NCBI GenBank assembly: GCA_030062745.1
Contig: CP099850.1
Location: 3,720,001-3,784,000, forward strand
Direction of reading: 5' to 3'
Length of the DNA: 64,000 nucleotides
Source: Capitulum mitella
Taxonomy: Eukaryota > Arthropoda > Thecostraca > Pollicipedomorpha > Pollicipedidae
The position numbers were made by a program, and so were the translations under genes. The notes under the pieces are model-generated. The model saw nothing but the letters and a program-made list of their open reading frames with translations. It was not told where the DNA came from and did no database searches. Positions 1 to 64,000 of the stretch are shown in pieces. The first letter of the stretch is position 1. Each line of letters opens with the position of its first letter.

Positions 1-523
1 CAAAACGGCCAGGCCCACAACACGAAACGGTGTCTTCCACACTCGGCAGCAGTCAAATGAACTGTACGGACATCGGCCACCATCCGCGACCTCCGCCAGC
101 AGGGCTGGAAATGTTTTTTTCTTGGTGTCAGAATAATTTTTGCTTTGGAGCACAAAATTCGGCAGACAGTAATGATGGTTTCAGCTGACGTTCTTGGTAT
201 AAGTCAGTTATGACATCATACCAGCTTCCTACTGAATGGAGACAGAGTCGCTTGCAGAGTTAGAAATTTGTTCACATGGTTATCACGCAGCTTTCTGACG
301 GGGGTAAAACATCAAGCTTTTGGAGAATAAAATGCTTTTGGAGCACATACTTCCTGGTGTTCTTCAACACCAAAAAACAGCACCTTTTCCAACCCTGTCC
401 GCCAGCCACTGGCCGGGTCGTCCTCCGCCCCACACAGACAGGACGACTGCTCCGCCGGCCCGTGGCGCGCGGAGACCGCCGAGCTCGGCCCGTGCCGGGC
501 GGGACGCCGCGCCGCCGTCTCAC
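1..523 (-). other. Last visible vigilin intron (no exon recognised)
   Basis: Downstream of the exon ending at 524 on the minus strand, no segment encoding the vigilin C-terminal tail was found. The stretch is treated as intron continuing past base 1. It holds no recognisable repeat. Confidence 0.5.
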
Positions 524-750
524 CTGTCCTGCGACGCGCTACTCGAGTCGCCGTTGTAGCCGGGGTCGCGCGCCCGCGGCGGACCGCCGCGCACCATCGA
601 GTTCATCTCCTCGCGCTCCACCACGTCCTGCATGTACTCCTCCTCCATGTTGCGCAGGCGCTCGGCGCACTCGAACACGGCCTCCTCGGCGCCGGTGATG
701 ATCACCAGGTCAGCCTCGGCGTCCTCGGCACGGGGGAAACGCACGTCCAC
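524..750 (-). CDS. HDLBP: Vigilin coding exon 17 (end of KH 15 and C-terminal region)
   Basis: Encodes residues 1175-1249: VDVRFPRAEDAEADLVIITG, then the helix EEYMQDVVEREEMN and a Gly/Pro/Ser-rich tail ending SSSASQD. Acceptor GTCCTCAG, donor GACAG|GTGAGA. If the donor were not used the frame would stop two codons later (TGA at 520-522). Splicing is preferred because the donor is a full consensus and the conserved vigilin C-terminus has not yet been reached. Confidence 0.88.
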
Positions 751-3700
751 CTGAGGACGACAAACGGGGTCAGCGGACCACAGACACTGGCCGTCAGACG
801 TCAGTGGACCACACACACCGGCCGTCACAAGCCAGAGGACGACACACCCTGGCCCTCACACGCCAGAGGTCCAGACATGCTGGCCGTCACACGTCAGAGG
901 GCCGGACACACGGACTGTCACACATCAGAATTTTCACCCGTCCGAGTTGTGTTTACCCGTCACCAGGGCAGCGGCGGTCGACACACCGCACCGAGGCCTC
1001 ACGGACCGTCCGGCGGCCGGGCGACAGAGCGGCCGTGTTCGGGACGACAGAGGTCGGCCGGCAGCCGGCGGACGCACCTGGCACTCGGTCATGATGGTGC
1101 GGATGTTCTTGCCGCGGTGGCCGATGATGCGGGCGTGCACGCGCGGGTCGATACGCAGCTCCTCGCGCGTCAGCTGGTCCAGGTCGCCCACGATCTGGCG
1201 GATCGCCTCCTCAGCCGCGCGCGCCTTCTCCTCGTAGCCGGTAATGGTGATCAGGTCCGGCTCCTCCGCGTCTGCGGGCCGCCACACGACTGTTATAGAT
1301 CACATCCCGCAAACACACACACCGACCAGTGATCAGGTCCGGCTCCTCCGCGTCTGCGGGCCGCCACACGGCTGTAATAGACCACATCCCGCCAAAAACA
1401 CACCGGACAATGATCAAGTCCAGCTCCTCGGTGTTTGTAAATCACCACGCATTTAGTCTACGTCTCGACATCCGTTGGCAGCCCGGAGATCCAAGCGACA
1501 GGGAATCACGATCACGGAACATCGAGACCGGACCAATCGTTCCTCGCCCCGTCCCTCCCCCGGCCCCTGGCAGCCACCGCGTGACAGTGCCCACCTTTCT
1601 GCGGGAACTGCACGTTCACGTCGTGGTCCTTGCGGATCTTGGAGATGACGGCGCCCTTGCGGCCGATGATCTTCGGGTGGTAGTCGGGGTTGACGCGCAT
1701 CTTCAACTCGAAGGAGCGGAGCGCGCGGTCGGCCTTGTCCTCCTCCAGCTCCCTGACTCGCCGCAGCAGACCCTCGCGCGCGTCGTCCAGCTGCCGACAG
1801 ACGCCCGTCAGCCGGTGGTTCAGCCCGCGCCCGGCGCTCACACGCAGAACTCAGACGGCGAGGAGCGGCGGGACAGCGACGCCCTGCAGTCGTCGCCCAA
1901 CAATGCCACGCTCAACCGCCCAGCCACTAAACACTTTACACCCGACAGAGTACCTTCAGCAGTCGCGACGGAGAAAATCTGCGCGTCAGAGCCGTTCCAC
2001 GCACCACGCATACCGCCCACCGACTCCGACACACGTCGCTACATTAGACGACGGACGGAAAACGGAACACGCCAAGAACAGGTCACGGCGCATGACGTAA
2101 TCAGCGAGATCGCCCATCAGACGAACGGCCGCCTCGGTCGCCGCCAGGCGCGGCAGAGCGCGCTGACCTTGCTCGGCGTGCCCGTGATGCGGATGATGTT
2201 GGAGTGCTCGTCGGCCGGCGGGATCGAGATGTTGACGTCGTACATGGTCATCATCTCGCGCACGCCCTTCCCCTTCTGGCCGATGATGAAGCGGTGGTGC
2301 TCGAACGGCACCTCCACCTGCGGCACGGTCGCAGTCGGTCACACATCAACGTCTCCACCCGGCCGGAACCCTCAGAACAGAAGCCCTCCACAGCTAAACA
2401 GCGAGCACTTCTGTGAGGCGAGCCAACCGCAACCGCGGACAATCTTCCACAGCGACGAGACACGCATGGTGCGCCCACCAGCAGCAGCCACCGCTGCACG
2501 GCAGGACACGGGTGAGGCCAGTTTACACGAGGGGCAAAAATGGGCAGTTAGGCGCGATTCTGCCGCTTGAACGGCCGCGTCTGCCTCGCAGCTGGTGAAT
2601 GGGGATGACTGATGACGTTTTGGCGCATTACTGGCATTGGTCAATCGGCGATTACTTCGAAGTAGGCGTCCATTCGCGCGACAGATCAAATAGGCCCAGG
2701 CCCACAACACTGAGCAAAATGCAACCTTTCAATTTACCGTAGCCGGATTAGATTTTGGATTACCGTACTCCAGCAGGCCTGGCGGGGCCATAGGTACGGG
2801 GACATATTATATACGAACGTCACAAGCAACACGTGACGGCCTCCGTCAGCTGTTGCAGGGCGCGGCCGCCTTGCCACCGCGGCAGTCACGACTCGCGCAA
2901 ACCGGCCTTTCCGCCGCCGCTGGGAGCGGCCGCGGCGGCCGGCGCGCTCACCTCGATGGTGACAGGCACCAGGGCGAGCAGCGCCTCCTTGGCCTGCTGG
3001 CAGTTAGCCTCGGGCCCGGTGACGCGGATCAGGTCGCAGCGGCGCGGCCCGGCCTGCTCGTCGGTGCCGTTCAGGGCGGGCGGCTGCGCGTGCGGGTCGG
3101 CCCGGTCCGGGAACTTGATCTGCACCTGGTACTGCTGGGTGATGTGCTGCACGCGCGAGCCGCGCGCGCCCATCACCGTGCCGTGGTGCTTCTGCGGGAT
3201 CTCCACCTCGATCGTCACCTGCGACTCCTGTCGGCGGCGGCGGCGGCGCGGCGGTCAGTCCCGGGCCCCCGACCGTCCGTCGGCGCTCCAATGCCGTGAC
3301 AGGCAGGCCATGTTCACGCCTGCTGCACCATTACGACTCTTTCCTCACACGACAGGGTTGTTATGTGCCGTGTCGAACATGTCCGATCAAGACAAACCGG
3401 GATAATCCCGCTCACTGAGCACTTTCCACACGGGCGCGGTGAGCCGAGCACCACGAACTCCGGCCGACCGCAGCCGGCGGTCACATCACGACGGCGGCCG
3501 GCTCCCGGCGAGCCCGGACGGCCGCCGCTCGCTCACCAGGGCCTGGACGATCTCCTCGATCCGGTGCCGGGCGGCCTCGACGCAGTCCTTGGCGCCCTTG
3601 AGCGTCACCTGGCTGCTGTCGGAGCCCGAGCGCGGGAAGCTCACGTCCACGCCGCCGTACTGGGCCTTGATCTCGCGCAGCACCTCGGCCCGCCGCGCCA

Positions 3701-6700
3701 CAAAGTGCCGGTGGTGTTTGGGGTCGACGCTCATCTCAGCCGTCACCGTCTGGTCCTGGGGACGGCGGACAGCCCTCAGTGGTCAGACGCTTCTCCGACG
3801 GCAGCCTGCTCTGCTCCACAACACAGTGCCCGTCAATATACACCACCACGTCACTTACACGGCATCACGCGCGACGCGCACGCACTACCGGCGTGTACGG
3901 TAGTTCTAAACATTGCAATCCTAAGCAGTTCAGATTTCCGCATTTCTGGGAGAAAAACATGCGGACAAGGAGACAGGTCTGGACCGGCGGAGCTTACCAG
4001 GTCCCTGATGAGCTTCTCCAGCTGCTCCTTGGCCTTCTCGACGTTCTCCTTCTTGCCCATGATGGTGATGATCTCGCAGTCCTTGTCGTTCTCGCTGGGG
4101 AACACGATGCGGGTGCCGGTCTCCTCGCGCAGCGCCTCGATCTTGGAGCCGTTCTTGCCTGCGGGAGGGTGCCGGCAGGCGCGTCAGTCTGGGGGGAGGC
4201 GACGCCCGGGCCACCGGCCGGCCGGCCGTACCCCAGAGACGGCGCATGGCCCCGTACACGGGACAGCCGGCAGGACGCGAGTCTCGACGGCGACCAGAAG
4301 ATCACCCCCGGGGTCCACATCGGGCGGGGACTTCTGTCAGGACGACAAACTGCACAGCCTGTTTAACATATCCGGTAGCAGGCATGAGTCAAAATTTCGC
4401 CGGAAGACAAAGACAATGCGCGACCCAAAACGTCGTTCCGTGAGAAGAGAATCGTTCGAGAGGAGTGCCGTCCGGCCGGCGGCCGGCCGGCGGCGCGGCG
4501 CTCACCGATCAGGAAGCGGTGGTGTTCGTGTTTGGCCCGCACGTCCACCGTGTGGCCGTTGAGGGTCTTCTCGTTGGCCAGGTCCACAAGGATCGTCTCG
4601 GCCTTGTCCACGTCGTCCTTGGGGCCGCGGATGGTCACCTGCGGCACGGACGGCCGGTCAGACGACGCTCCAGACACATCAGGTCCTCCCAGTACAGGAG
4701 GCGCGCCTGCTGTACTCATATTCCCACTGTTCACCTCCAACTTGCATCTACACCCATCTGCATGTTATAAAGCACGTTTCAAACTATCTTTCTTGGCTTT
4801 ACGTTTTCCAAGTCATCACGGCTAAGAACAAAGACCGAAGCCTGATCGGTTCCACCAAAGTCCGTGTCACAAATCAACAAAGACCAATGTCTGATTTATT
4901 CCACCCAAGTCCAGCCCCTTCCCAAGCTCAGACGGGACCATGTGGCCCGGTCGATACCCCGGGAGCTCAGAGCCATCCGACGGCCGGCCGCCGGACACCC
5001 ACCTTGTCGGACTTGCTCTCGGACGGCGGGAACTTGATCTGCACGCCGCCACACTCCTCCATGATCGACTGGATCAGCCGACCGCCGGGGCCGATGATAC
5101 TGTTGTGGAACTTGGACGGCACCATGATGTCGCGCTGCACGATGTTGTCCAGCTCGTTCTGGATCTTCTGGATGCGGTCGCGGGCGACGAGCACGTCCTC
5201 CTTCCGGCCGGTGATGAGGATCTCGCTGCTGTCCGACGACTCGTCCGGCAGCTCGATGCGCGTGTTGGTCTCGTCGCGGATCTTGCGGATGTTGGCGCCG
5301 CCCTTTCCGATGATGAACTTGTGGTGCTGCTTGTAGATGGAGACGCGCTCCTGTCGCGCGCCCACCAGCAGCGTCAGTTGCGCCCGCACACAGACAGACA
5401 GGAAAACACAAGGACCGACAATTCTCCGATGCATACGGACGCGCCAGATCCATTTCACCCGTTCCGCTCGGTCGTGCGTCAATGAAACGGTGTAATAATA
5501 ATGTCGGCGTGTCATGGCGCTAGTTTTTTTTTGTAAAAAAAAAGACAAGCAAAAAAGCGCATTTGCTGATTATTCATTACAGGATTTGCTCTGGCACTCC
5601 ATCGTCCCTCACGGAACAGTATAATCAGTTCCCAGCGATACTGACTGTCTGACAGAAAAACGGCGCCCCAACACGCCAGTCCCCCGGCGGAGCGCCGACC
5701 GGCCCATGGCGTGGCGGCCGCCGTACGGGCGGCCACTCACCTGGTAGCTGGACTCCATCATGCCCTTGACGAGCTTCTGCAGGTGCTTGTAGCACTGGTC
5801 CACCACGTCCTTGGGTCCGCGGATCTTAACCACGTCAGACTTCTCGCCTGGAGGGAGAGCGCCCCCTTGTTAGGCGAGAATCGGCCCGGGGGGTCGCCTT
5901 ACCCCACGCCGGACGACGGCCGAGGCCAGCTCGCGGGGCACAAACGGCGAGAACCGCGCCGGAGATGTCATGATCGCGAAACGAGCGCAACCGTCAACCG
6001 CTCCATGCGAGAGGACATCACAGCCCACCGACTGAGCAAGGCAGTTCAGGAAGGTCCCGTTCTCCCGGCGATCAAGAGTCACACAAACTGCGCGCGAAAC
6101 GTACGACCCACTCCCGAAGGGACCATCGCCGAGTACGAGACAGTGGGTACCAAAAGCCCACCCACCCGCCTCCCACGAGCCCAGGGGCCACCGCGCGCAG
6201 CCGGCCGGGCCTGGTCACAGCCCGGCTCTCCAGCTGCCCATCCGCGTGACGCGTGACGTCACTGATCGCCGGCGGCGGTCGGCTCACCCTGGCGCGGGAA
6301 GACGATCTGGACCTGGTCGTACTTCTGGCGGATCTGCGTGATGTTCTCGCCCTTGGAGCCGATGATCTGCCGGTGGAAGCGGTTCTCGATGATGATGTCG
6401 CGCTCCTTCTCGTTTTCCATCTTGGCGGTCATCTCGAGCAGCTCGTCTCGCGCGCCCATCACGCCCTGTTTGGGGCCCTCGATCTTGATCGTGGTGGAAG
6501 ACTCGTTCTCCGGGATCGAGACGTACACGCTGTACTCGGCCTTGATCCTGCGGCAGTGGGTCGGCGGCCGTCAGTCTCGCTCTGGTCAGTTCCCAACGCA
6601 TGGAAATGTAGCGCACGGTGTGAAACCAACGGGAGTGAACGCAAACTTTTCGAATTTTACCTCAACAAGTACCATACATGTTTTCGTTGGCACGTCGAGT

Positions 6701-8995
6701 TGTGGCAAGCTGGTAAGTGAGTGCCTTTGTTGCGAGTATCATGCCGGGGGTCCAATTACGTCTGCAATGTTTCGGCGCGAATCCTCTCACGCGACGACTC
6801 GAGAAGACGACCGTCTGAAAGGGGATTCATCCTTATATTTCTTTACATTCCGACTGACCTGTTGATGTTGGCACCGGCCTTTCCGATGATGTGCTTGTGG
6901 TACTTGGTGGGCACTTCGATCTCCTCCTGGCACATGCTGTCCACCAGCTCCTTGGCCTTGGCCTCGATGCGTTCGCGGGCCTTTTCCACGTCCTCCTTGG
7001 GGCCTTCGATCTTCACTTTGCTGGATCCGGTGTCAAACTCCACGTGCACCTGACAGACATGGATCAGGTCACACGAGCGTCTCAACAGGCGGAAAACAAT
7101 GGACCCTGTCGTCAACTGTCAGCTCATGATACGCGACCTCTCCGCTACACCACGTCATTCCAGTGAGCCAAAGCTCACAGCACGGATGCCTGAGTTGACC
7201 CCTCTGCGCCGGCGCCACGGCGGGGCAGGCGAGTCAGATGCAGTCGTCGCCCGGCAGCGACGACTGCAATTCCGGCCACAGCAAACGCTGCAGGGGTGAG
7301 ACTCGGCAACAGCGCTTGCTGGGCAGACAGCCCGGACTTCCACGCACGGTGCCGACTGAGCGAGAGGAATCACAGCGGCGCCAGCGGACCGCCGAGCCGG
7401 CAGGCCGCCCGGCAGCCGATGGCCTGCTCACCTTGGGGATGTCGGCCGTGATCTGCCTGATGTCGTGGCCCTTTTTGCCTATGATGTACTTGTGACACCA
7501 GACCGGACAGCGCACCTCGTCCATCACCGAGCTGTTGGCCTTCTCGTACACCATGGTCAGCGCTGAAATGTCGCCACGGCAACAGTCAGGACGGCGGACG
7601 AACGCGTCAGCATTGAGCGGCAACCATGGCAGCTGACGTAATGGTTTTCAAACGACCTATCGCTGACTGAAATCACGCCTGGCGTGTGACATGCAAGCGC
7701 TCATGTTTCGCTTCGCTACCCTAGTTAGCAAAGCCATCACTGCCGCATCCTGCGCCAAAACGGAGAATCCAGCCCGTATTAGCCACCGCCAGCAGTTCCA
7801 AAGCACACCACGCCCATCGGCCGTCAAGTGGAACGTCGACTCGCCTTGGCCGAGCTGCTCCTGCGGTCCCAGCAGCGTGATGGTGCCCAGCGGCGAGTCG
7901 GGCGGCGGCATCTCCACGAACACACCCGTCTTCTGCAGGATGTCGGCGATGGCGTTGCCGCGCGGCCCGATCACGTACTTGTGCTGCGACTTGGCCACCT
8001 CCACGCTGATGTTGGAGCACCTGCGCTCCATTTCCTTGTAGATGGCCAGGATCTGCTGCTTGGCCTTCATGACGCCCTCCTTTTCCCCGGTCACCGTCAG
8101 CTCGTCCTTCATCACGGACAGCGGCGGCACGTTGATGCGAATGCCCGGGTTCTCCGCCTGCATGCGCGCGATGTTCTCGTTGTGCGCGCCGCAGATGAAC
8201 GGGTGGTATTTCTTCGGCACCTCCAGCTTCTCGTAGGCCTGCTTCGACTGCAACGGCAGGGACAGGTTAGGGGCCGCTCGCAGAGTTCCCACACACTGCC
8301 AAGCGCACTAACCTCCCCGAACGGAACACCCACGTCCGGTAACCGAGCCAGGCGACCTGATTATAGCAGTCGTCAGCCGGCCACGACGGAATAAGGCACC
8401 GTGCGGGCTGAATCAGCGCCGGCCGTCGGCCGACGCCACTCACTTGTTCGTCGCTGATGGTCTGCAGTTCGTGGATGGCCTTCTCGATGCCCTCTTTGAT
8501 GCCGACCACGGAGATCTTATCGCTGGGGTCGGCCTGGCCGGGCACGTGGATCTTGGTGGCCGTCTGGGTCTCCAGGTCGCGCAGCTTCTGGCCGCCGCGG
8601 CCCAGGATGAACCGGTGGTGCTCCTTTGGGATGCTGATGCTCTGCGTCGCCTGAGGGCACGCCGACCGGTTCAGCCGGGCGGGGCTCGGGGGAGGGAGGG
8701 GTGGGGGGGGGGGGTGAGGGGCAGAGCGGCCGGCTCCGGCGCGGGGATGCTGACCATACGCTGACCGAGCAACCCCGGCCGCAGCGGTGACACAGGCTGG
8801 CTGCTCGCCGCCCGGGCGGGGGGGGAGGTGCGGCGACACAGGTCCGCTGACCCCACACCGACCGGACAGCTCGCACACCGGCCAGCGCTGCTTATCAGCG
8901 CCTGCCTGTCTGTCTTTTAATGTTTCCTTATGCTTGCCTCCGATTCCCGTTCAAAGGTACGTCAAGAAAGGTACAAAGGTGCCTCGTGTATTGCC

Positions 8996-9050
<55 letters not shown>

Positions 9051-11782
9051 GGGATGCACCGGATATCCGGTCCGGCCGGATATCCGGCCGGATATTAGAG
9101 ATTATCCGGAATCCGGTATCCGGCCGGATATTTTTGTGATCCGGCCGGATATTTAACCTCCCGGTGTACAATCAAGACGTTGCTCTAATGTCTGCGTCCA
9201 AAGCCGTTTCAAGGGAAACGTGGCTTGTTGTGTTACATTGTCGATGTAACTGGCAGTTCCAAGTCGGTCTGGAGACCTTGGAACCAATTCTTTTCTGTAT
9301 TGGTCCGGGAGGGCTCGGACATATCTTGCAAGAATGGGACTCAAGTTCAAAACTGTGAAACGATAGCCAGCATGCAGTCAGCAGCCCGTCTTATGAGTTC
9401 CTTTTTTCGAAATATTTCTTATCTTTCTCAAATTCTAACACAAATGCATTAAGGAAAAATATAACTTGTGGGCACTTGGAAATGAGACAGTATTTAAAGT
9501 CACATCGTAAGCACATTTATTACTGTATGAACATTAAACTTTGCAGAAATGTAGTCATAACCGTTGCGGTCAGTTCTTGCTTAATGGATCATCTCCATCA
9601 CCTCTCATCTGTCGGCAAGACGCACGCGCCTGGCTACGCGCACCAGCATTTTACGCAGTATCTCTAGGTCCAGAGCAACCATCACCTGGCTCATCCAGCG
9701 CTTTAGGGCGACTTTGGATGTTACGTACCAGTCTCCCTGATACATCCTCTGCTTAATGATGCCCCATAAGTCCTCAGTAGGACACACCTGGTGCACACAG
9801 GGGGACTGCTGTCACGCACTACATACGGCACTTTGACCTTTTCCAGCAACTTGAGCGTTTTCTTCGCATAATGAGCGCTGGCCAAGTCTGGCCAGATCAA
9901 CATGTCCCTCTCGAAACAGTCCTCATCCAAATATGGGATGAGCACGTCTCCTACGCACTTCTCACGGTACATGATGTTACCATCAACATTACCCATACCC
10001 GGCATGATAGCCGGCTTTGTCACCCCTAAGAGAGATGGCGGGCCACACGAAAAGATTACGAGGAAGCTTGCTCTCTGGCCTCAGTTGTACTTTTGCTGGA
10101 GTTCTGCCGGACGTGCTCCAACTGAGTACCCAAGGTTTCCTGACATATACCTCTCGTGGTAGGTGAAGTAGTTTTCGTCGTCCATGGCAATGCCCCGTTC
10201 TTTCCGATTTCATGTGATCCGCGGGACAGTTTCCGGATGCGGGTCTTTTGGGCGAACTCTTGTTTTTGGGTGACCTGGGGTGACCTCTTGCTCTTTCGGT
10301 ACCGAACCTTGTTTGCCACCAATATTTTTTTGTCACGTACGTTCTGGAGATTCCAAACGTTCCAGCCGGAACGCGTTATGACACCCGTTGTTTTTACAGC
10401 TTGAATCAGCTGTAGCTGTCTTTTAACATGCGCACTGGAATGGGGGTCTTTTTGTGCTCCCCACCTGTTCTTCTTGAATATCTCGAGAACGCATCTGAGC
10501 TGGTTGCTGTTACTTTGTGATATTTTTGGCAATTGAATAACTCGTCGAATGGCGTAGAAAAATTGGAAATCGGCTGGAAATTTTGAAGTTTCAAGCATTT
10601 GAAGTCAGGCAAACATCACGAAAACGACGGTTGTCGCTGACAAATGGGAACTTTGTGAAAGAACTGGCGTTCTACTTAAGACTGCTGTTTGAACACAGTC
10701 AGGCGATGTCATTCGGGCATAAGTGATGGACGTACCAAGGCCACAGCCAGGGTCAATAAGGGTTAAGGCCTTCAAAGGTCAAGGTTTGTGACCTGATCCA
10801 GATTTGCTTTGCAAGATGTCAGTTTGTATAAAATATGCATTCGAAGGCCTTAATAAAAACACGCTTGCGCACACTGATACGCCTACATATTCCAAGGTCA
10901 GTGAAGGTCAAGGTCGTTAAAGGCCAAGGTCATATATCTTGTGACCTTACTCAGATTTCCTCTGCGAAAAATCGATTTGTATGAAATATGCATTCGAAGA
11001 CCCTAATAAAGACACGTGTGCGCACATGCAGACGCATATATATATGCCAGAGTCATTTCAGGTCAAGGTCATCAAAGGTCAAGGACAGGTTTTTGTGACC
11101 TGGTCCAGATTTGTTCTGCAATACATCCATTTGTGGGAAATACGCATTCAAACACCCTTCTAAAACACGTTTGGCATATTGATACTGACATGTATAAACA
11201 TACATAGCTATACATACATACAGAAATATAAACGCTGGAAATGACCAGATGTACCGGTGATGGCTACCTTCACTGAAAATACGCCAAAAGATACATGTCG
11301 CGCCCTCATTTACTCTCAAACTGTTCCGTGTTGTTCAAAATCTGATTTGTAAAAGATAAAAAAATGACGTCACAGGTCATTGACCTGACATGACCTCGAC
11401 CCAAAATCCCCAGTCATGACGCCAAATGAATGGAAGTTATCGTATTCCACGTTTTAACGGCCCAACAATAAGGGCCGTTTCGAACCGTTTCGTTCGAAAA
11501 GTTGTACGGAATGGCATGTGCAGGCCGATAGTGTCCAAAGTTGACCTTTTCCACCCCATTTGGCCTTGAAGATATCGACTCACAAGCTGTGGGCATTTTT
11601 TGCTAATTTTTTCAGTTTCCTATACTTTTCTTTTCTATTCAGTCTTTTTGGTCCCATTATTTTAATAGAAATAGTAAATAAAAACATGTAAACATAATAT
11701 CCGGTATCCGGCCGGATATCCAGCACCCCGATCCGGCATATCCGGCATCCGGCCGGATCACAAAAATCCCGATCCGGTGCAT

Positions 11783-11845
<63 letters not shown>

Positions 11846-13171
11846 ATCATATCATATCATATATAATACACGAGGAACGGAACGGGAAAATAGCACAAAT
11901 GTGTTGACAACTAAAAGACGTAAGAGGTGGTTAGCCAAGGGCAGCGAAACCTTCTGTACGGAACAGATACCCAGCGTGACTAGGACGGGGAGGGCAGCCA
12001 TCGTCAACGGCACGGACCTGCGTCTGGAAGTTCTCCAGGATGAGCCGCTTGGCGCGCAGCACCTGGTCCTGTTTGCCGGTGATCATGAAGGTGAGGCTGC
12101 CGTCGCGGCCGGTCGACGCCTCGATGTTCGTGCCTGTCTTCTGCATGATGTCGCCGCAGGCTCGCATCGAGCTGTCCTCGCCAAACTTGCTGTCCGACTT
12201 CCGTTCCTCCGACGGAACGTGGAAAACCTGGCAATACGAGAGACAAATGGCAGCGCGACACGTAAAACATCTGACGATCGGACACGCAAATAGCAACCCG
12301 GCGAGTGCAACCACTGGCATCCAGACACAAAAATAAAAGGGAAACACGTGAAACTCCTGGGAATCCCACAAGTAGCCGCTGGAGCATCCAGCTGCAGGAC
12401 AGGTCCGTTAAGCTCGCACGGAACGCAAAACCAGGAATCGAGCGCCCATTGTCCCACGTCATTAGGCAAGGGTGTACTGTATAAAAGCCTGCACAATCAG
12501 TCCACCTGAAAGCTATGATCGATCAAAAAACTTACAGTGCACGCCTAATTCCGCGAGTCATGCATGCACGCCCAATGACAATACACGGGAAAACGCCGCA
12601 CTCTACGTAATTCTGGTCCCGGCGTTTCCAGTTTCCGCAACGCAACACAGCTGGGTCAAGCCCGAACGAGCGAAACCTGCCTGTCAACGGGAAAACACAC
12701 GCGGAGACCAACCACGAATCCCGTCAAAACACTCGCCTAACAGCTTTCCACAATCTGCAGCCACTCGGTGGTGTCCCAGCAACAGGCACGGCCGAGCCGG
12801 CCCCCCCCCCCCCCCGACTCCCCTGCCGCCCGTACCTGGGTCACGTTGGAAGTGCCCACGCGCATCCGCTGCGCCCACGGGTTGGTCTGGCCGGGCATCT
12901 GGGCGCCGCTCTCCGGCCCGCTGTCCGGCAGCGCCGGGAACAGGTCGTTGTAGGAGACGGCCGGCGCGGCAGCCGGAGCCTCGGCCGGCGCCGGCTCCCA
13001 GCCGCTGCCGGACGCGGCCGGGTCGGCCGGCGCCGCGTCCCAGCCGGTGCCGGCCATGGCCGGGTCGGCCTGCGCCGGGTCCCAGCCGGAGCCCGTCACC
13101 GGGTCGGCCTCCCAGCCGCTGCCCGCCACCGCCTGCTGCTGCTGCTGCTGCTGCAACTGTATCTGGTCCAT
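524..13171 (-). CDS. HDLBP: Vigilin (HDLBP/Dp1 family multi-KH RNA-binding protein), 3' end off the window
   Basis: Seventeen coding exons were joined by eye: 12836-13171, 12018-12227, 8444-8650, 7845-8247, 7432-7562, 6859-7049, 6288-6547, 5741-5847, 5003-5350, 4506-4638, 3998-4158, 3537-3755, 2952-3227, 2168-2317, 1595-1790, 1078-1271 and 524-750. All phases agree and the open frame is 3,749 nt (1,249 residues plus 2 nt). The protein follows vertebrate vigilin (1,268 residues) along its whole length. It has a Gln/Trp-rich N-terminus, a YNDLFPALP motif, then 15 KH-type repeats with GxxG loops such as GRGG, GPRG, GKKG, GKAG, GSKG, GKGG, GPGG, GKNG, GARG, GQKG, GRKG and GHRG. The 1st, 3rd and 11th repeats lack a proper GxxG. 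Vigilin binds RNA on polysomes, at the ER and in heterochromatin-linked roles (family knowledge). The conserved C-terminal tail (an EFPxFG-like motif in vertebrates) is not found in bases 1-523, so a last exon probably lies beyond base 1. Confidence 0.96.
775..929. repeat. 31-bp minisatellite, five units, in a vigilin intron
   Basis: Units start at 775, 806, 837, 868 and 899, each exactly 31 bp, with a GGACCACACAC...GGCCGTCACACGCCAGA-like consensus and a few substitutions per unit. A partial unit may precede it at 755. The array fills about half of the intron between coding exons 16 and 17. Confidence 0.9.
1078..1271 (-). CDS. HDLBP: Vigilin coding exon 16 (end of KH 14, KH 15)
   Basis: Encodes residues 1110-1174: DAEEPDLITITGYEEKARAA then HARIIGHRGKNIRTIM. 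The acceptor used here is GGCCCGCAG at 1272-1280. The same acceptor and the first ~24 nt of the exon are repeated 82 bp upstream in the intron (1330-1410) and weakly again at 1411. Donor CAG|GTGCGT. Confidence 0.93.
1248..1450. repeat. 82-bp tandem repeat duplicating a vigilin splice acceptor and exon start
   Basis: The unit beginning TGATCAGGTCCGGCTCCTCC starts at 1248, 1330 and (degraded) 1411, a period of 81-82 bp. On the minus strand each of the first two units contains CGGCCCGCAG followed by the same exon bases encoding DAEEPDLI. The first lies in the real exon 16 and the second lies wholly in the intron. Confidence 0.93.
1595..1790 (-). CDS. HDLBP: Vigilin coding exon 15 (end of KH 13, KH 14)
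   Basis: Encodes residues 1045-1109 plus one base, with DRALRSFELKMRVNPDYHPK and IIGRKGAVISKIRKDHDVN, nearly identical to vertebrate vigilin. Acceptor TGTCGGCAG, donor AAAG|GTGGGC. Confidence 0.95.
2168..2317 (-). CDS. HDLBP: Vigilin coding exon 14 (KH 13)
   Basis: Encodes residues 995-1044: VEVPFEHHRFIIGQKGKGVR and NISIPPADEHSNIIRITGTP. Acceptor GTGCCGCAG, donor AAG|GTCAGC, phase 0 at both ends. Confidence 0.94.
2952..3227 (-). CDS. HDLBP: Vigilin coding exon 13 (KH 12 with loop insertion)
   Basis: Encodes residues 903-994 with HGTVMGARGSRVQHI and QVQIKFPDR, then a Pro/Gly-rich loop (about residues 945-963) inside the domain. Vertebrate vigilin carries a longer insertion at the same point. 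It ends CDLIRVTGPEAN...VPVTIE. Acceptor CGACAG, donor GAG|GTGAGC. Confidence 0.94.
3537..3755 (-). CDS. HDLBP: Vigilin coding exon 12 (degenerate KH 11)
   Basis: Encodes residues 830-902. The core VDPKHHRHFVARRAEVLREI replaces GxxG by ARRA; vertebrate vigilin has VIRRGQVLREI in the same place, so the loss is ancestral. Acceptor GTCCCCAG, donor CTG|GTGAGC. Confidence 0.94.
3998..4158 (-). CDS. HDLBP: Vigilin coding exon 11 (rest of KH 10)
   Basis: Encodes residues 776-829, starting with the second half of the loop (GKNGSKIEALREETG) and ending EQLEKLIRDL. Acceptor CCTCCCGCAG, donor CTG|GTAAGC. It matches vertebrate GKGGGKIRKVRDSTG. Confidence 0.93.
4506..4638 (-). CDS. HDLBP: Vigilin coding exon 10 (end of KH 9, start of KH 10)
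   Basis: Encodes residues 732-775 plus one base: VTIRGPKDDVDKAETILVDL then HTVDVRAKHEHHRFLI|G. The intron falls exactly inside the GxxG loop of KH 10. Acceptor GTGCCGCAG, donor ATCG|GTGAGC. Confidence 0.93.
5003..5350 (-). CDS. HDLBP: Vigilin coding exon 9 (KH 8 and start of KH 9)
   Basis: Encodes residues 616-731. KH 8 shows HKFIIGKGGANIRKIRDE, and KH 9 shows HNSIIGPGGRLIQSIMEECG, one of the best-conserved vigilin signatures. Acceptor GCGACAG, donor CAAG|GTGGGT, phase 0 at both ends. Confidence 0.95.
5741..5847 (-). CDS. HDLBP: Vigilin coding exon 8 (end of KH 7)
   Basis: Encodes residues 580-615, GEKSDVVKIRGPKDVVDQCY and following, matching vertebrate KSDIVQLRGPKNEVEKC. Acceptor CCCTCCAG, donor CCAG|GTGAGT, phase 0 at the end. 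The exon has only 107 nt. Confidence 0.92.
6288..6547 (-). CDS. HDLBP: Vigilin coding exon 7 (end of KH 6, start of KH 7)
   Basis: Completes the split Arg and encodes residues 494-579, with KIEGPKQGVMGARDEL (KH 6) and FHRQIIGSKGENITQI (KH 7), ending IVFPRQ plus one base. Acceptor GCCGCAG, donor CAGG|GTGAGC. Confidence 0.93.
6859..7049 (-). CDS. HDLBP: Vigilin coding exon 6 (end of KH 5, start of KH 6)
   Basis: Encodes residues 430-492 plus 2 nt of a split Arg codon. It carries KVKIEGPKEDVEKARERI (end of KH 5) and KHIIGKAGANIN (GxxG of KH 6). Acceptor TCTGTCAG, donor CAACAG|GTCAGT. Confidence 0.93.
7432..7562 (-). CDS. HDLBP: Vigilin coding exon 5 (first half of KH 5)
   Basis: Encodes residues 386-429 including HKYIIGKKGHDIRQI. 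Acceptor CATTTCAG, donor AAG|GTGAGC. The intron that follows interrupts the KH domain after ADIPK, as the alignment with vertebrate vigilin (QQMPKVHIEF) shows. Confidence 0.93.
7845..8247 (-). CDS. HDLBP: Vigilin coding exon 4 (KH 3 and KH 4), followed by a GC-AG intron
   Basis: Encodes residues 252-385. KH 3 has a degenerate loop (FICGAHNENI) as in other vigilins, and KH 4 has YVIGPRGNAI. The reading frame into the next exon (LGQ|ALTMVYEKANS, cf. vertebrate LGQALTEVYAKANS) requires the exon to end CAAG and the intron to begin GCGAGT, a GC donor in otherwise perfect context. No GT donor that would preserve the frame is present nearby. Confidence 0.92.
8444..8650 (-). CDS. HDLBP: Vigilin coding exon 3 (KH 2)
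   Basis: Encodes residues 183-251 with the core HHRFILGRGGQKL and the following KEGIEKA helix typical of KH domains. Acceptor CCCTCAG and donor CAA|GTGAGT give phase 0 at both ends, so the exon is a near-complete single KH module. Confidence 0.94.
8997..9048. repeat. (TA)n microsatellite, left of the Tc1-type insertion
   Basis: Nearly pure TA dinucleotides inside the long vigilin intron. They continue on the far side of the inserted element at 11786-11842, so one (TA)n tract was the insertion target. Confidence 0.97.
9605..10612 (-). pseudogene. Decayed Tc1/mariner-type transposase
   Basis: The coding trace is spread over three frames, so at least two frameshifts are present, and there are in-frame stops. 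Recognisable blocks in order are MDDENYFTYHE (first catalytic Asp, near 10,180), VTKPAIMPGMGNVDGNIMY, IWPDLASAHYAKKTLKLLE (second Asp, near 9,885) and VCPTEDLWGIIKQRMY (third acidic residue near 9,775, about 36 residues on). This wording is characteristic of a Tc1/mariner lineage common in insects and other invertebrates. The N-terminal helix-turn-helix part (10,300-10,600) is the most degraded. It is inactive as read. Confidence 0.85.
10725..11215. repeat. Three ~150-bp direct repeats with AAGGTCA motifs inside the transposon
   Basis: Units aligned on AAGGTCAAGG begin at about 10,775, 10,920 and 11,075 (periods ~145 and ~155 bp). Each continues with GTGACCT..CCAGATTT and ATGCATTCGAAG-like blocks and ends in a TA-rich stretch. 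Similarity between units is high in blocks but with many substitutions. Confidence 0.8.
11786..11842. repeat. (TA)n microsatellite, right of the Tc1-type insertion
   Basis: Continuation of the TA tract interrupted by the transposon; it ends in a short ATATC-repeat (TGATATCATATCATATCATA). Confidence 0.95.
12018..12227 (-). CDS. HDLBP: Vigilin coding exon 2 (degenerate first KH repeat)
   Basis: Encodes residues 113-182, beginning VFHVPSEERK and ending ILENFQTQ. It is flanked by acceptor TTGCCAG and a weaker donor CAG|GTCCGT. It matches the vigilin N-terminal segment that carries a KH-like fold without a GxxG loop. The following intron (12,017-8,651) is by far the longest in the gene because of a transposon and (TA)n tracts. 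Confidence 0.93.
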
Positions 13172-13196
13172 TTTCGGTCCGTGTCGTTACAGTACA
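12836..13196 (-). CDS. HDLBP: Vigilin coding exon 1 (N-terminus, poly-Q and GW repeats)
   Basis: The start ATG is at 13169-13171, with 25 nt of 5' UTR after an acceptor TCTGTCCGCAG. The exon encodes residues 1-112 and ends ...NVTQ at donor CAG|GTACGG, phase 0. Residues 4-12 are a CAG-encoded glutamine run. Four G[ST]GW repeats follow, then YNDLFPALPD and NPWAQ, which align with the vertebrate N-terminus (YKDAFPPLPE...). An upstream non-coding exon is implied by the acceptor just before the ATG. Confidence 0.93.
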
Positions 13197-13459
13197 CTGC
13201 GGACAGACGGCGCCGGCGCCCGGTCACGCCTCGTGTCAGGGGTGCTGGGAAGCATGCGTGCGCGGCCACACTGCCCGCTGTCCGGGCAGTCATGACACGC
13301 CCAGCGTGTTTTATGCACGCATGTCCAGAGGGATGGGAGGTGGTGTACGTAGAATTTTGGAAATCAGTTTGTAACAGCTGAAATTGCACAGTGAAAGCTC
13401 ACACGACCTCTGACTAACCATACTGCACCACTGTTTCGGTATCACGATGAAACACGCCA

Positions 13460-15120
13460 AGAGCCTTTGTCTTTTTCTGTGCAAATGCAACTTATTTTTG
13501 AGGGGATTACAGTAACTTCACTCCTCAGAAAGCAATAATGCTGTAAGTACAAGCCTTCTCACAAATTACTTGATCAGCAGTATTTATGAACCATACATTT
13601 TTGTTGTTAAATCGGCATCAGGTCGTACAGATATGGAAAGTATGCTTATTGCACACTTTCCACAAAAACAACAGTAACTGCATGCATTAGAATTGCATGC
13701 TGTGCATTCTGGCCCAAGGTTTCACTTTATGGTTTCTATTAACATCTAACATACCTTTTATCATCTTCAAAGCTTTATGTTCTGTTGAAAAATGTATGTT
13801 CTAACACCAACAATGAAAAATCCTACCTTGTGCTGCATGCCAACAGATCACTAAAATGTTGTATGGAAGCAAAATGCAGTGATGGCCAAAAAACACTCAA
13901 TGTATGTCTTTTTTCTAAGGAGGCTTATGTTTTTTAATATAACTGCTGATAACAGTCTTGAAGATAATTATAAATGCAGCAAAACTATGGCAATTTTGGT
14001 GGACTGGATCCTCCCAATACTGTACAATTGGCTAATGCTGTCCAGTGCTCACCAGTGAGCAATATCTGCTAAAACCCATTTGAGCAACTAGTATCATGCT
14101 AAGAGGACCTGATCACAGTTTGTTTCTGCTTCCTATCTAGTTAATACATACACCTTGGGTACTAGGATTTTCAGACCTTAAAACATGTTCTTCTCAAAAT
14201 TTTCAGGCTAGGTATGACCAACTCTTCCATTCTCAGATAAACAAAAAGCCTTCTGCACCACACACTCATCCAATTATCCCATTAAGCCAATGTTTTGGTG
14301 CTTTCCACATTTATCACATGAGGATTATCAATCTACTGCCATTCCATTCTAGCAGTACAATATTTCCCAGTTGAAGCTGCAGCTGTACAACTAAATCTGA
14401 ATATGCACCCATGAACACTGTTTTCAATATTGGCCTATTGCACTGGCCATGATGGCCACACACATATATTTATATTTTACTCCGGGTCTGTTCTCATTTA
14501 TTCATTTTGTTTGCATTAACATGTTGTTAAGAATGCACAATTTTTACCTTTTTTCTGGTCCATACAAGCTCAAATTTAAGGCTATGACAAGCTGAAAGTT
14601 TGATAGGCTGGGATTCTAGCTTCTGCACATGGCAAATATTAATGCCCAAAATGTTTGCCCAAAATTCTTATACAGTCTTTAACAAATAACCCATTAGGTA
14701 CAGGTAGTGCTGAGGCAACATGGTTAGCTAACAGCTGTTTTTTATCAAACAGTAAGTCATCAAAGAGAGCTCACATTTTACATCTGATAAGGAGTAGTCT
14801 GCCAGGATGAAATAAATGGTGCACTTTGGCCCAGATGCAGGTTACATATCACTCAGCCCAATCTGGTTTGGACTCTAGGATACTTTTGCAATTTAAATAA
14901 TTAGACTGCTCCAGATGTAAATCCACTTCAGCAAATGGATCTTACTCTGCCTGAGAAGCTGTTGTCAACATACATCCTTGTTAATGTCATGTAATTTTAA
15001 CGATTAAAGCAAAAATGTATTTTGGTTGAATATGCCAAACATGGGCATAAATTGCCCAATTAAATCATAATGTTTGATCAAAACTGACAACAATGATGAG
15101 AGTAATACAAGCAATACATA
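13460..15120. other. CpG-depleted block in the first vigilin intron
   Basis: About 1.66 kb of unique-looking sequence in which only about four CpG dinucleotides could be found by eye, while TG and CA are abundant. Exons and flanks on both sides are CpG-rich. No ORF or repeat was recognised inside. Confidence 0.85.
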
Positions 15121-15207
15121 TCAGGGCGTTTTACTGCACTCAATGACTGCACGGCTGTGGGGCTAATCGACATCAAAAGGGGGTTGTTCAGCAAGACAGA
15201 TACTCAC

Positions 15208-15278
15208 AGTACTGTTTCCGTGGGGTCCGTCCTAAGATACTGGAATTCCAATGATAGTATCCACTTTGCCGCTGGATT
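15208..15278 (-). other. HDLBP: Probable vigilin non-coding 5' exon b
   Basis: Bounded on the minus strand by acceptor CATTTCAG and donor GTGAGT (15202-15207). It would splice to the acceptor at 13197, placing the CpG-depleted block in the intron. It is predicted from splice signals only, without transcript evidence. Confidence 0.45.
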
Positions 15279-15364
15279 CTGAAATGAACGAAATGTTATC
15301 AGCGTCTCAAAGGTCATAAAATAAGACGAAAACCACGAGAGCAATAACACGCGTCCACACTCAC

Positions 15365-15470
15365 TTGTCCAAGCCGACACAAGACCGTACCCCACTGCGC
15401 GTGCGCAATGCCAGGCAGCCAGGACAGCTGGTGCTGACGTTTCGCGGAAGAACACAGTGATTACCATGTC
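15365..15470 (-). other. HDLBP: Probable vigilin first exon (5' boundary approximate)
   Basis: Ends on the minus strand at donor ACAA|GTGAGTGTGG (15359-15364). It lies in a CpG-rich stretch with promoter-type motifs. The transcription start is not determined; the upper limit is a guess. Confidence 0.4.
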
Positions 15471-15480
15471 TTCCATTTTC
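15380..15480 (-). promoter_or_regulatory. Candidate vigilin promoter with NRF1-type palindrome
   Basis: TGCGCGTGCGCA at 15396-15407 fits the NRF1 consensus exactly on the minus strand, and CGGAAG (ETS core) lies at 15445-15450. Both are typical of TATA-less housekeeping promoters and sit just upstream of the two predicted 5' exons. No TATA box is seen. Confidence 0.5.
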
Positions 15481-16961
15481 CCCCAGTTTCAATTATCTGC
15501 CGGATATTTACACATTTTTACTCAAAAAACAAAATTTGTTCATTCCGTGAAAGATTTGAATCTTGTTCTTCGGCCTATATGATACAAACTACTTTCTTCC
15601 GTTTTTTTCGCCGCTAATCTTCTACCGGTGCGGCACGGGGTCTGGCATTACCTGTTTCGACGGTTCACCGCCATGCCAGCGGTCAGCAGGATGGGCCCGT
15701 TTTCCCGAAGTTATTGCGATATGACTCCAGTAATGATAGCAAATTTTTTTTTTCAGGGTTGGGGACATGTTTATGTCCATGCATTCTCGTACCAGCGAGC
15801 AATGTGCGTTTTAAGCAGCCTTAATGATTGGCACTTCAATTAAGATGAGACACTTCCTCGACGTATGGGCAAAGGGCGGAGGCCCTCAAACGTTACCGAT
15901 TCTCTGTTTTCCCAGCCTGTGGACGATCAAATCTGGAAAAGGTGCTGCTGCCACCAACATTATCATGATAAATGTTCGAGAAGTAACACGAGTCAATGTC
16001 AATATACGTGTTGGATGCAGAAAGGATCACCTTAAACGATTCTTTCTCCCTGTCCGTTCCTTCTTAGCGGGGTGTAGGAATCTGTTCGTGCATGTGGGTA
16101 GAACGGAAAGAGATCTGGGTTCGGGAACCGTATGCGATCTTTTACCGAATTCGAACACGGCGTTAGATGAAAAGAACTTCCTCAAGATCTGCCAACGTTT
16201 GTAAATGTAAACGCGCAGCGAAACGTCCTCACCTTTTTTCCGAGATTTTCCGCCCATGCATATCGTGTGAGTCTCCGGGCGCTGACTCGGTCAGCGCCCG
16301 GTGCCCGCCAGGGGGCCGGCAGAAGAGCCGTTGTCTCACAGGCTGCGTGGCTCGACTACGAAGTCATACAAAAATCCAGCGCCGCCGCCAGCAAACACGC
16401 ATTCTGACACGCCCATATTGCGATCGAATTCAGTCCCGCCATGCCACCCAGGGGTAAACTGGCAAAAACGGGCCATAATCCCATTTACCAGCAGCCGAGG
16501 TTTTGCTCGATAAGCTACCCGTCAATGTAGAGCTGACCAGGCTATTCAACGTCGCGCGTCGTTTATTCTGTCTCATGTAGTCGCTGTGGCTCATGTAATT
16601 TCATGTAGTCGCTAGCTCAGCAAGGAGTTCGTCTTTCTATCCGCTCCGCGCCGAATAGCTGTGAGAGACGAAAAAGCTGTCCATGTTTGACATGACGTGG
16701 CGTGTCATTTTTCAACTTGCGATGATAATTCTGATACTAGATAACAGAACATGATGTGCTCTTTCAGTCTGCGAGCTATTAAGTTTTAAGAAAAGGTTTC
16801 TACATAGCAAGAGACAGTCTGCTTTTTTTCTCTGCCCTAAAACGGCTTAGTGTGCCATACATTTCATTTCATGGAGGCCAAAAGTATAAAGCCACCGCAC
16901 CGGCGCCGGCTGGCCGGGGCCACTGCGCTCGGCCGACCTCTGGCCCTGCGGTGTCCCGTGA
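15481..16961. other. Intergenic DNA, no gene recognised
   Basis: No coding similarity was recognised. The one notable structure is a perfect 12-bp stem with a 3-base loop at 16275-16301. Confidence 0.5.
16275..16301. repeat. Perfect 12-bp hairpin
   Basis: CCGGGCGCTGAC, a TCG loop, then GTCAGCGCCCGG. It is GC-rich and lacks a following T-run. Confidence 0.85.
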
Positions 16962-17378
16962 CAGGGGTGTCGTTTTATATTCTTTTAAGAGGACCCTGGC
17001 CCACCCAGTATTGATTTGCTCCCTTTCCCAATGTTGCTTTGCCCCCCCCCCCAGTATTTTCTATTGGTTTCAAAGGGGAATGAGTAATAATAACGAGAAG
17101 AACGGCCGCAATAGGTAAGAGACAGGCAGAAAGCAAGAATAACGTCTAAAGCTATGGATCAATCTCTCTCTCTATCTTCTGTCTATGTATATTCCTACAT
17201 ACATGGGAATAAAAACAATTTTTTTTGTTTTATGAAGAGTAACAAAAAACTTGCAAATTTCCGTTGGTCCAAATAAAGTGGACTAAATCCGTTGAGAAAC
17301 CCCCATTTGGGAAGGTTAGGTTACGAGCCCTCGGCTCAACCCCTCCCCCCAAGTCATTTACAGAAATCGACGTCCCTG
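16962..17378 (+). mobile_element. hAT-type MITE, family 1, copy 1
   Basis: Starts CAGGGGTGTCGTTTT and ends AAATCGACGTCCCTG, an imperfect terminal inverted repeat. The flanking 8 bp are TCCCGTGA (left) and TCCCGCGA (right), 7 of 8 matching. The interior shares with other copies the blocks AATAATAACGA, AAACGGCCGCAATAG-like, AAATAAAGTGGACTAAATCC and GTTGAGAAACCC. It has no coding capacity. Confidence 0.88.
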
Positions 17379-17412
17379 TCCCGCGATGTTCTCGCAATAC
17401 ATCCCTTCGACC

Positions 17413-17631
17413 CAGGGGTGTCGATGTGTGTTCTTTCGAAGGGGCCCTGGCCCACCCAGTGTTGATCAGGGCCCTCCAATGTTAGTTTGGGCCCCTCCAA
17501 TATTTTCTGACAGTTTTAAAGGGAATCGGACAAAATAACGAAAGAAACGGCTGCAATAGTTAAAAGACAGAAAGTATAGAATAAGGTATAAAGTGATGCA
17601 TCCATGTATATTTCTATCTTCTATACATACA

Positions 17632-17682
<51 letters not shown>

Positions 17683-17873
17683 ATGCATATATACCCATAT
17701 ACATGGGATATATACGACTTTTTATTTGGGAAATAATAACAAAAAACTCAAAAATTTTCGTTGATCAAAATAAAGTGGGTTCAATCTGTTGAGAAACCTA
17801 CATTTCGGGGGAGGTTAGGTTGTCGGGCCGATGGCTCGGCCCACCCAATCATTTACAGAAATAGACACCCGTG
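17413..17873 (+). mobile_element. hAT-type MITE, family 1, copy 2
   Basis: 461 bp flanked by a perfect 8-bp target duplication CTTCGACC (17405-17412 and 17874-17881). The ends are CAGGGGTGTCGAT and GACACCCGTG. It contains an internal (TA)n/(TG)n tract at 17636-17682. Same orientation as copy 1, only 34 bp downstream of it. Confidence 0.93.
17636..17682. repeat. (TA)n(TG)n microsatellite inside a MITE
   Basis: Pure TA run followed by GTGTGTGTGT. The same internal position in other copies of this MITE family is also TA-rich, so the element seems to carry the microsatellite seed. Confidence 0.9.
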
Positions 17874-17881
17874 CTTCGACC

Positions 17882-20500
17882 AGCATATACCACAGACAGT
17901 AGCACAGCGCAGCACTACCTCAGAGGAATCCTGTAGCGGCTGTTTACTCCTTCAAGAACTGCGCTACGATGAGGAACTGTCACAGACTGTTCGAAATGGA
18001 GGTTAGATTTGAAAAAGTGACGATGTTTAACACCCTGAAGGAGGCTGGTGAGCTCAGAAAGCAGTCGAAACGGGGCTTGGAAGTTGGTGCGACGTGTATT
18101 TTTGAGCAAACAAGTGTAAATCCCAATGAGCTGACTGTAGACCCCTCGAGAAAGGTTGAAAAACAACGTCGAGAGCAGTGAGCGGAATCAAAGACAAATG
18201 GCAAGCATGCAGCAGGAGGGCGAAGTTACTTTCTTCGTCAGCAGGAAAAGGTTCCTGGCGAATGGTGCTATGTTGAAAGTGCCGAAACGTAATCAACACA
18301 CGTTGTGGACACCAGTGTAAATTCAGATCGTCCAAAGAAGTCGGTCAAGGAGCTGAGTGGACGTAAACGTAGCCATCTATGTTTCTGTTGACAAGAAGCA
18401 CGAAACCGGAAAATTCGTTAGAGCAGCCTCTCAGAGTGCTCGGCCGTGTCGCCCCAGACGACAACTGAAGATATGCCGGACACTAATGCTGGTGGCAAAA
18501 GTCTGTGAAGTGAAGTTTCTCACAGACGACTGGGCACTCGCAGGCACTAATGGGTTTTACACGGCAACGGTACTAGATGGTGTGGAAGCTGACTAACAGA
18601 GTCACTAAAACAAATCCGTTTCCAGCGTCTGAAAAATCAGGGCAGCAAAGAGATGATGTTATCCCGACCAAGAAGGCGTGACATTCACCGAATCAAACGG
18701 CGAGCTTGTGTAGCAATCTCTTCTGGACTGCACACGGCAGTGAGTGGTCGAGACACGGTGGGAATGCATTCACAACATCAGCTCTGAACGCGTAGATTCA
18801 ACCTTCGCGTGAACGGCCTTCTACGCCACCAGCGACACAGCCGACCGTCACCACTGTAGGTCGGAGGCATGTGGGGTTCTGATGGTGCGACCAGCCAGTG
18901 TGTAAACAAAAATATGGCTCGGACAGCGCATCGGCTAAACATGAGGAAAGCCTCCTCTGTACTATAGAAGACTCTGGTGCTTCTCGATCTCGGGGCTCGA
19001 TGTCTGGATAAACGATAACCCGTCATCAGCGCGGTTTTGACAGTCTTCCGTCTTCAGTGCATCCGTATTGAGCATACAAGACATCTGTATTCTTAACTCT
19101 GGTGACGTTATTGGTGCCAATAAAGAACTGCATGATTGAGGAGATCAGTCACTTTGCTTGCGACATCAACGTAACGAAAGTCATAAATATGATCACCATT
19201 TTTTACCAGCTGAAGGCGTCATTATCAGTTTCTTTGATAAGCAGAAGTAAACATAACATCATTTCCGCAATCAACACCCCCGAAAACCTGAAGGACGAGA
19301 GGTGATGGATGGTCTGCAGCATGCAGTGAAAACCATTTCGGCCACATTCGGATCGGAATTACCCTTGTGTGCAGGCCCGTGATCCAACGCCGGCACGCCC
19401 AAACTCTGTTGCGACCCTATCGCGACGCGATGGCGGCGTTGCGATTGACATTCTACTCACGGAGTATGTTAAGTCTGGACAGTCCAGGCTCAGCAGCGAG
19501 AGCCGGGGCGAATGCTGGGCAGAATTGGCCAGTGCCAGGGCAACGCCAGCACCGGGGCAGAGCCAGTGTCGTCTGCCGCACCACTCGTCCGCCAAGTCCG
19601 TTAGGGACGACAGGCGGCGCAAAGTTCTCACCCTCTCGTCTATGCTTGGGGCCTCGGGACTTCGGGGCCGCGACCGTCTCTGCGGACCATACTGTTTCAT
19701 CATTCGTCTTTCCCAGCTCTTACTTCAGGCATGCTGGCCGCAGTGCGACGTGTCTAATGCACCTGTGTGAAAACTGTGTCCGAGGCACTCCAGAGAAATG
19801 ACGTTTGGACGTCGTTGTTCACGCCTTTACGAGCGTCGACCGCAGACTGTTTGTTTTGCCCCTACTCAGCAAATTGCCTTGCACTCTCTGACCTATGAAT
19901 ATCTTCCTCGCGGATCAGACTACCCACAGATTTTCGTGATGACGCATGAGGCATTTTGTCCTGTATCTGTGAGCTTGCCAATGCGTAATACCGTTCTTTA
20001 ATGTCTGCTGACGATTTGTTTAACTCATTTTCATTTTCATTGTCATCCCGTCATTTTCGCCCGTTAATACTGTCTATGAACACACGTCGTAAACACATGA
20101 GGCTCCGATGTCTCTCAAGGGGTGCGCCTGTAACCACGGACGAGTCATGGTAAGACACTGCACCGTATGTGCCGGGAGCCTTCAGATGTACACCGTAGGG
20201 GCTGCGATGCACCCGTCTAAGACGAAGATTCACAACCGGAATTTCACCGACCGCAAAGAGATTTTGTCTCATAAGCACATCCTCGTCGGGACAGATTCCC
20301 GTGCAGGATAGGTCTAGCAACGCTTGAAGGTTGCAGTGGAGCCATCTGTTCTGGTATGGCATGCATCTCCCGGAGAGATGCTCGTATGGTGTTGCTATTC
20401 CCAAGGTTGCATTACGGGACGGAAACAGCAAAAAGCAACAACATGAAAAACACAACATACACCATAAAACTCATGCCGAGGCAGTCTGTAGTCATAGGTC
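17882..20500. other. Intergenic DNA without recognised genes
   Basis: Several short open frames exist (e.g. 19367-19801 on plus) but none resembles a known family and none has supporting splice structure. Confidence 0.45.
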
Positions 20501-20937
20501 ATGATTTTCCACACCGTTGCCATTTTCATTTATTTCCGCATCGAGAATTCTGTCAAAAGAAAAGATTTGTCCCACGAGAAAATGGCTATAAGGTAATTTT
20601 TCATTTCGAACATCTGTCCTACGAGAGAACGGCTGTTTCATTCAAAATTACATAGAATTCAGAACAGAAAAGAACATCTGTCCTACGAGAGAACGGTTGT
20701 TTCATTCAAAATTACATAGAATCTAGCTGTACGGGAATCCAGTCGGCACGACAGTCGGCCGGATGTGAAACAATGTTTTACAAAAATCGAGCAATACGGT
20801 ATTTTGGGTTACGAGAATTATGTTGTGCGAGAATTTTACATTACGAGATTTACGTCGCACGAAAACTTTGCTTTAGGTGAATTATACCCTACGGCAATTT
20901 TGCATTACGAGCTTCTGCGACACGCAGATCAGATCGA
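20500..20937. repeat. Degenerate short tandem array (ACGAGAATT-type units), left part
   Basis: Repeated words such as TACGAGAATT, TTGCATTACGAG and GTCGCACGAGAAT recur every ~20-28 bp. It includes a clean 51-bp direct duplication (20608-20658 and 20672-20722, one mismatch, 64 bp apart). The array resumes at ~22,180 beyond an inserted element. Confidence 0.75.
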
Positions 20938-22156
20938 AATAACCTGCCCCCGAATGGGGGAGTTGACCGACCCCCGAGGTTTTTACGAAATTATGAGAGG
21001 ACAAACAAACGCAGCGCTACGAACTTCGTGTACCTTTTGTTTCATCATTTTTACGCCTTGTACCCAATTTTTGAATTCAGGTCAAAGAAGGTGTCTGACC
21101 TAGGTCAGGTCAAGTGGACCTATGTCCAAAAAAGTTGAGCGTCCTGTAACTTTTTCGCAAAACATGATATCACAATTGAACTTCTAAAGGTTAGAGACTT
21201 TGATAAATACAACAAATCTGCTATCTCGGATTTCTCGGAAATGTCTGGGTGATTGACTTGAGATAGAGTCCGTTTTCAACATAAGGCGTCATTTTCTCGA
21301 AAACTGAAGGGATTTTTGGTAACAATTTGAGTGTGGAGAGACCCAGACATCCAGTATCCGTCAATCAGCAAAGTTTTAATGACCTCCGACCACTGACCTG
21401 AGGTCAGGTCACGAACAGCTGTTATGGGTCAAAATGCACTGCCATCAAAATCGACGATAAATGACTCAGATCGGGTAAAAAATGGCGGAACCGGCTGGAA
21501 TGACTGCGAATAATATCAAAAACATCAAAAAGTTCCGAAAATGCAAATTTTGGAAACAAACTCTCGCGGATAAAGGTACACCAGTTGTGTAGACTGACAG
21601 CTACTAATTATTTCCAACATTTAAGCACAAGAAACCATCACAGGAACAACCTGGACCAAGAAACAACACTTGGACAGGCATATTTTGCGAAATAAAAGAG
21701 CGCCAGCATTACTTCCTGTTAATTGCATACCTCGTTCGCCTATGGCGCCCGCCCAGCAACGGTGCGGAAATCGCCGTTTCTTTACCTCAACGTTTCCGCG
21801 TGCATATTAAACAAATTAGGGAAATCAGACGTGTATCTGCATCTGCGGACTTTAACCTGTCCGCTGGTACCTTTATCTAGACTTAATTTATCACAGCCCT
21901 TGAGATCCAGGCCGTTTCTCGGTATCATGCATTCGGCTATGAGAAAACATATATCGGGTGTAAATGGCTTACATGTTTTCCAAAACTAGAAATGACACCA
22001 GTTTCGAGCTCTACTGGTCACGGACTTTCCAACCGTGTGTTTATTTTATCATACGACCAACCGTTTGTGAGTTAGGGAGTAGCGACCAACCGCCCCCCCC
22101 CCCTATTCCCCAAATCGAGCGTGCATGGCGGCGACCAATAGTCGGTCTCGAGTTAA
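20938..22156. mobile_element. piggyBac-like MITE, family 2, copy 1, inserted in a tandem array
   Basis: About 1.2 kb, aligning along its length with the copy at 27.56-28.79 kb (shared GACCTAGGTCAG, AAGTGGACCTATGTCCAAAA, GATAAATACAACAAATCTGC and more). The right end is ...GTCTCGAG followed by TTAA; the left end CCTGCCCCCGA is preceded by ATAA, probably a mutated TTAA. A G-rich stretch sits just inside each end. Non-coding. Confidence 0.72.
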
Positions 22157-22179
22157 GTCGAAGCATTGCTTCCTTTAGT

Positions 22180-22690
22180 TGTTTTCCGTCCCGTACCGTA
22201 TGGGAACGGGAGCGTGATACCAGTATCTGTTCCGGAGATTTATGCAGTATCAGAATATATGGTTCCACGGGAATCTTGCGTTACTACGTCGAAACATGCA
22301 TTGCGAGATCTGTCCTGAGGAATGTGTTTTCCAGGAATAATGTCGCACGAGAATCAGTCCGACAAGAAAACAGCTGTACGGTTTTTTATACGGTCATCGC
22401 TCCCACGAGAAAACGGCTGTACGAAAATTTAGAATTACAAGAGTCTGGCTAGTCGATAATGTAGTGCGTACGAGAATCGGTCCGACGAAAACAATGTTGT
22501 ATGGGAATCTCGACATACGGGATTTTGGATTACGAGAATTAAGCCGTGTGAGAATTTTCCATTGCGAGATTTATGTCTTATCGTACCGCAAAGTTCTCGG
22601 CAAGAACTTCGTTTCACGGGAATTATGTCGCACGAGAATTTTGCAAAATGAGATTTCTGTCGCAGGGCTCATTTTAAGAGAACAATGGCT
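22180..22690. repeat. Degenerate short tandem array, right part
   Basis: Same ACGAGAATT / GCACGAGAAT / ATTGCGAGAT words as at 20.5-20.9 kb, at ~20-28-bp spacing. The two parts were one array before the family 2 element landed in it. Confidence 0.72.
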
Positions 22691-24130
22691 GGGATGACAA
22701 AAACAGCAAGGAAAATCCTCGAATTTTGAACACGTAGATTTTGCGTCTCGTTTTTTTTTTGTTGTTGTAGAATTACGAGTCCAAATGGACAGTGCAATGA
22801 GCCGAAGAAAGATGTTTTGACTCCAAAGAGTACTTGTTTCCTGACGGCTGCAGATATGCGCCATTCCATTCCATCCCCCACGCACCTCTAGTAAGGGAAA
22901 ATGAAGTTCTTCGGACACGACACGACTTTGTATTCGCGGTTTTTAATCGCTCTTGGACAAAATGTCGGCCCTAAAATACTCAGTCACCTTCATGAGAAGG
23001 GGAAATATTTTCTCTGTGTGGGATACTGCATAATCAGTTGTAATTCGGGCACGCGGTGATGAGCTTAGGGTGATTTTTTGTCATTACTCGCAACGGCCAG
23101 CCGGGCGGACACCCCACAGTAACGCCAAAGGGTTGTTGCTACTAATATACTCTTGTTGCCGTGGCTTTTCATCGGGGCGTTCTACCTGGTTCATGTAATC
23201 CTGGGCACTACAATGCACGTGATTGCGTCATTTAGGCTGACCACACTTAATCGGTTTACCACGAATTTGAGACGACCTGCGTGGAATTTCGGCATGAGCG
23301 AACTTCGTTAAAGTTATCGCAAAATGAACACATCCACTTTAAAATCAAACTACATGTATTATCAAACGACATCAGAAAACCAAAAGGCAATGAAACCAGT
23401 ATCTTAACCAACCTATGATATCAATATTTTGCTTCTTCTTTAAGTTATCTGGCATTAGAAGCAGACGCCGTAAGCAAGTTATCAACAGTACCAGCTCCCA
23501 TGATATACGACTGGTCACTGAACTTGAATGAGTGAATTCTTTGCAGCTGATACATGTTTTAAAATATAAATTATTTAAGGTCTTCCGGGAAGTTATTTAA
23601 TCTTCAGTCAGCGGGTCTCTTCCAACCAAGCCGCCTGATGAGAAACTGTCGCACAAAATCGGCTGACTGCCAAGCATGAACTGTTAATCTGGATGCAGAA
23701 AAGTCTCATTAGACCAGGGGAACAATGTGTTATTTAAATAGATATAATATGCACGATTTCCAGTTTCTTCTACAAGAATTTTCCCAGTGTATGTTTGGAG
23801 ATGTGATCAACGAAACGTAACTGGAGAGTTATCTGCGAAATACATTCAAGCAAGGTAGCATACGAGTGCAACGAATAAATCGCCGGCGTCGGCCACCACT
23901 AAGCTAACAAACTGAACGCACGTCCTTGCGAGCCAATGTACCCTCGCCCGCCAGCAGTGTGGAGCGCAGTGTTCCGCGTGCAGCCTGTGACGCTGCTGGC
24001 ACTCAGTGACGCTGCAGCTGCTGCTCAAGTGCTCTGAGGCGATCGGCCCGACGGTGCTGCACACAGTCAGTCGCTTGTGTCTGGGACTGTACCGTCTGTG
24101 TGGAAACAAATGGCTCCAACTCACCAATTC
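22691..24130. other. Intergenic DNA, nothing recognised
   Basis: No gene or defined repeat was found. A weak 93-codon frame on the minus strand (23846-24127) has no recognisable family. Confidence 0.45.
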
Positions 24131-26640
24131 GGAAATGTGACTGTACCAGCCAATTTTTCGGTCCGCGTGTTAACCCTATTCCCGGAGGGCTAGACGGTAT
24201 GGTCGATTCCCGGCAGGGGGGGCGGATTCGGCCCCCCCCTGAGATCTCGAAAACTCCTTGTCCGATTTTATCGCAACAAACGGCAATCGATTTTCCGTGA
24301 CGTAAACTACATTTTTATAAGAAGAAATTTTCCAAATTTTGAAATTTGTGGATACAGGGGGAAAAAATGTCAAAATGGGGGGTACTTTTGGACTTCTTAT
24401 AACTCCGTTGTTTATCGACCGATTTCGATGAAACTGGCATGAATCGAGAGATTATAGATAGGGCTTTTACCATGGGTCCGCAAATCTGAAATTTTGAGAA
24501 AATTTATGGGCATTCACAGGGTTTCAAAAATAGGAGGATTAGTTTTCTAACAACTGAATGAACAAAAGAGGCAAACACCCTTTTTTGGCTTCTGCTAGTC
24601 ATGTTATACTAAAGAAGTACAAATCGCATTACAATGTTTGTATAATGTTAGCATAGGCGGTGCCAGGGACATGAAAAAGGGGGAACTGTCACGGTTACAC
24701 GTTTCTCAGACCAACTTGTGACCTTTGACCTTAAATGACCTCCAGTGACATTGAGGTCACTTTGAATGATCTCGTGTGCATTTAATATCATCTGTAAACG
24801 TTTTCAATCATTTGAATTCACTCCATTTCAAAAATTTCATTTTATGGCTATTGCGATATAGGGTACGCGCACTGACATTTTAGGTCATAGCTCCGTGACC
24901 CGACCTGATATCAAGCTGAAACTTGGTACACAAGTAGAGAGCACCCTTCTACGTTATATATATTCCGGGTTTGGCATATGAAAAAATGCCAAACCCGGAA
25001 ACCCAAAAAGGCGCCGAAATTATAGCGAAAAAATCAACTTTTGACTTTTGACTTTGACCTGACCTTGTAAAATGACCTCAGATAAACAAAATTATATTCG
25101 CACATTTCCCAACTATTTAGCTATACATCCATATAAAGTTTTAGGTTCTAGCTTTAAAACTCTGTTTTTGGTAGACATTTTCCTTTTACCCTCAACATGG
25201 CCAAAAATGGCATGAGGTGCCTCCCAAAAACGTTGCCTGGCTCCGCCCCTGAGCAAAATAGAATTTTGAAATTTTGTCACAGCACGTAGAAAGAATAGTT
25301 AGGAAAAGTCACCAAATTTCGTAAAGCTGCGTTAAAAAGCCTGGCATTGGCACGTAGAAAACCCGAGGGGGGCGGATTCCGCCCCCCCCCCTGCCGGGAA
25401 TAGGGTTAAATGTAATCGCCAAACCAGCGGATAAGGCTATCAGCCTGAAAATTCTAGACTACTTGGCATGCAGCTCAGTTCTGACACCCACTCTGTTTGC
25501 CTACCGACCAGCCGACTGGACGGAGGACACCGTGCTCGACGTTATCAGTCATGTCGGTGGTAACACGGACAGGGGTCTGTTGACATCGATCACGTCACCT
25601 GACTTATCCAAGGCTTTTCGTTGTGTCGAGCGCGGGGTCCTCCTTTCGTGTAGGATGGTTTGGGATTTTATGGCACTGGATAAGCAACCATTTCACGGAA
25701 AGAACGCTGATAGTAAATGCGGAACGGCATCCTTGGAGGTACGCTTTGGTGTAGTACAGGGCGGAACCCTCGGACCAGTCTGTTCACGGGTGATTTGACC
25801 AGCAACATGGTAAACTCAAAAGCTGTGAAGAAGATAGATCTTGTGCAGTTTGACATCAAACTCTGCTGGTGAACTACAATGTTACATAAAGACAGACTTG
25901 CCCAGCCAAGTCATCGCCTTTGGAAGGTAATGTCTTCCTGGTTTAACAGCATCGGTCTAAAGGTGAATGCGGACAAGACATGCTTTTTACTTGTTGGGAG
26001 TCCCACCAGTACTGCTCGAGCAGTCAGCCTGACAGTCAAATTCAACGGTAAATAGTTGAATCATTCAAGCAAGATCAGAATTCTCAGAGTGAAAGGAAGT
26101 GTGACTACATCGTAGCAAACATTAGAAAGCTAAATTCCCCGCAAGAGAACACAAAAACGATGATCCAGACCCCTTGTTTCCGCTATAGTGACGTACTGAC
26201 TGCCGGATCTGGCGCCTAGCACACAGGGAAACGTGTCCAGAAAGTGCTACATTTTCTTGTGCGAACAGTGACTTGTCTTCGTAAACATTAGCACACTTCT
26301 CAAGCTAGCAGATAATTACGATGGCTGTCATTGGACAAAATAATCGCGATGCGCGATGCGCAACATATCCACTGTACGCTGTGGAACGATAACGGTTTCC
26401 GATGCCTTAACTCCCTCATCGAAACACGCGTTCAGTTACTGATGAGGCGAACCCGTCCAGTTATTGACAGACTGGTGCTGCACATCCCCAGATGCCGACT
26501 CCAGACCACCAACATGTCGTTTCCCCGCAGCGCCGTGACCACTCGGAATGGCCTGCTGTGAGGTGTAAGGGACTACGATGTGGCAACGATCAAAAAGACA
26601 GCTCGAACGTTTCTTAGCAACGGTGTTAACTGATCGTGTA
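24131..26640 (+). mobile_element. LINE relic (reverse transcriptase part), split by a MITE
   Basis: Non-LTR reverse transcriptase blocks in order are VIAKPADKAISLKILDYLAC, FAYRPADWTEDTVLDVI (cf. FGYR...TEDAL), SPDLSKAF (cf. DLSKAFD), FGVVQGGTLGPV (cf. GVPQGSVLGP), then a degenerate stretch where no YADD could be seen. A C-terminal block TTNMSFPRSAVTTRNGLL near 26,500 resembles the usual LINE ending (F.PR....WN.LP). Stops and frame changes show it is dead. A piggyBac-like MITE sits at a TTAA within the coding region. The family is probably CR1/Jockey-like, but this is not certain. Confidence 0.75.
24174..25405. mobile_element. piggyBac-like MITE at TTAA, 1,232 bp
   Basis: TTAA flanks both ends (24170-24173 and 25406-25409). 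The element starts CCCTATTCCCGG and ends CCGGGAATAGGG, a perfect 12-bp inverted repeat with a CCC terminus as in piggyBac. Just inside lie GGGGGGGCGGATTCGGCCCC-type hairpins on both sides. The interior has long AT-rich non-coding sequence and several TGACCT motifs, including a direct repeat with one-base spacing at 24719-24731. Confidence 0.9.
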
Positions 26641-27560
26641 TTGACGGACAATGAAGGCTTTTGTGTATGTTGGAATGCGTCTGTGCGAGTACGAGAACGA
26701 ATACGTGGGCTGTGTTGTGGGCAGGTGGACATTTTTGGCTTGCAAACATGACGCTCGGTGTGTAGGAGCCGGGAACCCCTAAGAGAAACAACGCAGCTAA
26801 CAAGAAACAAACAATACAAAGGCAACAAAATACAAAAAGCAATACAATGCAAAAACAATACATTCAGCACCTTGGTTTTTATCGATTCTTTAATTGCTTG
26901 TTCGCTCACTTTGATCACTCGCTCTGTCTGATGTTTTTGCTGTTTTACGCTATCGATAGGATTGCAACTTTTGGGCTTGACCAAAAATTGCGCTTAGTTT
27001 CACAGAGCTCAATCATGCGAAAATGGGGCTTCGCCATAGCCAGTTTGGTCATATACGACTTTTCCCATTGGACTTTGAAAGCACCAGACAATTTACTTCG
27101 CTATGGGCGAATTGCGTTCTTAGCGTTGTGCGCGGATTTAGCTGTAACCCATTCAGGCTGAGTGACCGAGCAAAGTGAGGAAACGCAATCACATACCTGA
27201 TGAAAACCAGGGCTCTGAATGATCGTTTCCTTACTTCAATTTAATTCACAGACATGGCTTGAGATCCTGGGCTAATGGGAGGGTCGCGACCTCCCTCGAA
27301 CTTTTCAGATATTTTAATGTTCCTCGGTACGCCTGAGTCATTAAAATCTGTTTTACATTAACATTAGGACTATAACAATGACTGGAAAGAAATTCGAGAT
27401 TCTTCCATTGTTTTTTTTTTTAAGAATATCGTCTGTTCCTCCAAACTATTTTTGGAAATATCCAGTCATGTTCCTAGATAACTCTTGCATTACGCTTCTT
27501 TGATCAACAGTTATGTTCCGCAGGGAAATGTCCACAGCATACTCATTTTTTAGGCTGTGT
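26641..27560. other. Intergenic DNA, nothing recognised
   Basis: AT-rich, with short A-rich repeats near 26.8 kb that may be the tail region of the preceding LINE relic. No gene seen. Confidence 0.4.
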
Positions 27561-28787
27561 TTAAATAACCCGCCCTCGACTAGGGGGGGGGGGCGGGCGG
27601 TTGACTGCCCCCGGAGATTTTTCCAAGATTGCGAGAAAACGAACAATGGCAGCGCCACGAAATTCTCTGCAGCTTTTGCTTGATCATTTTTACATCTTGT
27701 GTCAAATTTTGACCTCAGATCTTGTAAGATGTCTGACCTAGGTCAGTTTAAGTGGACCTATGTCCAAAAAAGTTTAGCGCCCTGTAACTTTTTTTGCAGA
27801 ACATGAAATCACAATAGGACTTTCAATGGTTAAAGATTTTGATAAATACAACAAATCTGCTACCTCGGATTTTTCGGAAATGTCCGGGTCATTGACCTAA
27901 TCTGAAGTCCGTTTTCAACAGAGAATGTCGTTTTTTTTAAACTGACCGAATTTTTTTGACAATTTAAGTGTGGGGAGATCCAGACATCCAGTTTCCGTCA
28001 ATGGGTAAAGTTCCAATAACATCTGACCACTGACCTGAGATGAGGTCACGAATAACTGTTATTAGTCAAAATACGCTGCCGTCAAAATCGGCGATGAATG
28101 ACTCAGTTCGGGTCAAAAATAGCATAACTGGCTCACACATTTGCAACTAATACCGAGAAGCTGAAAAACTTAAAAAAATGCATATTTTGGAAATAAACAG
28201 ACTTCCGCGAATAAAGCCCCGTCAGTTATGTAGATTAATACCTGCTGAGTTTTCCCAAATTTGACCATGAGAAATCATCCCAAGAACCAATAGGATCAAG
28301 AAACAACACTTGGAGTGGCATATTTCGCGAAAATAAAATAATGCTAAGATTGTTGCCGTTAATTTCAAACCGCCTTCGTCGGCGGCGCCCGTCTTACCCC
28401 GTTGCGAGTATCGCGTTGTCTTTAACTCAAAATTTCCTCGCACATATTAAAGAAATCAAAAAAATTAGACGTGTACCGGCATCTGCGGACTTTTACCTGT
28501 CAGCTGGTGCCTTTATCTAGACTTTACTAGTCACCGCCCTTGAGATTCAGGCCGTTTCTCGGTTTCATGCAGACTGCTTTGAGAAAACATATATAGGACT
28601 AAATGACTTGCATATTATCCAAGCTAAAAATAAGAACAGTTTCGAACTCCACTGCTCCCGAGCTTTCCAACGGTGTGCTCATTTCTATCGTGCGACCAAC
28701 CGTTCGTGAGTTAGAGGGGGGGGGGGGTTAACCGTCCCTCCCCAGTCGAGCGTGCATGGCCCCGACCTACAGTCGGGCGCGGGTTAA
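27561..28787. mobile_element. piggyBac-like MITE, family 2, copy 2
   Basis: Starts after TTAA at 27561-27564 (ATAACCCGCCCTCGAC) and ends ...GTCGGGCGCGGG before TTAA at 28784-28787. It is collinear with copy 1 at 20.94-22.16 kb over its whole length, with roughly one difference every 8-10 bases. G-runs lie near both ends. Confidence 0.75.
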
Positions 28788-29297
28788 ACAGACAGTAATA
28801 TTTAAAAATCAGTACTAGTGCACTTATTTGAGAATACTGATCGTTTCAAAAGACCTTAACGCAAACAGCTGTGAAATTCCTGCGGAAACTCCTTTAGAAG
28901 GAACTAGGCATTGTGCGCAATGGAATTTAGATAGCTGATACCTTTTTGGACATAATGTAATTACGTGTAATGTAATGCAATGTGTTTTTGTTTAATTTTT
29001 ATGTTACAAACTCATGTTTTAACAGTCATCCGATTTTATCAGGCAGTCTATCATCTGGCGGCTTGGCTAACGGAAACCCACTGACTGTAGATGAAATAAA
29101 AAAAACTAGCAGCAAAAGTTAACTAAATCATACTGTATACCATACATGAATCACGAGAATTTTACTGATTTGAGCTGAGTGGCCAGTCTTTGCCCCTTAC
29201 CCATTAATCACGTGTTAATGGCGTCCACGTTTCAAATCAAGCGTCCCTTTGGGCACCGTCGTGATCATGCCGTCACGCAGTTGAAGGCCGTTCAAAG
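28788..29297. other. Intergenic DNA, nothing recognised
   Basis: No coding or repeat signal was identified between the family 2 MITE and the next family 1 MITE. Confidence 0.4.
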
Positions 29298-29717
29298 GAG
29301 GGGTGTCGATTTGTATTCTTTTTGAGAGGGCCCTGCCACCCCCATGTCAACTTGGGCTGCTCAAATGTTGGCTTGCCCCACCAGTATTTTTTGCCGGTTT
29401 TTGGGGGAAATGGGTAATAATAACGAAAGGAACAGCCGCACTGGATAAGAGGTAGGCAGAAACTATAGAATAAAGCATGAAGTGATGTATCTCTCTATGT
29501 TTCTGTCTTTCTATGTTTCATCTGTTTCTGTGTCTAACTATTTTTCTATGTCTCATCTTTATATATATATGGAAATATTTGCATTTCTTACTTCATAAAT
29601 GGTAGTAGAAAAACTTCTAAATTTCCGTTGATGAAACTAAAGTGGGCTAATTCCGTTGAGAAACCCACATTTGGGGGCAGGTTTTGTTGTCGGGCTCGAC
29701 TCCCAATCATTAACAAA
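29298..29717 (+). mobile_element. hAT-type MITE, family 1, copy 3 (right end missing)
   Basis: Starts GAGGGGTGTCGATTTGTATT, shares the internal blocks GGTAATAATAACGAAAGGAA and CCGTTGAGAAACCCACATTT with the other copies, and stops at CCAATCATTAACAAAAAG without the CCCTG terminus. It abuts a GC-rich array element, which probably replaced its end. Confidence 0.8.
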
Positions 29718-31216
29718 AAGTTTGGGGGAGCAAGCTTCACAGTTTCATCAACACTTCAGTCATCTCAGGTTTCATCCTGTCGTCCCTGGGAAATTTTTGT
29801 CGTCTGAGGAACTCCTCAGACACTTACAAGGACCCTCTATGAGTCTGCCGTTACAGAGGCGCCTCTGAAAATGTTCTACGTCTTTGGCCGTTTCAGGTGT
29901 TGTTTGGATGTCTTAACGTTTAATAGTCTCGGGGGTCCCTCTGGTCATTTCAGGGGTCCCTCTTGCTAGACTGCTAGTTAACAGTCTCAAAGGCTCCTCT
30001 CTAGCTGTCTCATTGGACCTCTGTTGTCCGAGGTGCACCTCTTGTCGTTCCTGGGGAACGCTTTTGCTGTTTCGGGGGATCTCTGGCAGTTAGACCTTTC
30101 GGCGATCTTTCGGTCCTCTGCAGTGTCATGGGCCCTCTGGACGTTTCCAGTGGTCTCCATGGCTGTATCAGGTGTCTTCCTCTTTTACATGAGGTATATC
30201 TGGCAGTCTCAGGGCCCCTCTAGTGGTATCAGGGGCCTTTGCTGGCGCTTCAGGGGCCTCACTGGCAGTCTCAGGGGGACCTTTTCCGTTCCAGGAGCCC
30301 ACCTAACATACTCGGGGGCCCTCTGGCCACCCAGGGCCCCCGTACCGTCTCAGGGATACTTTTGTCGTCTTTGCCTCGTAGGGGCCTTCCGACCTTTTTG
30401 GCGGCCCTACGGGCCATCTGCCATATTGAGGCTCTTCTTGACGTCTCAGGACTCACATGACCTTCCCGGGGCCCTTTGACTGCATCAAGAAGCCCTCAGG
30501 TTTTCAAAAAGACCAGTCTATCCCATTTTGGACTCCTCTCAAGGTTGAGAAGATCACTGGTCAATCCCTGTTCACACCCTTTGGCTAGCCAGGGTCTCCT
30601 TTCCGTGTTAGGTACTCTCTAAAGTTCTTGCCATCGCAGGGCAATAACTCTTGCATTTTTAGTGGTCTCATGGACCCTTTGCCGTCTGGGGCCTCTCTTG
30701 CGGTCCCAAGGACCGTTAGGGAGTTTTAGGGGTCATCCTATCCGTCTAAGTTATCATCTTACAGTCTCAGGGTCCCATTAATCGTCCTGGAGGCTCTCTG
30801 ATAGCATCAGAGCCTTTCAGCTTTTCATGCGGGCCCGTGAAGCCCATTCGAGGCCCTATGACATTCCAGGGGCCCCTATGCCGTCCTAAGGGCTCAGTCC
30901 TTATCTTGGCCGTTTCATTGGCTCTGTGACCTTTCTCGCAGTCTCAGGGAAAGTCCCCGTGTTGGGGCCCCGCTTTAGTCCCAGGGACCCTTTGGATGTT
31001 CCGGGGGCCTTCTAGGCGTCTCAGGGATCATCTAACATCTAACCCTTGCAGAGGCCTCCTGACTGCATCAAGAACCCGCCGCATTTTCACAGAGACCCAG
31101 TGAAGCTCATACGGGACCCCTTTTGAGTCTGAGTGGGCCATTGGGGAGCCCCCTCGTGGGCCCCTTTCTCAGGCCTGGGGGCGATCGCCCCTATCGCCCC
31201 CTTTGATCTGCACCTG
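29718..31216. repeat. GC-rich degenerate ~30-bp array element, copy B1
   Basis: About 1.5 kb of units approximating CTCAGGGGCCCTCTGGCAGT with period ~28-32 bp. The block ends GCGATCGCCCCTATCGCCC then GATCTGCACCTG, matching the end of copy B2 (40.4-40.48 kb). The left end has TTTGGGGGAGCAAG, close to the inverse of that terminus. Long open frames inside (e.g. 30024-30479) come from the repeat composition and are not genes. Confidence 0.75.
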
Positions 31217-31413
31217 GCTAGGATTGGCCACGTGATAGGCGAAGCGATGGTTTTATGTTTCGTATACTGAACGCTGCTGATGATGATAAAAACTCCGTTG
31301 CGCTCCGCTTCCATATCTGAGCAAACCCCATGCGCAACTGCACGCCGCACTTCCGAATGTAAACAAAGAATTAGACAAGACCAACCTCCGGTATTTATTG
31401 CCGTTTTCAGTAG
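31217..31413 (+). promoter_or_regulatory. Candidate DYNLRB1 promoter region
   Basis: CpG-containing, non-repetitive sequence between the array element and a SINE head, with ACTTCCG (ETS site) at 31349-31355 and ATGCGCAACTGC nearby. It is the only promoter-like stretch upstream of the first DYNLRB1 codon before the CpG-depleted block. The placement is inference. Confidence 0.3.
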
Positions 31414-31560
31414 TCCTCGTTAGTGTAGTGGATAGAGGTCTGGACTCATAATAAGGTTGTGGGTTCAAATCTCGATGCCACTAGCTGTCGATCGGTGACA
31501 ACTGTAGTGTGGTAAAGGGACTGGACACCGGACGCTTGAGCCCAAGTGGCTGTGCGCCCT
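31414..31560 (+). mobile_element. tRNA-derived SINE head
   Basis: TTAGTGTAGTGG fits the pol III A box and GGTTCAAATC the B box, at tRNA spacing, with CTCATAA in the anticodon-loop position (Met-like CAT). The anticodon stem (TCTGGA / TAAGG) and the acceptor stem do not pair, so it is not a working tRNA gene. A non-tRNA body follows to about 31,560. Confidence 0.55.
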
Positions 31561-32535
31561 AGCCCAAACCAAGTCATTTTCAGTATTTTCTTGGTGAAAG
31601 ACTATTGTAAATCTATTGAAGGTACAGAAAATGCTACAGTTGCTGTGTGCGGCTTTATGAAATGCCATGAAAGTTTAACTTTGATTGCCTTTTTAGGCCC
31701 AACCAGGTATGCTAGGTTCAATCTGCCAATTGTGTAAAGAGAAGGACGTTTTGTTGTCTTGGGTTCTGGTTGTTCTCAAGGCTGCTTTGCTATTTCCAGC
31801 CTCAAGTAGTCATAGTATTTTCATCACTGGCTGTTTCCCATATTTTGGTATGTGTGAGTGATCTGGTCATTTTTATCTGATAATGTGGATAGGATGTTAT
31901 TTGAATATTAGTGTCAGAACTGTGACATTGATCATTGTAGTAGCTTATGTATCACTCTGTTGACCATGACACATATTTCCTGCTAAATCAATATCATGGG
32001 GTAGCATTTGGGGTATTCTTTAAGTTCCATAGTTCATTATTGATGTAGCATATCATTCCACATGTTTTCATTGTCTCATGAATAGGGAATAAATAATAAC
32101 TGTTGATGTTATTCTGCCCTTAGTACCCAGAAAGAGAAAGCATGATCTTTGGACACATCATTTAGAGAAAGTCAACATTTCAAGAATGGTGAAAAACTCT
32201 GATCAGAATCCCCCCTAATCTTATGTATCTCTGAATTGTGATAATCTCCAATGTGTATGTCCAATGTGCATAAAATGTGGATAGATAACTGTGCCTGTTT
32301 TGGCATGCAAGATTGTCATCATCTGGCCATGTGATTAAAGAACAGCATGATATTTGGCAGGGCTCTGCACTCTTGGTATAAGCATAACACCCTTGTGGAG
32401 ATCATATATGGGGATTCTGTATGTCTTTATTGTAAAAACACAGGGAGATATTGAACCAGAAGTGTCATAAGTACCATCATGATAGTTTTACCTGATGTTG
32501 TTTAAACCCTCTTACTTAAATGGATCATTTTACAG

Positions 32536-32599
32536 GTGCTGAACTTTATACAGATTGAATTTTGAGGTTTATTACAAGCACTGAACACCTGAAGCTATG
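32536..32599 (+). CDS. DYNLRB1: DYNLRB1 exon with the start codon (5' limit uncertain)
   Basis: Only the ATG at 32597-32599 is coding. A possible acceptor ATTTTACAG ends at 32535, which would make this an internal exon with 61 nt of 5' UTR and place the real first exon further upstream. Alternatively transcription starts nearby. Confidence 0.6.
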
Positions 32600-35500
32600 G
32601 TAAGACCTGGTGCAAAGGGTATGAGCTTTAAAATGCCAAAATCCAGGAATAAGAATACTGATTTTGATCATTATATGTATAGCTTTGTCCATGACTTAAT
32701 TATAAGAAACATTTTGCCCCATCCCATACCAAGATTGGTGCATTGTTTTAGTATCCAGTTCATTGTTTTTGGTCATTTGCAGTAAGGGTGTGCTCACCAG
32801 TATCCTTGGATGGTGAATTGGATTCTGCATGCTTTTGAGTATGGATTATGTTCCTATGATGCACCATGACAGGACATCTTTACGTTCCAGGCATCTGAAG
32901 TTGAAGAGACGCTGAAGCGAATTCAGTCTCATAAGGGTGTTATTGGAACCATCATTGTTAACTCAGAAGGTAAATAAAGATGTTGGAACTTTGAAAAGCT
33001 GTCAAATGTATGATAACAGTATGTGTTACTAATAAATATGCTTCTTTGTGTACTAAATATGCTTTTTTGTCTGTCCAGGTGTTTTGCATACAGCATGTCA
33101 CTGCTGCATTTGTTTCCAAATGTTGTTGTCTTTTGTTTCCAAATGTTTTGTTGTCTTTATGGCTTGCTTAACAGACTGCTTATAGGTCCTGAAATTTGTA
33201 TTCAGGGTCACATGTAAAATATATGGTGTAGGAGTTTGGGTGACACAGTTTAGTGCTCAGCATGCTGACTGGGCAACCAGAGGGATTCTGTTTTGAATCC
33301 ACATAATAACAGTGTTTCCTATCCCTCAGGACAACTGACATAAAAGGTTGTGATGTGAAATAACTATTGTGGTGGGCGAGGGGCAACAAATTCCTTAAAA
33401 ACTAGCCATTGCAGATGTTAGAAAATATGATGATGGAAAGAGCAACCACCCAACCAGAGGGGTCAAAGGCAGAACATCCTGCAAACCTGACAGGATTGTT
33501 GGGTTACCAAAACCAACCTTGGTTTTGTATAGTTTTTCTTTTACTTCAACAACTGCCTTTGTCCAGAAGTGCAGATTGTTTCAAGCTAAATGCTGCTGCC
33601 AGTAGAAGACATGAGGATGTTGATCTCCAAGAGCTAAGTTACACTCTCTGGCATGTTATCCCGTGACTCTGCTGTCGCGAGCGGCCCCGTGAGACAAGCG
33701 AGATTCGCGAAATGGTACTAATGAAGTGTGAGAAGGCTGGCGTCCTGTGACTTCTGACCTGACGATGCCAAAATCTCTTGTTGGGGTTGTTTGGTTACTG
33801 GGCCCGATAAAAACATTGTGGTCTCGGGGGTCAGCAGGGGCCTTTTCTTCCATATCAAGCCCACGCGAACTCCCATAGAGCATCTCGAGGTAAGCAGAAC
33901 CCTTCTATGTTCTCAGGGTGAGGAGAAAGGGCATCCAGCTGGGGGAGTGAGCGCGTGGCCCAAGGAGGGTGCGACAGCTCGGAGCAGTGGTAAAAATGCT
34001 CGGCTCCGGATTAAAACGTTTGAAGCCGGCTGATGGCGGGAACTCGAATCCCCGACAAAAGGCGTGAAATGCCGCGACGCGAAACCATTCCGGCTTGGCC
34101 ATCGAAAGCGTCCACGCTCGGCCCATTGACAGAGCTGCATACAGGGTGATTCGTCGAGAATTCAAAAACGCGTCCGACATTAATACGCATGTCTTAAAAT
34201 GCTAGAAGGCCACAGGCCATTGCGCGCATACGGTTGCGAGTGTGAAGAGACCCATGCTATCTGTGTTTTGATTCCGGAAACTGCAAAAGTCATTTAAAAA
34301 AAAAATGAAAAAGTTGGACATGCAAGCCGGGAAGACATGCATTCGGCCAGCAGTTCCGATACTTAAAATAGATAACTGGCATGGATTCTGAGAGTAAACC
34401 GTGTACCTTTTGGCTGCCGTCGGGGTCTCAGAACGTCATCTGCATCAAAGAAGAGGGGTCCGGCGAGTCTGTGGCGTTCCGATGGTGTGGTGGGCGTCCA
34501 GAGCTATTATTAAACGTTTGAAGCGGGAAATGATAACCGTGGTGAAAAGGTCGTGACAGAAGCGTCGCCGCGATCGGGGCGATTCGCCGTGGTGGTAGGG
34601 GAGCTACCGTGGTCTCATGATCGGACAGGTGGTCAGGGCGGCTTTGAAAGCTTCCCGGCCGGCCAGAAGGGAGGAGCCGGACGGAGGTGGTGCTCCACGG
34701 AACGGCGATGGCGCCGCCCGGTGTTGGGGAGCCTGACTGTCCAGCGGCCGGTGGTGGGATGACAGTGCTCGCTGCTCGTCCCGGGGTGGCCCCAAGCGTC
34801 TCGGCCGCCTCTGAAGGTCCCCTCCCGGTCCCTGCAGTCGTGTCTCGCGCTGCTGTTGTCCCGTCTGACCGGGGTGGCCGTGCCCTCTCGCCGGCGTCCG
34901 CGGCACGCTGCTGGCCGAGGGTCGCGTCGTGCGCGCCAGTCAGTCAGTCCGCTGATAAGGCGCGGTACGAGGTTTGTGCTAGCGTTCGTTGGCCTGCGCC
35001 CGCTCGTGACCCCATAGCAACAGGCTGTAGGAATCGGTCGTATAGGTCGCAGTGAAAACTCGCGGGAAGCCGCTTTGAAACTCCGTAAAGGTAGAGTTTT
35101 GAGGCAAAGCGGACGTTAGTTCTCTATTTCTAAGATTGTAGGCTACAACTTAGCTCACTCAGCTCAAAGCGCACGTTAGAGATTGAACATTGCCTTCAGC
35201 GCAGAAACCTGAATATACGATGTCATACGTTGACTGACACTGATGAATCCAACCAGAAAGACCGGTTTGTCTGCTAGATTTTCAGCCGCGTGGAGTACAA
35301 GTAATTTGTTTTTCAGGATTGTCAAACGCCATGTGCAGGATTGATGATCAAACGCCATGAAAGTTCCGTTGTGTTCGTTGGCTTCTAAGCAAATATTTTG
35401 TTAACCCGCACACCTTGGTGATTGGGTGCATGGAGTGGGGCGTCTCGAGAATACTTCATCCCTCCGCAGTTTTCGGACCAAGCTCAGAAATGAAAGGGGC

Positions 35501-36997
35501 TATAAACGCGACAATTTAAGCATACACAAATGCATGTACAGTCGGTACGGCACATAGGTTGGAACGTCTCAAAAAGTGGGGGTGCCAAAGCCAATTTTGA
35601 AGTCTTTTCTCTGGGCGCCGAATGACCCTGCAGTCGGTGCGCCCCTAAGCCCCAATAACCAACCAACCAAGTCTTTTCTCGTCATGCATCGCCATAGGGC
35701 TAATGCTCAGCATTCTCGGAAAGTGAGGGTGCTATGGCACCCACAGACTCCTCGTTCTTATGCCTATGGTAGGGCCAGAACCGTTTTGAAGAAATCTCCT
35801 TCCGTGCACTGTGGTAATGATCATGCTATTCTTAGTAGTTGGAATGCCCTTCGCGTTAACGCTCTTCCTAGGAGGGGGCCGATCTGCTCTTGCTCTGTAG
35901 CTCAGGTATGGCACAAACCAGCTGCATGTGACTAGCACACAGGAGCGCAGGTGCCCATACACTCACGTTAACACATGTTGATGGACGCACATTGCTGCAG
36001 TTCGTAGTGACTCATCTGTTTTTTTTTATTCGTGCATTCATTCATTCATTCATTCATTCATTCATTCATTCATTTAGTCGTGCACTCATTCATTCATTTC
36101 TGTATTCGCGCGTTTCTTTACTTATTTATTCTTCCATGTACACGTTCTCTTGAACATTCGCCCGTTCGTGTACGCACTTATGCACTCACTCCTCGCTGGC
36201 TTACATACTCACTCACGCATTCTCTCACTCAGTCGTCCCTCAGCCGCTCGTTCATTTACTCACTGACTCGTTCTCTCACTTACTCACCCGCTCACCCACT
36301 GTCCGCAGGAATCCCTATCCGGACGACACTGGAAAACTCTCTGACGGTGCAGTATTCGGGTCTCATCAGCCAGCTGACGGACAAGGCTCGCTCCACCGTG
36401 CGCGACTTGGACCCGACCAACGACCTCACCTTCCTGCGGATACGCTCCAAGAAGCACGAGATCATGGTGGCGCCGGGTATGTGGTCGGCCGGAGGGTGCT
36501 GGGCTTAGAGAGCGCTGTTGGGCTTGTGGCCTGCTGGAATGGAAATTATTGTTTGCCGTGTTCACCTTGTGTTCGTTTTCAAAACTGTTGTCTGTGATCG
36601 ATGCTTGTACTCGAGGAAAAAAGGATTACGTTTCGGTCAGCAGAGCAGTTTGCAGTTTGTTTTCGAGACCTACTCCGCAGGACTACGTTTGTATGATATC
36701 CAAACGAGCCCCGTCGGTCTGCTGAGCCTCCTGAATCGTCGTCTGAGGCCTGTGGTCGCGTTGTGTCTGTGTCGTCACCTGGTGCATTCCTTCACGCAGG
36801 ACCAACCCTATCAGAATTTTAATCTCGGTAACAGTCCCAGAAGATGCCTACTAATGCATTTGCAGTCATGCTAACGGACCTGTCCATGACTGCATTTCAT
36901 GTACGCGTTGTTTGTGTGCACATGAAAATCTTACTCCCGGAATTCCTTTCCAGATAAGGAGTACATCTTGATAGTGATCCAGAATCCAAACGAGTAA
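32597..36997 (+). CDS. DYNLRB1: Dynein light chain roadblock-type (DYNLRB1), complete
   Basis: Four exons: 32597-32599 (the ATG alone, donor ATG|GTAAGA), 32891-32969, 36309-36476 and 36954-36997 (TAA). Phases agree and give 97 residues (human DYNLRB1 has 96). The translation begins [20 protein letters not shown] and ends [27 protein letters not shown] in human is [13 protein letters not shown] here. The protein is one roadblock/LC7 domain. In other animals it dimerises, binds the dynein intermediate chain and helps cargo binding (family knowledge). The ATG sits alone at the end of its exon, as in the human gene. Exons 1-2 lie in AT-richer CpG-poor DNA and exons 3-4 in CpG-rich DNA. The longer open frame starting at the same ATG simply reads into intron 1. 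Confidence 0.97.
32891..32969 (+). CDS. DYNLRB1: DYNLRB1 exon 2
   Basis: Encodes [20 protein letters not shown] followed by IIVNSE plus one base. Acceptor TACGTTCCAG, donor GAAG|GTAAAT. Confidence 0.95.
33975..34075 (+). mobile_element. Possible tRNA-derived SINE head in DYNLRB1 intron 2
   Basis: CTCGGAGCAGTGGTAA resembles a tRNA D arm / A box and AACTCGAATCCCCGAC a B box, ~65 bp apart. A fragment with the shared word AAACGTTTGAAGC recurs at ~34,514. Weak similarity only. Confidence 0.35.
34550..35060. other. GC-rich island inside DYNLRB1 intron 2
   Basis: A ~500-bp GC- and CpG-rich patch with overlapping open frames on both strands (e.g. 34687-35055). No domain is recognised, and the Pro/Arg/Ala-rich translations look compositional. 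It could be a regulatory island or an unrecognised repeat. Confidence 0.3.
36036..36075. repeat. (ATTC)n microsatellite
   Basis: Nine to ten ATTC units, followed to 36,300 by degenerate CACTCACTC/CATTCATT-like sequence that runs into the pyrimidine tract of exon 3. Confidence 0.95.
36309..36476 (+). CDS. DYNLRB1: DYNLRB1 exon 3
   Basis: Begins by completing Gly (G|GA) and encodes [20 protein letters not shown] then [20 protein letters not shown] and [10 protein letters not shown] plus one base. Acceptor CTGTCCGCAG, donor CCGG|GTATGT. GC-rich codons, unlike exon 2. Confidence 0.97.
36954..36997 (+). CDS. DYNLRB1: DYNLRB1 exon 4 (C-terminus and stop)
   Basis: Completes Asp (G|AT) and encodes [13 protein letters not shown] then TAA at 36995-36997. 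Acceptor CCTTTCCAG. Confidence 0.97.
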
Positions 36998-37285
36998 ATG
37001 GCTGGCCCGGACAACCGGGAGCCGCCGTGAAGAAATGTGCCTGTCGGTGGTTGTGTTCGTGAATGTATTTGGTGTTTTATTATGCGATCCACATTAGCTC
37101 GGAGCCCTTGCTAATTCTCGGACGAGAATCGAGATGCTTCTCTTCACTTTATTGTGGGGTGCTTTTGTGAAAGGCCAAACTCCAGTTTAACTGGGTATTT
37201 TATAAAATAAGTACAAAAAGAACTTATGGCAAATGTTTCAGCGTGTTGTGTGACGATTTATTCGTTTGCAAAGGTGTATTAAGGC

Positions 37286-37291
37286 AATAAA
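37286..37291 (+). terminator. Poly(A) signal of DYNLRB1
   Basis: AATAAA 289 bp after the stop codon, followed by a GT-rich stretch (GTTGTTCCGTTGTAAACG), as expected for cleavage near 37,305-37,320. Confidence 0.75.
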
Positions 37292-37320
37292 GAGTTGCCA
37301 GTTGTTCCGTTGTAAACGTT

Positions 37321-38441
37321 TGCATTGTTGTCTCTAATACAGTGAAAAACGAAGCAGGTTATAAGACCTCAGCGGTCATTAGCATTGTTGTCCGGTCAAA
37401 ACTCGGAATCCACAGACTGAAAGATCTAAGCGGGGTATGACGATCTCCGCCACGCTTAAAGGAAATGTTCCAGCATCCTTTATTTTGAACCGAGATGGCC
37501 GAGTTGTAGTCAGTGGTCTTAGCAGCCGGTGTGTACCAAGGATGTCGGACATTTTCCAACCAACCAAGTCGATTTAGGGCATTTATGATAATCGATATAT
37601 GTTTATCGGTTGGTCGATATCCAACCAACCAACAGAATCGATATTGTGGAAGGGGACGGAAGTGGCACCTTGCCTGTGCAGACACGAGACAATGTGGTTT
37701 TCTTAGATGCGCCGACCTCGCAGGCCGGGCCTCCTTTGTGAAGATTTCTGAAGTAAAATAAAGGAAAGAAAATTTCGCGTCACATTCAAAATACCCCCAC
37801 CCGTATTCTGAGTGGTTCACTGTTTTTGCGGTAATTTCATTGTCATAATCATATAAGCTAGATCAAACATGACACTTCGCGAACGCTGAAGGCAAGATCT
37901 CATGTCTTTCCCCACCCCGATCTGGCGAAGCTCATGAGTGATATTGACCAACGTTCGAAGTTAGCTCGTCTGAACCCTATAAAGTTAGTATCGGTGCACG
38001 ACAGGGTCACAGGCGTCGTGCAAACTGTCGGCTTCCACACTTGCGACGCGACAGCGACACTATCTACATTGTCTCCGGCAGACGTGTAGGAACGCGACGA
38101 AAAGTGGGGGAGGGACCATTCGCCCAGGAAGGGCGCCAGCCTGCAAGGGGGCGCCGATGTGAAACAGGTCGCCATCTGTTTAGAATGAAACTGGTAATTT
38201 ACTTCCATATTTTCGGGTATCAAGACATATGTCAATGCATTTTTATCTTAAGATACACGTTCGCGGACATGAACGGTGCCAAAGGACCAGATGGGGCCAG
38301 ACTTTTTTACTTGTGCTTTTGTGACAATGTCACGTTTGGTTTCAAACTTCGGATGTCATTTTTTTCTTCTGCTTCGTTTGGTGATAATGGTTCGAAACAG
38401 CTGCGTCACATCTGATTTTTCTTATAAAGCCTACCTCATCT
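37321..38441. other. Intergenic DNA, nothing recognised
   Basis: No gene is seen. Short repeats of CCAACCAACCAA around TATCGATA-like palindromes occur at 37,555-37,640. Confidence 0.4.
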
Positions 38442-40477
38442 CAGGGTCTTAGCCAGGATTTCGCCTGGGGGGAGGGCAAATCGGATCAAGGGGGCCCTCT
38501 CCAAGGGCTGATCCAGCATTTCGCCAAGGCGGGGGAATGGAGACGAATGGTCAGCGCGGGGTCCCCATTTTTTGCCCTTCAGTGACGAGAAATTCTGAAA
38601 TTTTGCTTTTTTACCTGGCGCTCCAAAATAACCGGGAAAAATTCAAACCGGTCACCTTGTTTGAGAAATTTTGAGTTTTGTTCCCGAACAAAGTGGCCGA
38701 AATATGACAAAAGCGGCGAGATTTTGGGCGGTTCCGTCCCTCCCTCCATTTAAAATGTATTGTTTGCATCTGGTTCAGGAGCCCGTCTGTCCCCCCATCC
38801 CGTAGCTTCTGGGGACTTTTCGTCCGCTTAGTTTAGGTTCCCTCTTGCAGTTACAGGGACACCTTTGGTGGTCTCGGGCCGTCTGCCATGCCAGGACCCT
38901 CTAGTGGTCTCACGTTCCTTTTACGGTTTCACGTGTCCCGCGGGACGTCTCAGACGCACCTTTGGCAGTTTCAGGGGCACTTCGGACAGTCTCAGGGACC
39001 CAACTGGCAGTTTCAGTGACGCTTAAGCTATCTCGAGTTGCCTCCTGTCGTCCCTGGGACGTTTTTGCTGTCTAAAGAGCCCCCTAGACATTAAAAAGGC
39101 CCTCAATAAGTCTCTCTGCCGTGACAGAGGCGCCTCTGGCAATCCTCCAGGTCCTCTGGACGTCTCAAGGTCTAGTAGTGTCAGGGATCCTTCTATCGTC
39201 TCAGGGGCCCCTATTGCTGGAGACTTCTAGTTAGCATTCTGAAAGGTCACTCTCGAACAGTCTCAGCGGACCCCCTGTGGTCCTGGGTACCCCTCTTATC
39301 GTCTCTGGGAAACATTTTTGCCATCTCAGAGGCCCTCTGACAATTACAAAGTACTTTGGTACTTTGTATTTGTTTGGTACTTACAAAGTACCCTGGCAAT
39401 TACAAAGCACTTTCGGCAATTTCAGGGTTCCTGTGCAGTGGCATAGGCGCTTTGAACGTCGGTGGTCCCCATGGCTGTATCAGGGGTCTTCCTCTTTTCC
39501 CTGAGGTGTATCTAACAGTCTTTTAGGGCCCCTCCAGCCGTAACAAGGAACTTTTGTTGGAGCTTCAGGGACTTCACTGGCAGTCTCAGGGGGATCTTGC
39601 CCGTACCAGGGGCCCGCTTACTACACTCAGGGGCCCTCTGGCCGTCCAGCGCCCCCATAAAACCCAAATACCATCTCAGGGGCCCTCCTATCGTCTTTAC
39701 CTCGCAGGGGCCCTGCGACCTTTAGCACTTGGTGGTCTCAAGGATCATCTGCGGTGTACGGTCCCATTTTGCCGCCTCAGGAACCACCTGGCCTCGGGGG
39801 CCCCTGACAGCATCAAGAACCCCTTAAGATTTTCAAAATGGCCAGTGTAGCCCATTTGTAGCTCCTCTCGAGGTCACCGACGAATCCCCGTTCAGGGGGC
39901 CCCACTGGCTGGCTATGGTCTCCTTATGCCGTGCTAGGCACCCTCCTAAGGTCTTTCCGTCTCAGGTGCCTCTCTGGCAGTTTTGGCGGTCTCATAAACC
40001 CTTCACCAAGTTGGGGCCCCTTGTGGTCTTAGGGGCCCGTGAAGAGTTTCTTTCGATCTTAGGGGCCATCTTACCGTATCAGGGTCTCATTAACCCTCCC
40101 GTAGGCCCTCTGACTACATCAAGACCTCTGAGCTTTTCACTCACAGGCGCCCCCAAGGGAATCAGTCCTCATCTGGGACGTCTCAGGGGTCCTATGAGTC
40201 ATCTGGCGGTCTCAGGGACACTCTGCCGTGTTGAGGCCCTGTTGTGGTCTCAGGGCTCTTTGGGAGCTTCAGGGGCCCTCTGTGCATCTCAGGGGTCATC
40301 TAACCCTCCAGGAGGCCTCCCTGACGGCATTAAGAGTCCGTCAGGTTCTTATAGAGACCCCGTGAAGCTCATAGGGGGCCCCTTCGGGGCTTCTTTTAAG
40401 TCTGACAGGAGCCCTTTCTCAGGCCTCAGGGGGAGGGGACGATAGCCCCAATTGCTCCCCCTTTGGATCCGCACCTG
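38442..40477. repeat. GC-rich degenerate ~30-bp array element, copy B2, with hAT-like ends
   Basis: The start CAGGGTCTTAGCCAGGATTT and the end GGATCCGCACCTG (inverse CAGGTGCGGATCC) resemble the CAGGGGCGTAGCCAGGA-type ends of hAT elements. Between them ~1.6 kb consists of degenerate CTCAGGGGCCCTCTGGCAGT units. The final 100 bp match those of B1. No clear 8-bp target duplication was found. Open frames inside are compositional. Confidence 0.72.
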
Positions 40478-40489
40478 GCCCTCGTAATC

Positions 40490-40680
40490 AGTGGGACCCC
40501 ATGTGGTTAAAATTACTGTCGGTTTGTAAAGGGGCCCCGCTGATGTGTAAAGGGGCCCATGCTCTCCTGTAAAGACGTTCCTGCCGACCTGGCGGGTGCC
40601 CCTGCCGACAGGGGGCCCTCCCCAGACAAGCAGTGAACTTCCCTACAAGCTAGCAGGGGCCCCTAAATGCTCATTTAGAC
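40490..40680. repeat. Short GGGGCCCC-rich array
   Basis: Units such as TGTAAAGGGGCCCCGCTGA and CCTGCCGACAGGGGGCCC. It resembles, in inverse orientation, the array at 45.1-45.76 kb. Confidence 0.55.
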
Positions 40681-40948
40681 CACGGGCCTCTCGTCATAGC
40701 ACACAAAGCCTTCTTGTGTATTCGGAGTACGTTTTCTCTAGGTTCGTAAGCCTTCTTTAACGGTTAAAATATTCTTATTTTGCCTTAATTGTGTATTTCG
40801 GACAGTGTGTGACGCCCTGCGGGTGCCTCACGCTATCTAAAGAACTGGGGCCTTCAGCCCTAGGGGGACCCGCTCGGCCGCCAGGGGGCCCCGCTTGGCC
40901 TCCAGGGGGAGGCATGACCCCTTTGGCCCAATACCGTACATCTCTGGG

Positions 40949-41280
40949 CAGGGTCGTCAGTTTCTGTAAATGATTGGGTGGGGCGAGTCGTCGGCCCGAC
41001 AACCTAAGCTCTCCCCATATGTAGCATTCTCAACGGATTAAGTCCACTTTATTTTGATCAATGGAAATTTTTGAGTTTTTTGTTAGTATTTTCCAAGTAA
41101 AAAACCGCGTATATCCCACGTATATAGGCGTATATGTATGTGTATATGTATAGACAGAGGATTCATCACTATATGCCTTTTATAATATTGGAGGGGCCCA
41201 AACCAACATCGGAGGGGACCATATCAACATTGGGTGGGCCAGGATCCCCCCCCCCGAAAGAATACAAATCGACAACCCTG
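40949..41280 (-). mobile_element. hAT-type MITE, family 1, copy 4
   Basis: 332 bp flanked by a perfect 8-bp duplication TCTCTGGG (40941-40948 and 41281-41288). The ends are CAGGGTCGTCAGTTT and AAATCGACAACCCTG. The interior shows the family blocks in inverse orientation (GGATTAAGTCCACTTTATTT). Confidence 0.94.
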
Positions 41281-41356
41281 TCTCTGGGTATAAAACTGTA
41301 TGCTGTTCCAGAGAAGGGTTAGTCTGATGAAGCGTAAAAAAACGAACGCATGCAAT

Positions 41357-41727
41357 CAGGGACGCCGATTTTTGGAAATCGAGCCAAGGGACTGAAAACC
41401 TAACCTTCCCCCCCAAATGTGGGTTTTTCAAGGGATTTAGCTCACTTTGTCTTGACCAGCGGAAACTGATGTGTTTTCTTACGATTTATCACAAAAAATC
41501 GTATACCCCCATCTATGTAGGTACATATACATAGCTAGAAGATAGAAAGACAGATCACTCTATGCTTCATTCTGTACTTTCTGCCTGCCTCTTATCTACT
41601 GCGGCCGTTCTCTTGCACATTATTGTCCATTTCCTTTTAAAGCCGGCAGAAAATACTGGAGAGCCCAGCCCAACACGGTGGGGGGAGCGGCAAGGCCTTC
41701 GCAAATTAATACAGATCGGCGCCCCTG
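41357..41727 (-). mobile_element. hAT-type MITE, family 1, copy 5
   Basis: Starts CAGGGACGCCGATTT and ends GATCGGCGCCCCTG. The flanking 8 bp CATGCAAT / TATGCATT match at 6 of 8. Interior blocks GGATTTAGCTCACTTTGTCT and ATCTACTGCGGCCGTTCT are diverged family members in inverse orientation. Confidence 0.85.
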
Positions 41728-41809
41728 TATGCATTGGAAATAAACATGCACACGGCCAGCCTAGCCTGCTCGGAGGAACCCGTAAGACGTCCGTGGCCTG
41801 CATGGGGGC

Positions 41810-42440
41810 TTAAGTCGCGTATGGGTACCTAGTCTGTAGAGAAGGCACCAAACACATGAAGGGTGCCTGGTCTGTATGGGGAGCCTCGCTCGCCAAGGGC
41901 GCCGAGCCCCCGAGGAGCGCCTGGTCTGTATGGGGGGGGGGACTTGCCTGCAAGGGGCGCCTGCATCGTAGACTTATCTTGTCCGTGAGTGGGACCAAAT
42001 TCTGGACAGGCGTCTCATCTGTATGAGAAGACACCTGGCCTGTCTGGGGCGCTAGGCATGTGCAGGCACATAACAGGCATGTGCAGGGACGTAGCCAAGA
42101 TTTTCCTCGGGGGGGGGGGGCGATTGTCAGATTTTATCATATGCCAATGGCCCATGACAAACTTTATGGGAAACAGCAATTTTATGTAATTGGGGCCATA
42201 TTTAACGCGCAAGAAAAACATACAATGCTTGTTTTTGCAGCATATGTATATATGATCACTATTTGGTATTCCTGCAAAATCGCTAAACATCTACTGAAGG
42301 CCTCGTGGCTGGGAGAGGGGCATGACCCCCATGTCCCCCACTTAGCTACGTCTTTGAGCGTGTGAGGGTTACTTGACCTGTACGAGAGCGCTTACCTGCA
42401 AGGGGCGCCGTGTCCACGAAGAGTGGTTGATCGATACGTG
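41810..42440. repeat. Degenerate ~32-bp array (GGCGCCTGGTCTGTATG units), interrupted by a MITE
   Basis: Units such as GGGTGCCTGGTCTGTATGGG and GAGCGCCTGGTCTGTATGGG repeat at ~30-34 bp. The array is split at 42084-42356 by a small hAT-type element and resumes at 42,365. Confidence 0.7.
42084..42356. mobile_element. hAT-type MITE, family 3, 273 bp
   Basis: The left end CAGGGACGTAGCCAAG and right end CTTAGCTACGTCTTTG are inverse of each other with few changes; G-runs lie inside both ends. Flanking GGCATGTG / AGCGTGTG match at 6 of 8. Confidence 0.78.
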
Positions 42441-45110
42441 GGGAGGGGGCGCCTGGAGGTTGATAGTTGCTAAGGTCAAAAAGCCCCCCCTCGCAGCAAA
42501 AAAAGTAAGAGAACTAAAAAGGAGAAAACGGATTTCGGCATCTCTTTGGAATCGGGTTTAAGAGATGTCTTTTTCTGTTTTCATTCGAAGCCCGTTTTTT
42601 TGCTGACAAAGGGGGCCCGCTCCACAGGTCAAAAAGTGGGGAGGACATGTCCCCCGTTTCCCCGGTTATTAACCCAGATCTCTGGGACAGGCCGCAAGGC
42701 ACTGGCCCGGAGATTACGTTGGCCAAACGCGGGTACGTATGCACGACGTTCTGACCAGCGACCAAGGGCATGCGGTGATAAAATTGTGACGGCCTACGCC
42801 CTTTCCCCTGTTGCTACGGCTGATTTCTGGTGCTGCAAAAAGATCAGAGCACCAGGGCTCAGGCTTCATCACACCATACCCACCCGACGAGCCAGCGGTT
42901 CTGAACTTCTGTCGCTGACGCCAGCCGCCATTCACGTCCTTTCCCCAGTCAAGACTCTCAAAAATTTCGACGTAACTCCGGCTCGGTAAGTGCGTCGACT
43001 GTTGTGTACCAAACACTGATCTAGGAGTTAAACAACGAGGAGCGATTTTGGCTGTCCTCTTTCCGATCATCTCTCAGCTAGCTATTCGCTGCATCCACAA
43101 TCGTAGAAAGTTGCTGGCTTTTTCCTTCCCCACGCTGGATTCTCGCCTGGTGGGGGACGCGACATCGTTTTTTTAGACTGCCCGCTAGCAGCGCACCCTT
43201 GCACCGGAGCGGCCGCTGCGGTGGCCAGGGGCTGCTGCCGGCCGTGGGAGGGGGTTAGTAGGTATTGACCTAGACCGTCGGCAGCGACGGCCGACGGCGG
43301 CCGTCTCCGACGGCGCGATCATGTGGCGTCCGCCCGCCGTCGCTCGTCGGTCGTCGACGGAGCCCGAGCCCCCATTCGATAGCGGTGCCGCTGCCGACGC
43401 CGCGAACGAGAATATTTGGCCGTCGAGATGCTGGGGAAAGAGTGAAAATGTACTGATTCGGTGTGTATGTGTGCGTGTAATTATGAAATGCGCGTGGAAT
43501 GTCGGCGAGTGAAGGCATACATCTGAAGGTTTGCGGTCTCTGCCACCATGGAATGAGGTAAGCGGTGAGCTTCTGGTGCCAAAACTGCGGGTCGAGCATC
43601 ACTGGTTCGGGACTGGGGGCGCGGAGGCCGAATGTTAGGGGATGGGGGGAGGAAAACAAGTTTTTGTTTTGATCCTGCTTGAATGCTCAGGAAATCTGGA
43701 AAGGCAGGGGAATGACGCAAATTTCTAGGCCATTATTTTCGTGCAGCATAAGAAGACCAATAGCAAAGCTTAGAAAAAGTGGAGATGGGGTCTGGAATGC
43801 TCCAGTTGCTTGTTCCTACGCCGATTTGAAACCCTTTAGAAACGCAGGCATTTACTTCGAGGTCGAGCCCAATCCAATCTCATCATGGCATCCTGGATCC
43901 TGCGATGGTTTTCTGTGAAACCTCTGGACCCAAAGACGGCCTTTATTACGCATGCGCCCAAGAAAAAGCTGCGGTAAATGGCTGGTTTGGGATAGTTTTT
44001 ACGCTGCACCACCAAGAGACTGTTCCAGTTACCCACAATAGATCGTATACGCTGCAGCATTGGCGACAGAAGGCTGTCATAATGACGGGGGGCGGGGCAA
44101 AATCCATATTAAGACGTTTTTTGCTGTGTATTGAACATTGGATGCAATGCTTTGTGCTCTGCAAGTTTTCCCTGCCATAGGGAGTAGGTTGCAACGTCAC
44201 CAAGCGCCTGCGTGTGTTGTCTGCTTTCCTCCATTCCATTCTCCAGCCTGTAGCTAGATGACCCCTTTTTTGAGGAATTTACGAATGTTTCGTTTTTACA
44301 CATTGGGTTAACTGTCTCAGAATCCTGGGCAGGAGCGTAAGAGCATCCCTAAACGTGTGGTGGGTAAAAACGTTTTTTCCGTGGGGCTTATGTTAAATTG
44401 CCCCAAAAAGTGCGTCATGGTCCTCGTTTCCTTACCGGCTTGTATGCATATGATCCTGGATCTATGCCTGAAGAACTAAATTGGTGCACTGAAACGACTA
44501 AAAAATCGCGTTTTCGTTTTTCTGCATACCTGGGTCAGTTTTGGGAATGCCCCCGATTCTTTCTTTCTCATGCTTTAAACGGAACACGGCGCGAGAAACG
44601 ACTCGAAATGGGCGTCCACGAATGAGGTACTGATTTCTTTTGTTTATCTCTGAGACACATTTCAAAACACGTAAAGCCTTCCACTGTTTTGCTTACTGAT
44701 ATATGATGTGCGTTTGTCGTACGCCACGCTTAAAGGAAACATCGTAGCCTTCCCGCGTGGGTCAAAGCCATTGCTCTACTGTTCTGAATACATGCGATGT
44801 TCTTCGCTTTTGAGATACTCTCGTATAGCGGCGCACCCAGAATTTTCCCAAGGGGAGGGGGAGGGGCGCCAGGATCTCGGCCGGGGTGCCTTCTCCTTTG
44901 GCAACATGCATTGCATTGGCTTCGCAGCCAGCGGCCAAACCGAGGTTTTTCATTCGTGGGGGAGGAGGGGGCTAGGTTTTCGTCAGGGGGTGAGCTCCGA
45001 TTTCAGTGGACCTCGTCGCACGGCAGCCTGCATCGTCTTTGTTTCGTCGTCTCAGGCTGCGAAGTGAGATTCCAATAACTGAGATTCGGAAGAATTCGAA
45101 TTCGCAAGAG
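42441..45110. other. Intergenic DNA, no gene recognised
   Basis: Contains a CpG-rich patch at 43,190-43,430 (described separately) and, at ~44,828, GGCGCACCCAGAATTTTCC followed by G-runs, which looks like one end of another hAT-type MITE whose partner was not found. Confidence 0.4.
43190..43430. other. CpG-rich island of unknown role
   Basis: Very dense in CG, with repeated GACGGCCGACGGCGGCCGTC-like words. It could be a promoter island; the nearest downstream plus-strand gene is the RGS-like exon 5.5 kb away. No exon could be proven. Confidence 0.35.
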
Positions 45111-45114
45111 TTCC

Positions 45115-45760
45115 TTTATAGACGCGCAGGGGTCTTTTTAGGAGGCAGCTTGGGGGGCCCTTTACAGGGGTACCTCTACAGGCCCGCAATGGCCCGCCTA
45201 CAGGCCGGCAGAGGGTCCCTTTGCATGTCATCAGAGAGCCTGTGCGGGCCAGCAGGTTGCTCCTCTTCAGGCCAAGGGGCACTGAGTTGGCCTGTAGAAC
45301 CGGAAGCACGAACCTCTTTGGAAGCTTGCAGGGGACCACCTAAAGGTCAGCAAGCGGGCTCTTTGCAAGCCAGCAGGGTCGCTTTACCGACAAACAAGCC
45401 GTCCTTTGCACGCCTGCAGGCCGACAGGGCAACAGGGGGCCCATCTGCAGGTCCAAAGGCGGACTGTTTACAAGCCAGTAGGAGCCCTTTATGAGCTGTC
45501 AGGGAACCGTTTACTAACTGGCATGGGCCTGTTTTATATTTACCCTCTACAGGCTCGCAGGGGTCAATCTGCTCGGTGACACAGGACCTCTTTATTGTTT
45601 CTTTATATGGCAGAGGCCCTTTAACATGTCGGTGTTCAGCCCTTCATGGGCCAGCAGGAGCTTTCAGCAAGCCGGCAGGGACCCTTTTTACAGGCCAAAA
45701 GGAGTCTCTTCCACATGCCAGCAAGAGCCTCTAAGCTTTGCTACTTTAGCTGGTATGAAG
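45115..45760. repeat. GC-rich degenerate ~30-bp array (ACAGGCCGGCAGGGGCCCTTT units)
   Basis: Units built on TACAGGCC.GCAGGGG.CCCTTT recur roughly every 30 bp over 650 bp. The open frame through it (45006-45494) is compositional. Confidence 0.7.
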
Positions 45761-46515
45761 CCCTTTAGCGAAAAGTGTCCTAATAATGGTGCCCCTTCAT
45801 GCATAGTAGTCACGAAACCCCTCCGCGCACAGCACGGAGCGGCAGCCTAAAAAAAATGTGGAAATGTGTGACCATAGCCACTGGATATTGGGCACGCTGT
45901 CTATGCCAAACTAGCACTTCTGGCTGCCCTGGCATGCTCCTTTTACATTTTTATGGTGCGTTTTAGCGTATTACGCTCGGATGATTTGGGAGGTGTAGTG
46001 CCGCGAAGTCAAGCCTTGCCTAGTTGGTTTGAAATTATGGTGAATGGGATCATTCGCATAAACAACTTTCCCGACGTTTAGACCCAAATATCCACGTGTT
46101 CAGCAGTTCACAGGGTAGGCAGAGCAGCAGCTACACCAGCTTGGCGGTGGCCCAGCGAACCTTGGATTAGCGTAACTTTAGTTTTCTGATATTGCATAGA
46201 AATACATCCCCCCAAAATAGCTTTGGCCGTACCGACCAATTCTGAAAATGCTCCTACACTGGTGAAAATATCATTTACTCGCAGGCAGACCGCAAGGTTT
46301 AGTGACATCTCCACCAGGCTTTAGCATCTGCACTAGCTGGCCGCAAGGCATGGTGACTGATAATCCTGGTTGTGTGGATAGGCATTGTCCTGCAGTTGAA
46401 CGACACGGTGAACCCCTTTGTCAGGCGTCGCCATTGCACATCGCCAGCGGTGCGAGGGGTCCGAATCATTCATCATTCATTCATCATTCGTCTGTCCGAC
46501 TTCGCTGAGTCGCCG
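45761..46515. other. Intergenic DNA, nothing recognised
   Basis: No gene seen; a CATCATTCATTC-like short repeat precedes the 75-bp minisatellite. Confidence 0.4.
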
Positions 46516-46715
46516 GACAGTCGTGGCCGCTGTCCGTCTGTCCGTCTGTCCGTCCCTTCGGACCCGCTGGCCGACACCGCTGAATCACCCGACAGTCGTG
46601 GCCGCTGTCCGTCTGTCCGTCTGTCCGTTCCTTTGGACCCGCTGGCCGACACCGCCGAATCACCCGACAGTCGTGGCCGCTGTCCGTCTGTCCGTCTGTC
46701 CGTCCCTTCGGACCG
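46516..46715. repeat. 75-bp minisatellite, ~2.7 units
   Basis: Units begin GACAGTCGTGGCCGCTGTCC at 46516, 46591 and 46666 (period exactly 75 bp), nearly identical, each with an inner CCGTCTGT triplet repeat. The unit length is a multiple of three, which keeps frames open on both strands. Confidence 0.95.
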
Positions 46716-48927
46716 GCCGCGTCGTCGGAAAGGCAAACATTTCATATCATGCACACGTCTCCTCATACATCTTTTCTCGGTTTCCGGTCTTTGCGTCCCC
46801 GACATCAAGTTCATTTTTCAGGGAGGAAGTGTTGCAGGTCCGAAGCGCTGCCAGATCACAACTGGAGGCGTGATGAAAAACGCACTGCTACCAGCAGGAA
46901 TCCACTGAAGAAAACATTTCGTTGTTTGTCGGTGATGTCGGAAAACGCGCGTCATTTAGACAAGTTCGCATCGGCAACGTCGTTAATCTGAGTTGCTAGT
47001 GATGACAAAGGGAACCAGCTGCAGTGAACATCCAGCCATAGATTAAAGAACATCTTAAGCAGAGAAACAGAACATCATGGGCTTATCGCAAAGTGACTGC
47101 CGAGCACCATCGTGCCTGTTACTACAGAGGGCGATCAATGAGCGGAAAATTTTCGGTGACTGTTCGGGTCGATGTCGAATTCGCCATAAAAAAGACGTGC
47201 AAACACCATACCGCAATTTTGCACAGTCGCATTTTCGACCACGAACATTGTTAATACATTGTCAAGGATGTGGGTTTTCTTGCACATTATTTTTCCTGCA
47301 CACACAGCGTTTCTTCGTATCGGGATGTCTTAGAAACATGAACCGTAACAAGCGCACTTTATTTGCATTAGTAATTAGTAAACTGTACTCGAGTCATGTG
47401 GACTGTGTTACTAAAAATACTGAAAATATTCACAGGCTTTGGAAAACATTCTGGACCCTGAGCGCTCCGAATGATGCTTTCAATGAGCTTTATGACGGCG
47501 CATAGAAAAGCTTCCATATGATCCACGCCCCACACGCACCCATAAAATAGTATGACGCAACAGTCTTGATAGCTTTAATGCAAATGAAGATGAAAGGACG
47601 CCTCTCTCTGCCTTCTGTGGGAATCCATTGATGACGTAATCACGCCATGTATCACACTCATTGTAGCGATCACATGGTTGCTTTTGAAACAAAATAAACT
47701 GCCGATGATTTGTCATTTAGCCTTTGTTATGCATGAGGTCGCGATGGTCATCCTTTACGAGACTATTACCCATTAGCAAGAGGTTAACTGTTTTTGCTAC
47801 AGCTGGGGGACATCAATGTGGTTGTGTTTATCGGCCATTTAGCTATTTATCGGCCGTTATACCTGCTGTCGGTCTGCTGATCGTGTGCATTAGCTCTCTC
47901 GCCAGCTGCCAGAGAGGAACCTCCGTCTCCCTCTCAGCCGGACTGGAATCGAGAAAGGAGCTGACTTGTCCATGCACACAAAGCGCCAAGGCCCCTTTCA
48001 CAGAGCGGGAGAAATGCGGCAGTCCTTCCGTACAGTGGCGACCGCCGCGGTCGCATCGGCGCTGGGGCAGAAACCTCTTTGACTAATTTCTTTCCTTGTG
48101 ACATCATCGGGTTAGTACTATTTTCTCAACCTTGGAAGTCGATAGGGTCACGGGCCTTTTACGGGAAAACAGGAGACTCGCTCCCTCAACATTTTTCGAT
48201 GGACATTCCCGTCCGTTGTGATATTCAATTTGCGTTATGCGTGTAATCGTCTGCATCGTTTTCCAATTTGGCGAACATAATGGCTTGAATATAACGGTAA
48301 ATCCGCATTCGAGGCTATGTTAGGTTACCGGACGGAAGATTGTGCCTTCCCCTCCCCTCCAGCTGAAATATGTGGCTTAGCCTTCTGCTCGTGTCTGATC
48401 GTTGTTTTGTTTACGCTCAGCCAACAGATGCAGCCGAACAGCTGCGTCAGCGTGTTTTCTCCGATCATTTGGTTTGGGATATGTTTTCATTAATCAGCGG
48501 CTGTTTCGCCTCTGTGTTTTGGTAGCAGCGTGTTCTGCTGTACCGCACATCTGTCGCCGTTTCAGATCTGTCTTGGAGGGACGTCGTTTGCCGGTTTTCC
48601 CCGGGGATGCGTCGTTGTCGTCGAAGACAGCAGTGCCCTCTCCCCCGCCGATGCATCACTGTCCCACTGCAGTGGTGCGATTGTTCCTTAGCAGCCGTGT
48701 TACTGTCCCTCATCAGAGGTGCCAGTGTCCCCCGCCCCCTCCCCCGTGTACCGCTGTCCCGCGGCAGCTGTACCGTCGTCCCTCAGTAAACCTGCCACTG
48801 CTGCTCAGCAGGTGTGTCGGCTCCGACCTGCGGCCATCTCCTGCCCGCGGCTGTCTTGTGCCGTGTCGCGTCTGGGCGCAGCGCTGTTGTCTGCCGGCGC
48901 CTCTGACCGGGCCTGTCCGCCTTGCAG
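46716..48927. other. Intergenic or 5' flank of the RGS-like gene
   Basis: The last ~500 bp (48.4-48.93 kb) become GC-rich and pyrimidine-rich towards the RGS-like exon. An upstream non-coding exon is implied by the acceptor at 48921-48927 but was not located. Confidence 0.4.
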
Positions 48928-49097
48928 CAGATGCGGTCTCGGCAGAGTGACGGAGGGCCGGGGGGGTCGGGGTCGGTGGACCGAGCCGCCGCCGACCGCG
49001 CCCCCCTACAGAATAATTCGAAAGAGAAGAAGACGGAAAGTCAATCGTCCGGCCGCGGCTGCTGCCTCTGCTGGTGCTGCTGCTGCACGTGTAACAG
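48928..49097 (+). CDS. First coding exon of an RGS17/19/20-like (RZ subfamily) regulator of G-protein signalling
   Basis: Acceptor GTCCGCCTTGCAG is followed by CAG and ATG (48931). The frame reads MRSRQSDGGPGGSGS, then NNSKEKKTESQSS, then GCCLCWCCCCTCN plus two bases, and ends at donor AACAG|GTGAGT (49098). Human RGS17 starts MRKRQQSQNEG and carries CCFCWCCCCSCSC, so both the start and the cysteine string agree. In the family the cysteine string is palmitoylated and anchors the protein to membranes, and the later RGS domain is a GAP for Gi/Gz alpha subunits. The RGS domain exons were not found to the right; they probably lie beyond base 64,000. Fifty-five codons are visible. A longer open frame over the same bases in another frame is an artefact. 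Confidence 0.78.
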
Positions 49098-49820
49098 GTG
49101 AGTCACGGCGACGGCCACGGGCGCACGCGCCGGCCGGCCCACCGGCGAGCGAGTTCCTCGCCCGTTTCGCTGCTGCCTGGCGGCGGACACGCAAAGGTCG
49201 TCGACGCTGCGCCCGAGCGCCGCGCCAAGCGCTGGACGTTAGGCAGCGAACCAGGCCGTATTCTGAAGGTGCGGAATGGCGAAACGTCGGCTGAACGGCA
49301 TCCGGAAACGAGTGAAATGCTGGAAACATGACGACATGGGGTCGTTTGCCACTCGTCCGCTTTGCGAAACGACAGATACGAATACTGCTTCTTTTAAGAA
49401 GTTTTCTTTTACGGAGGTACTTCCCGCCCGTCAGTCGTCTTCAGGCCATGCCAGAGCTCCCCAGCCAGTCACAGCTGGCTAGAATTAATAACAGTCGCAC
49501 GTCTGTATGGGAGATCTTGCATCATTTCCAACGCCAAGCATACCCGAATCCTCGCATTCGAGTCCCAATTTTTTTTTTACTTGAAATGTTTTAAATGAAA
49601 TGTTTTTCAACGGCAGCAATATTCAGTCGCTTGAAATTGGTAACAATATCGAGCGTCTCATGATAACAGGCCGTTGTCGTTGCCGCTGGAGGTCCCACGG
49701 CTGACGTATGTCACGACATTTATTTGCACTATTTTGGTTTTCTGTTCTGGCTTTTGTGCCCGACATGTTCCCCTACCTGACGGATGAAAAAGCAAAGCTG
49801 GTGCAGGTTTACTTTGAAAC
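49098..49820 (+). other. RGS-like gene intron (presumed), no exon recognised
   Basis: GC-rich at first (to ~49.3 kb), then ordinary sequence. No RGS-domain coding block was seen. Confidence 0.4.
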
Positions 49821-49983
49821 CACTGGCGCAGCAAAAGAGGGACTTGGGGGCCCGGCCCTACACCCTTAGATCCGCATTTTTTTTTTAAATCATTGCACGT
49901 CGTCTTTCCAGCAGGCGATTTTTGTATGGTTTCATTTCACACTGAGCCTCCCCCCCCGTAAGAAAATCCTGGCTGCGTCCCTG
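49821..49983. mobile_element. hAT-type MITE, 163 bp, perfect target duplication
   Basis: Begins CACTGGCGCAGC and ends GGCTGCGTCCCTG, flanked by TTTGAAAC at 49813-49820 and 49984-49991 (8 of 8). G-rich and C-rich runs lie just inside the ends. Confidence 0.88.
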
Positions 49984-50608
49984 TTTGAAACTGCTTCAGT
50001 TGTCAAAACGCAATGCAAAGTCCAACGATTTTTCAAAGCCCGCAAAGCGCCAAACCGGAATGCAATGTTGAACATAGTCCACAAGTTTATGCAACGAGGT
50101 AGTGTTTAGAACTTGAACAAACTGAAATGTGGCCCCAGATTCATCAAACGGAACAAGGTGATAGACAGAAGGCAAGAAGCGTCCTCCGGCGAAGCCCGCA
50201 GAAGTCTGCGTAGACGCAGCCAAGAGGAGCGAGTGCAAGAGCACCGCGAGAGGTCACATTCACTTCTTCCCCTATAAGATCATCAACCATCAGAAGCTTT
50301 TCTGAGCCTACGGCCATAGGCCAGAGCCGCCTACAGCACCTGTTTTTTTAGGAACTGTGATGCGTCGGGACCCTTTACGGAGAACCTGTGATTTTCTGAT
50401 AGAACTACAGGTTCTGGTCCACTGAACCGCCATGAGAAGTAGTTGAACAGCCTCGCCTCAGCCAGAAGTACTCTCCCAGGCTCGTCATGAGCGCTTACAG
50501 CATTACTGGCCCATTCTTCTTTGAAAACATGCTGTGACGCGCTGTGACGTGCTGTGACGCACAGGCAGGCCATATCTTGGTTCTAGAAGAAGCTCACGCG
50601 TAGATGCG

Positions 50609-51000
50609 GTGTCAGCATTGCAGGACCAGTGGTCCCAGCAGGATGTGCGAGCGCTCATTCACTGCTCTGTCCAGGAGGTGGCTGCGAGGAGGTTTGGCGC
50701 GCGACTCGTCTTTGGTACGGAGCCAGTCTCATGGTCACATCATTCTCCGGAACTGAGGCCATGGATTTTTTGTGCGTTCCTGAAGGCTAAATTGTGCCCA
50801 GACATCGCCAGAAGCATCCAGGAACCCGACGAGGCGATCAGGCCGGCCGTTCACTCGGTTCCACGAGCAGCATGCAGCGCCGCAGCCCCGTGTGCCTGGA
50901 GAGTGCGGGTGTTCATCCGGTCCCCTATGGTACATGTTGGTGAAAGTTTGGTGAACCGCACAACTGTCGTCAATGCATTCTGTACACTGGATTGAAAGCT
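50609..51000 (+). pseudogene. Possible transposase C-terminal relic
   Basis: The open frame contains SHHSPELRPWIFCAFLKAKL followed by RSIQEPDEAIRPAVHSVPRA, reminiscent of the SPDLTPxDFFLWGYLK...L..AI...V..IP block at the C-terminus of mariner-like transposases. No upstream catalytic domain or terminal repeats were found. The likeness is weak. Confidence 0.35.
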
Positions 51001-51245
51001 GTCCTTTTTTCGTGAGACGCCCTGTATGAATCATATACTTAGGCGAGAACATGGCCGTCATGCCAAAGGGAGCTTTTGTCGCGCAGTATTTTGTTGTTTC
51101 TTACCGTTGTTCATGACGATTATGTTTCTGAAATGCTCCTTACGAAATCGTCTTTTGTTCTGTTTGTACTAGGGACTCGGTATAAGATTAGCTATGAGTC
51201 TATGTCAGTACGAAACTAAATATACGCCAGAATGGACAGAGGCAG

Positions 51246-51248
<3 letters not shown>

Positions 51249-51291
<43 letters not shown>
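51249..51291. repeat. (GA)n microsatellite
   Basis: Pure GA dinucleotides over ~42 bp. Confidence 0.97.
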
Positions 51292-51293
<2 letters not shown>

Positions 51294-51642
51294 GGTGTGG
51301 GTCGGAAAGGGGAAGAAAACTACCATGAGAACGTCCATAATCATGCTCCTGGCTCTCTACAATGTTTACCATAAACAGTTCGGTCTTCACCTGCGTATTT
51401 CTCTTTTAACCTCGTTCTCTTAAATTTACAAGGCACTACACCAATGGTTTTCGGGAATGAATGTGCGATGAATGAACACGCATAATGAAATAATCAAACG
51501 ATGGACACTTCTATCACTGTTAAATGCTCATTAACATCTGATGAAGATCAGATATTTTATCTCACTGATTAATGGGACGCCCATGATTTGACACGGCGCT
51601 TGTCATGATGTGGAGCGTGAGTACTCTCGGATTTGCCAGATG

Positions 51643-51644
<2 letters not shown>

Positions 51645-51698
<54 letters not shown>

Positions 51699-51702
51699 TT
51701 CT

Positions 51703-51772
<70 letters not shown>
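51645..51772. repeat. (TA)n microsatellite, two blocks
   Basis: TA runs separated by TTTCTCTTATA. Open frames of alternating Tyr/Ile here are artefacts. Confidence 0.97.
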
Positions 51773-51773
<1 letters not shown>

Positions 51774-54700
51774 TAGGGTGGGTACAGCACATATTATGGC
51801 GGATATAATTTACTGGCGGACACGCAGTGTAGTCGATCTCCTCCAATTTCCAGTGGAAACGTACTCGCAACGCGAACGACTGAATGGTATATGATGCAGT
51901 GCACGCCATACGAGCACGAAAACGAGTACAGAATGAGGTACGTGTCCGTGGCCAGGACAATGAGACGTACGCCCAGTACAGCCCGTGGCTGGTGGTGGGC
52001 ACTGGGCTCGAATCCCACGACGGCCGGAGTCACCCGTCAGGGGACAGATTTCACGACACCTTCAGGGGCCCTCAGCATTAGCTGGCTCGCTGGGCGAGAA
52101 AAATTGCACGAACTCTGGAAAATTCTTGTGTAGCGGCGTCGGTGTCCTCGGTGTCTTTTGTCGGTGTCCTTTGCATTCCCAAAACGCACTTCCAAAAATC
52201 CAGGCTAGATGTATAAAATAGACATAAGGAATCAGGATCTTTCATATAACGAAATTAGGTTGAGGAATGACGTACAGGAAGGTTTCTGGGGTGATTTCAT
52301 CGAGTTAAATGCACCCTTATTACAATATTTTTTCAGTTTTGATGCGCGTTGAGCCTTGCCCGAAATTGGTTTGATCACGGTTGAATGTCGTTTCACGGTT
52401 GCACACATGCAACGGGCGAACTAGCTGATGTTCCTTAGGTACTGCATAATTACTGCTCCACTTCACCACTACAGGTTTTTATGAGGCATTATGAAATATT
52501 GAAGAGCGTTAAGGATAAAACGTCTAGGCCTGCAGCACTGCGTCACTTAAACAGCGCAAGCCTGTCTTCGCCCCAGGCATGAAGCCATGCAATTACATCA
52601 CGGAAACGCAAATGACATTTTAGACGTTTTTAACCGTGACCAAATTTAATTCTGGCGTCACCGCATATTTGCGGTAAGTCGCAGAATAACCGAAACCAGC
52701 GGGGAAACCCGTTCAAAAGACACACCGCACTTCTCAGCCCTAGACAGCTGCAGAACGCCCGTTGGGTAGGTACGTACGGTCTGTGCGCACCAAAATAAGG
52801 AAATGGGCTTTCGGCCTTCGAAAAACGCATGATTCGAAATTTTGCCACAAGACCTCATAATGGCACTTCATGCAGCAGTTAACTGATTACAGCTTATTGA
52901 TATGAGGAGTAAAGGATGTATGTGTTTTAAAAAGCCGGTGTGTTTTGGCACAAACTGACATGCCTTCGTGGGGTCAGTCGAGATTTCCATATCAAATGAA
53001 CGGCTAAGCTTCAGCGATAACACACACATGCTTTCTGCAGGCTGTTTACTCTGAAGACGGCAAGTATCTGAGAGAGGTGGGTTATGCCTACAAGTGAAGC
53101 TAAAACTAAGGTGTGCCGTGTTTTCCAATTTTTAAACAGTAGCAAATGGGACTGAGGGGGTTAGTTGTGGGGATCGTTCGGCCAAAGACTGGTTTGCCCC
53201 TCTGGGGACAGAGTCAATGGTGCCCGCTGGAGGACATATGGGACCAAGACACTGGCATTGGATACAGACACTGGAAGAATCCATGCTTCGCTAGTACACT
53301 TTCTGACGCACGGAAGCTTTTGTAGGCCGGAGATGTGCTGTTGATTCGGGACAGTTGGACCAGTGCTGTCGAGTTGATGTCCGGCTCTGTCGATTGCAAA
53401 AGATCAGCTTATTGCACGAGTGGAAAGCGAAAAGCCAAAATATCTGTTCCTTGAAACGACTTTGTTTTGGACTTAAAAGAGAGCTGCTGATGAATTCAAG
53501 TATGCGTTCTATTAACGGTTATCGCAAATGATCCTGCGCTACGGAAAACCCGAACAAAATCGTGATTTTGGTCATCCGTGCTATCGAAATTTGTAAATTT
53601 GTAAACGAGGACGTATCATGGTCACATTAGTCTGAAATGCGTGTCTGCATATCGGACATGCAGTCTTGCGCATGAATTTATTCAGATTCCAGCGCGACAT
53701 AGCATCATGGCTCTCTGCCTCCCATGGAGAGTCCGGGGGCTTCCGACGTGCGCAGAAATGTGGTTGAAGTAGACTAGATCTATGTGGGAAATGAAAAAGT
53801 GGATAGAAACAGTTGGGCTCCCAAACGTTCGAGCTTCGCTTGGAGATTGCTAGGCAGCCCCATTTTGCGTTCTCTTCTGCGTTCTCCTTAACTTTCCACG
53901 CAGTTGATTTCAAATACACAAAACAGCATGTCATAGCGCAGCTGTGTAGGGTCAACCTCACGTTGGTTTAAATATGTACATTGATGTCTGGCCAGCCGGT
54001 GAACGTCACATGGCGTCAGGATGGTGGACTCACCTGGAGTAGGATTTGACGTCAGAGGAACACGGCCAGTGTTGGCCTGTTTTTATTCTTTTTCCTGATT
54101 TAAGTTGTTTTGTCTTGTTCGCCGTTTTAAGCACTGGTAGCTATTGCGATGGGCGGCTTACGATTCATTAACTTCTTATCTTTTTATTGTCCTTTTAACC
54201 TCTGGACTAATTTCCCCTTTCATTTTACTCTCCATAAAAAGCGGTGTAACCATGTCTTATCGCACTGTTTTTATGAACTCTTGGTGCAAATTGAAGGAAT
54301 ATATTACCAGTGAATCACGGTACACAAATCATGAAATGCAAAACGTTTATACATCCAGCAAACTCTTGTTCTATGAAAGTGTTCCGAATACAGGGACAGT
54401 CCGCTGAGTAAAAAAGAATAATTGGACAATGAAGCAAAATACGAAAAGTACGAATACGAAATACGAGTACGACGCAGCGACGGGATTCATCAAAACCTGT
54501 CAAGCTGGCGAAAGCCGTTGTTTTGCTTATGCCATTTCATTACCACACCAGTAATTTTTTTGTTCTTTCCTGGTGCATTGGACAGACAAATCGGAAATTT
54601 TTAATAGACGCATAGGACGGTTCTAACAAAACCTGACGTTAAACCTGTAGCCATCAGAATATGCCACCCACGGTTCCTTGTCCAGTGCTCTGTGGACAGA

Positions 54701-57700
54701 GCCCTCTGCCTGTGGCGTTGTATTGTGATGTTCATTACGTGTGGCTTCACGAGAGACTGTGAGCCCAAAAACGCAAAAATGTCAGCAAAAATGCTATTTA
54801 CTTGTGCTACCCGTGTCACGTATCAGGCCGGAAATAATGACGGAGACCATTAGCAGTATGGGCTGGGATCATATTCACGGAAGCTTACACGCGTGGTAAT
54901 GTGGGACATTTATTACGGCTTGAAGCCTGGTGTCTTTTTGGGCATGAAATGATATAGGCCTCCTGTATGTCCTATAAACGTTTACCTCTATAAGTACGAG
55001 ACACTGTACTCGTTTATACCTCGAGTGGCTAACAATGCACACGAATGTATTTATAACTCATTTGACACCTGTCTTAAAGTACGTTTAAAAAACAAATTTA
55101 ATAAAACTAACGTAAGGTACTTTTAATTTTCCATGCTTCCTTGTAATGTACGAGTATAAGTGGGGAAATGGACAAATTGGCCACGTCAGCTTTGGGAGCA
55201 TAAAGTGACCTTATAGCACAACTTTTCAAAAAGCAGATGGAGTTGGAACGTAATTCGAACATTTGTATTTGCGCTTGTGTGTGTGGCGCTGTAAATAAAT
55301 TTTAACTGACGCCTTCACGTAAAAGCCAGGGGACAGAACAACTTGGAATTAGATTTACTCACTCTAAAGTTGCACAAACCCGAACAGGCAACGTATACTC
55401 GATCTCTGCTAGTGGTTTTAGTCATTTTCGTGTGATTTCTCAAACAGCGGACGTTTGTCTCATGCATTATCGAGGAAAAAGTCGAAGCAAAATCGAAGCA
55501 AGGGTTTCTTGTGAGGACTCTGAGCAAGAATGAGGGTGTAATAGTCTTGACCCGATCATGGTTGTGGGCTCCCAATTGGTCCTGCAGATACTGATATATC
55601 ACACCAGTTTAGATGCCCATCAATGATTTTGTGGGCCCAAAGGTACCGCAGAGCACGGCAGTTTGGGGTTTTCCATGAGGGGAGAGGCATATTATGTTAA
55701 TAGCGTCGTGACAAGCATATGCAAGTTTCCTGTCCACGTAAATATTGTCAGACTGCCAAAACTGTTGTCGTGTTCTTTCCGCTGGTTATGGGGGAATTTC
55801 ACTCGGTAACACAACGTACGTATTCATGTGCCTATTCAGCACCACCGAATCGACCCCCTCCCCCCCAAAAAATCCCACAAGGATCTTTTCACGCTGGCGC
55901 AAATCTGCAATCAGTTTGTCATGTTTCTGTCGGCCTTTCCGGAACCGAAAGGGCCTGAGGCGGAAGAATCAGCCGGTCACGATCGGCAGGATAAAGATCC
56001 TCCAGCGGCATCTGCTTCGCGCCTGGGGCAAAATTACTCCATATTTGGGAGCTCCCGGATGACAGCGTCAGGTCCAGCAACAAGGTCGGCTTGGCTTGGA
56101 CGCTGATCCCAACGCCATCCACTGCATCACTATAGGGCTAGATTTACAACAAAAATCAATTGTGTCAAATGGCGTTACTTTACCTCACGCAAGTTGGACC
56201 GCCAAAATAAAGCGATGCAAGGTTTAACTGGAGTACCTATACAAATGAAATCATTACGGAATATGACAACTCGCCCATGGATGCCGGATATCACAGAATA
56301 TTCTTATCAGAGCCATTTCGTCAGTGCTATTTGCGTTGTGGCGCCAAAGCCAAAGCTCGTTTACCTGCAGCTCAGGCGGTGTGCATTTATGGAAGTCGCT
56401 GCACTTCCCAATCAAATCGCTTGTCGACGTCAGTCGTGACGAGGGTACTTTAGGTGTATGGAGCAAGCTGAAATATGGTATCGTGACCTCTCTTCCATTT
56501 GTTTAACGGACCGCAGGACAGATAGGGAGGCAATCTGGCCAACTTGGGATATTTTAGTATTCGCCATATTGCGCTGCATTGAAATAAATATTTCAGAAAG
56601 GATTCTGGACTTACCCAAGTTTAAAATGTTTTCACACTGTTGCTGCAGCCAAAGCACTGCTGGGAATGCCAGAGCGGAATACGATATTGAAGACTTAAAC
56701 GATCTTAGTCTGGAGACCATGACATCCCGATCCAACTGAAGGAACTACACAAACGAAGTCCATTCTGACACTGCAGAAAGAAGATGAAAATCGGGCCCAG
56801 TACCTGACGAACCATCACCTGTGCTCATAGCCATGTCTGTAAACTGCGTGAATTTACGCCAATTTGTGTTCGTTCTTAATAGCTGTATAGTCATAAAAAC
56901 AGCGGAAGTCCGCAACATACCGTTTACTGTTTGCAGCGTTCATCGGTGCGGCGATGTGTAACCTATTTGTTATTCTATTTTATATTACCGTATGATGCCC
57001 AGTGGACTACGAACAGTGCCAAGGAAATGAAAAGGTGCGAGAGCATAAGCTGCTTGAAAACGCTTGCATAACTCAGTTTACAACGTTGCAGTTTCGACGT
57101 ATGGTACGGCATACTTTTTTGTAAGATGGCTTTGCTTGTATTCACACGATTTTGATTTTGCTGTGATTTAGTGGACTGCATTTACTCCTGTCGAAAAGCA
57201 CAGGATTATGAAACTGTCTTTGGTAAAGTGTTAAAGTGCGGGCTCTTGGTCGTCCTGGTTGACGTCGGCGATAAACTCGCTGATCTAGTTCTGAGTAAAA
57301 CACTTGCCATCATGAGCTGCTTCGTTTGCAGGTTGAATCAGTTAGTAACGGTTGCAAATTTCCTGGAATTTAGTTTCATTTTTTGCTCTTTCGGCAATTT
57401 TTCTGATGGATTTTTTATTTGATTTCGCGAAAAATGAATTCTAATGGTAGAAAATTATAATAGTGTCTACCTTCTCCCCAGAATGGGAATCGCTGTAGCC
57501 AGCAGAGAGATGGAAGTCTTTGTGAGCTCGCTTGGCACGTGGTCGATTTCCTGTCGCGGTGAACTGTAGTCACTCCCGGGCGTTCAGTAACATGTTGCCA
57601 GAGGCTGCGGCGGCGGAAGCCTTCTTAGATGTTTGTTACTATTCCGGCCGGCCTAAACTGCGTGGGAATCGCGAGGTTAGGAGGCCTTGCTTGTGGATGC

Positions 57701-57755
57701 CGTTGACACTGGGCCTCAGACTTTTGCACAGTTCAAGGGTCCCATTGAAGGCATG
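51773..57755. other. Six kilobases without a recognised gene
   Basis: Scattered frames of 60-126 codons were examined and none resembles a family. A B-box-like GGCTCGAATCCCACGAC occurs at ~52,009. If the RGS-like gene continues to the right, this is its intron. Confidence 0.4.
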
Positions 57756-57778
57756 TTAGTTCAGTGGTACGTTGGACG

Positions 57779-57824
<46 letters not shown>

Positions 57825-57913
57825 TGTATATATTATATTGTATTATATACATTATATATAATATATGTATATATATTATATATTATACGTGTTAGTTCAG
57901 TGGTGCGTTGGAC

Positions 57914-58001
<88 letters not shown>

Positions 58002-58010
58002 GTATATATA
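57756..58010. repeat. Duplicated (TA)n tract with a shared 29-bp leader
   Basis: TTAGTTCAGTGGTACGTTGG with following ACGT precedes the TA run at 57,782, and the same leader with one change precedes the run at 57,916. This indicates a ~132-bp tandem duplication of leader plus microsatellite. Confidence 0.85.
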
Positions 58011-59731
58011 TGGCACATTTTAGATGAGACGCATATACCATCACAACTGTAATCACATTAACAGTACTCATCGCCCAGCACCCAGTAACTCTAGGATTCA
58101 AGTTACGCCCTGTCGCGGGAGTACAATAATTTTATTGTATGTTTAGGGCTGGGGAGAATTCAGTATAAATAAATATAGATAAATATACTTCTCAAATCTG
58201 GAGGCGTTGCATTTCCGAATGGTGCCAGCGTTGTCAGTTTCCGTCGTGTTAATGTCCTGTCATGTTCGTGCCGCTCGTGCTCCAGTGGTGTCCTTTCGCC
58301 TCAGTGCATTGTCAGACGTCGTTGTTGTGTCGTTGTGGTTGCACCATGTAGTGAATCGAACGAAATTTGCAGCCTTCAAGACTACATTTGAATTGGTACA
58401 CTACCTTGGTGTTCCTTAGTTTGCTACGTTTCTCAGGGTTGTTTCTCATAAGAAAGGCGCGTATTTTGTATTTGCGATAGTAAATGATAGGATTTATTTT
58501 GTGATTGTTCTTGGCTTTACCCGTCGAGAGATGATTCCCCGTATAGTTTTTTCCTCTTGTTCGGGGGCAGACGTCATTTGATTAAATTATGTTTGGTTGT
58601 ACGTATATAGAAATCAATAGATGGACAAATAGACAGATAGATCAAACATATAGATATGGATATATTTGAATCATGAAGATACAAATATATACATATACAT
58701 GCAGATAATACAGATATATATCATATACTGCATGATTTGTATATATCTGCAAGTAATATCAACCTGCTGCGTAGAATTCATAATTCTTGCTTTTATCTTT
58801 CATTCCAACGACCTTTTTAACATGCCCCTCCGACTTTCTTCGGAGATTCCTCCTTGATTTTGAAAACTTGATCATGAAAATGGCGAAATAAATTTGATCT
58901 TAAGACCATACGGCTATGAGAACTTCCCTTTCTTCCAACTACGCCGTTCTATGACCCCTCCAAAATATGTCTTCTTTCACACTGGGCCGTGTTGCGCGCA
59001 AGGCGCCTTTTTCTGGAGTGTCCAGCAGAGAAAGTCTAAAAAATACTGTTCGAGTCCAAGAACGGGCACCTACACTTAGCCCGATGCCAAAAGCGTCAGT
59101 CGGTGACATCAGACAACGGTTCGTACCCTGGAGTTGTACGAAAGGTCCCTGCACTATTCGGTGTCTGGGAGAGAGTTACTTCATGGAGTTACCGTGAAAT
59201 GCGGACCTAATATTAAAATCGGTCAAAATTGGTAGGACTGCCGCCAAGATGTTCGAACCGCTCAGGGGCGCAAGGGCACGCAAAAAAGTGCTGGAGGAGC
59301 CCAAAGACATTTTTTCCAGAGGGCAAACATTACATTTCTCCAAAAGCGTGCGCCATAGGCCCCCGCCTCCCCTGCTCCTTTGCCTATGGGGCCTCCGCCC
59401 TGCGCACCCTATGGGCTGTTACGTATATGAAAACTGGGCATCCATGAATTTCTCCAAATACGACGACACCATGCGAAGAATCACATTGCATCTGAACGGA
59501 CGTAGGTACCTACCGGAAGATGATGGGCATGCATGTAACTGGGTGGATTTCATGATAAGTTTTCTTCAGCCACTGATTTCTTCGGCGGCAAGAACCAGGG
59601 TGCAATGTGCTTAGTCTTATTTCTGGATCTAGTTGGGATCCGTATAAGGAGTTGCCTGTTTCGTCCTTACTCTGCCTAAATGTGGCAAAACTGATGCTTC
59701 CAAAGCCAGAATCCAGAGGTGATAATGCTAA
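58011..59731. other. Intergenic or intronic DNA, nothing recognised
   Basis: A GC-rich stretch at 59,229-59,425 (CTCAGGGGCGCAAGGGC ... CTGCGCACCCTATGG) may be a small hAT-type MITE, but its ends do not pair well. Confidence 0.35.
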
Positions 59732-59735
59732 TTAA

Positions 59736-60915
59736 ACCGCACCCGAACGAGGGTTTTTGATAGTCCCTGAGGTTTTTCAAGTATTGCGAGAGAATAAACA
59801 AACGCAGCACCACCAAATTTTTCGTCGCCTTTTCTTTGGTCCCCTCTGCACATTCCGTGCAGTTTTGGCTTCGGTTAAGGTCAGGCGTATGGCCTAGGTC
59901 TGGACAAATGATGCCTTTCCCCAAAAAATCAAGCTCGCGTGACCTTTTGGAAAACAAGATATCGAAGCAAAACGTCCTTAGGTTGAGCTCTTGCCAGGTG
60001 CCAAAAATCTGCTACCACAGGTTTTCAGGAAATTGCCGGGCCGTTGGCCTTAGGTTTGGCTAATTTGGACGCATTTTCCTCTTTTGACAGAAAAAGGGAG
60101 ATTTCTGGGACTTTTTGAATGTGGAAAGATAGAAGCTTTCAATACACAATATATGAAAAAGCCTTGTTGCCATGAGTTCATTGACCTTTGTTCAGATTAT
60201 GAATAACTTGCATGGCTCATTGCACATATCAGAGAAATAAGTCACCATCAGTAAGTGGACAAGGGACGTTCCCCATGGAAAACGTCATTTCCTTAATAGA
60301 TATTAGGACAAAAAGGTGATTTCTGCGAACTGAATGGTGGACAACAGCGACCGTGGGCCAACATGGGTCTTTGTTTTTTTTTTGGACGCGGCGATTACAC
60401 TTAAACCGAAGGCACGATTACAACTGCCATCAGCATATTTCTGTTGGCTCTGATGGCTCCGATGACATGGGACGTCAAAATTAGTTCTCGCCAGTTAGGT
60501 CTGACCGGCGTTGGCGCTTGCGCTGAGCAGTGAGAGGTACCGCATATTTAAATTGTCAGGAAGGCATAGGTATTGAGAAAGTCCGAAAAACAACGTACCG
60601 ATGTGTGTGTGTGTGTGTGTGTGTGAATGGGCTACTTTCTTTCGAATATTGTCTTCACTTCTTTCCCTTGATCAATCGTTGTTGAAAAACAGAGCATTTC
60701 TCTGCTTATTACTAAGGCCGCGAAAAAGCAATCATAAGGCATAAGATGCTTAATAGTCACGAAAACCAACACATGAAACCAGGTCAGGGCTCTATTTGTC
60801 ACGAGTTTTCTAACGGTATGCTTATTCGTGTTGTGCGACTAACAGCTCGTGAGTTAAAGGGGCTTTAACACCCCCAGCTGGATGTGCGTGGTGCCGACTG
60901 CCGGCTGGGCGCCGG
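59736..60915. mobile_element. piggyBac-like MITE, family 2, copy 3 (diverged)
   Basis: TTAA at 59732-59735 and 60916-60919. Starts ACCGCACCCGAACGAGGG and ends CCGGCTGGGCGCCGG. It shares with copies 1 and 2 the blocks GAGGTTTTT...GCGAGAGAATAAACAAACGC, GGCCTAGGTCTGGACAAATG and, near the right end, CTCGTGAGTTAAAGGGG. Much more diverged than copies 1 and 2 are from each other. Confidence 0.7.
60602..60625. repeat. (TG)n microsatellite
   Basis: Twelve TG units inside the family 2 element. Confidence 0.95.
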
Positions 60916-62220
60916 TTAATGCCAGCTTTTGTCAGCTGGATTAGGTCTGGCCACCTGACCAACTTCAGGTGAAACCAAATCGTTCCTGTCCTCCGAGCCC
61001 ACAACCGAACTTGGCATCCCAATCGATCGAGTGATTAATTCTACACATGTGATAACAACAAAATGTTTATGATAGGTCAGGTTACGAAAGCATAGGGTCA
61101 TTAGTAAAGATCTGCTCGGCTGTTTACGCCACAGCTAAAACTTTACGTTCTTACGTATTCCTAGCTCCAACTTCAATTTTCCGTGGCTGTTTGGTTACGG
61201 ATTGAGTCTGCAAAGTAAAAGGTGGCCCACCAAGTCGCGAACAATGTCACCGGGTCACACTATTGAGGCTTACCGTAGTTCGTATTTCGTTACACACAGG
61301 CCCAATAAATGAACTGTACGCGAACATGGTGACGCAGACTGGTGATGAGGCCATTGTAATTCGTCTCAGAGAGCCAAGCCATTGCCGTAATTTGACCTGA
61401 CCTTGCTTGACCTGATATTTGACCTCTAGCTTCTAGACTTCTAGCCTTGAATTATGACATTGTATGACCATGTTTTTAATGCACAAGAATGAGTCATTCG
61501 TTTGGGACCTGTTTCAAAGCCGCTGCATCACAATTTCATGTCCTAGAGCTCAACAGAAGTGTTACAAATTTTCGGACTTCTGAATGATTTTTTTTTACGG
61601 TCCGTAACACAATAGAACGCGTAAGTAAAGCTAACTAGGCTGTTTCAGGGAGAGGTAAACCGATTGCCCATTAGCGTTTGAATTTCTCGGCGGGCACGAG
61701 CAGTGACAGACCCCAGACGATGCAGGGTTTAACAGACTGATCAGGACCCGCCCCTGCTGGCTGAAATTCCTCCTCGCAGCCACGCCTTACTACGTTTAAC
61801 GCGCTGCGACCATCCCTGCACGTGTCTCCCAAGTCACGGACCAAAAAGAAGTTTCTTAATCACACGTAGATATCATCCACGGCTGGTGTCCATATGCCTC
61901 TTTGGAGCTATGTACACACTGGAAAAATGCATTGTAAAGGTTATTTATTGACTAATTTACTTAATCAAGGATTTACACATCATTATTTACAATTCTGCGT
62001 ATGATCCATCAGACCCTGTAGATTCCGTTTACGCTGGGTATGCTATCACCCAAAGATTTATGAATCTACTAGGAACTAAAAATCAAAATGGAAGGTGTCA
62101 TTCAGCTCTGCACGAACGGTTAATCAGGCCCGTCCAGGAGCAACGACCTGGGATCATCTGTCATTAGACCAGAGTTAAAATCAGCATCTCGCGAAGAGAA
62201 GGATTTGTATTTATTTGCAC
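60916..62220. other. Intergenic or intronic DNA
   Basis: No gene seen. TTTGACCTGACCTTGCTTGA and the next 20 bases (61,391-61,432) form a cluster of four TGACCT half-sites. Confidence 0.4.
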
Positions 62221-62221
62221 A

Positions 62222-62735
62222 AGGCTGGTTTCCGGCTAGCTGCCAGTTGCTTGGCTAGCCGCAGCGGGTGGCTAGCCGGCCCGGCTTGCCGGCCGTGGGG
62301 ACGGGGGATGCTTTTAAAAAATGCATGCGCAAGGATTCGAACCGTGGATTTCGGATGCATAAATCCAGTCAGTTTGCCATTCGGTCACGATCACAGATTC
62401 CTACCTGCGCTAAATTCCACTTTTTGCTTTTTTATAGTTGCATCTGACACCGCGGACCATGGTTCTAACTTCTCGGTGGTTTAGACCTTTAGAAATTTAC
62501 CAAGACAAGATCCTGGGAAACCGGCTTCGTTCTTGGGACCTTGGATAATTTTGGACTACTTTAATTAAACCGAAAAAAAGATGAGGATACATTTTCCGTT
62601 CCACACCTCATAATAAAACCAGTTCTGGGACTCTGCATGAATCATTAGCCATTGGGTCACAAAGGCGGCTAGTCGGCTAGCCGTCGGTGACAGGCCAGCC
62701 AGCCGCCGACCCGAGAACCGGCAAGTCTCAACCAA
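62222..62735. mobile_element. Possible composite element bounded by GGCTAGCCG repeats, carrying a tRNA-derived SINE head
   Basis: GGCTAGCCG and its inverse recur at 62,235-62,300 and again at 62,667-62,730. Between them, on the minus strand, TGACCGAATGG (A box) and GGTTCGAATCC (perfect B box) lie at tRNA spacing (about 62,327-62,395). The tRNA stems are imperfect. The boundaries are uncertain. Confidence 0.4.
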
Positions 62736-62825
62736 CTTTGATATGTATTTACGTACAGGCAGGGTTATCGTTTTGTGTACATGATTTAGGGGCTGAGACG
62801 ATGTTCCGCTAAGCTATCTTGCCAC

Positions 62826-62935
62826 CAGATGTGGGTTTCTCAATGGATGTAGCCCACTTTATTTTAACCAACGCAATTTTAATTCGTTTTCCTATTATAA
62901 AGGAAATAAAAGATGGTATGTATCCTCATATATGA
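62826..62935 (-). mobile_element. hAT-type MITE, family 1, partial copy 6
   Basis: AGATGTGGGTTTCTCAATGG followed by GTAGCCCACTTTATTTTAAC matches the family 1 interior in inverse orientation and leads into a TA-rich tract, as in copy 2. The CAGGG ends were not found. Confidence 0.65.
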
Positions 62936-62952
62936 ATATATATATATATGAG

Positions 62953-63006
<54 letters not shown>

Positions 63007-63023
63007 CATATATGAATATATAT

Positions 63024-63067
<44 letters not shown>

Positions 63068-63070
63068 ATG
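62936..63070. repeat. (TA)n microsatellite
   Basis: Long TA tract interrupted by TTCATATATGAA. It adjoins the partial family 1 MITE, whose copies carry TA tracts at this position. Confidence 0.95.
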
Positions 63071-63534
63071 TATATTGTTAAACACGGCGTCAAATTGGGC
63101 ATTGGTCAGCTTCTTGTTCGTTTGTTCCAAGTCTCGTATTATTTGTTTGCTGTTGTCAGTACGTTTATGCAAAACACTTTCAAAGCTAGTCAGTTATTGG
63201 CCGACGTTTCGGACCAATTTAAGTTTATTTTCAAGACAAAAGACAACCATGTTACATTGATGTATACACAGCAGAAGTCAAAAGTAGCACATTTTGTTCA
63301 CAAGAAAAAGTAATATCACTTCGCATGGCACATGACACATTTTCATGCTCACTTTCAGGACTGCAGAATCCCTACTACACCTACACTACTGATTGGTAAT
63401 CAGCCACAATCCTGCCTAGCTGTTTGTCGTATAGAGTTAGCTGTGTCAGTTTCTTGTTTTGTACACTGATGTTCGGTGCAATGCCTTTGTTCAAAATGGT
63501 CTCGAGTGTTGTGAGTAGCCTGCGGTCTGTGGGG

Positions 63535-64000
63535 TAGCGTGGGACAAGATGAGCCACGGGGTACGTTGAGCCACCCCGTGTTTCTCGGCTCCTAAAACGT
63601 CATGCCATTCGATCTGTCATCTGTCTCCCGAGGGCGATGCAAGAGCCTCTCATGTGCAGCGTGGGCGCTGGTGAGACGGGGACAAGGCAGATACAGATCA
63701 AAAATGTTTTTTAACACTTGAAAGTAACTTTTGAGTGATATGTCTGACGTGTGCGATCTCCGTGCTTAGAAATACACGAAATTTGTCCTGTTTCCCAGCG
63801 ACTTATACGGGTATTGTCGTAATGATAAGGTGGTTTGTATCTGCAGCGTGCGAATGATTGTCACTCCGTGCGTCTGTATCGACAGCGGACACACTTTGGG
63901 AAAGATGAGCCATTTCTACTGGGGGTAAGATGAGCCATGGTTCAGTTTACCTCACGTGGCTCTTGTTTTTAAATTTCGCTTCTTTGCAAGATGCATGGCT
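63535..64000. mobile_element. Repeat with AAGATGAGCCA motifs, running off the right edge
   Basis: GGGACAAGATGAGCCACGGG (63,540), GGTACGTTGAGCCACC (63,560), GGGAAAGATGAGCCATT (63,898) and GGGGTAAGATGAGCCATGG (63,924) recur. Such GGGGTAAGATGAGCC words are typical of terminal repeats of dispersed DNA elements in invertebrate genomes (recollection, not verified). The end is not in the window. Confidence 0.4.

Follow-up and report, generated by a model that had tools for sequence, protein, structure and literature searches.

Two CpG-depleted blocks with a deamination signature near the 5' ends of a roadblock dynein light chain gene and a vigilin gene

In a window of 64 kb from the genome of Capitulum mitella (the whole stretch of DNA that we analyzed), CpG dinucleotides are nearly as frequent as expected (o/e 0.95, GC 0.49), except in two blocks where they are almost absent. 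One of them covers positions 31557-33661, in the 5' part of a gene for a roadblock-type dynein light chain on the plus strand, and the other covers positions 13457-15122, in a predicted 5'UTR intron of a vigilin gene on the minus strand. Judged by their dinucleotide composition, both blocks bear the mark of germline 5-methylcytosine deamination and not that of AT-rich or foreign DNA. We consider it likely that such a block is the scar of long-maintained germline CpG methylation across approximately the first 2 kb of a broadly expressed gene.

Extent and edges of the CpG-depleted blocks

The block in the roadblock gene is 2,105 bp long and contains six CpGs (o/e 0.08; TpG 1.47, CpA 1.50), located at positions 31650, 31747, 32883, 32910, 32918, and 33377; the nearest flanking CpGs are at 31555 and 33662. 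The first-pass annotation of this DNA had estimated about six CpGs in 2.1 kb, which is the exact number found here, and its coordinates were correct to within a few bases. The block in the vigilin gene is 1,666 bp long and contains four CpGs (o/e 0.07; TpG 1.52, CpA 1.50). The rest of the window has a CpG o/e of 0.98, and its first 9 kb, which correspond mostly to the body of the vigilin gene, contain 949 CpGs.

In a maximal-segment scan of the window, the two blocks scored 63.4 and 47.9 and the third-best segment 10.3, while the top score among 1,000 simulations, in which CpGs were placed at normal density at the C positions of the window, was 14.7. Background windows of 2,105 bp contain 85 to 125 CpGs each (95 overlapping windows from positions 20501-29500 and 51001-63000, joined), and the minimum among the 1,079 overlapping windows of this length that are clear of both blocks is 65. 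When the letters of the roadblock block itself were shuffled 2,000 times, a mean of 75 CpGs and a minimum of 52 were obtained, compared to the six that are present; 2,000 shuffles of the vigilin block never fell below 37. A chance origin of the depletion was rejected on the basis of the simulations, background windows, and shuffles, and low GC content as such was rejected as its cause based on the own-letter shuffles and on the GC content outside CpG contexts, which is similar to that of the background. The five longest CpG-free runs in the 64 kb (1136, 859, 518, 459, and 285 bp; the sixth measures 200 bp) are all within the two blocks or terminate at a block edge.

Under the CpG rates assumed for the inside and the outside of the blocks, all four edges were placed to within about 80-240 bp. 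The left edge of the roadblock block falls within 31535-31771, and the likelihood interval of its right edge is 33597-33674, across which the number of CpGs per 100 bp changes from 0, 0, 1, 0, and 0 to 9, 3, 5, 9, and 12; this confirms the abrupt edge that had been noticed within the intron at about 33,660. The edges of the vigilin block fall within 13447-13634 and 14958-15151. Immediately to the left of the roadblock block, between a GC-rich repeat and the block, there is a CpG-normal stretch (31219-31556, plus strand; 21 CpGs in 338 bp, o/e 1.05) that represents a candidate promoter region. Positions 31414-31480, just left of the block, look tRNA-like by eye and are perhaps the head of a SINE; ARAGORN and Rfam reported none and gave no useful result.

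To the right of the abrupt edge, the remainder of the intron (33662-36308, plus strand) is CpG-normal, with an o/e of 1.08 in 33662-35167 and 0.92 in 35168-36308. An edge of this kind could also be the boundary of an insertion if methylation had once extended over the whole gene and a younger insertion in the large intron had renewed its CpGs. A weak inverted repeat, in which 33620-33640 pairs with 35147-35167 at 16 of 21 positions, has one of its arms within the edge interval, and repeats are common nearby; however, an equally good inverted repeat appeared in 8 of 100 shuffles, so this one may be due to chance. CpG is still normal from the far arm of the repeat to the next exon, and in that exon as well, so the missing depletion further on would need more than an insertion to account for it. 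In addition, the region 33660-36300 has no second copy in the window, and the edge of the vigilin block is sharp too. We consider the insertion unlikely and favor a methylated domain restricted to the 5' region of the gene.

The roadblock and vigilin genes

The roadblock gene encodes a complete protein of 97 residues when positions 32597-32599, 32891-32969, 36309-36476, and 36954-36997 of the plus strand are joined in frame. Its best matches in the PDB are 9fqr_H1, dynein light chain roadblock-type 2 (1.1e-49 over residues 3-97), and RE64145p (4e-49), presumably the fly protein; Pfam Robl_LC7 was detected at 2.1e-14 in the frame of exon 36309-36476. By sequence similarity, the roadblock domain spans the whole short protein, which places it among the Roadblock/LC7 dynein light chains. 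The gene had been annotated as DYNLRB1; its identity as a roadblock dynein light chain holds, and the PDB matches make DYNLRB1/2 ortholog a better name. Relatives of the protein were also searched for in prokaryote and viral contigs, where 85 and 9 pattern matches, respectively, were obtained and none was confirmed. The sequence CCAACCAACCAA occurs three times in the window (35659-35670, 37556-37567, and 37621-37632), always near the roadblock gene, while 0.52 occurrences are expected.

The exon that ends in the start codon (32536-32599, ATG at 32597-32599) is flanked by an acceptor-like site of 6.6 bits and a donor-like site of 9.0 bits, and its join to the following exon is in frame. It must be considered that our splice scores use generic frequencies and that exons predicted from them are tentative unless the protein supports them. 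The coding exon within the block (32891-32969) holds two of its six CpGs (o/e 0.61), while the next coding exon, beyond the block (36309-36476), is CpG-normal with 16 CpGs in 168 bp (o/e 1.07), and the last one, with the stop codon (36954-36997), has one CpG in 44 bp. The exons also differ in their third codon positions, which are G or C in 9 of the 26 codons of the exon inside the block vs. 57 of the 69 codons of the exons outside. Two exons are indeed inside the block, as had been stated, but numbering them 1 and 2 is uncertain, given that an acceptor-like site precedes the first of them. This site, at 32536, points to a further exon upstream, for which the best donor-like site is found at position 31706, slightly within the block.

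The transcription start of the roadblock gene is a predicted one, and if it were near 32.5 kb, the block would include the promoter too and could be a methylated promoter or upstream region. The moderate score of the acceptor-like site at 32536 speaks in favor of this alternative. On the other hand, the block extends 1 kb beyond exon 32536-32599 and covers the next exon, the vigilin block is inside its gene, between two predicted exons, and promoter methylation has been described as generally low in invertebrates (PMC9842680). A methylated promoter is thus quite improbable in our view, compared to methylation that would begin inside the gene.

The minus-strand gene is identified as vigilin by its sequence, which contains many KH domains, including the Vigilin KH: KH_1 was found in each of the three minus frames over 1-15 kb, and KH_Vigilin was above the cut-off in two of the three. 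Its candidate first exon or start region is at 15365-15450 (the upper end is a guess), with a donor-like site of 9.1 bits and an NRF1-like site at 15397-15406; a predicted 5'UTR exon precedes the block (15208-15278; acceptor-like 9.2 bits, donor-like 6.6 bits), and the predicted first coding exon, which has splice-like sites, comes after it (12836-13196). CpG is normal on that side, with 71 CpGs in 12837-13456 (o/e 1.00). If transcription started near 15.4 kb, the block would span from about +300 to about +1,950. That the vigilin block lies after the promoter may be proposed from the predicted splice sites and the NRF1-like site. Both have their limits, since high-scoring donors, such as one of 9.8 bits at 13755, are also present inside the block, and the NRF1-like sequence GCGCANGCGC has four matches in the window (0.71 expected), three of them elsewhere than at the vigilin start, and thus falls short of proof. 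The region 48501-49500 is GC-rich (0.60-0.66) and CpG-dense and has an NRF1-like site at 49121-49130; it is a possible gene start without an adjoining CpG-poor block.

The first-pass annotation had described the roadblock block as mirroring the vigilin block in size and in position relative to the gene start. The two are similar in size (1.7 and 2.1 kb) and both are near 5' ends, with the position relative to the roadblock start being a predicted one. The contrast that had been drawn with an RGS-like exon lacking a CpG desert was not supported; the scanned stretches yielded no RGS domain. Pfam was run on six frames over 16-64 kb, where the roadblock domain was the only match, and on the minus strand over 1-15 kb; phmmer against the PDB, on six frames of 49-64 kb, gave no matches; and motif searches for RGS-like sequences gave nothing convincing. 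No third gene was recognized in the stretches scanned with Pfam and phmmer.

Deamination signature and proposed methylated domain

The loss of CpG with a gain of TpG and CpA is the established signature of germline 5-methylcytosine deamination. In both blocks, TpG and CpA reach 1.47-1.52, compared to 1.07 and 1.12, respectively, in the rest of the window. Measured against two background stretches (9 and 12 kb long), the CpG deficit is 93 in the roadblock block and 74 in the vigilin block, vs. TpG plus CpA excesses of 84 and 64. The GC content outside CpG contexts is 0.457 and 0.440 in the blocks and 0.441 and 0.446 in the two background stretches; because these values match, CpG decay is sufficient to account for the low GC content of the blocks. 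Other dinucleotides shift in one block only (CpC to 1.35 in the roadblock block, GpC to 1.49 in the vigilin block), and therefore the change common to both is that of CpG, TpG, and CpA. CpG depletion with a matching TpG and CpA excess, as in the footprint of arthropod-type gene-body methylation, is what both blocks present. The proposal that two independent housekeeping genes share one mutational signature agrees with these data insofar as a signature of the methylation type is found in two genes on opposite strands; that roadblock and vigilin are housekeeping, broadly expressed genes is presumed from their orthologs.

The core of the roadblock block (31748-33376) retains three CpGs, of which two belong to the coding exon and the third is located 8 bp upstream of it; this is expected if mutation clears CpGs unless the protein retains them. 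We also considered selection against CpG without methylation, for example for chromatin or RNA reasons. Selection could result in sharp limits; nevertheless, the depletion crosses more than 1 kb of predicted intron without a single CpG (31747-32883), and TpG and CpA make up for most of the loss, as deamination predicts, so we regard this explanation as very improbable. An even smaller probability is assigned to the blocks being foreign or chimeric DNA with a vertebrate-like scarcity of CpG, or an inherently CpG-poor repeat. Their dinucleotides differ strongly from the surroundings and their edges are sharp, but the GC content outside CpG contexts equals that of the surroundings, and the coding exon inside the block joins exons outside it in frame to encode one complete roadblock protein, by which foreign or chimeric DNA was rejected. 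Neither block matches elsewhere in the window at E 1e-3, which makes a CpG-poor repeat unlikely and excludes it within the window.

Three milder CpG-poor stretches (29740-31218, 39008-40681, and 45127-45811; o/e 0.36-0.48, GC 0.55, CpA 1.12-1.47) were set apart from the blocks because their TpG is not raised (0.83-0.89). Positions 29740-31218 and 39008-40479 are same-strand copies of a GC-rich repeat, with 68-70% identity and degenerate units of about 21 bp; the first copy ends at 31218, where the CpG-normal stretch to the left of the roadblock block begins.

The blocks are thus best read as a putative methylated domain that would occupy about 2 kb in the 5' region of the gene. The 5' confinement in conserved genes is found in two genes whose starts are predicted and in which the later roadblock exon and the vigilin body are CpG-normal; likewise, the intergenic background of this window is CpG-normal, as in the footprint of 5'-biased gene-body methylation of the arthropod type. 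The earlier proposal of a germline methylation domain of about 2 kb after the promoter is thus partly supported, namely regarding the 5' domain, while its location after the promoter and its being regulated are conjectural.

Judging by this window, the genome of the animal would otherwise be little methylated. In methylated domains, 5-methylcytosine would deaminate to thymine, converting CpG to TpG and CpA until CpG was almost gone. The machinery is most likely the usual invertebrate gene-body system, in which a DNA methyltransferase would be drawn to nucleosomes marked in early elongation, for example by H3K36 methylation, and excluded from the promoter. With recruitment in early elongation and exclusion from the promoter, the domain would therefore start inside the gene, and it would stop within one or two nucleosomes, approximately 2 kb further on. 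Methylation as such, its enzymes and histone mark, transcription in the germline, and anchoring to the transcription start are all elements that we infer. On the sense strand, TpG exceeds CpA in the two blocks (377 vs. 285), but this gives no sign of germline transcription because introns elsewhere lean likewise (459 vs. 395 in three other intron stretches).

A more specific version, which we put forward tentatively and consider doubtful at present, is that in this lineage germline methylation follows how far a site is from the start of transcription, irrespective of exons, forming a nucleosome-edged domain of about 2 kb that is blind to exons and introns. With two blocks only, such a distance rule is weakly based. 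If true, methylation would have been nearly full for long enough to erase CpG and would end at a set distance in genes of any length; gene methylation of this mode, in which the downstream limit is counted out, would be a distinct one. So complete a loss of CpG means that the domain was held in place for a very long time. If the rule were genome-wide, the sequence alone would locate germline methylation in an unstudied animal without the need to assay it, and the sharp edge on the downstream side would be a clean case for studying what terminates a methylated domain; otherwise, the blocks would be another instance of the known invertebrate pattern.

Comparison with known systems

Vertebrate genomes are depleted of CpG, with loss of CpG and gain of TpG and CpA via methylation, and have unmethylated CpG islands. 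The layout described here is inverted, with a depleted island in surroundings of normal CpG content.

Among arthropods, methylation in Nasonia is reported to peak in 5' exons, to fall towards the 3' end, and to be associated with CpG o/e, with introns being depleted of methylation (PMC3794928), while in Daphnia it is reported to be highest at exons 2-4 (PMC6097596). Both of our blocks are similarly confined to the first part of the gene. In contrast to the mainly exonic methylation described for these two organisms, the blocks consist mostly of predicted intron, with sharp edges and an o/e of 0.05-0.08, and given the low methylation of Nasonia introns this weighs against our reading; within the roadblock block, the introns are almost fully depleted, and the higher o/e of exon 32891-32969 is explicable by protein selection.

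A survey across arthropods describes a layout of methylation along genes that varies, methylated genes that vary less between tissues, and fly orthologs of these genes with well-placed nucleosomes (PMC7343188). Our observations resemble its account of conserved, broadly expressed genes that in some species are methylated over a few 5' exons, and its nucleosome-length signal fits block edges placed to within about 80-240 bp. They differ in that most of its species are described as exon-enriched, whereas our blocks are mostly predicted intron; two crustaceans in that survey are reported to have little exon-intron difference, yet little or no exon excess over background. In a beetle, H3K36me3 is reported to mirror CpG methylation and to peak distinctly where expressed, methylated genes begin (PMC12576374). 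The methylome of a tick, reported as highest near 3' ends (PMC12128260), speaks against a general 5' rule.

CpG o/e has been used as a proxy for methylation in a spider (PMC6409797). In the copepod Eurytemora carolleeae, gene-body CpG depletion is reported for nearly all genes, with a mean gene o/e of 0.5, and this footprint is read as historical gene-body methylation, as we do here (PMC11706791); in our window, by contrast, the o/e is 0.07-0.08 in two short blocks and normal in the later parts of the genes. No description of such blocks was found in a literature search that was less than thorough. By these comparisons, the blocks would belong to a kind already known, the 5'-biased methylation of arthropod genes, and what is distinctive here is the near-total depletion of predicted introns, with sharp edges and an o/e of 0.05-0.08.
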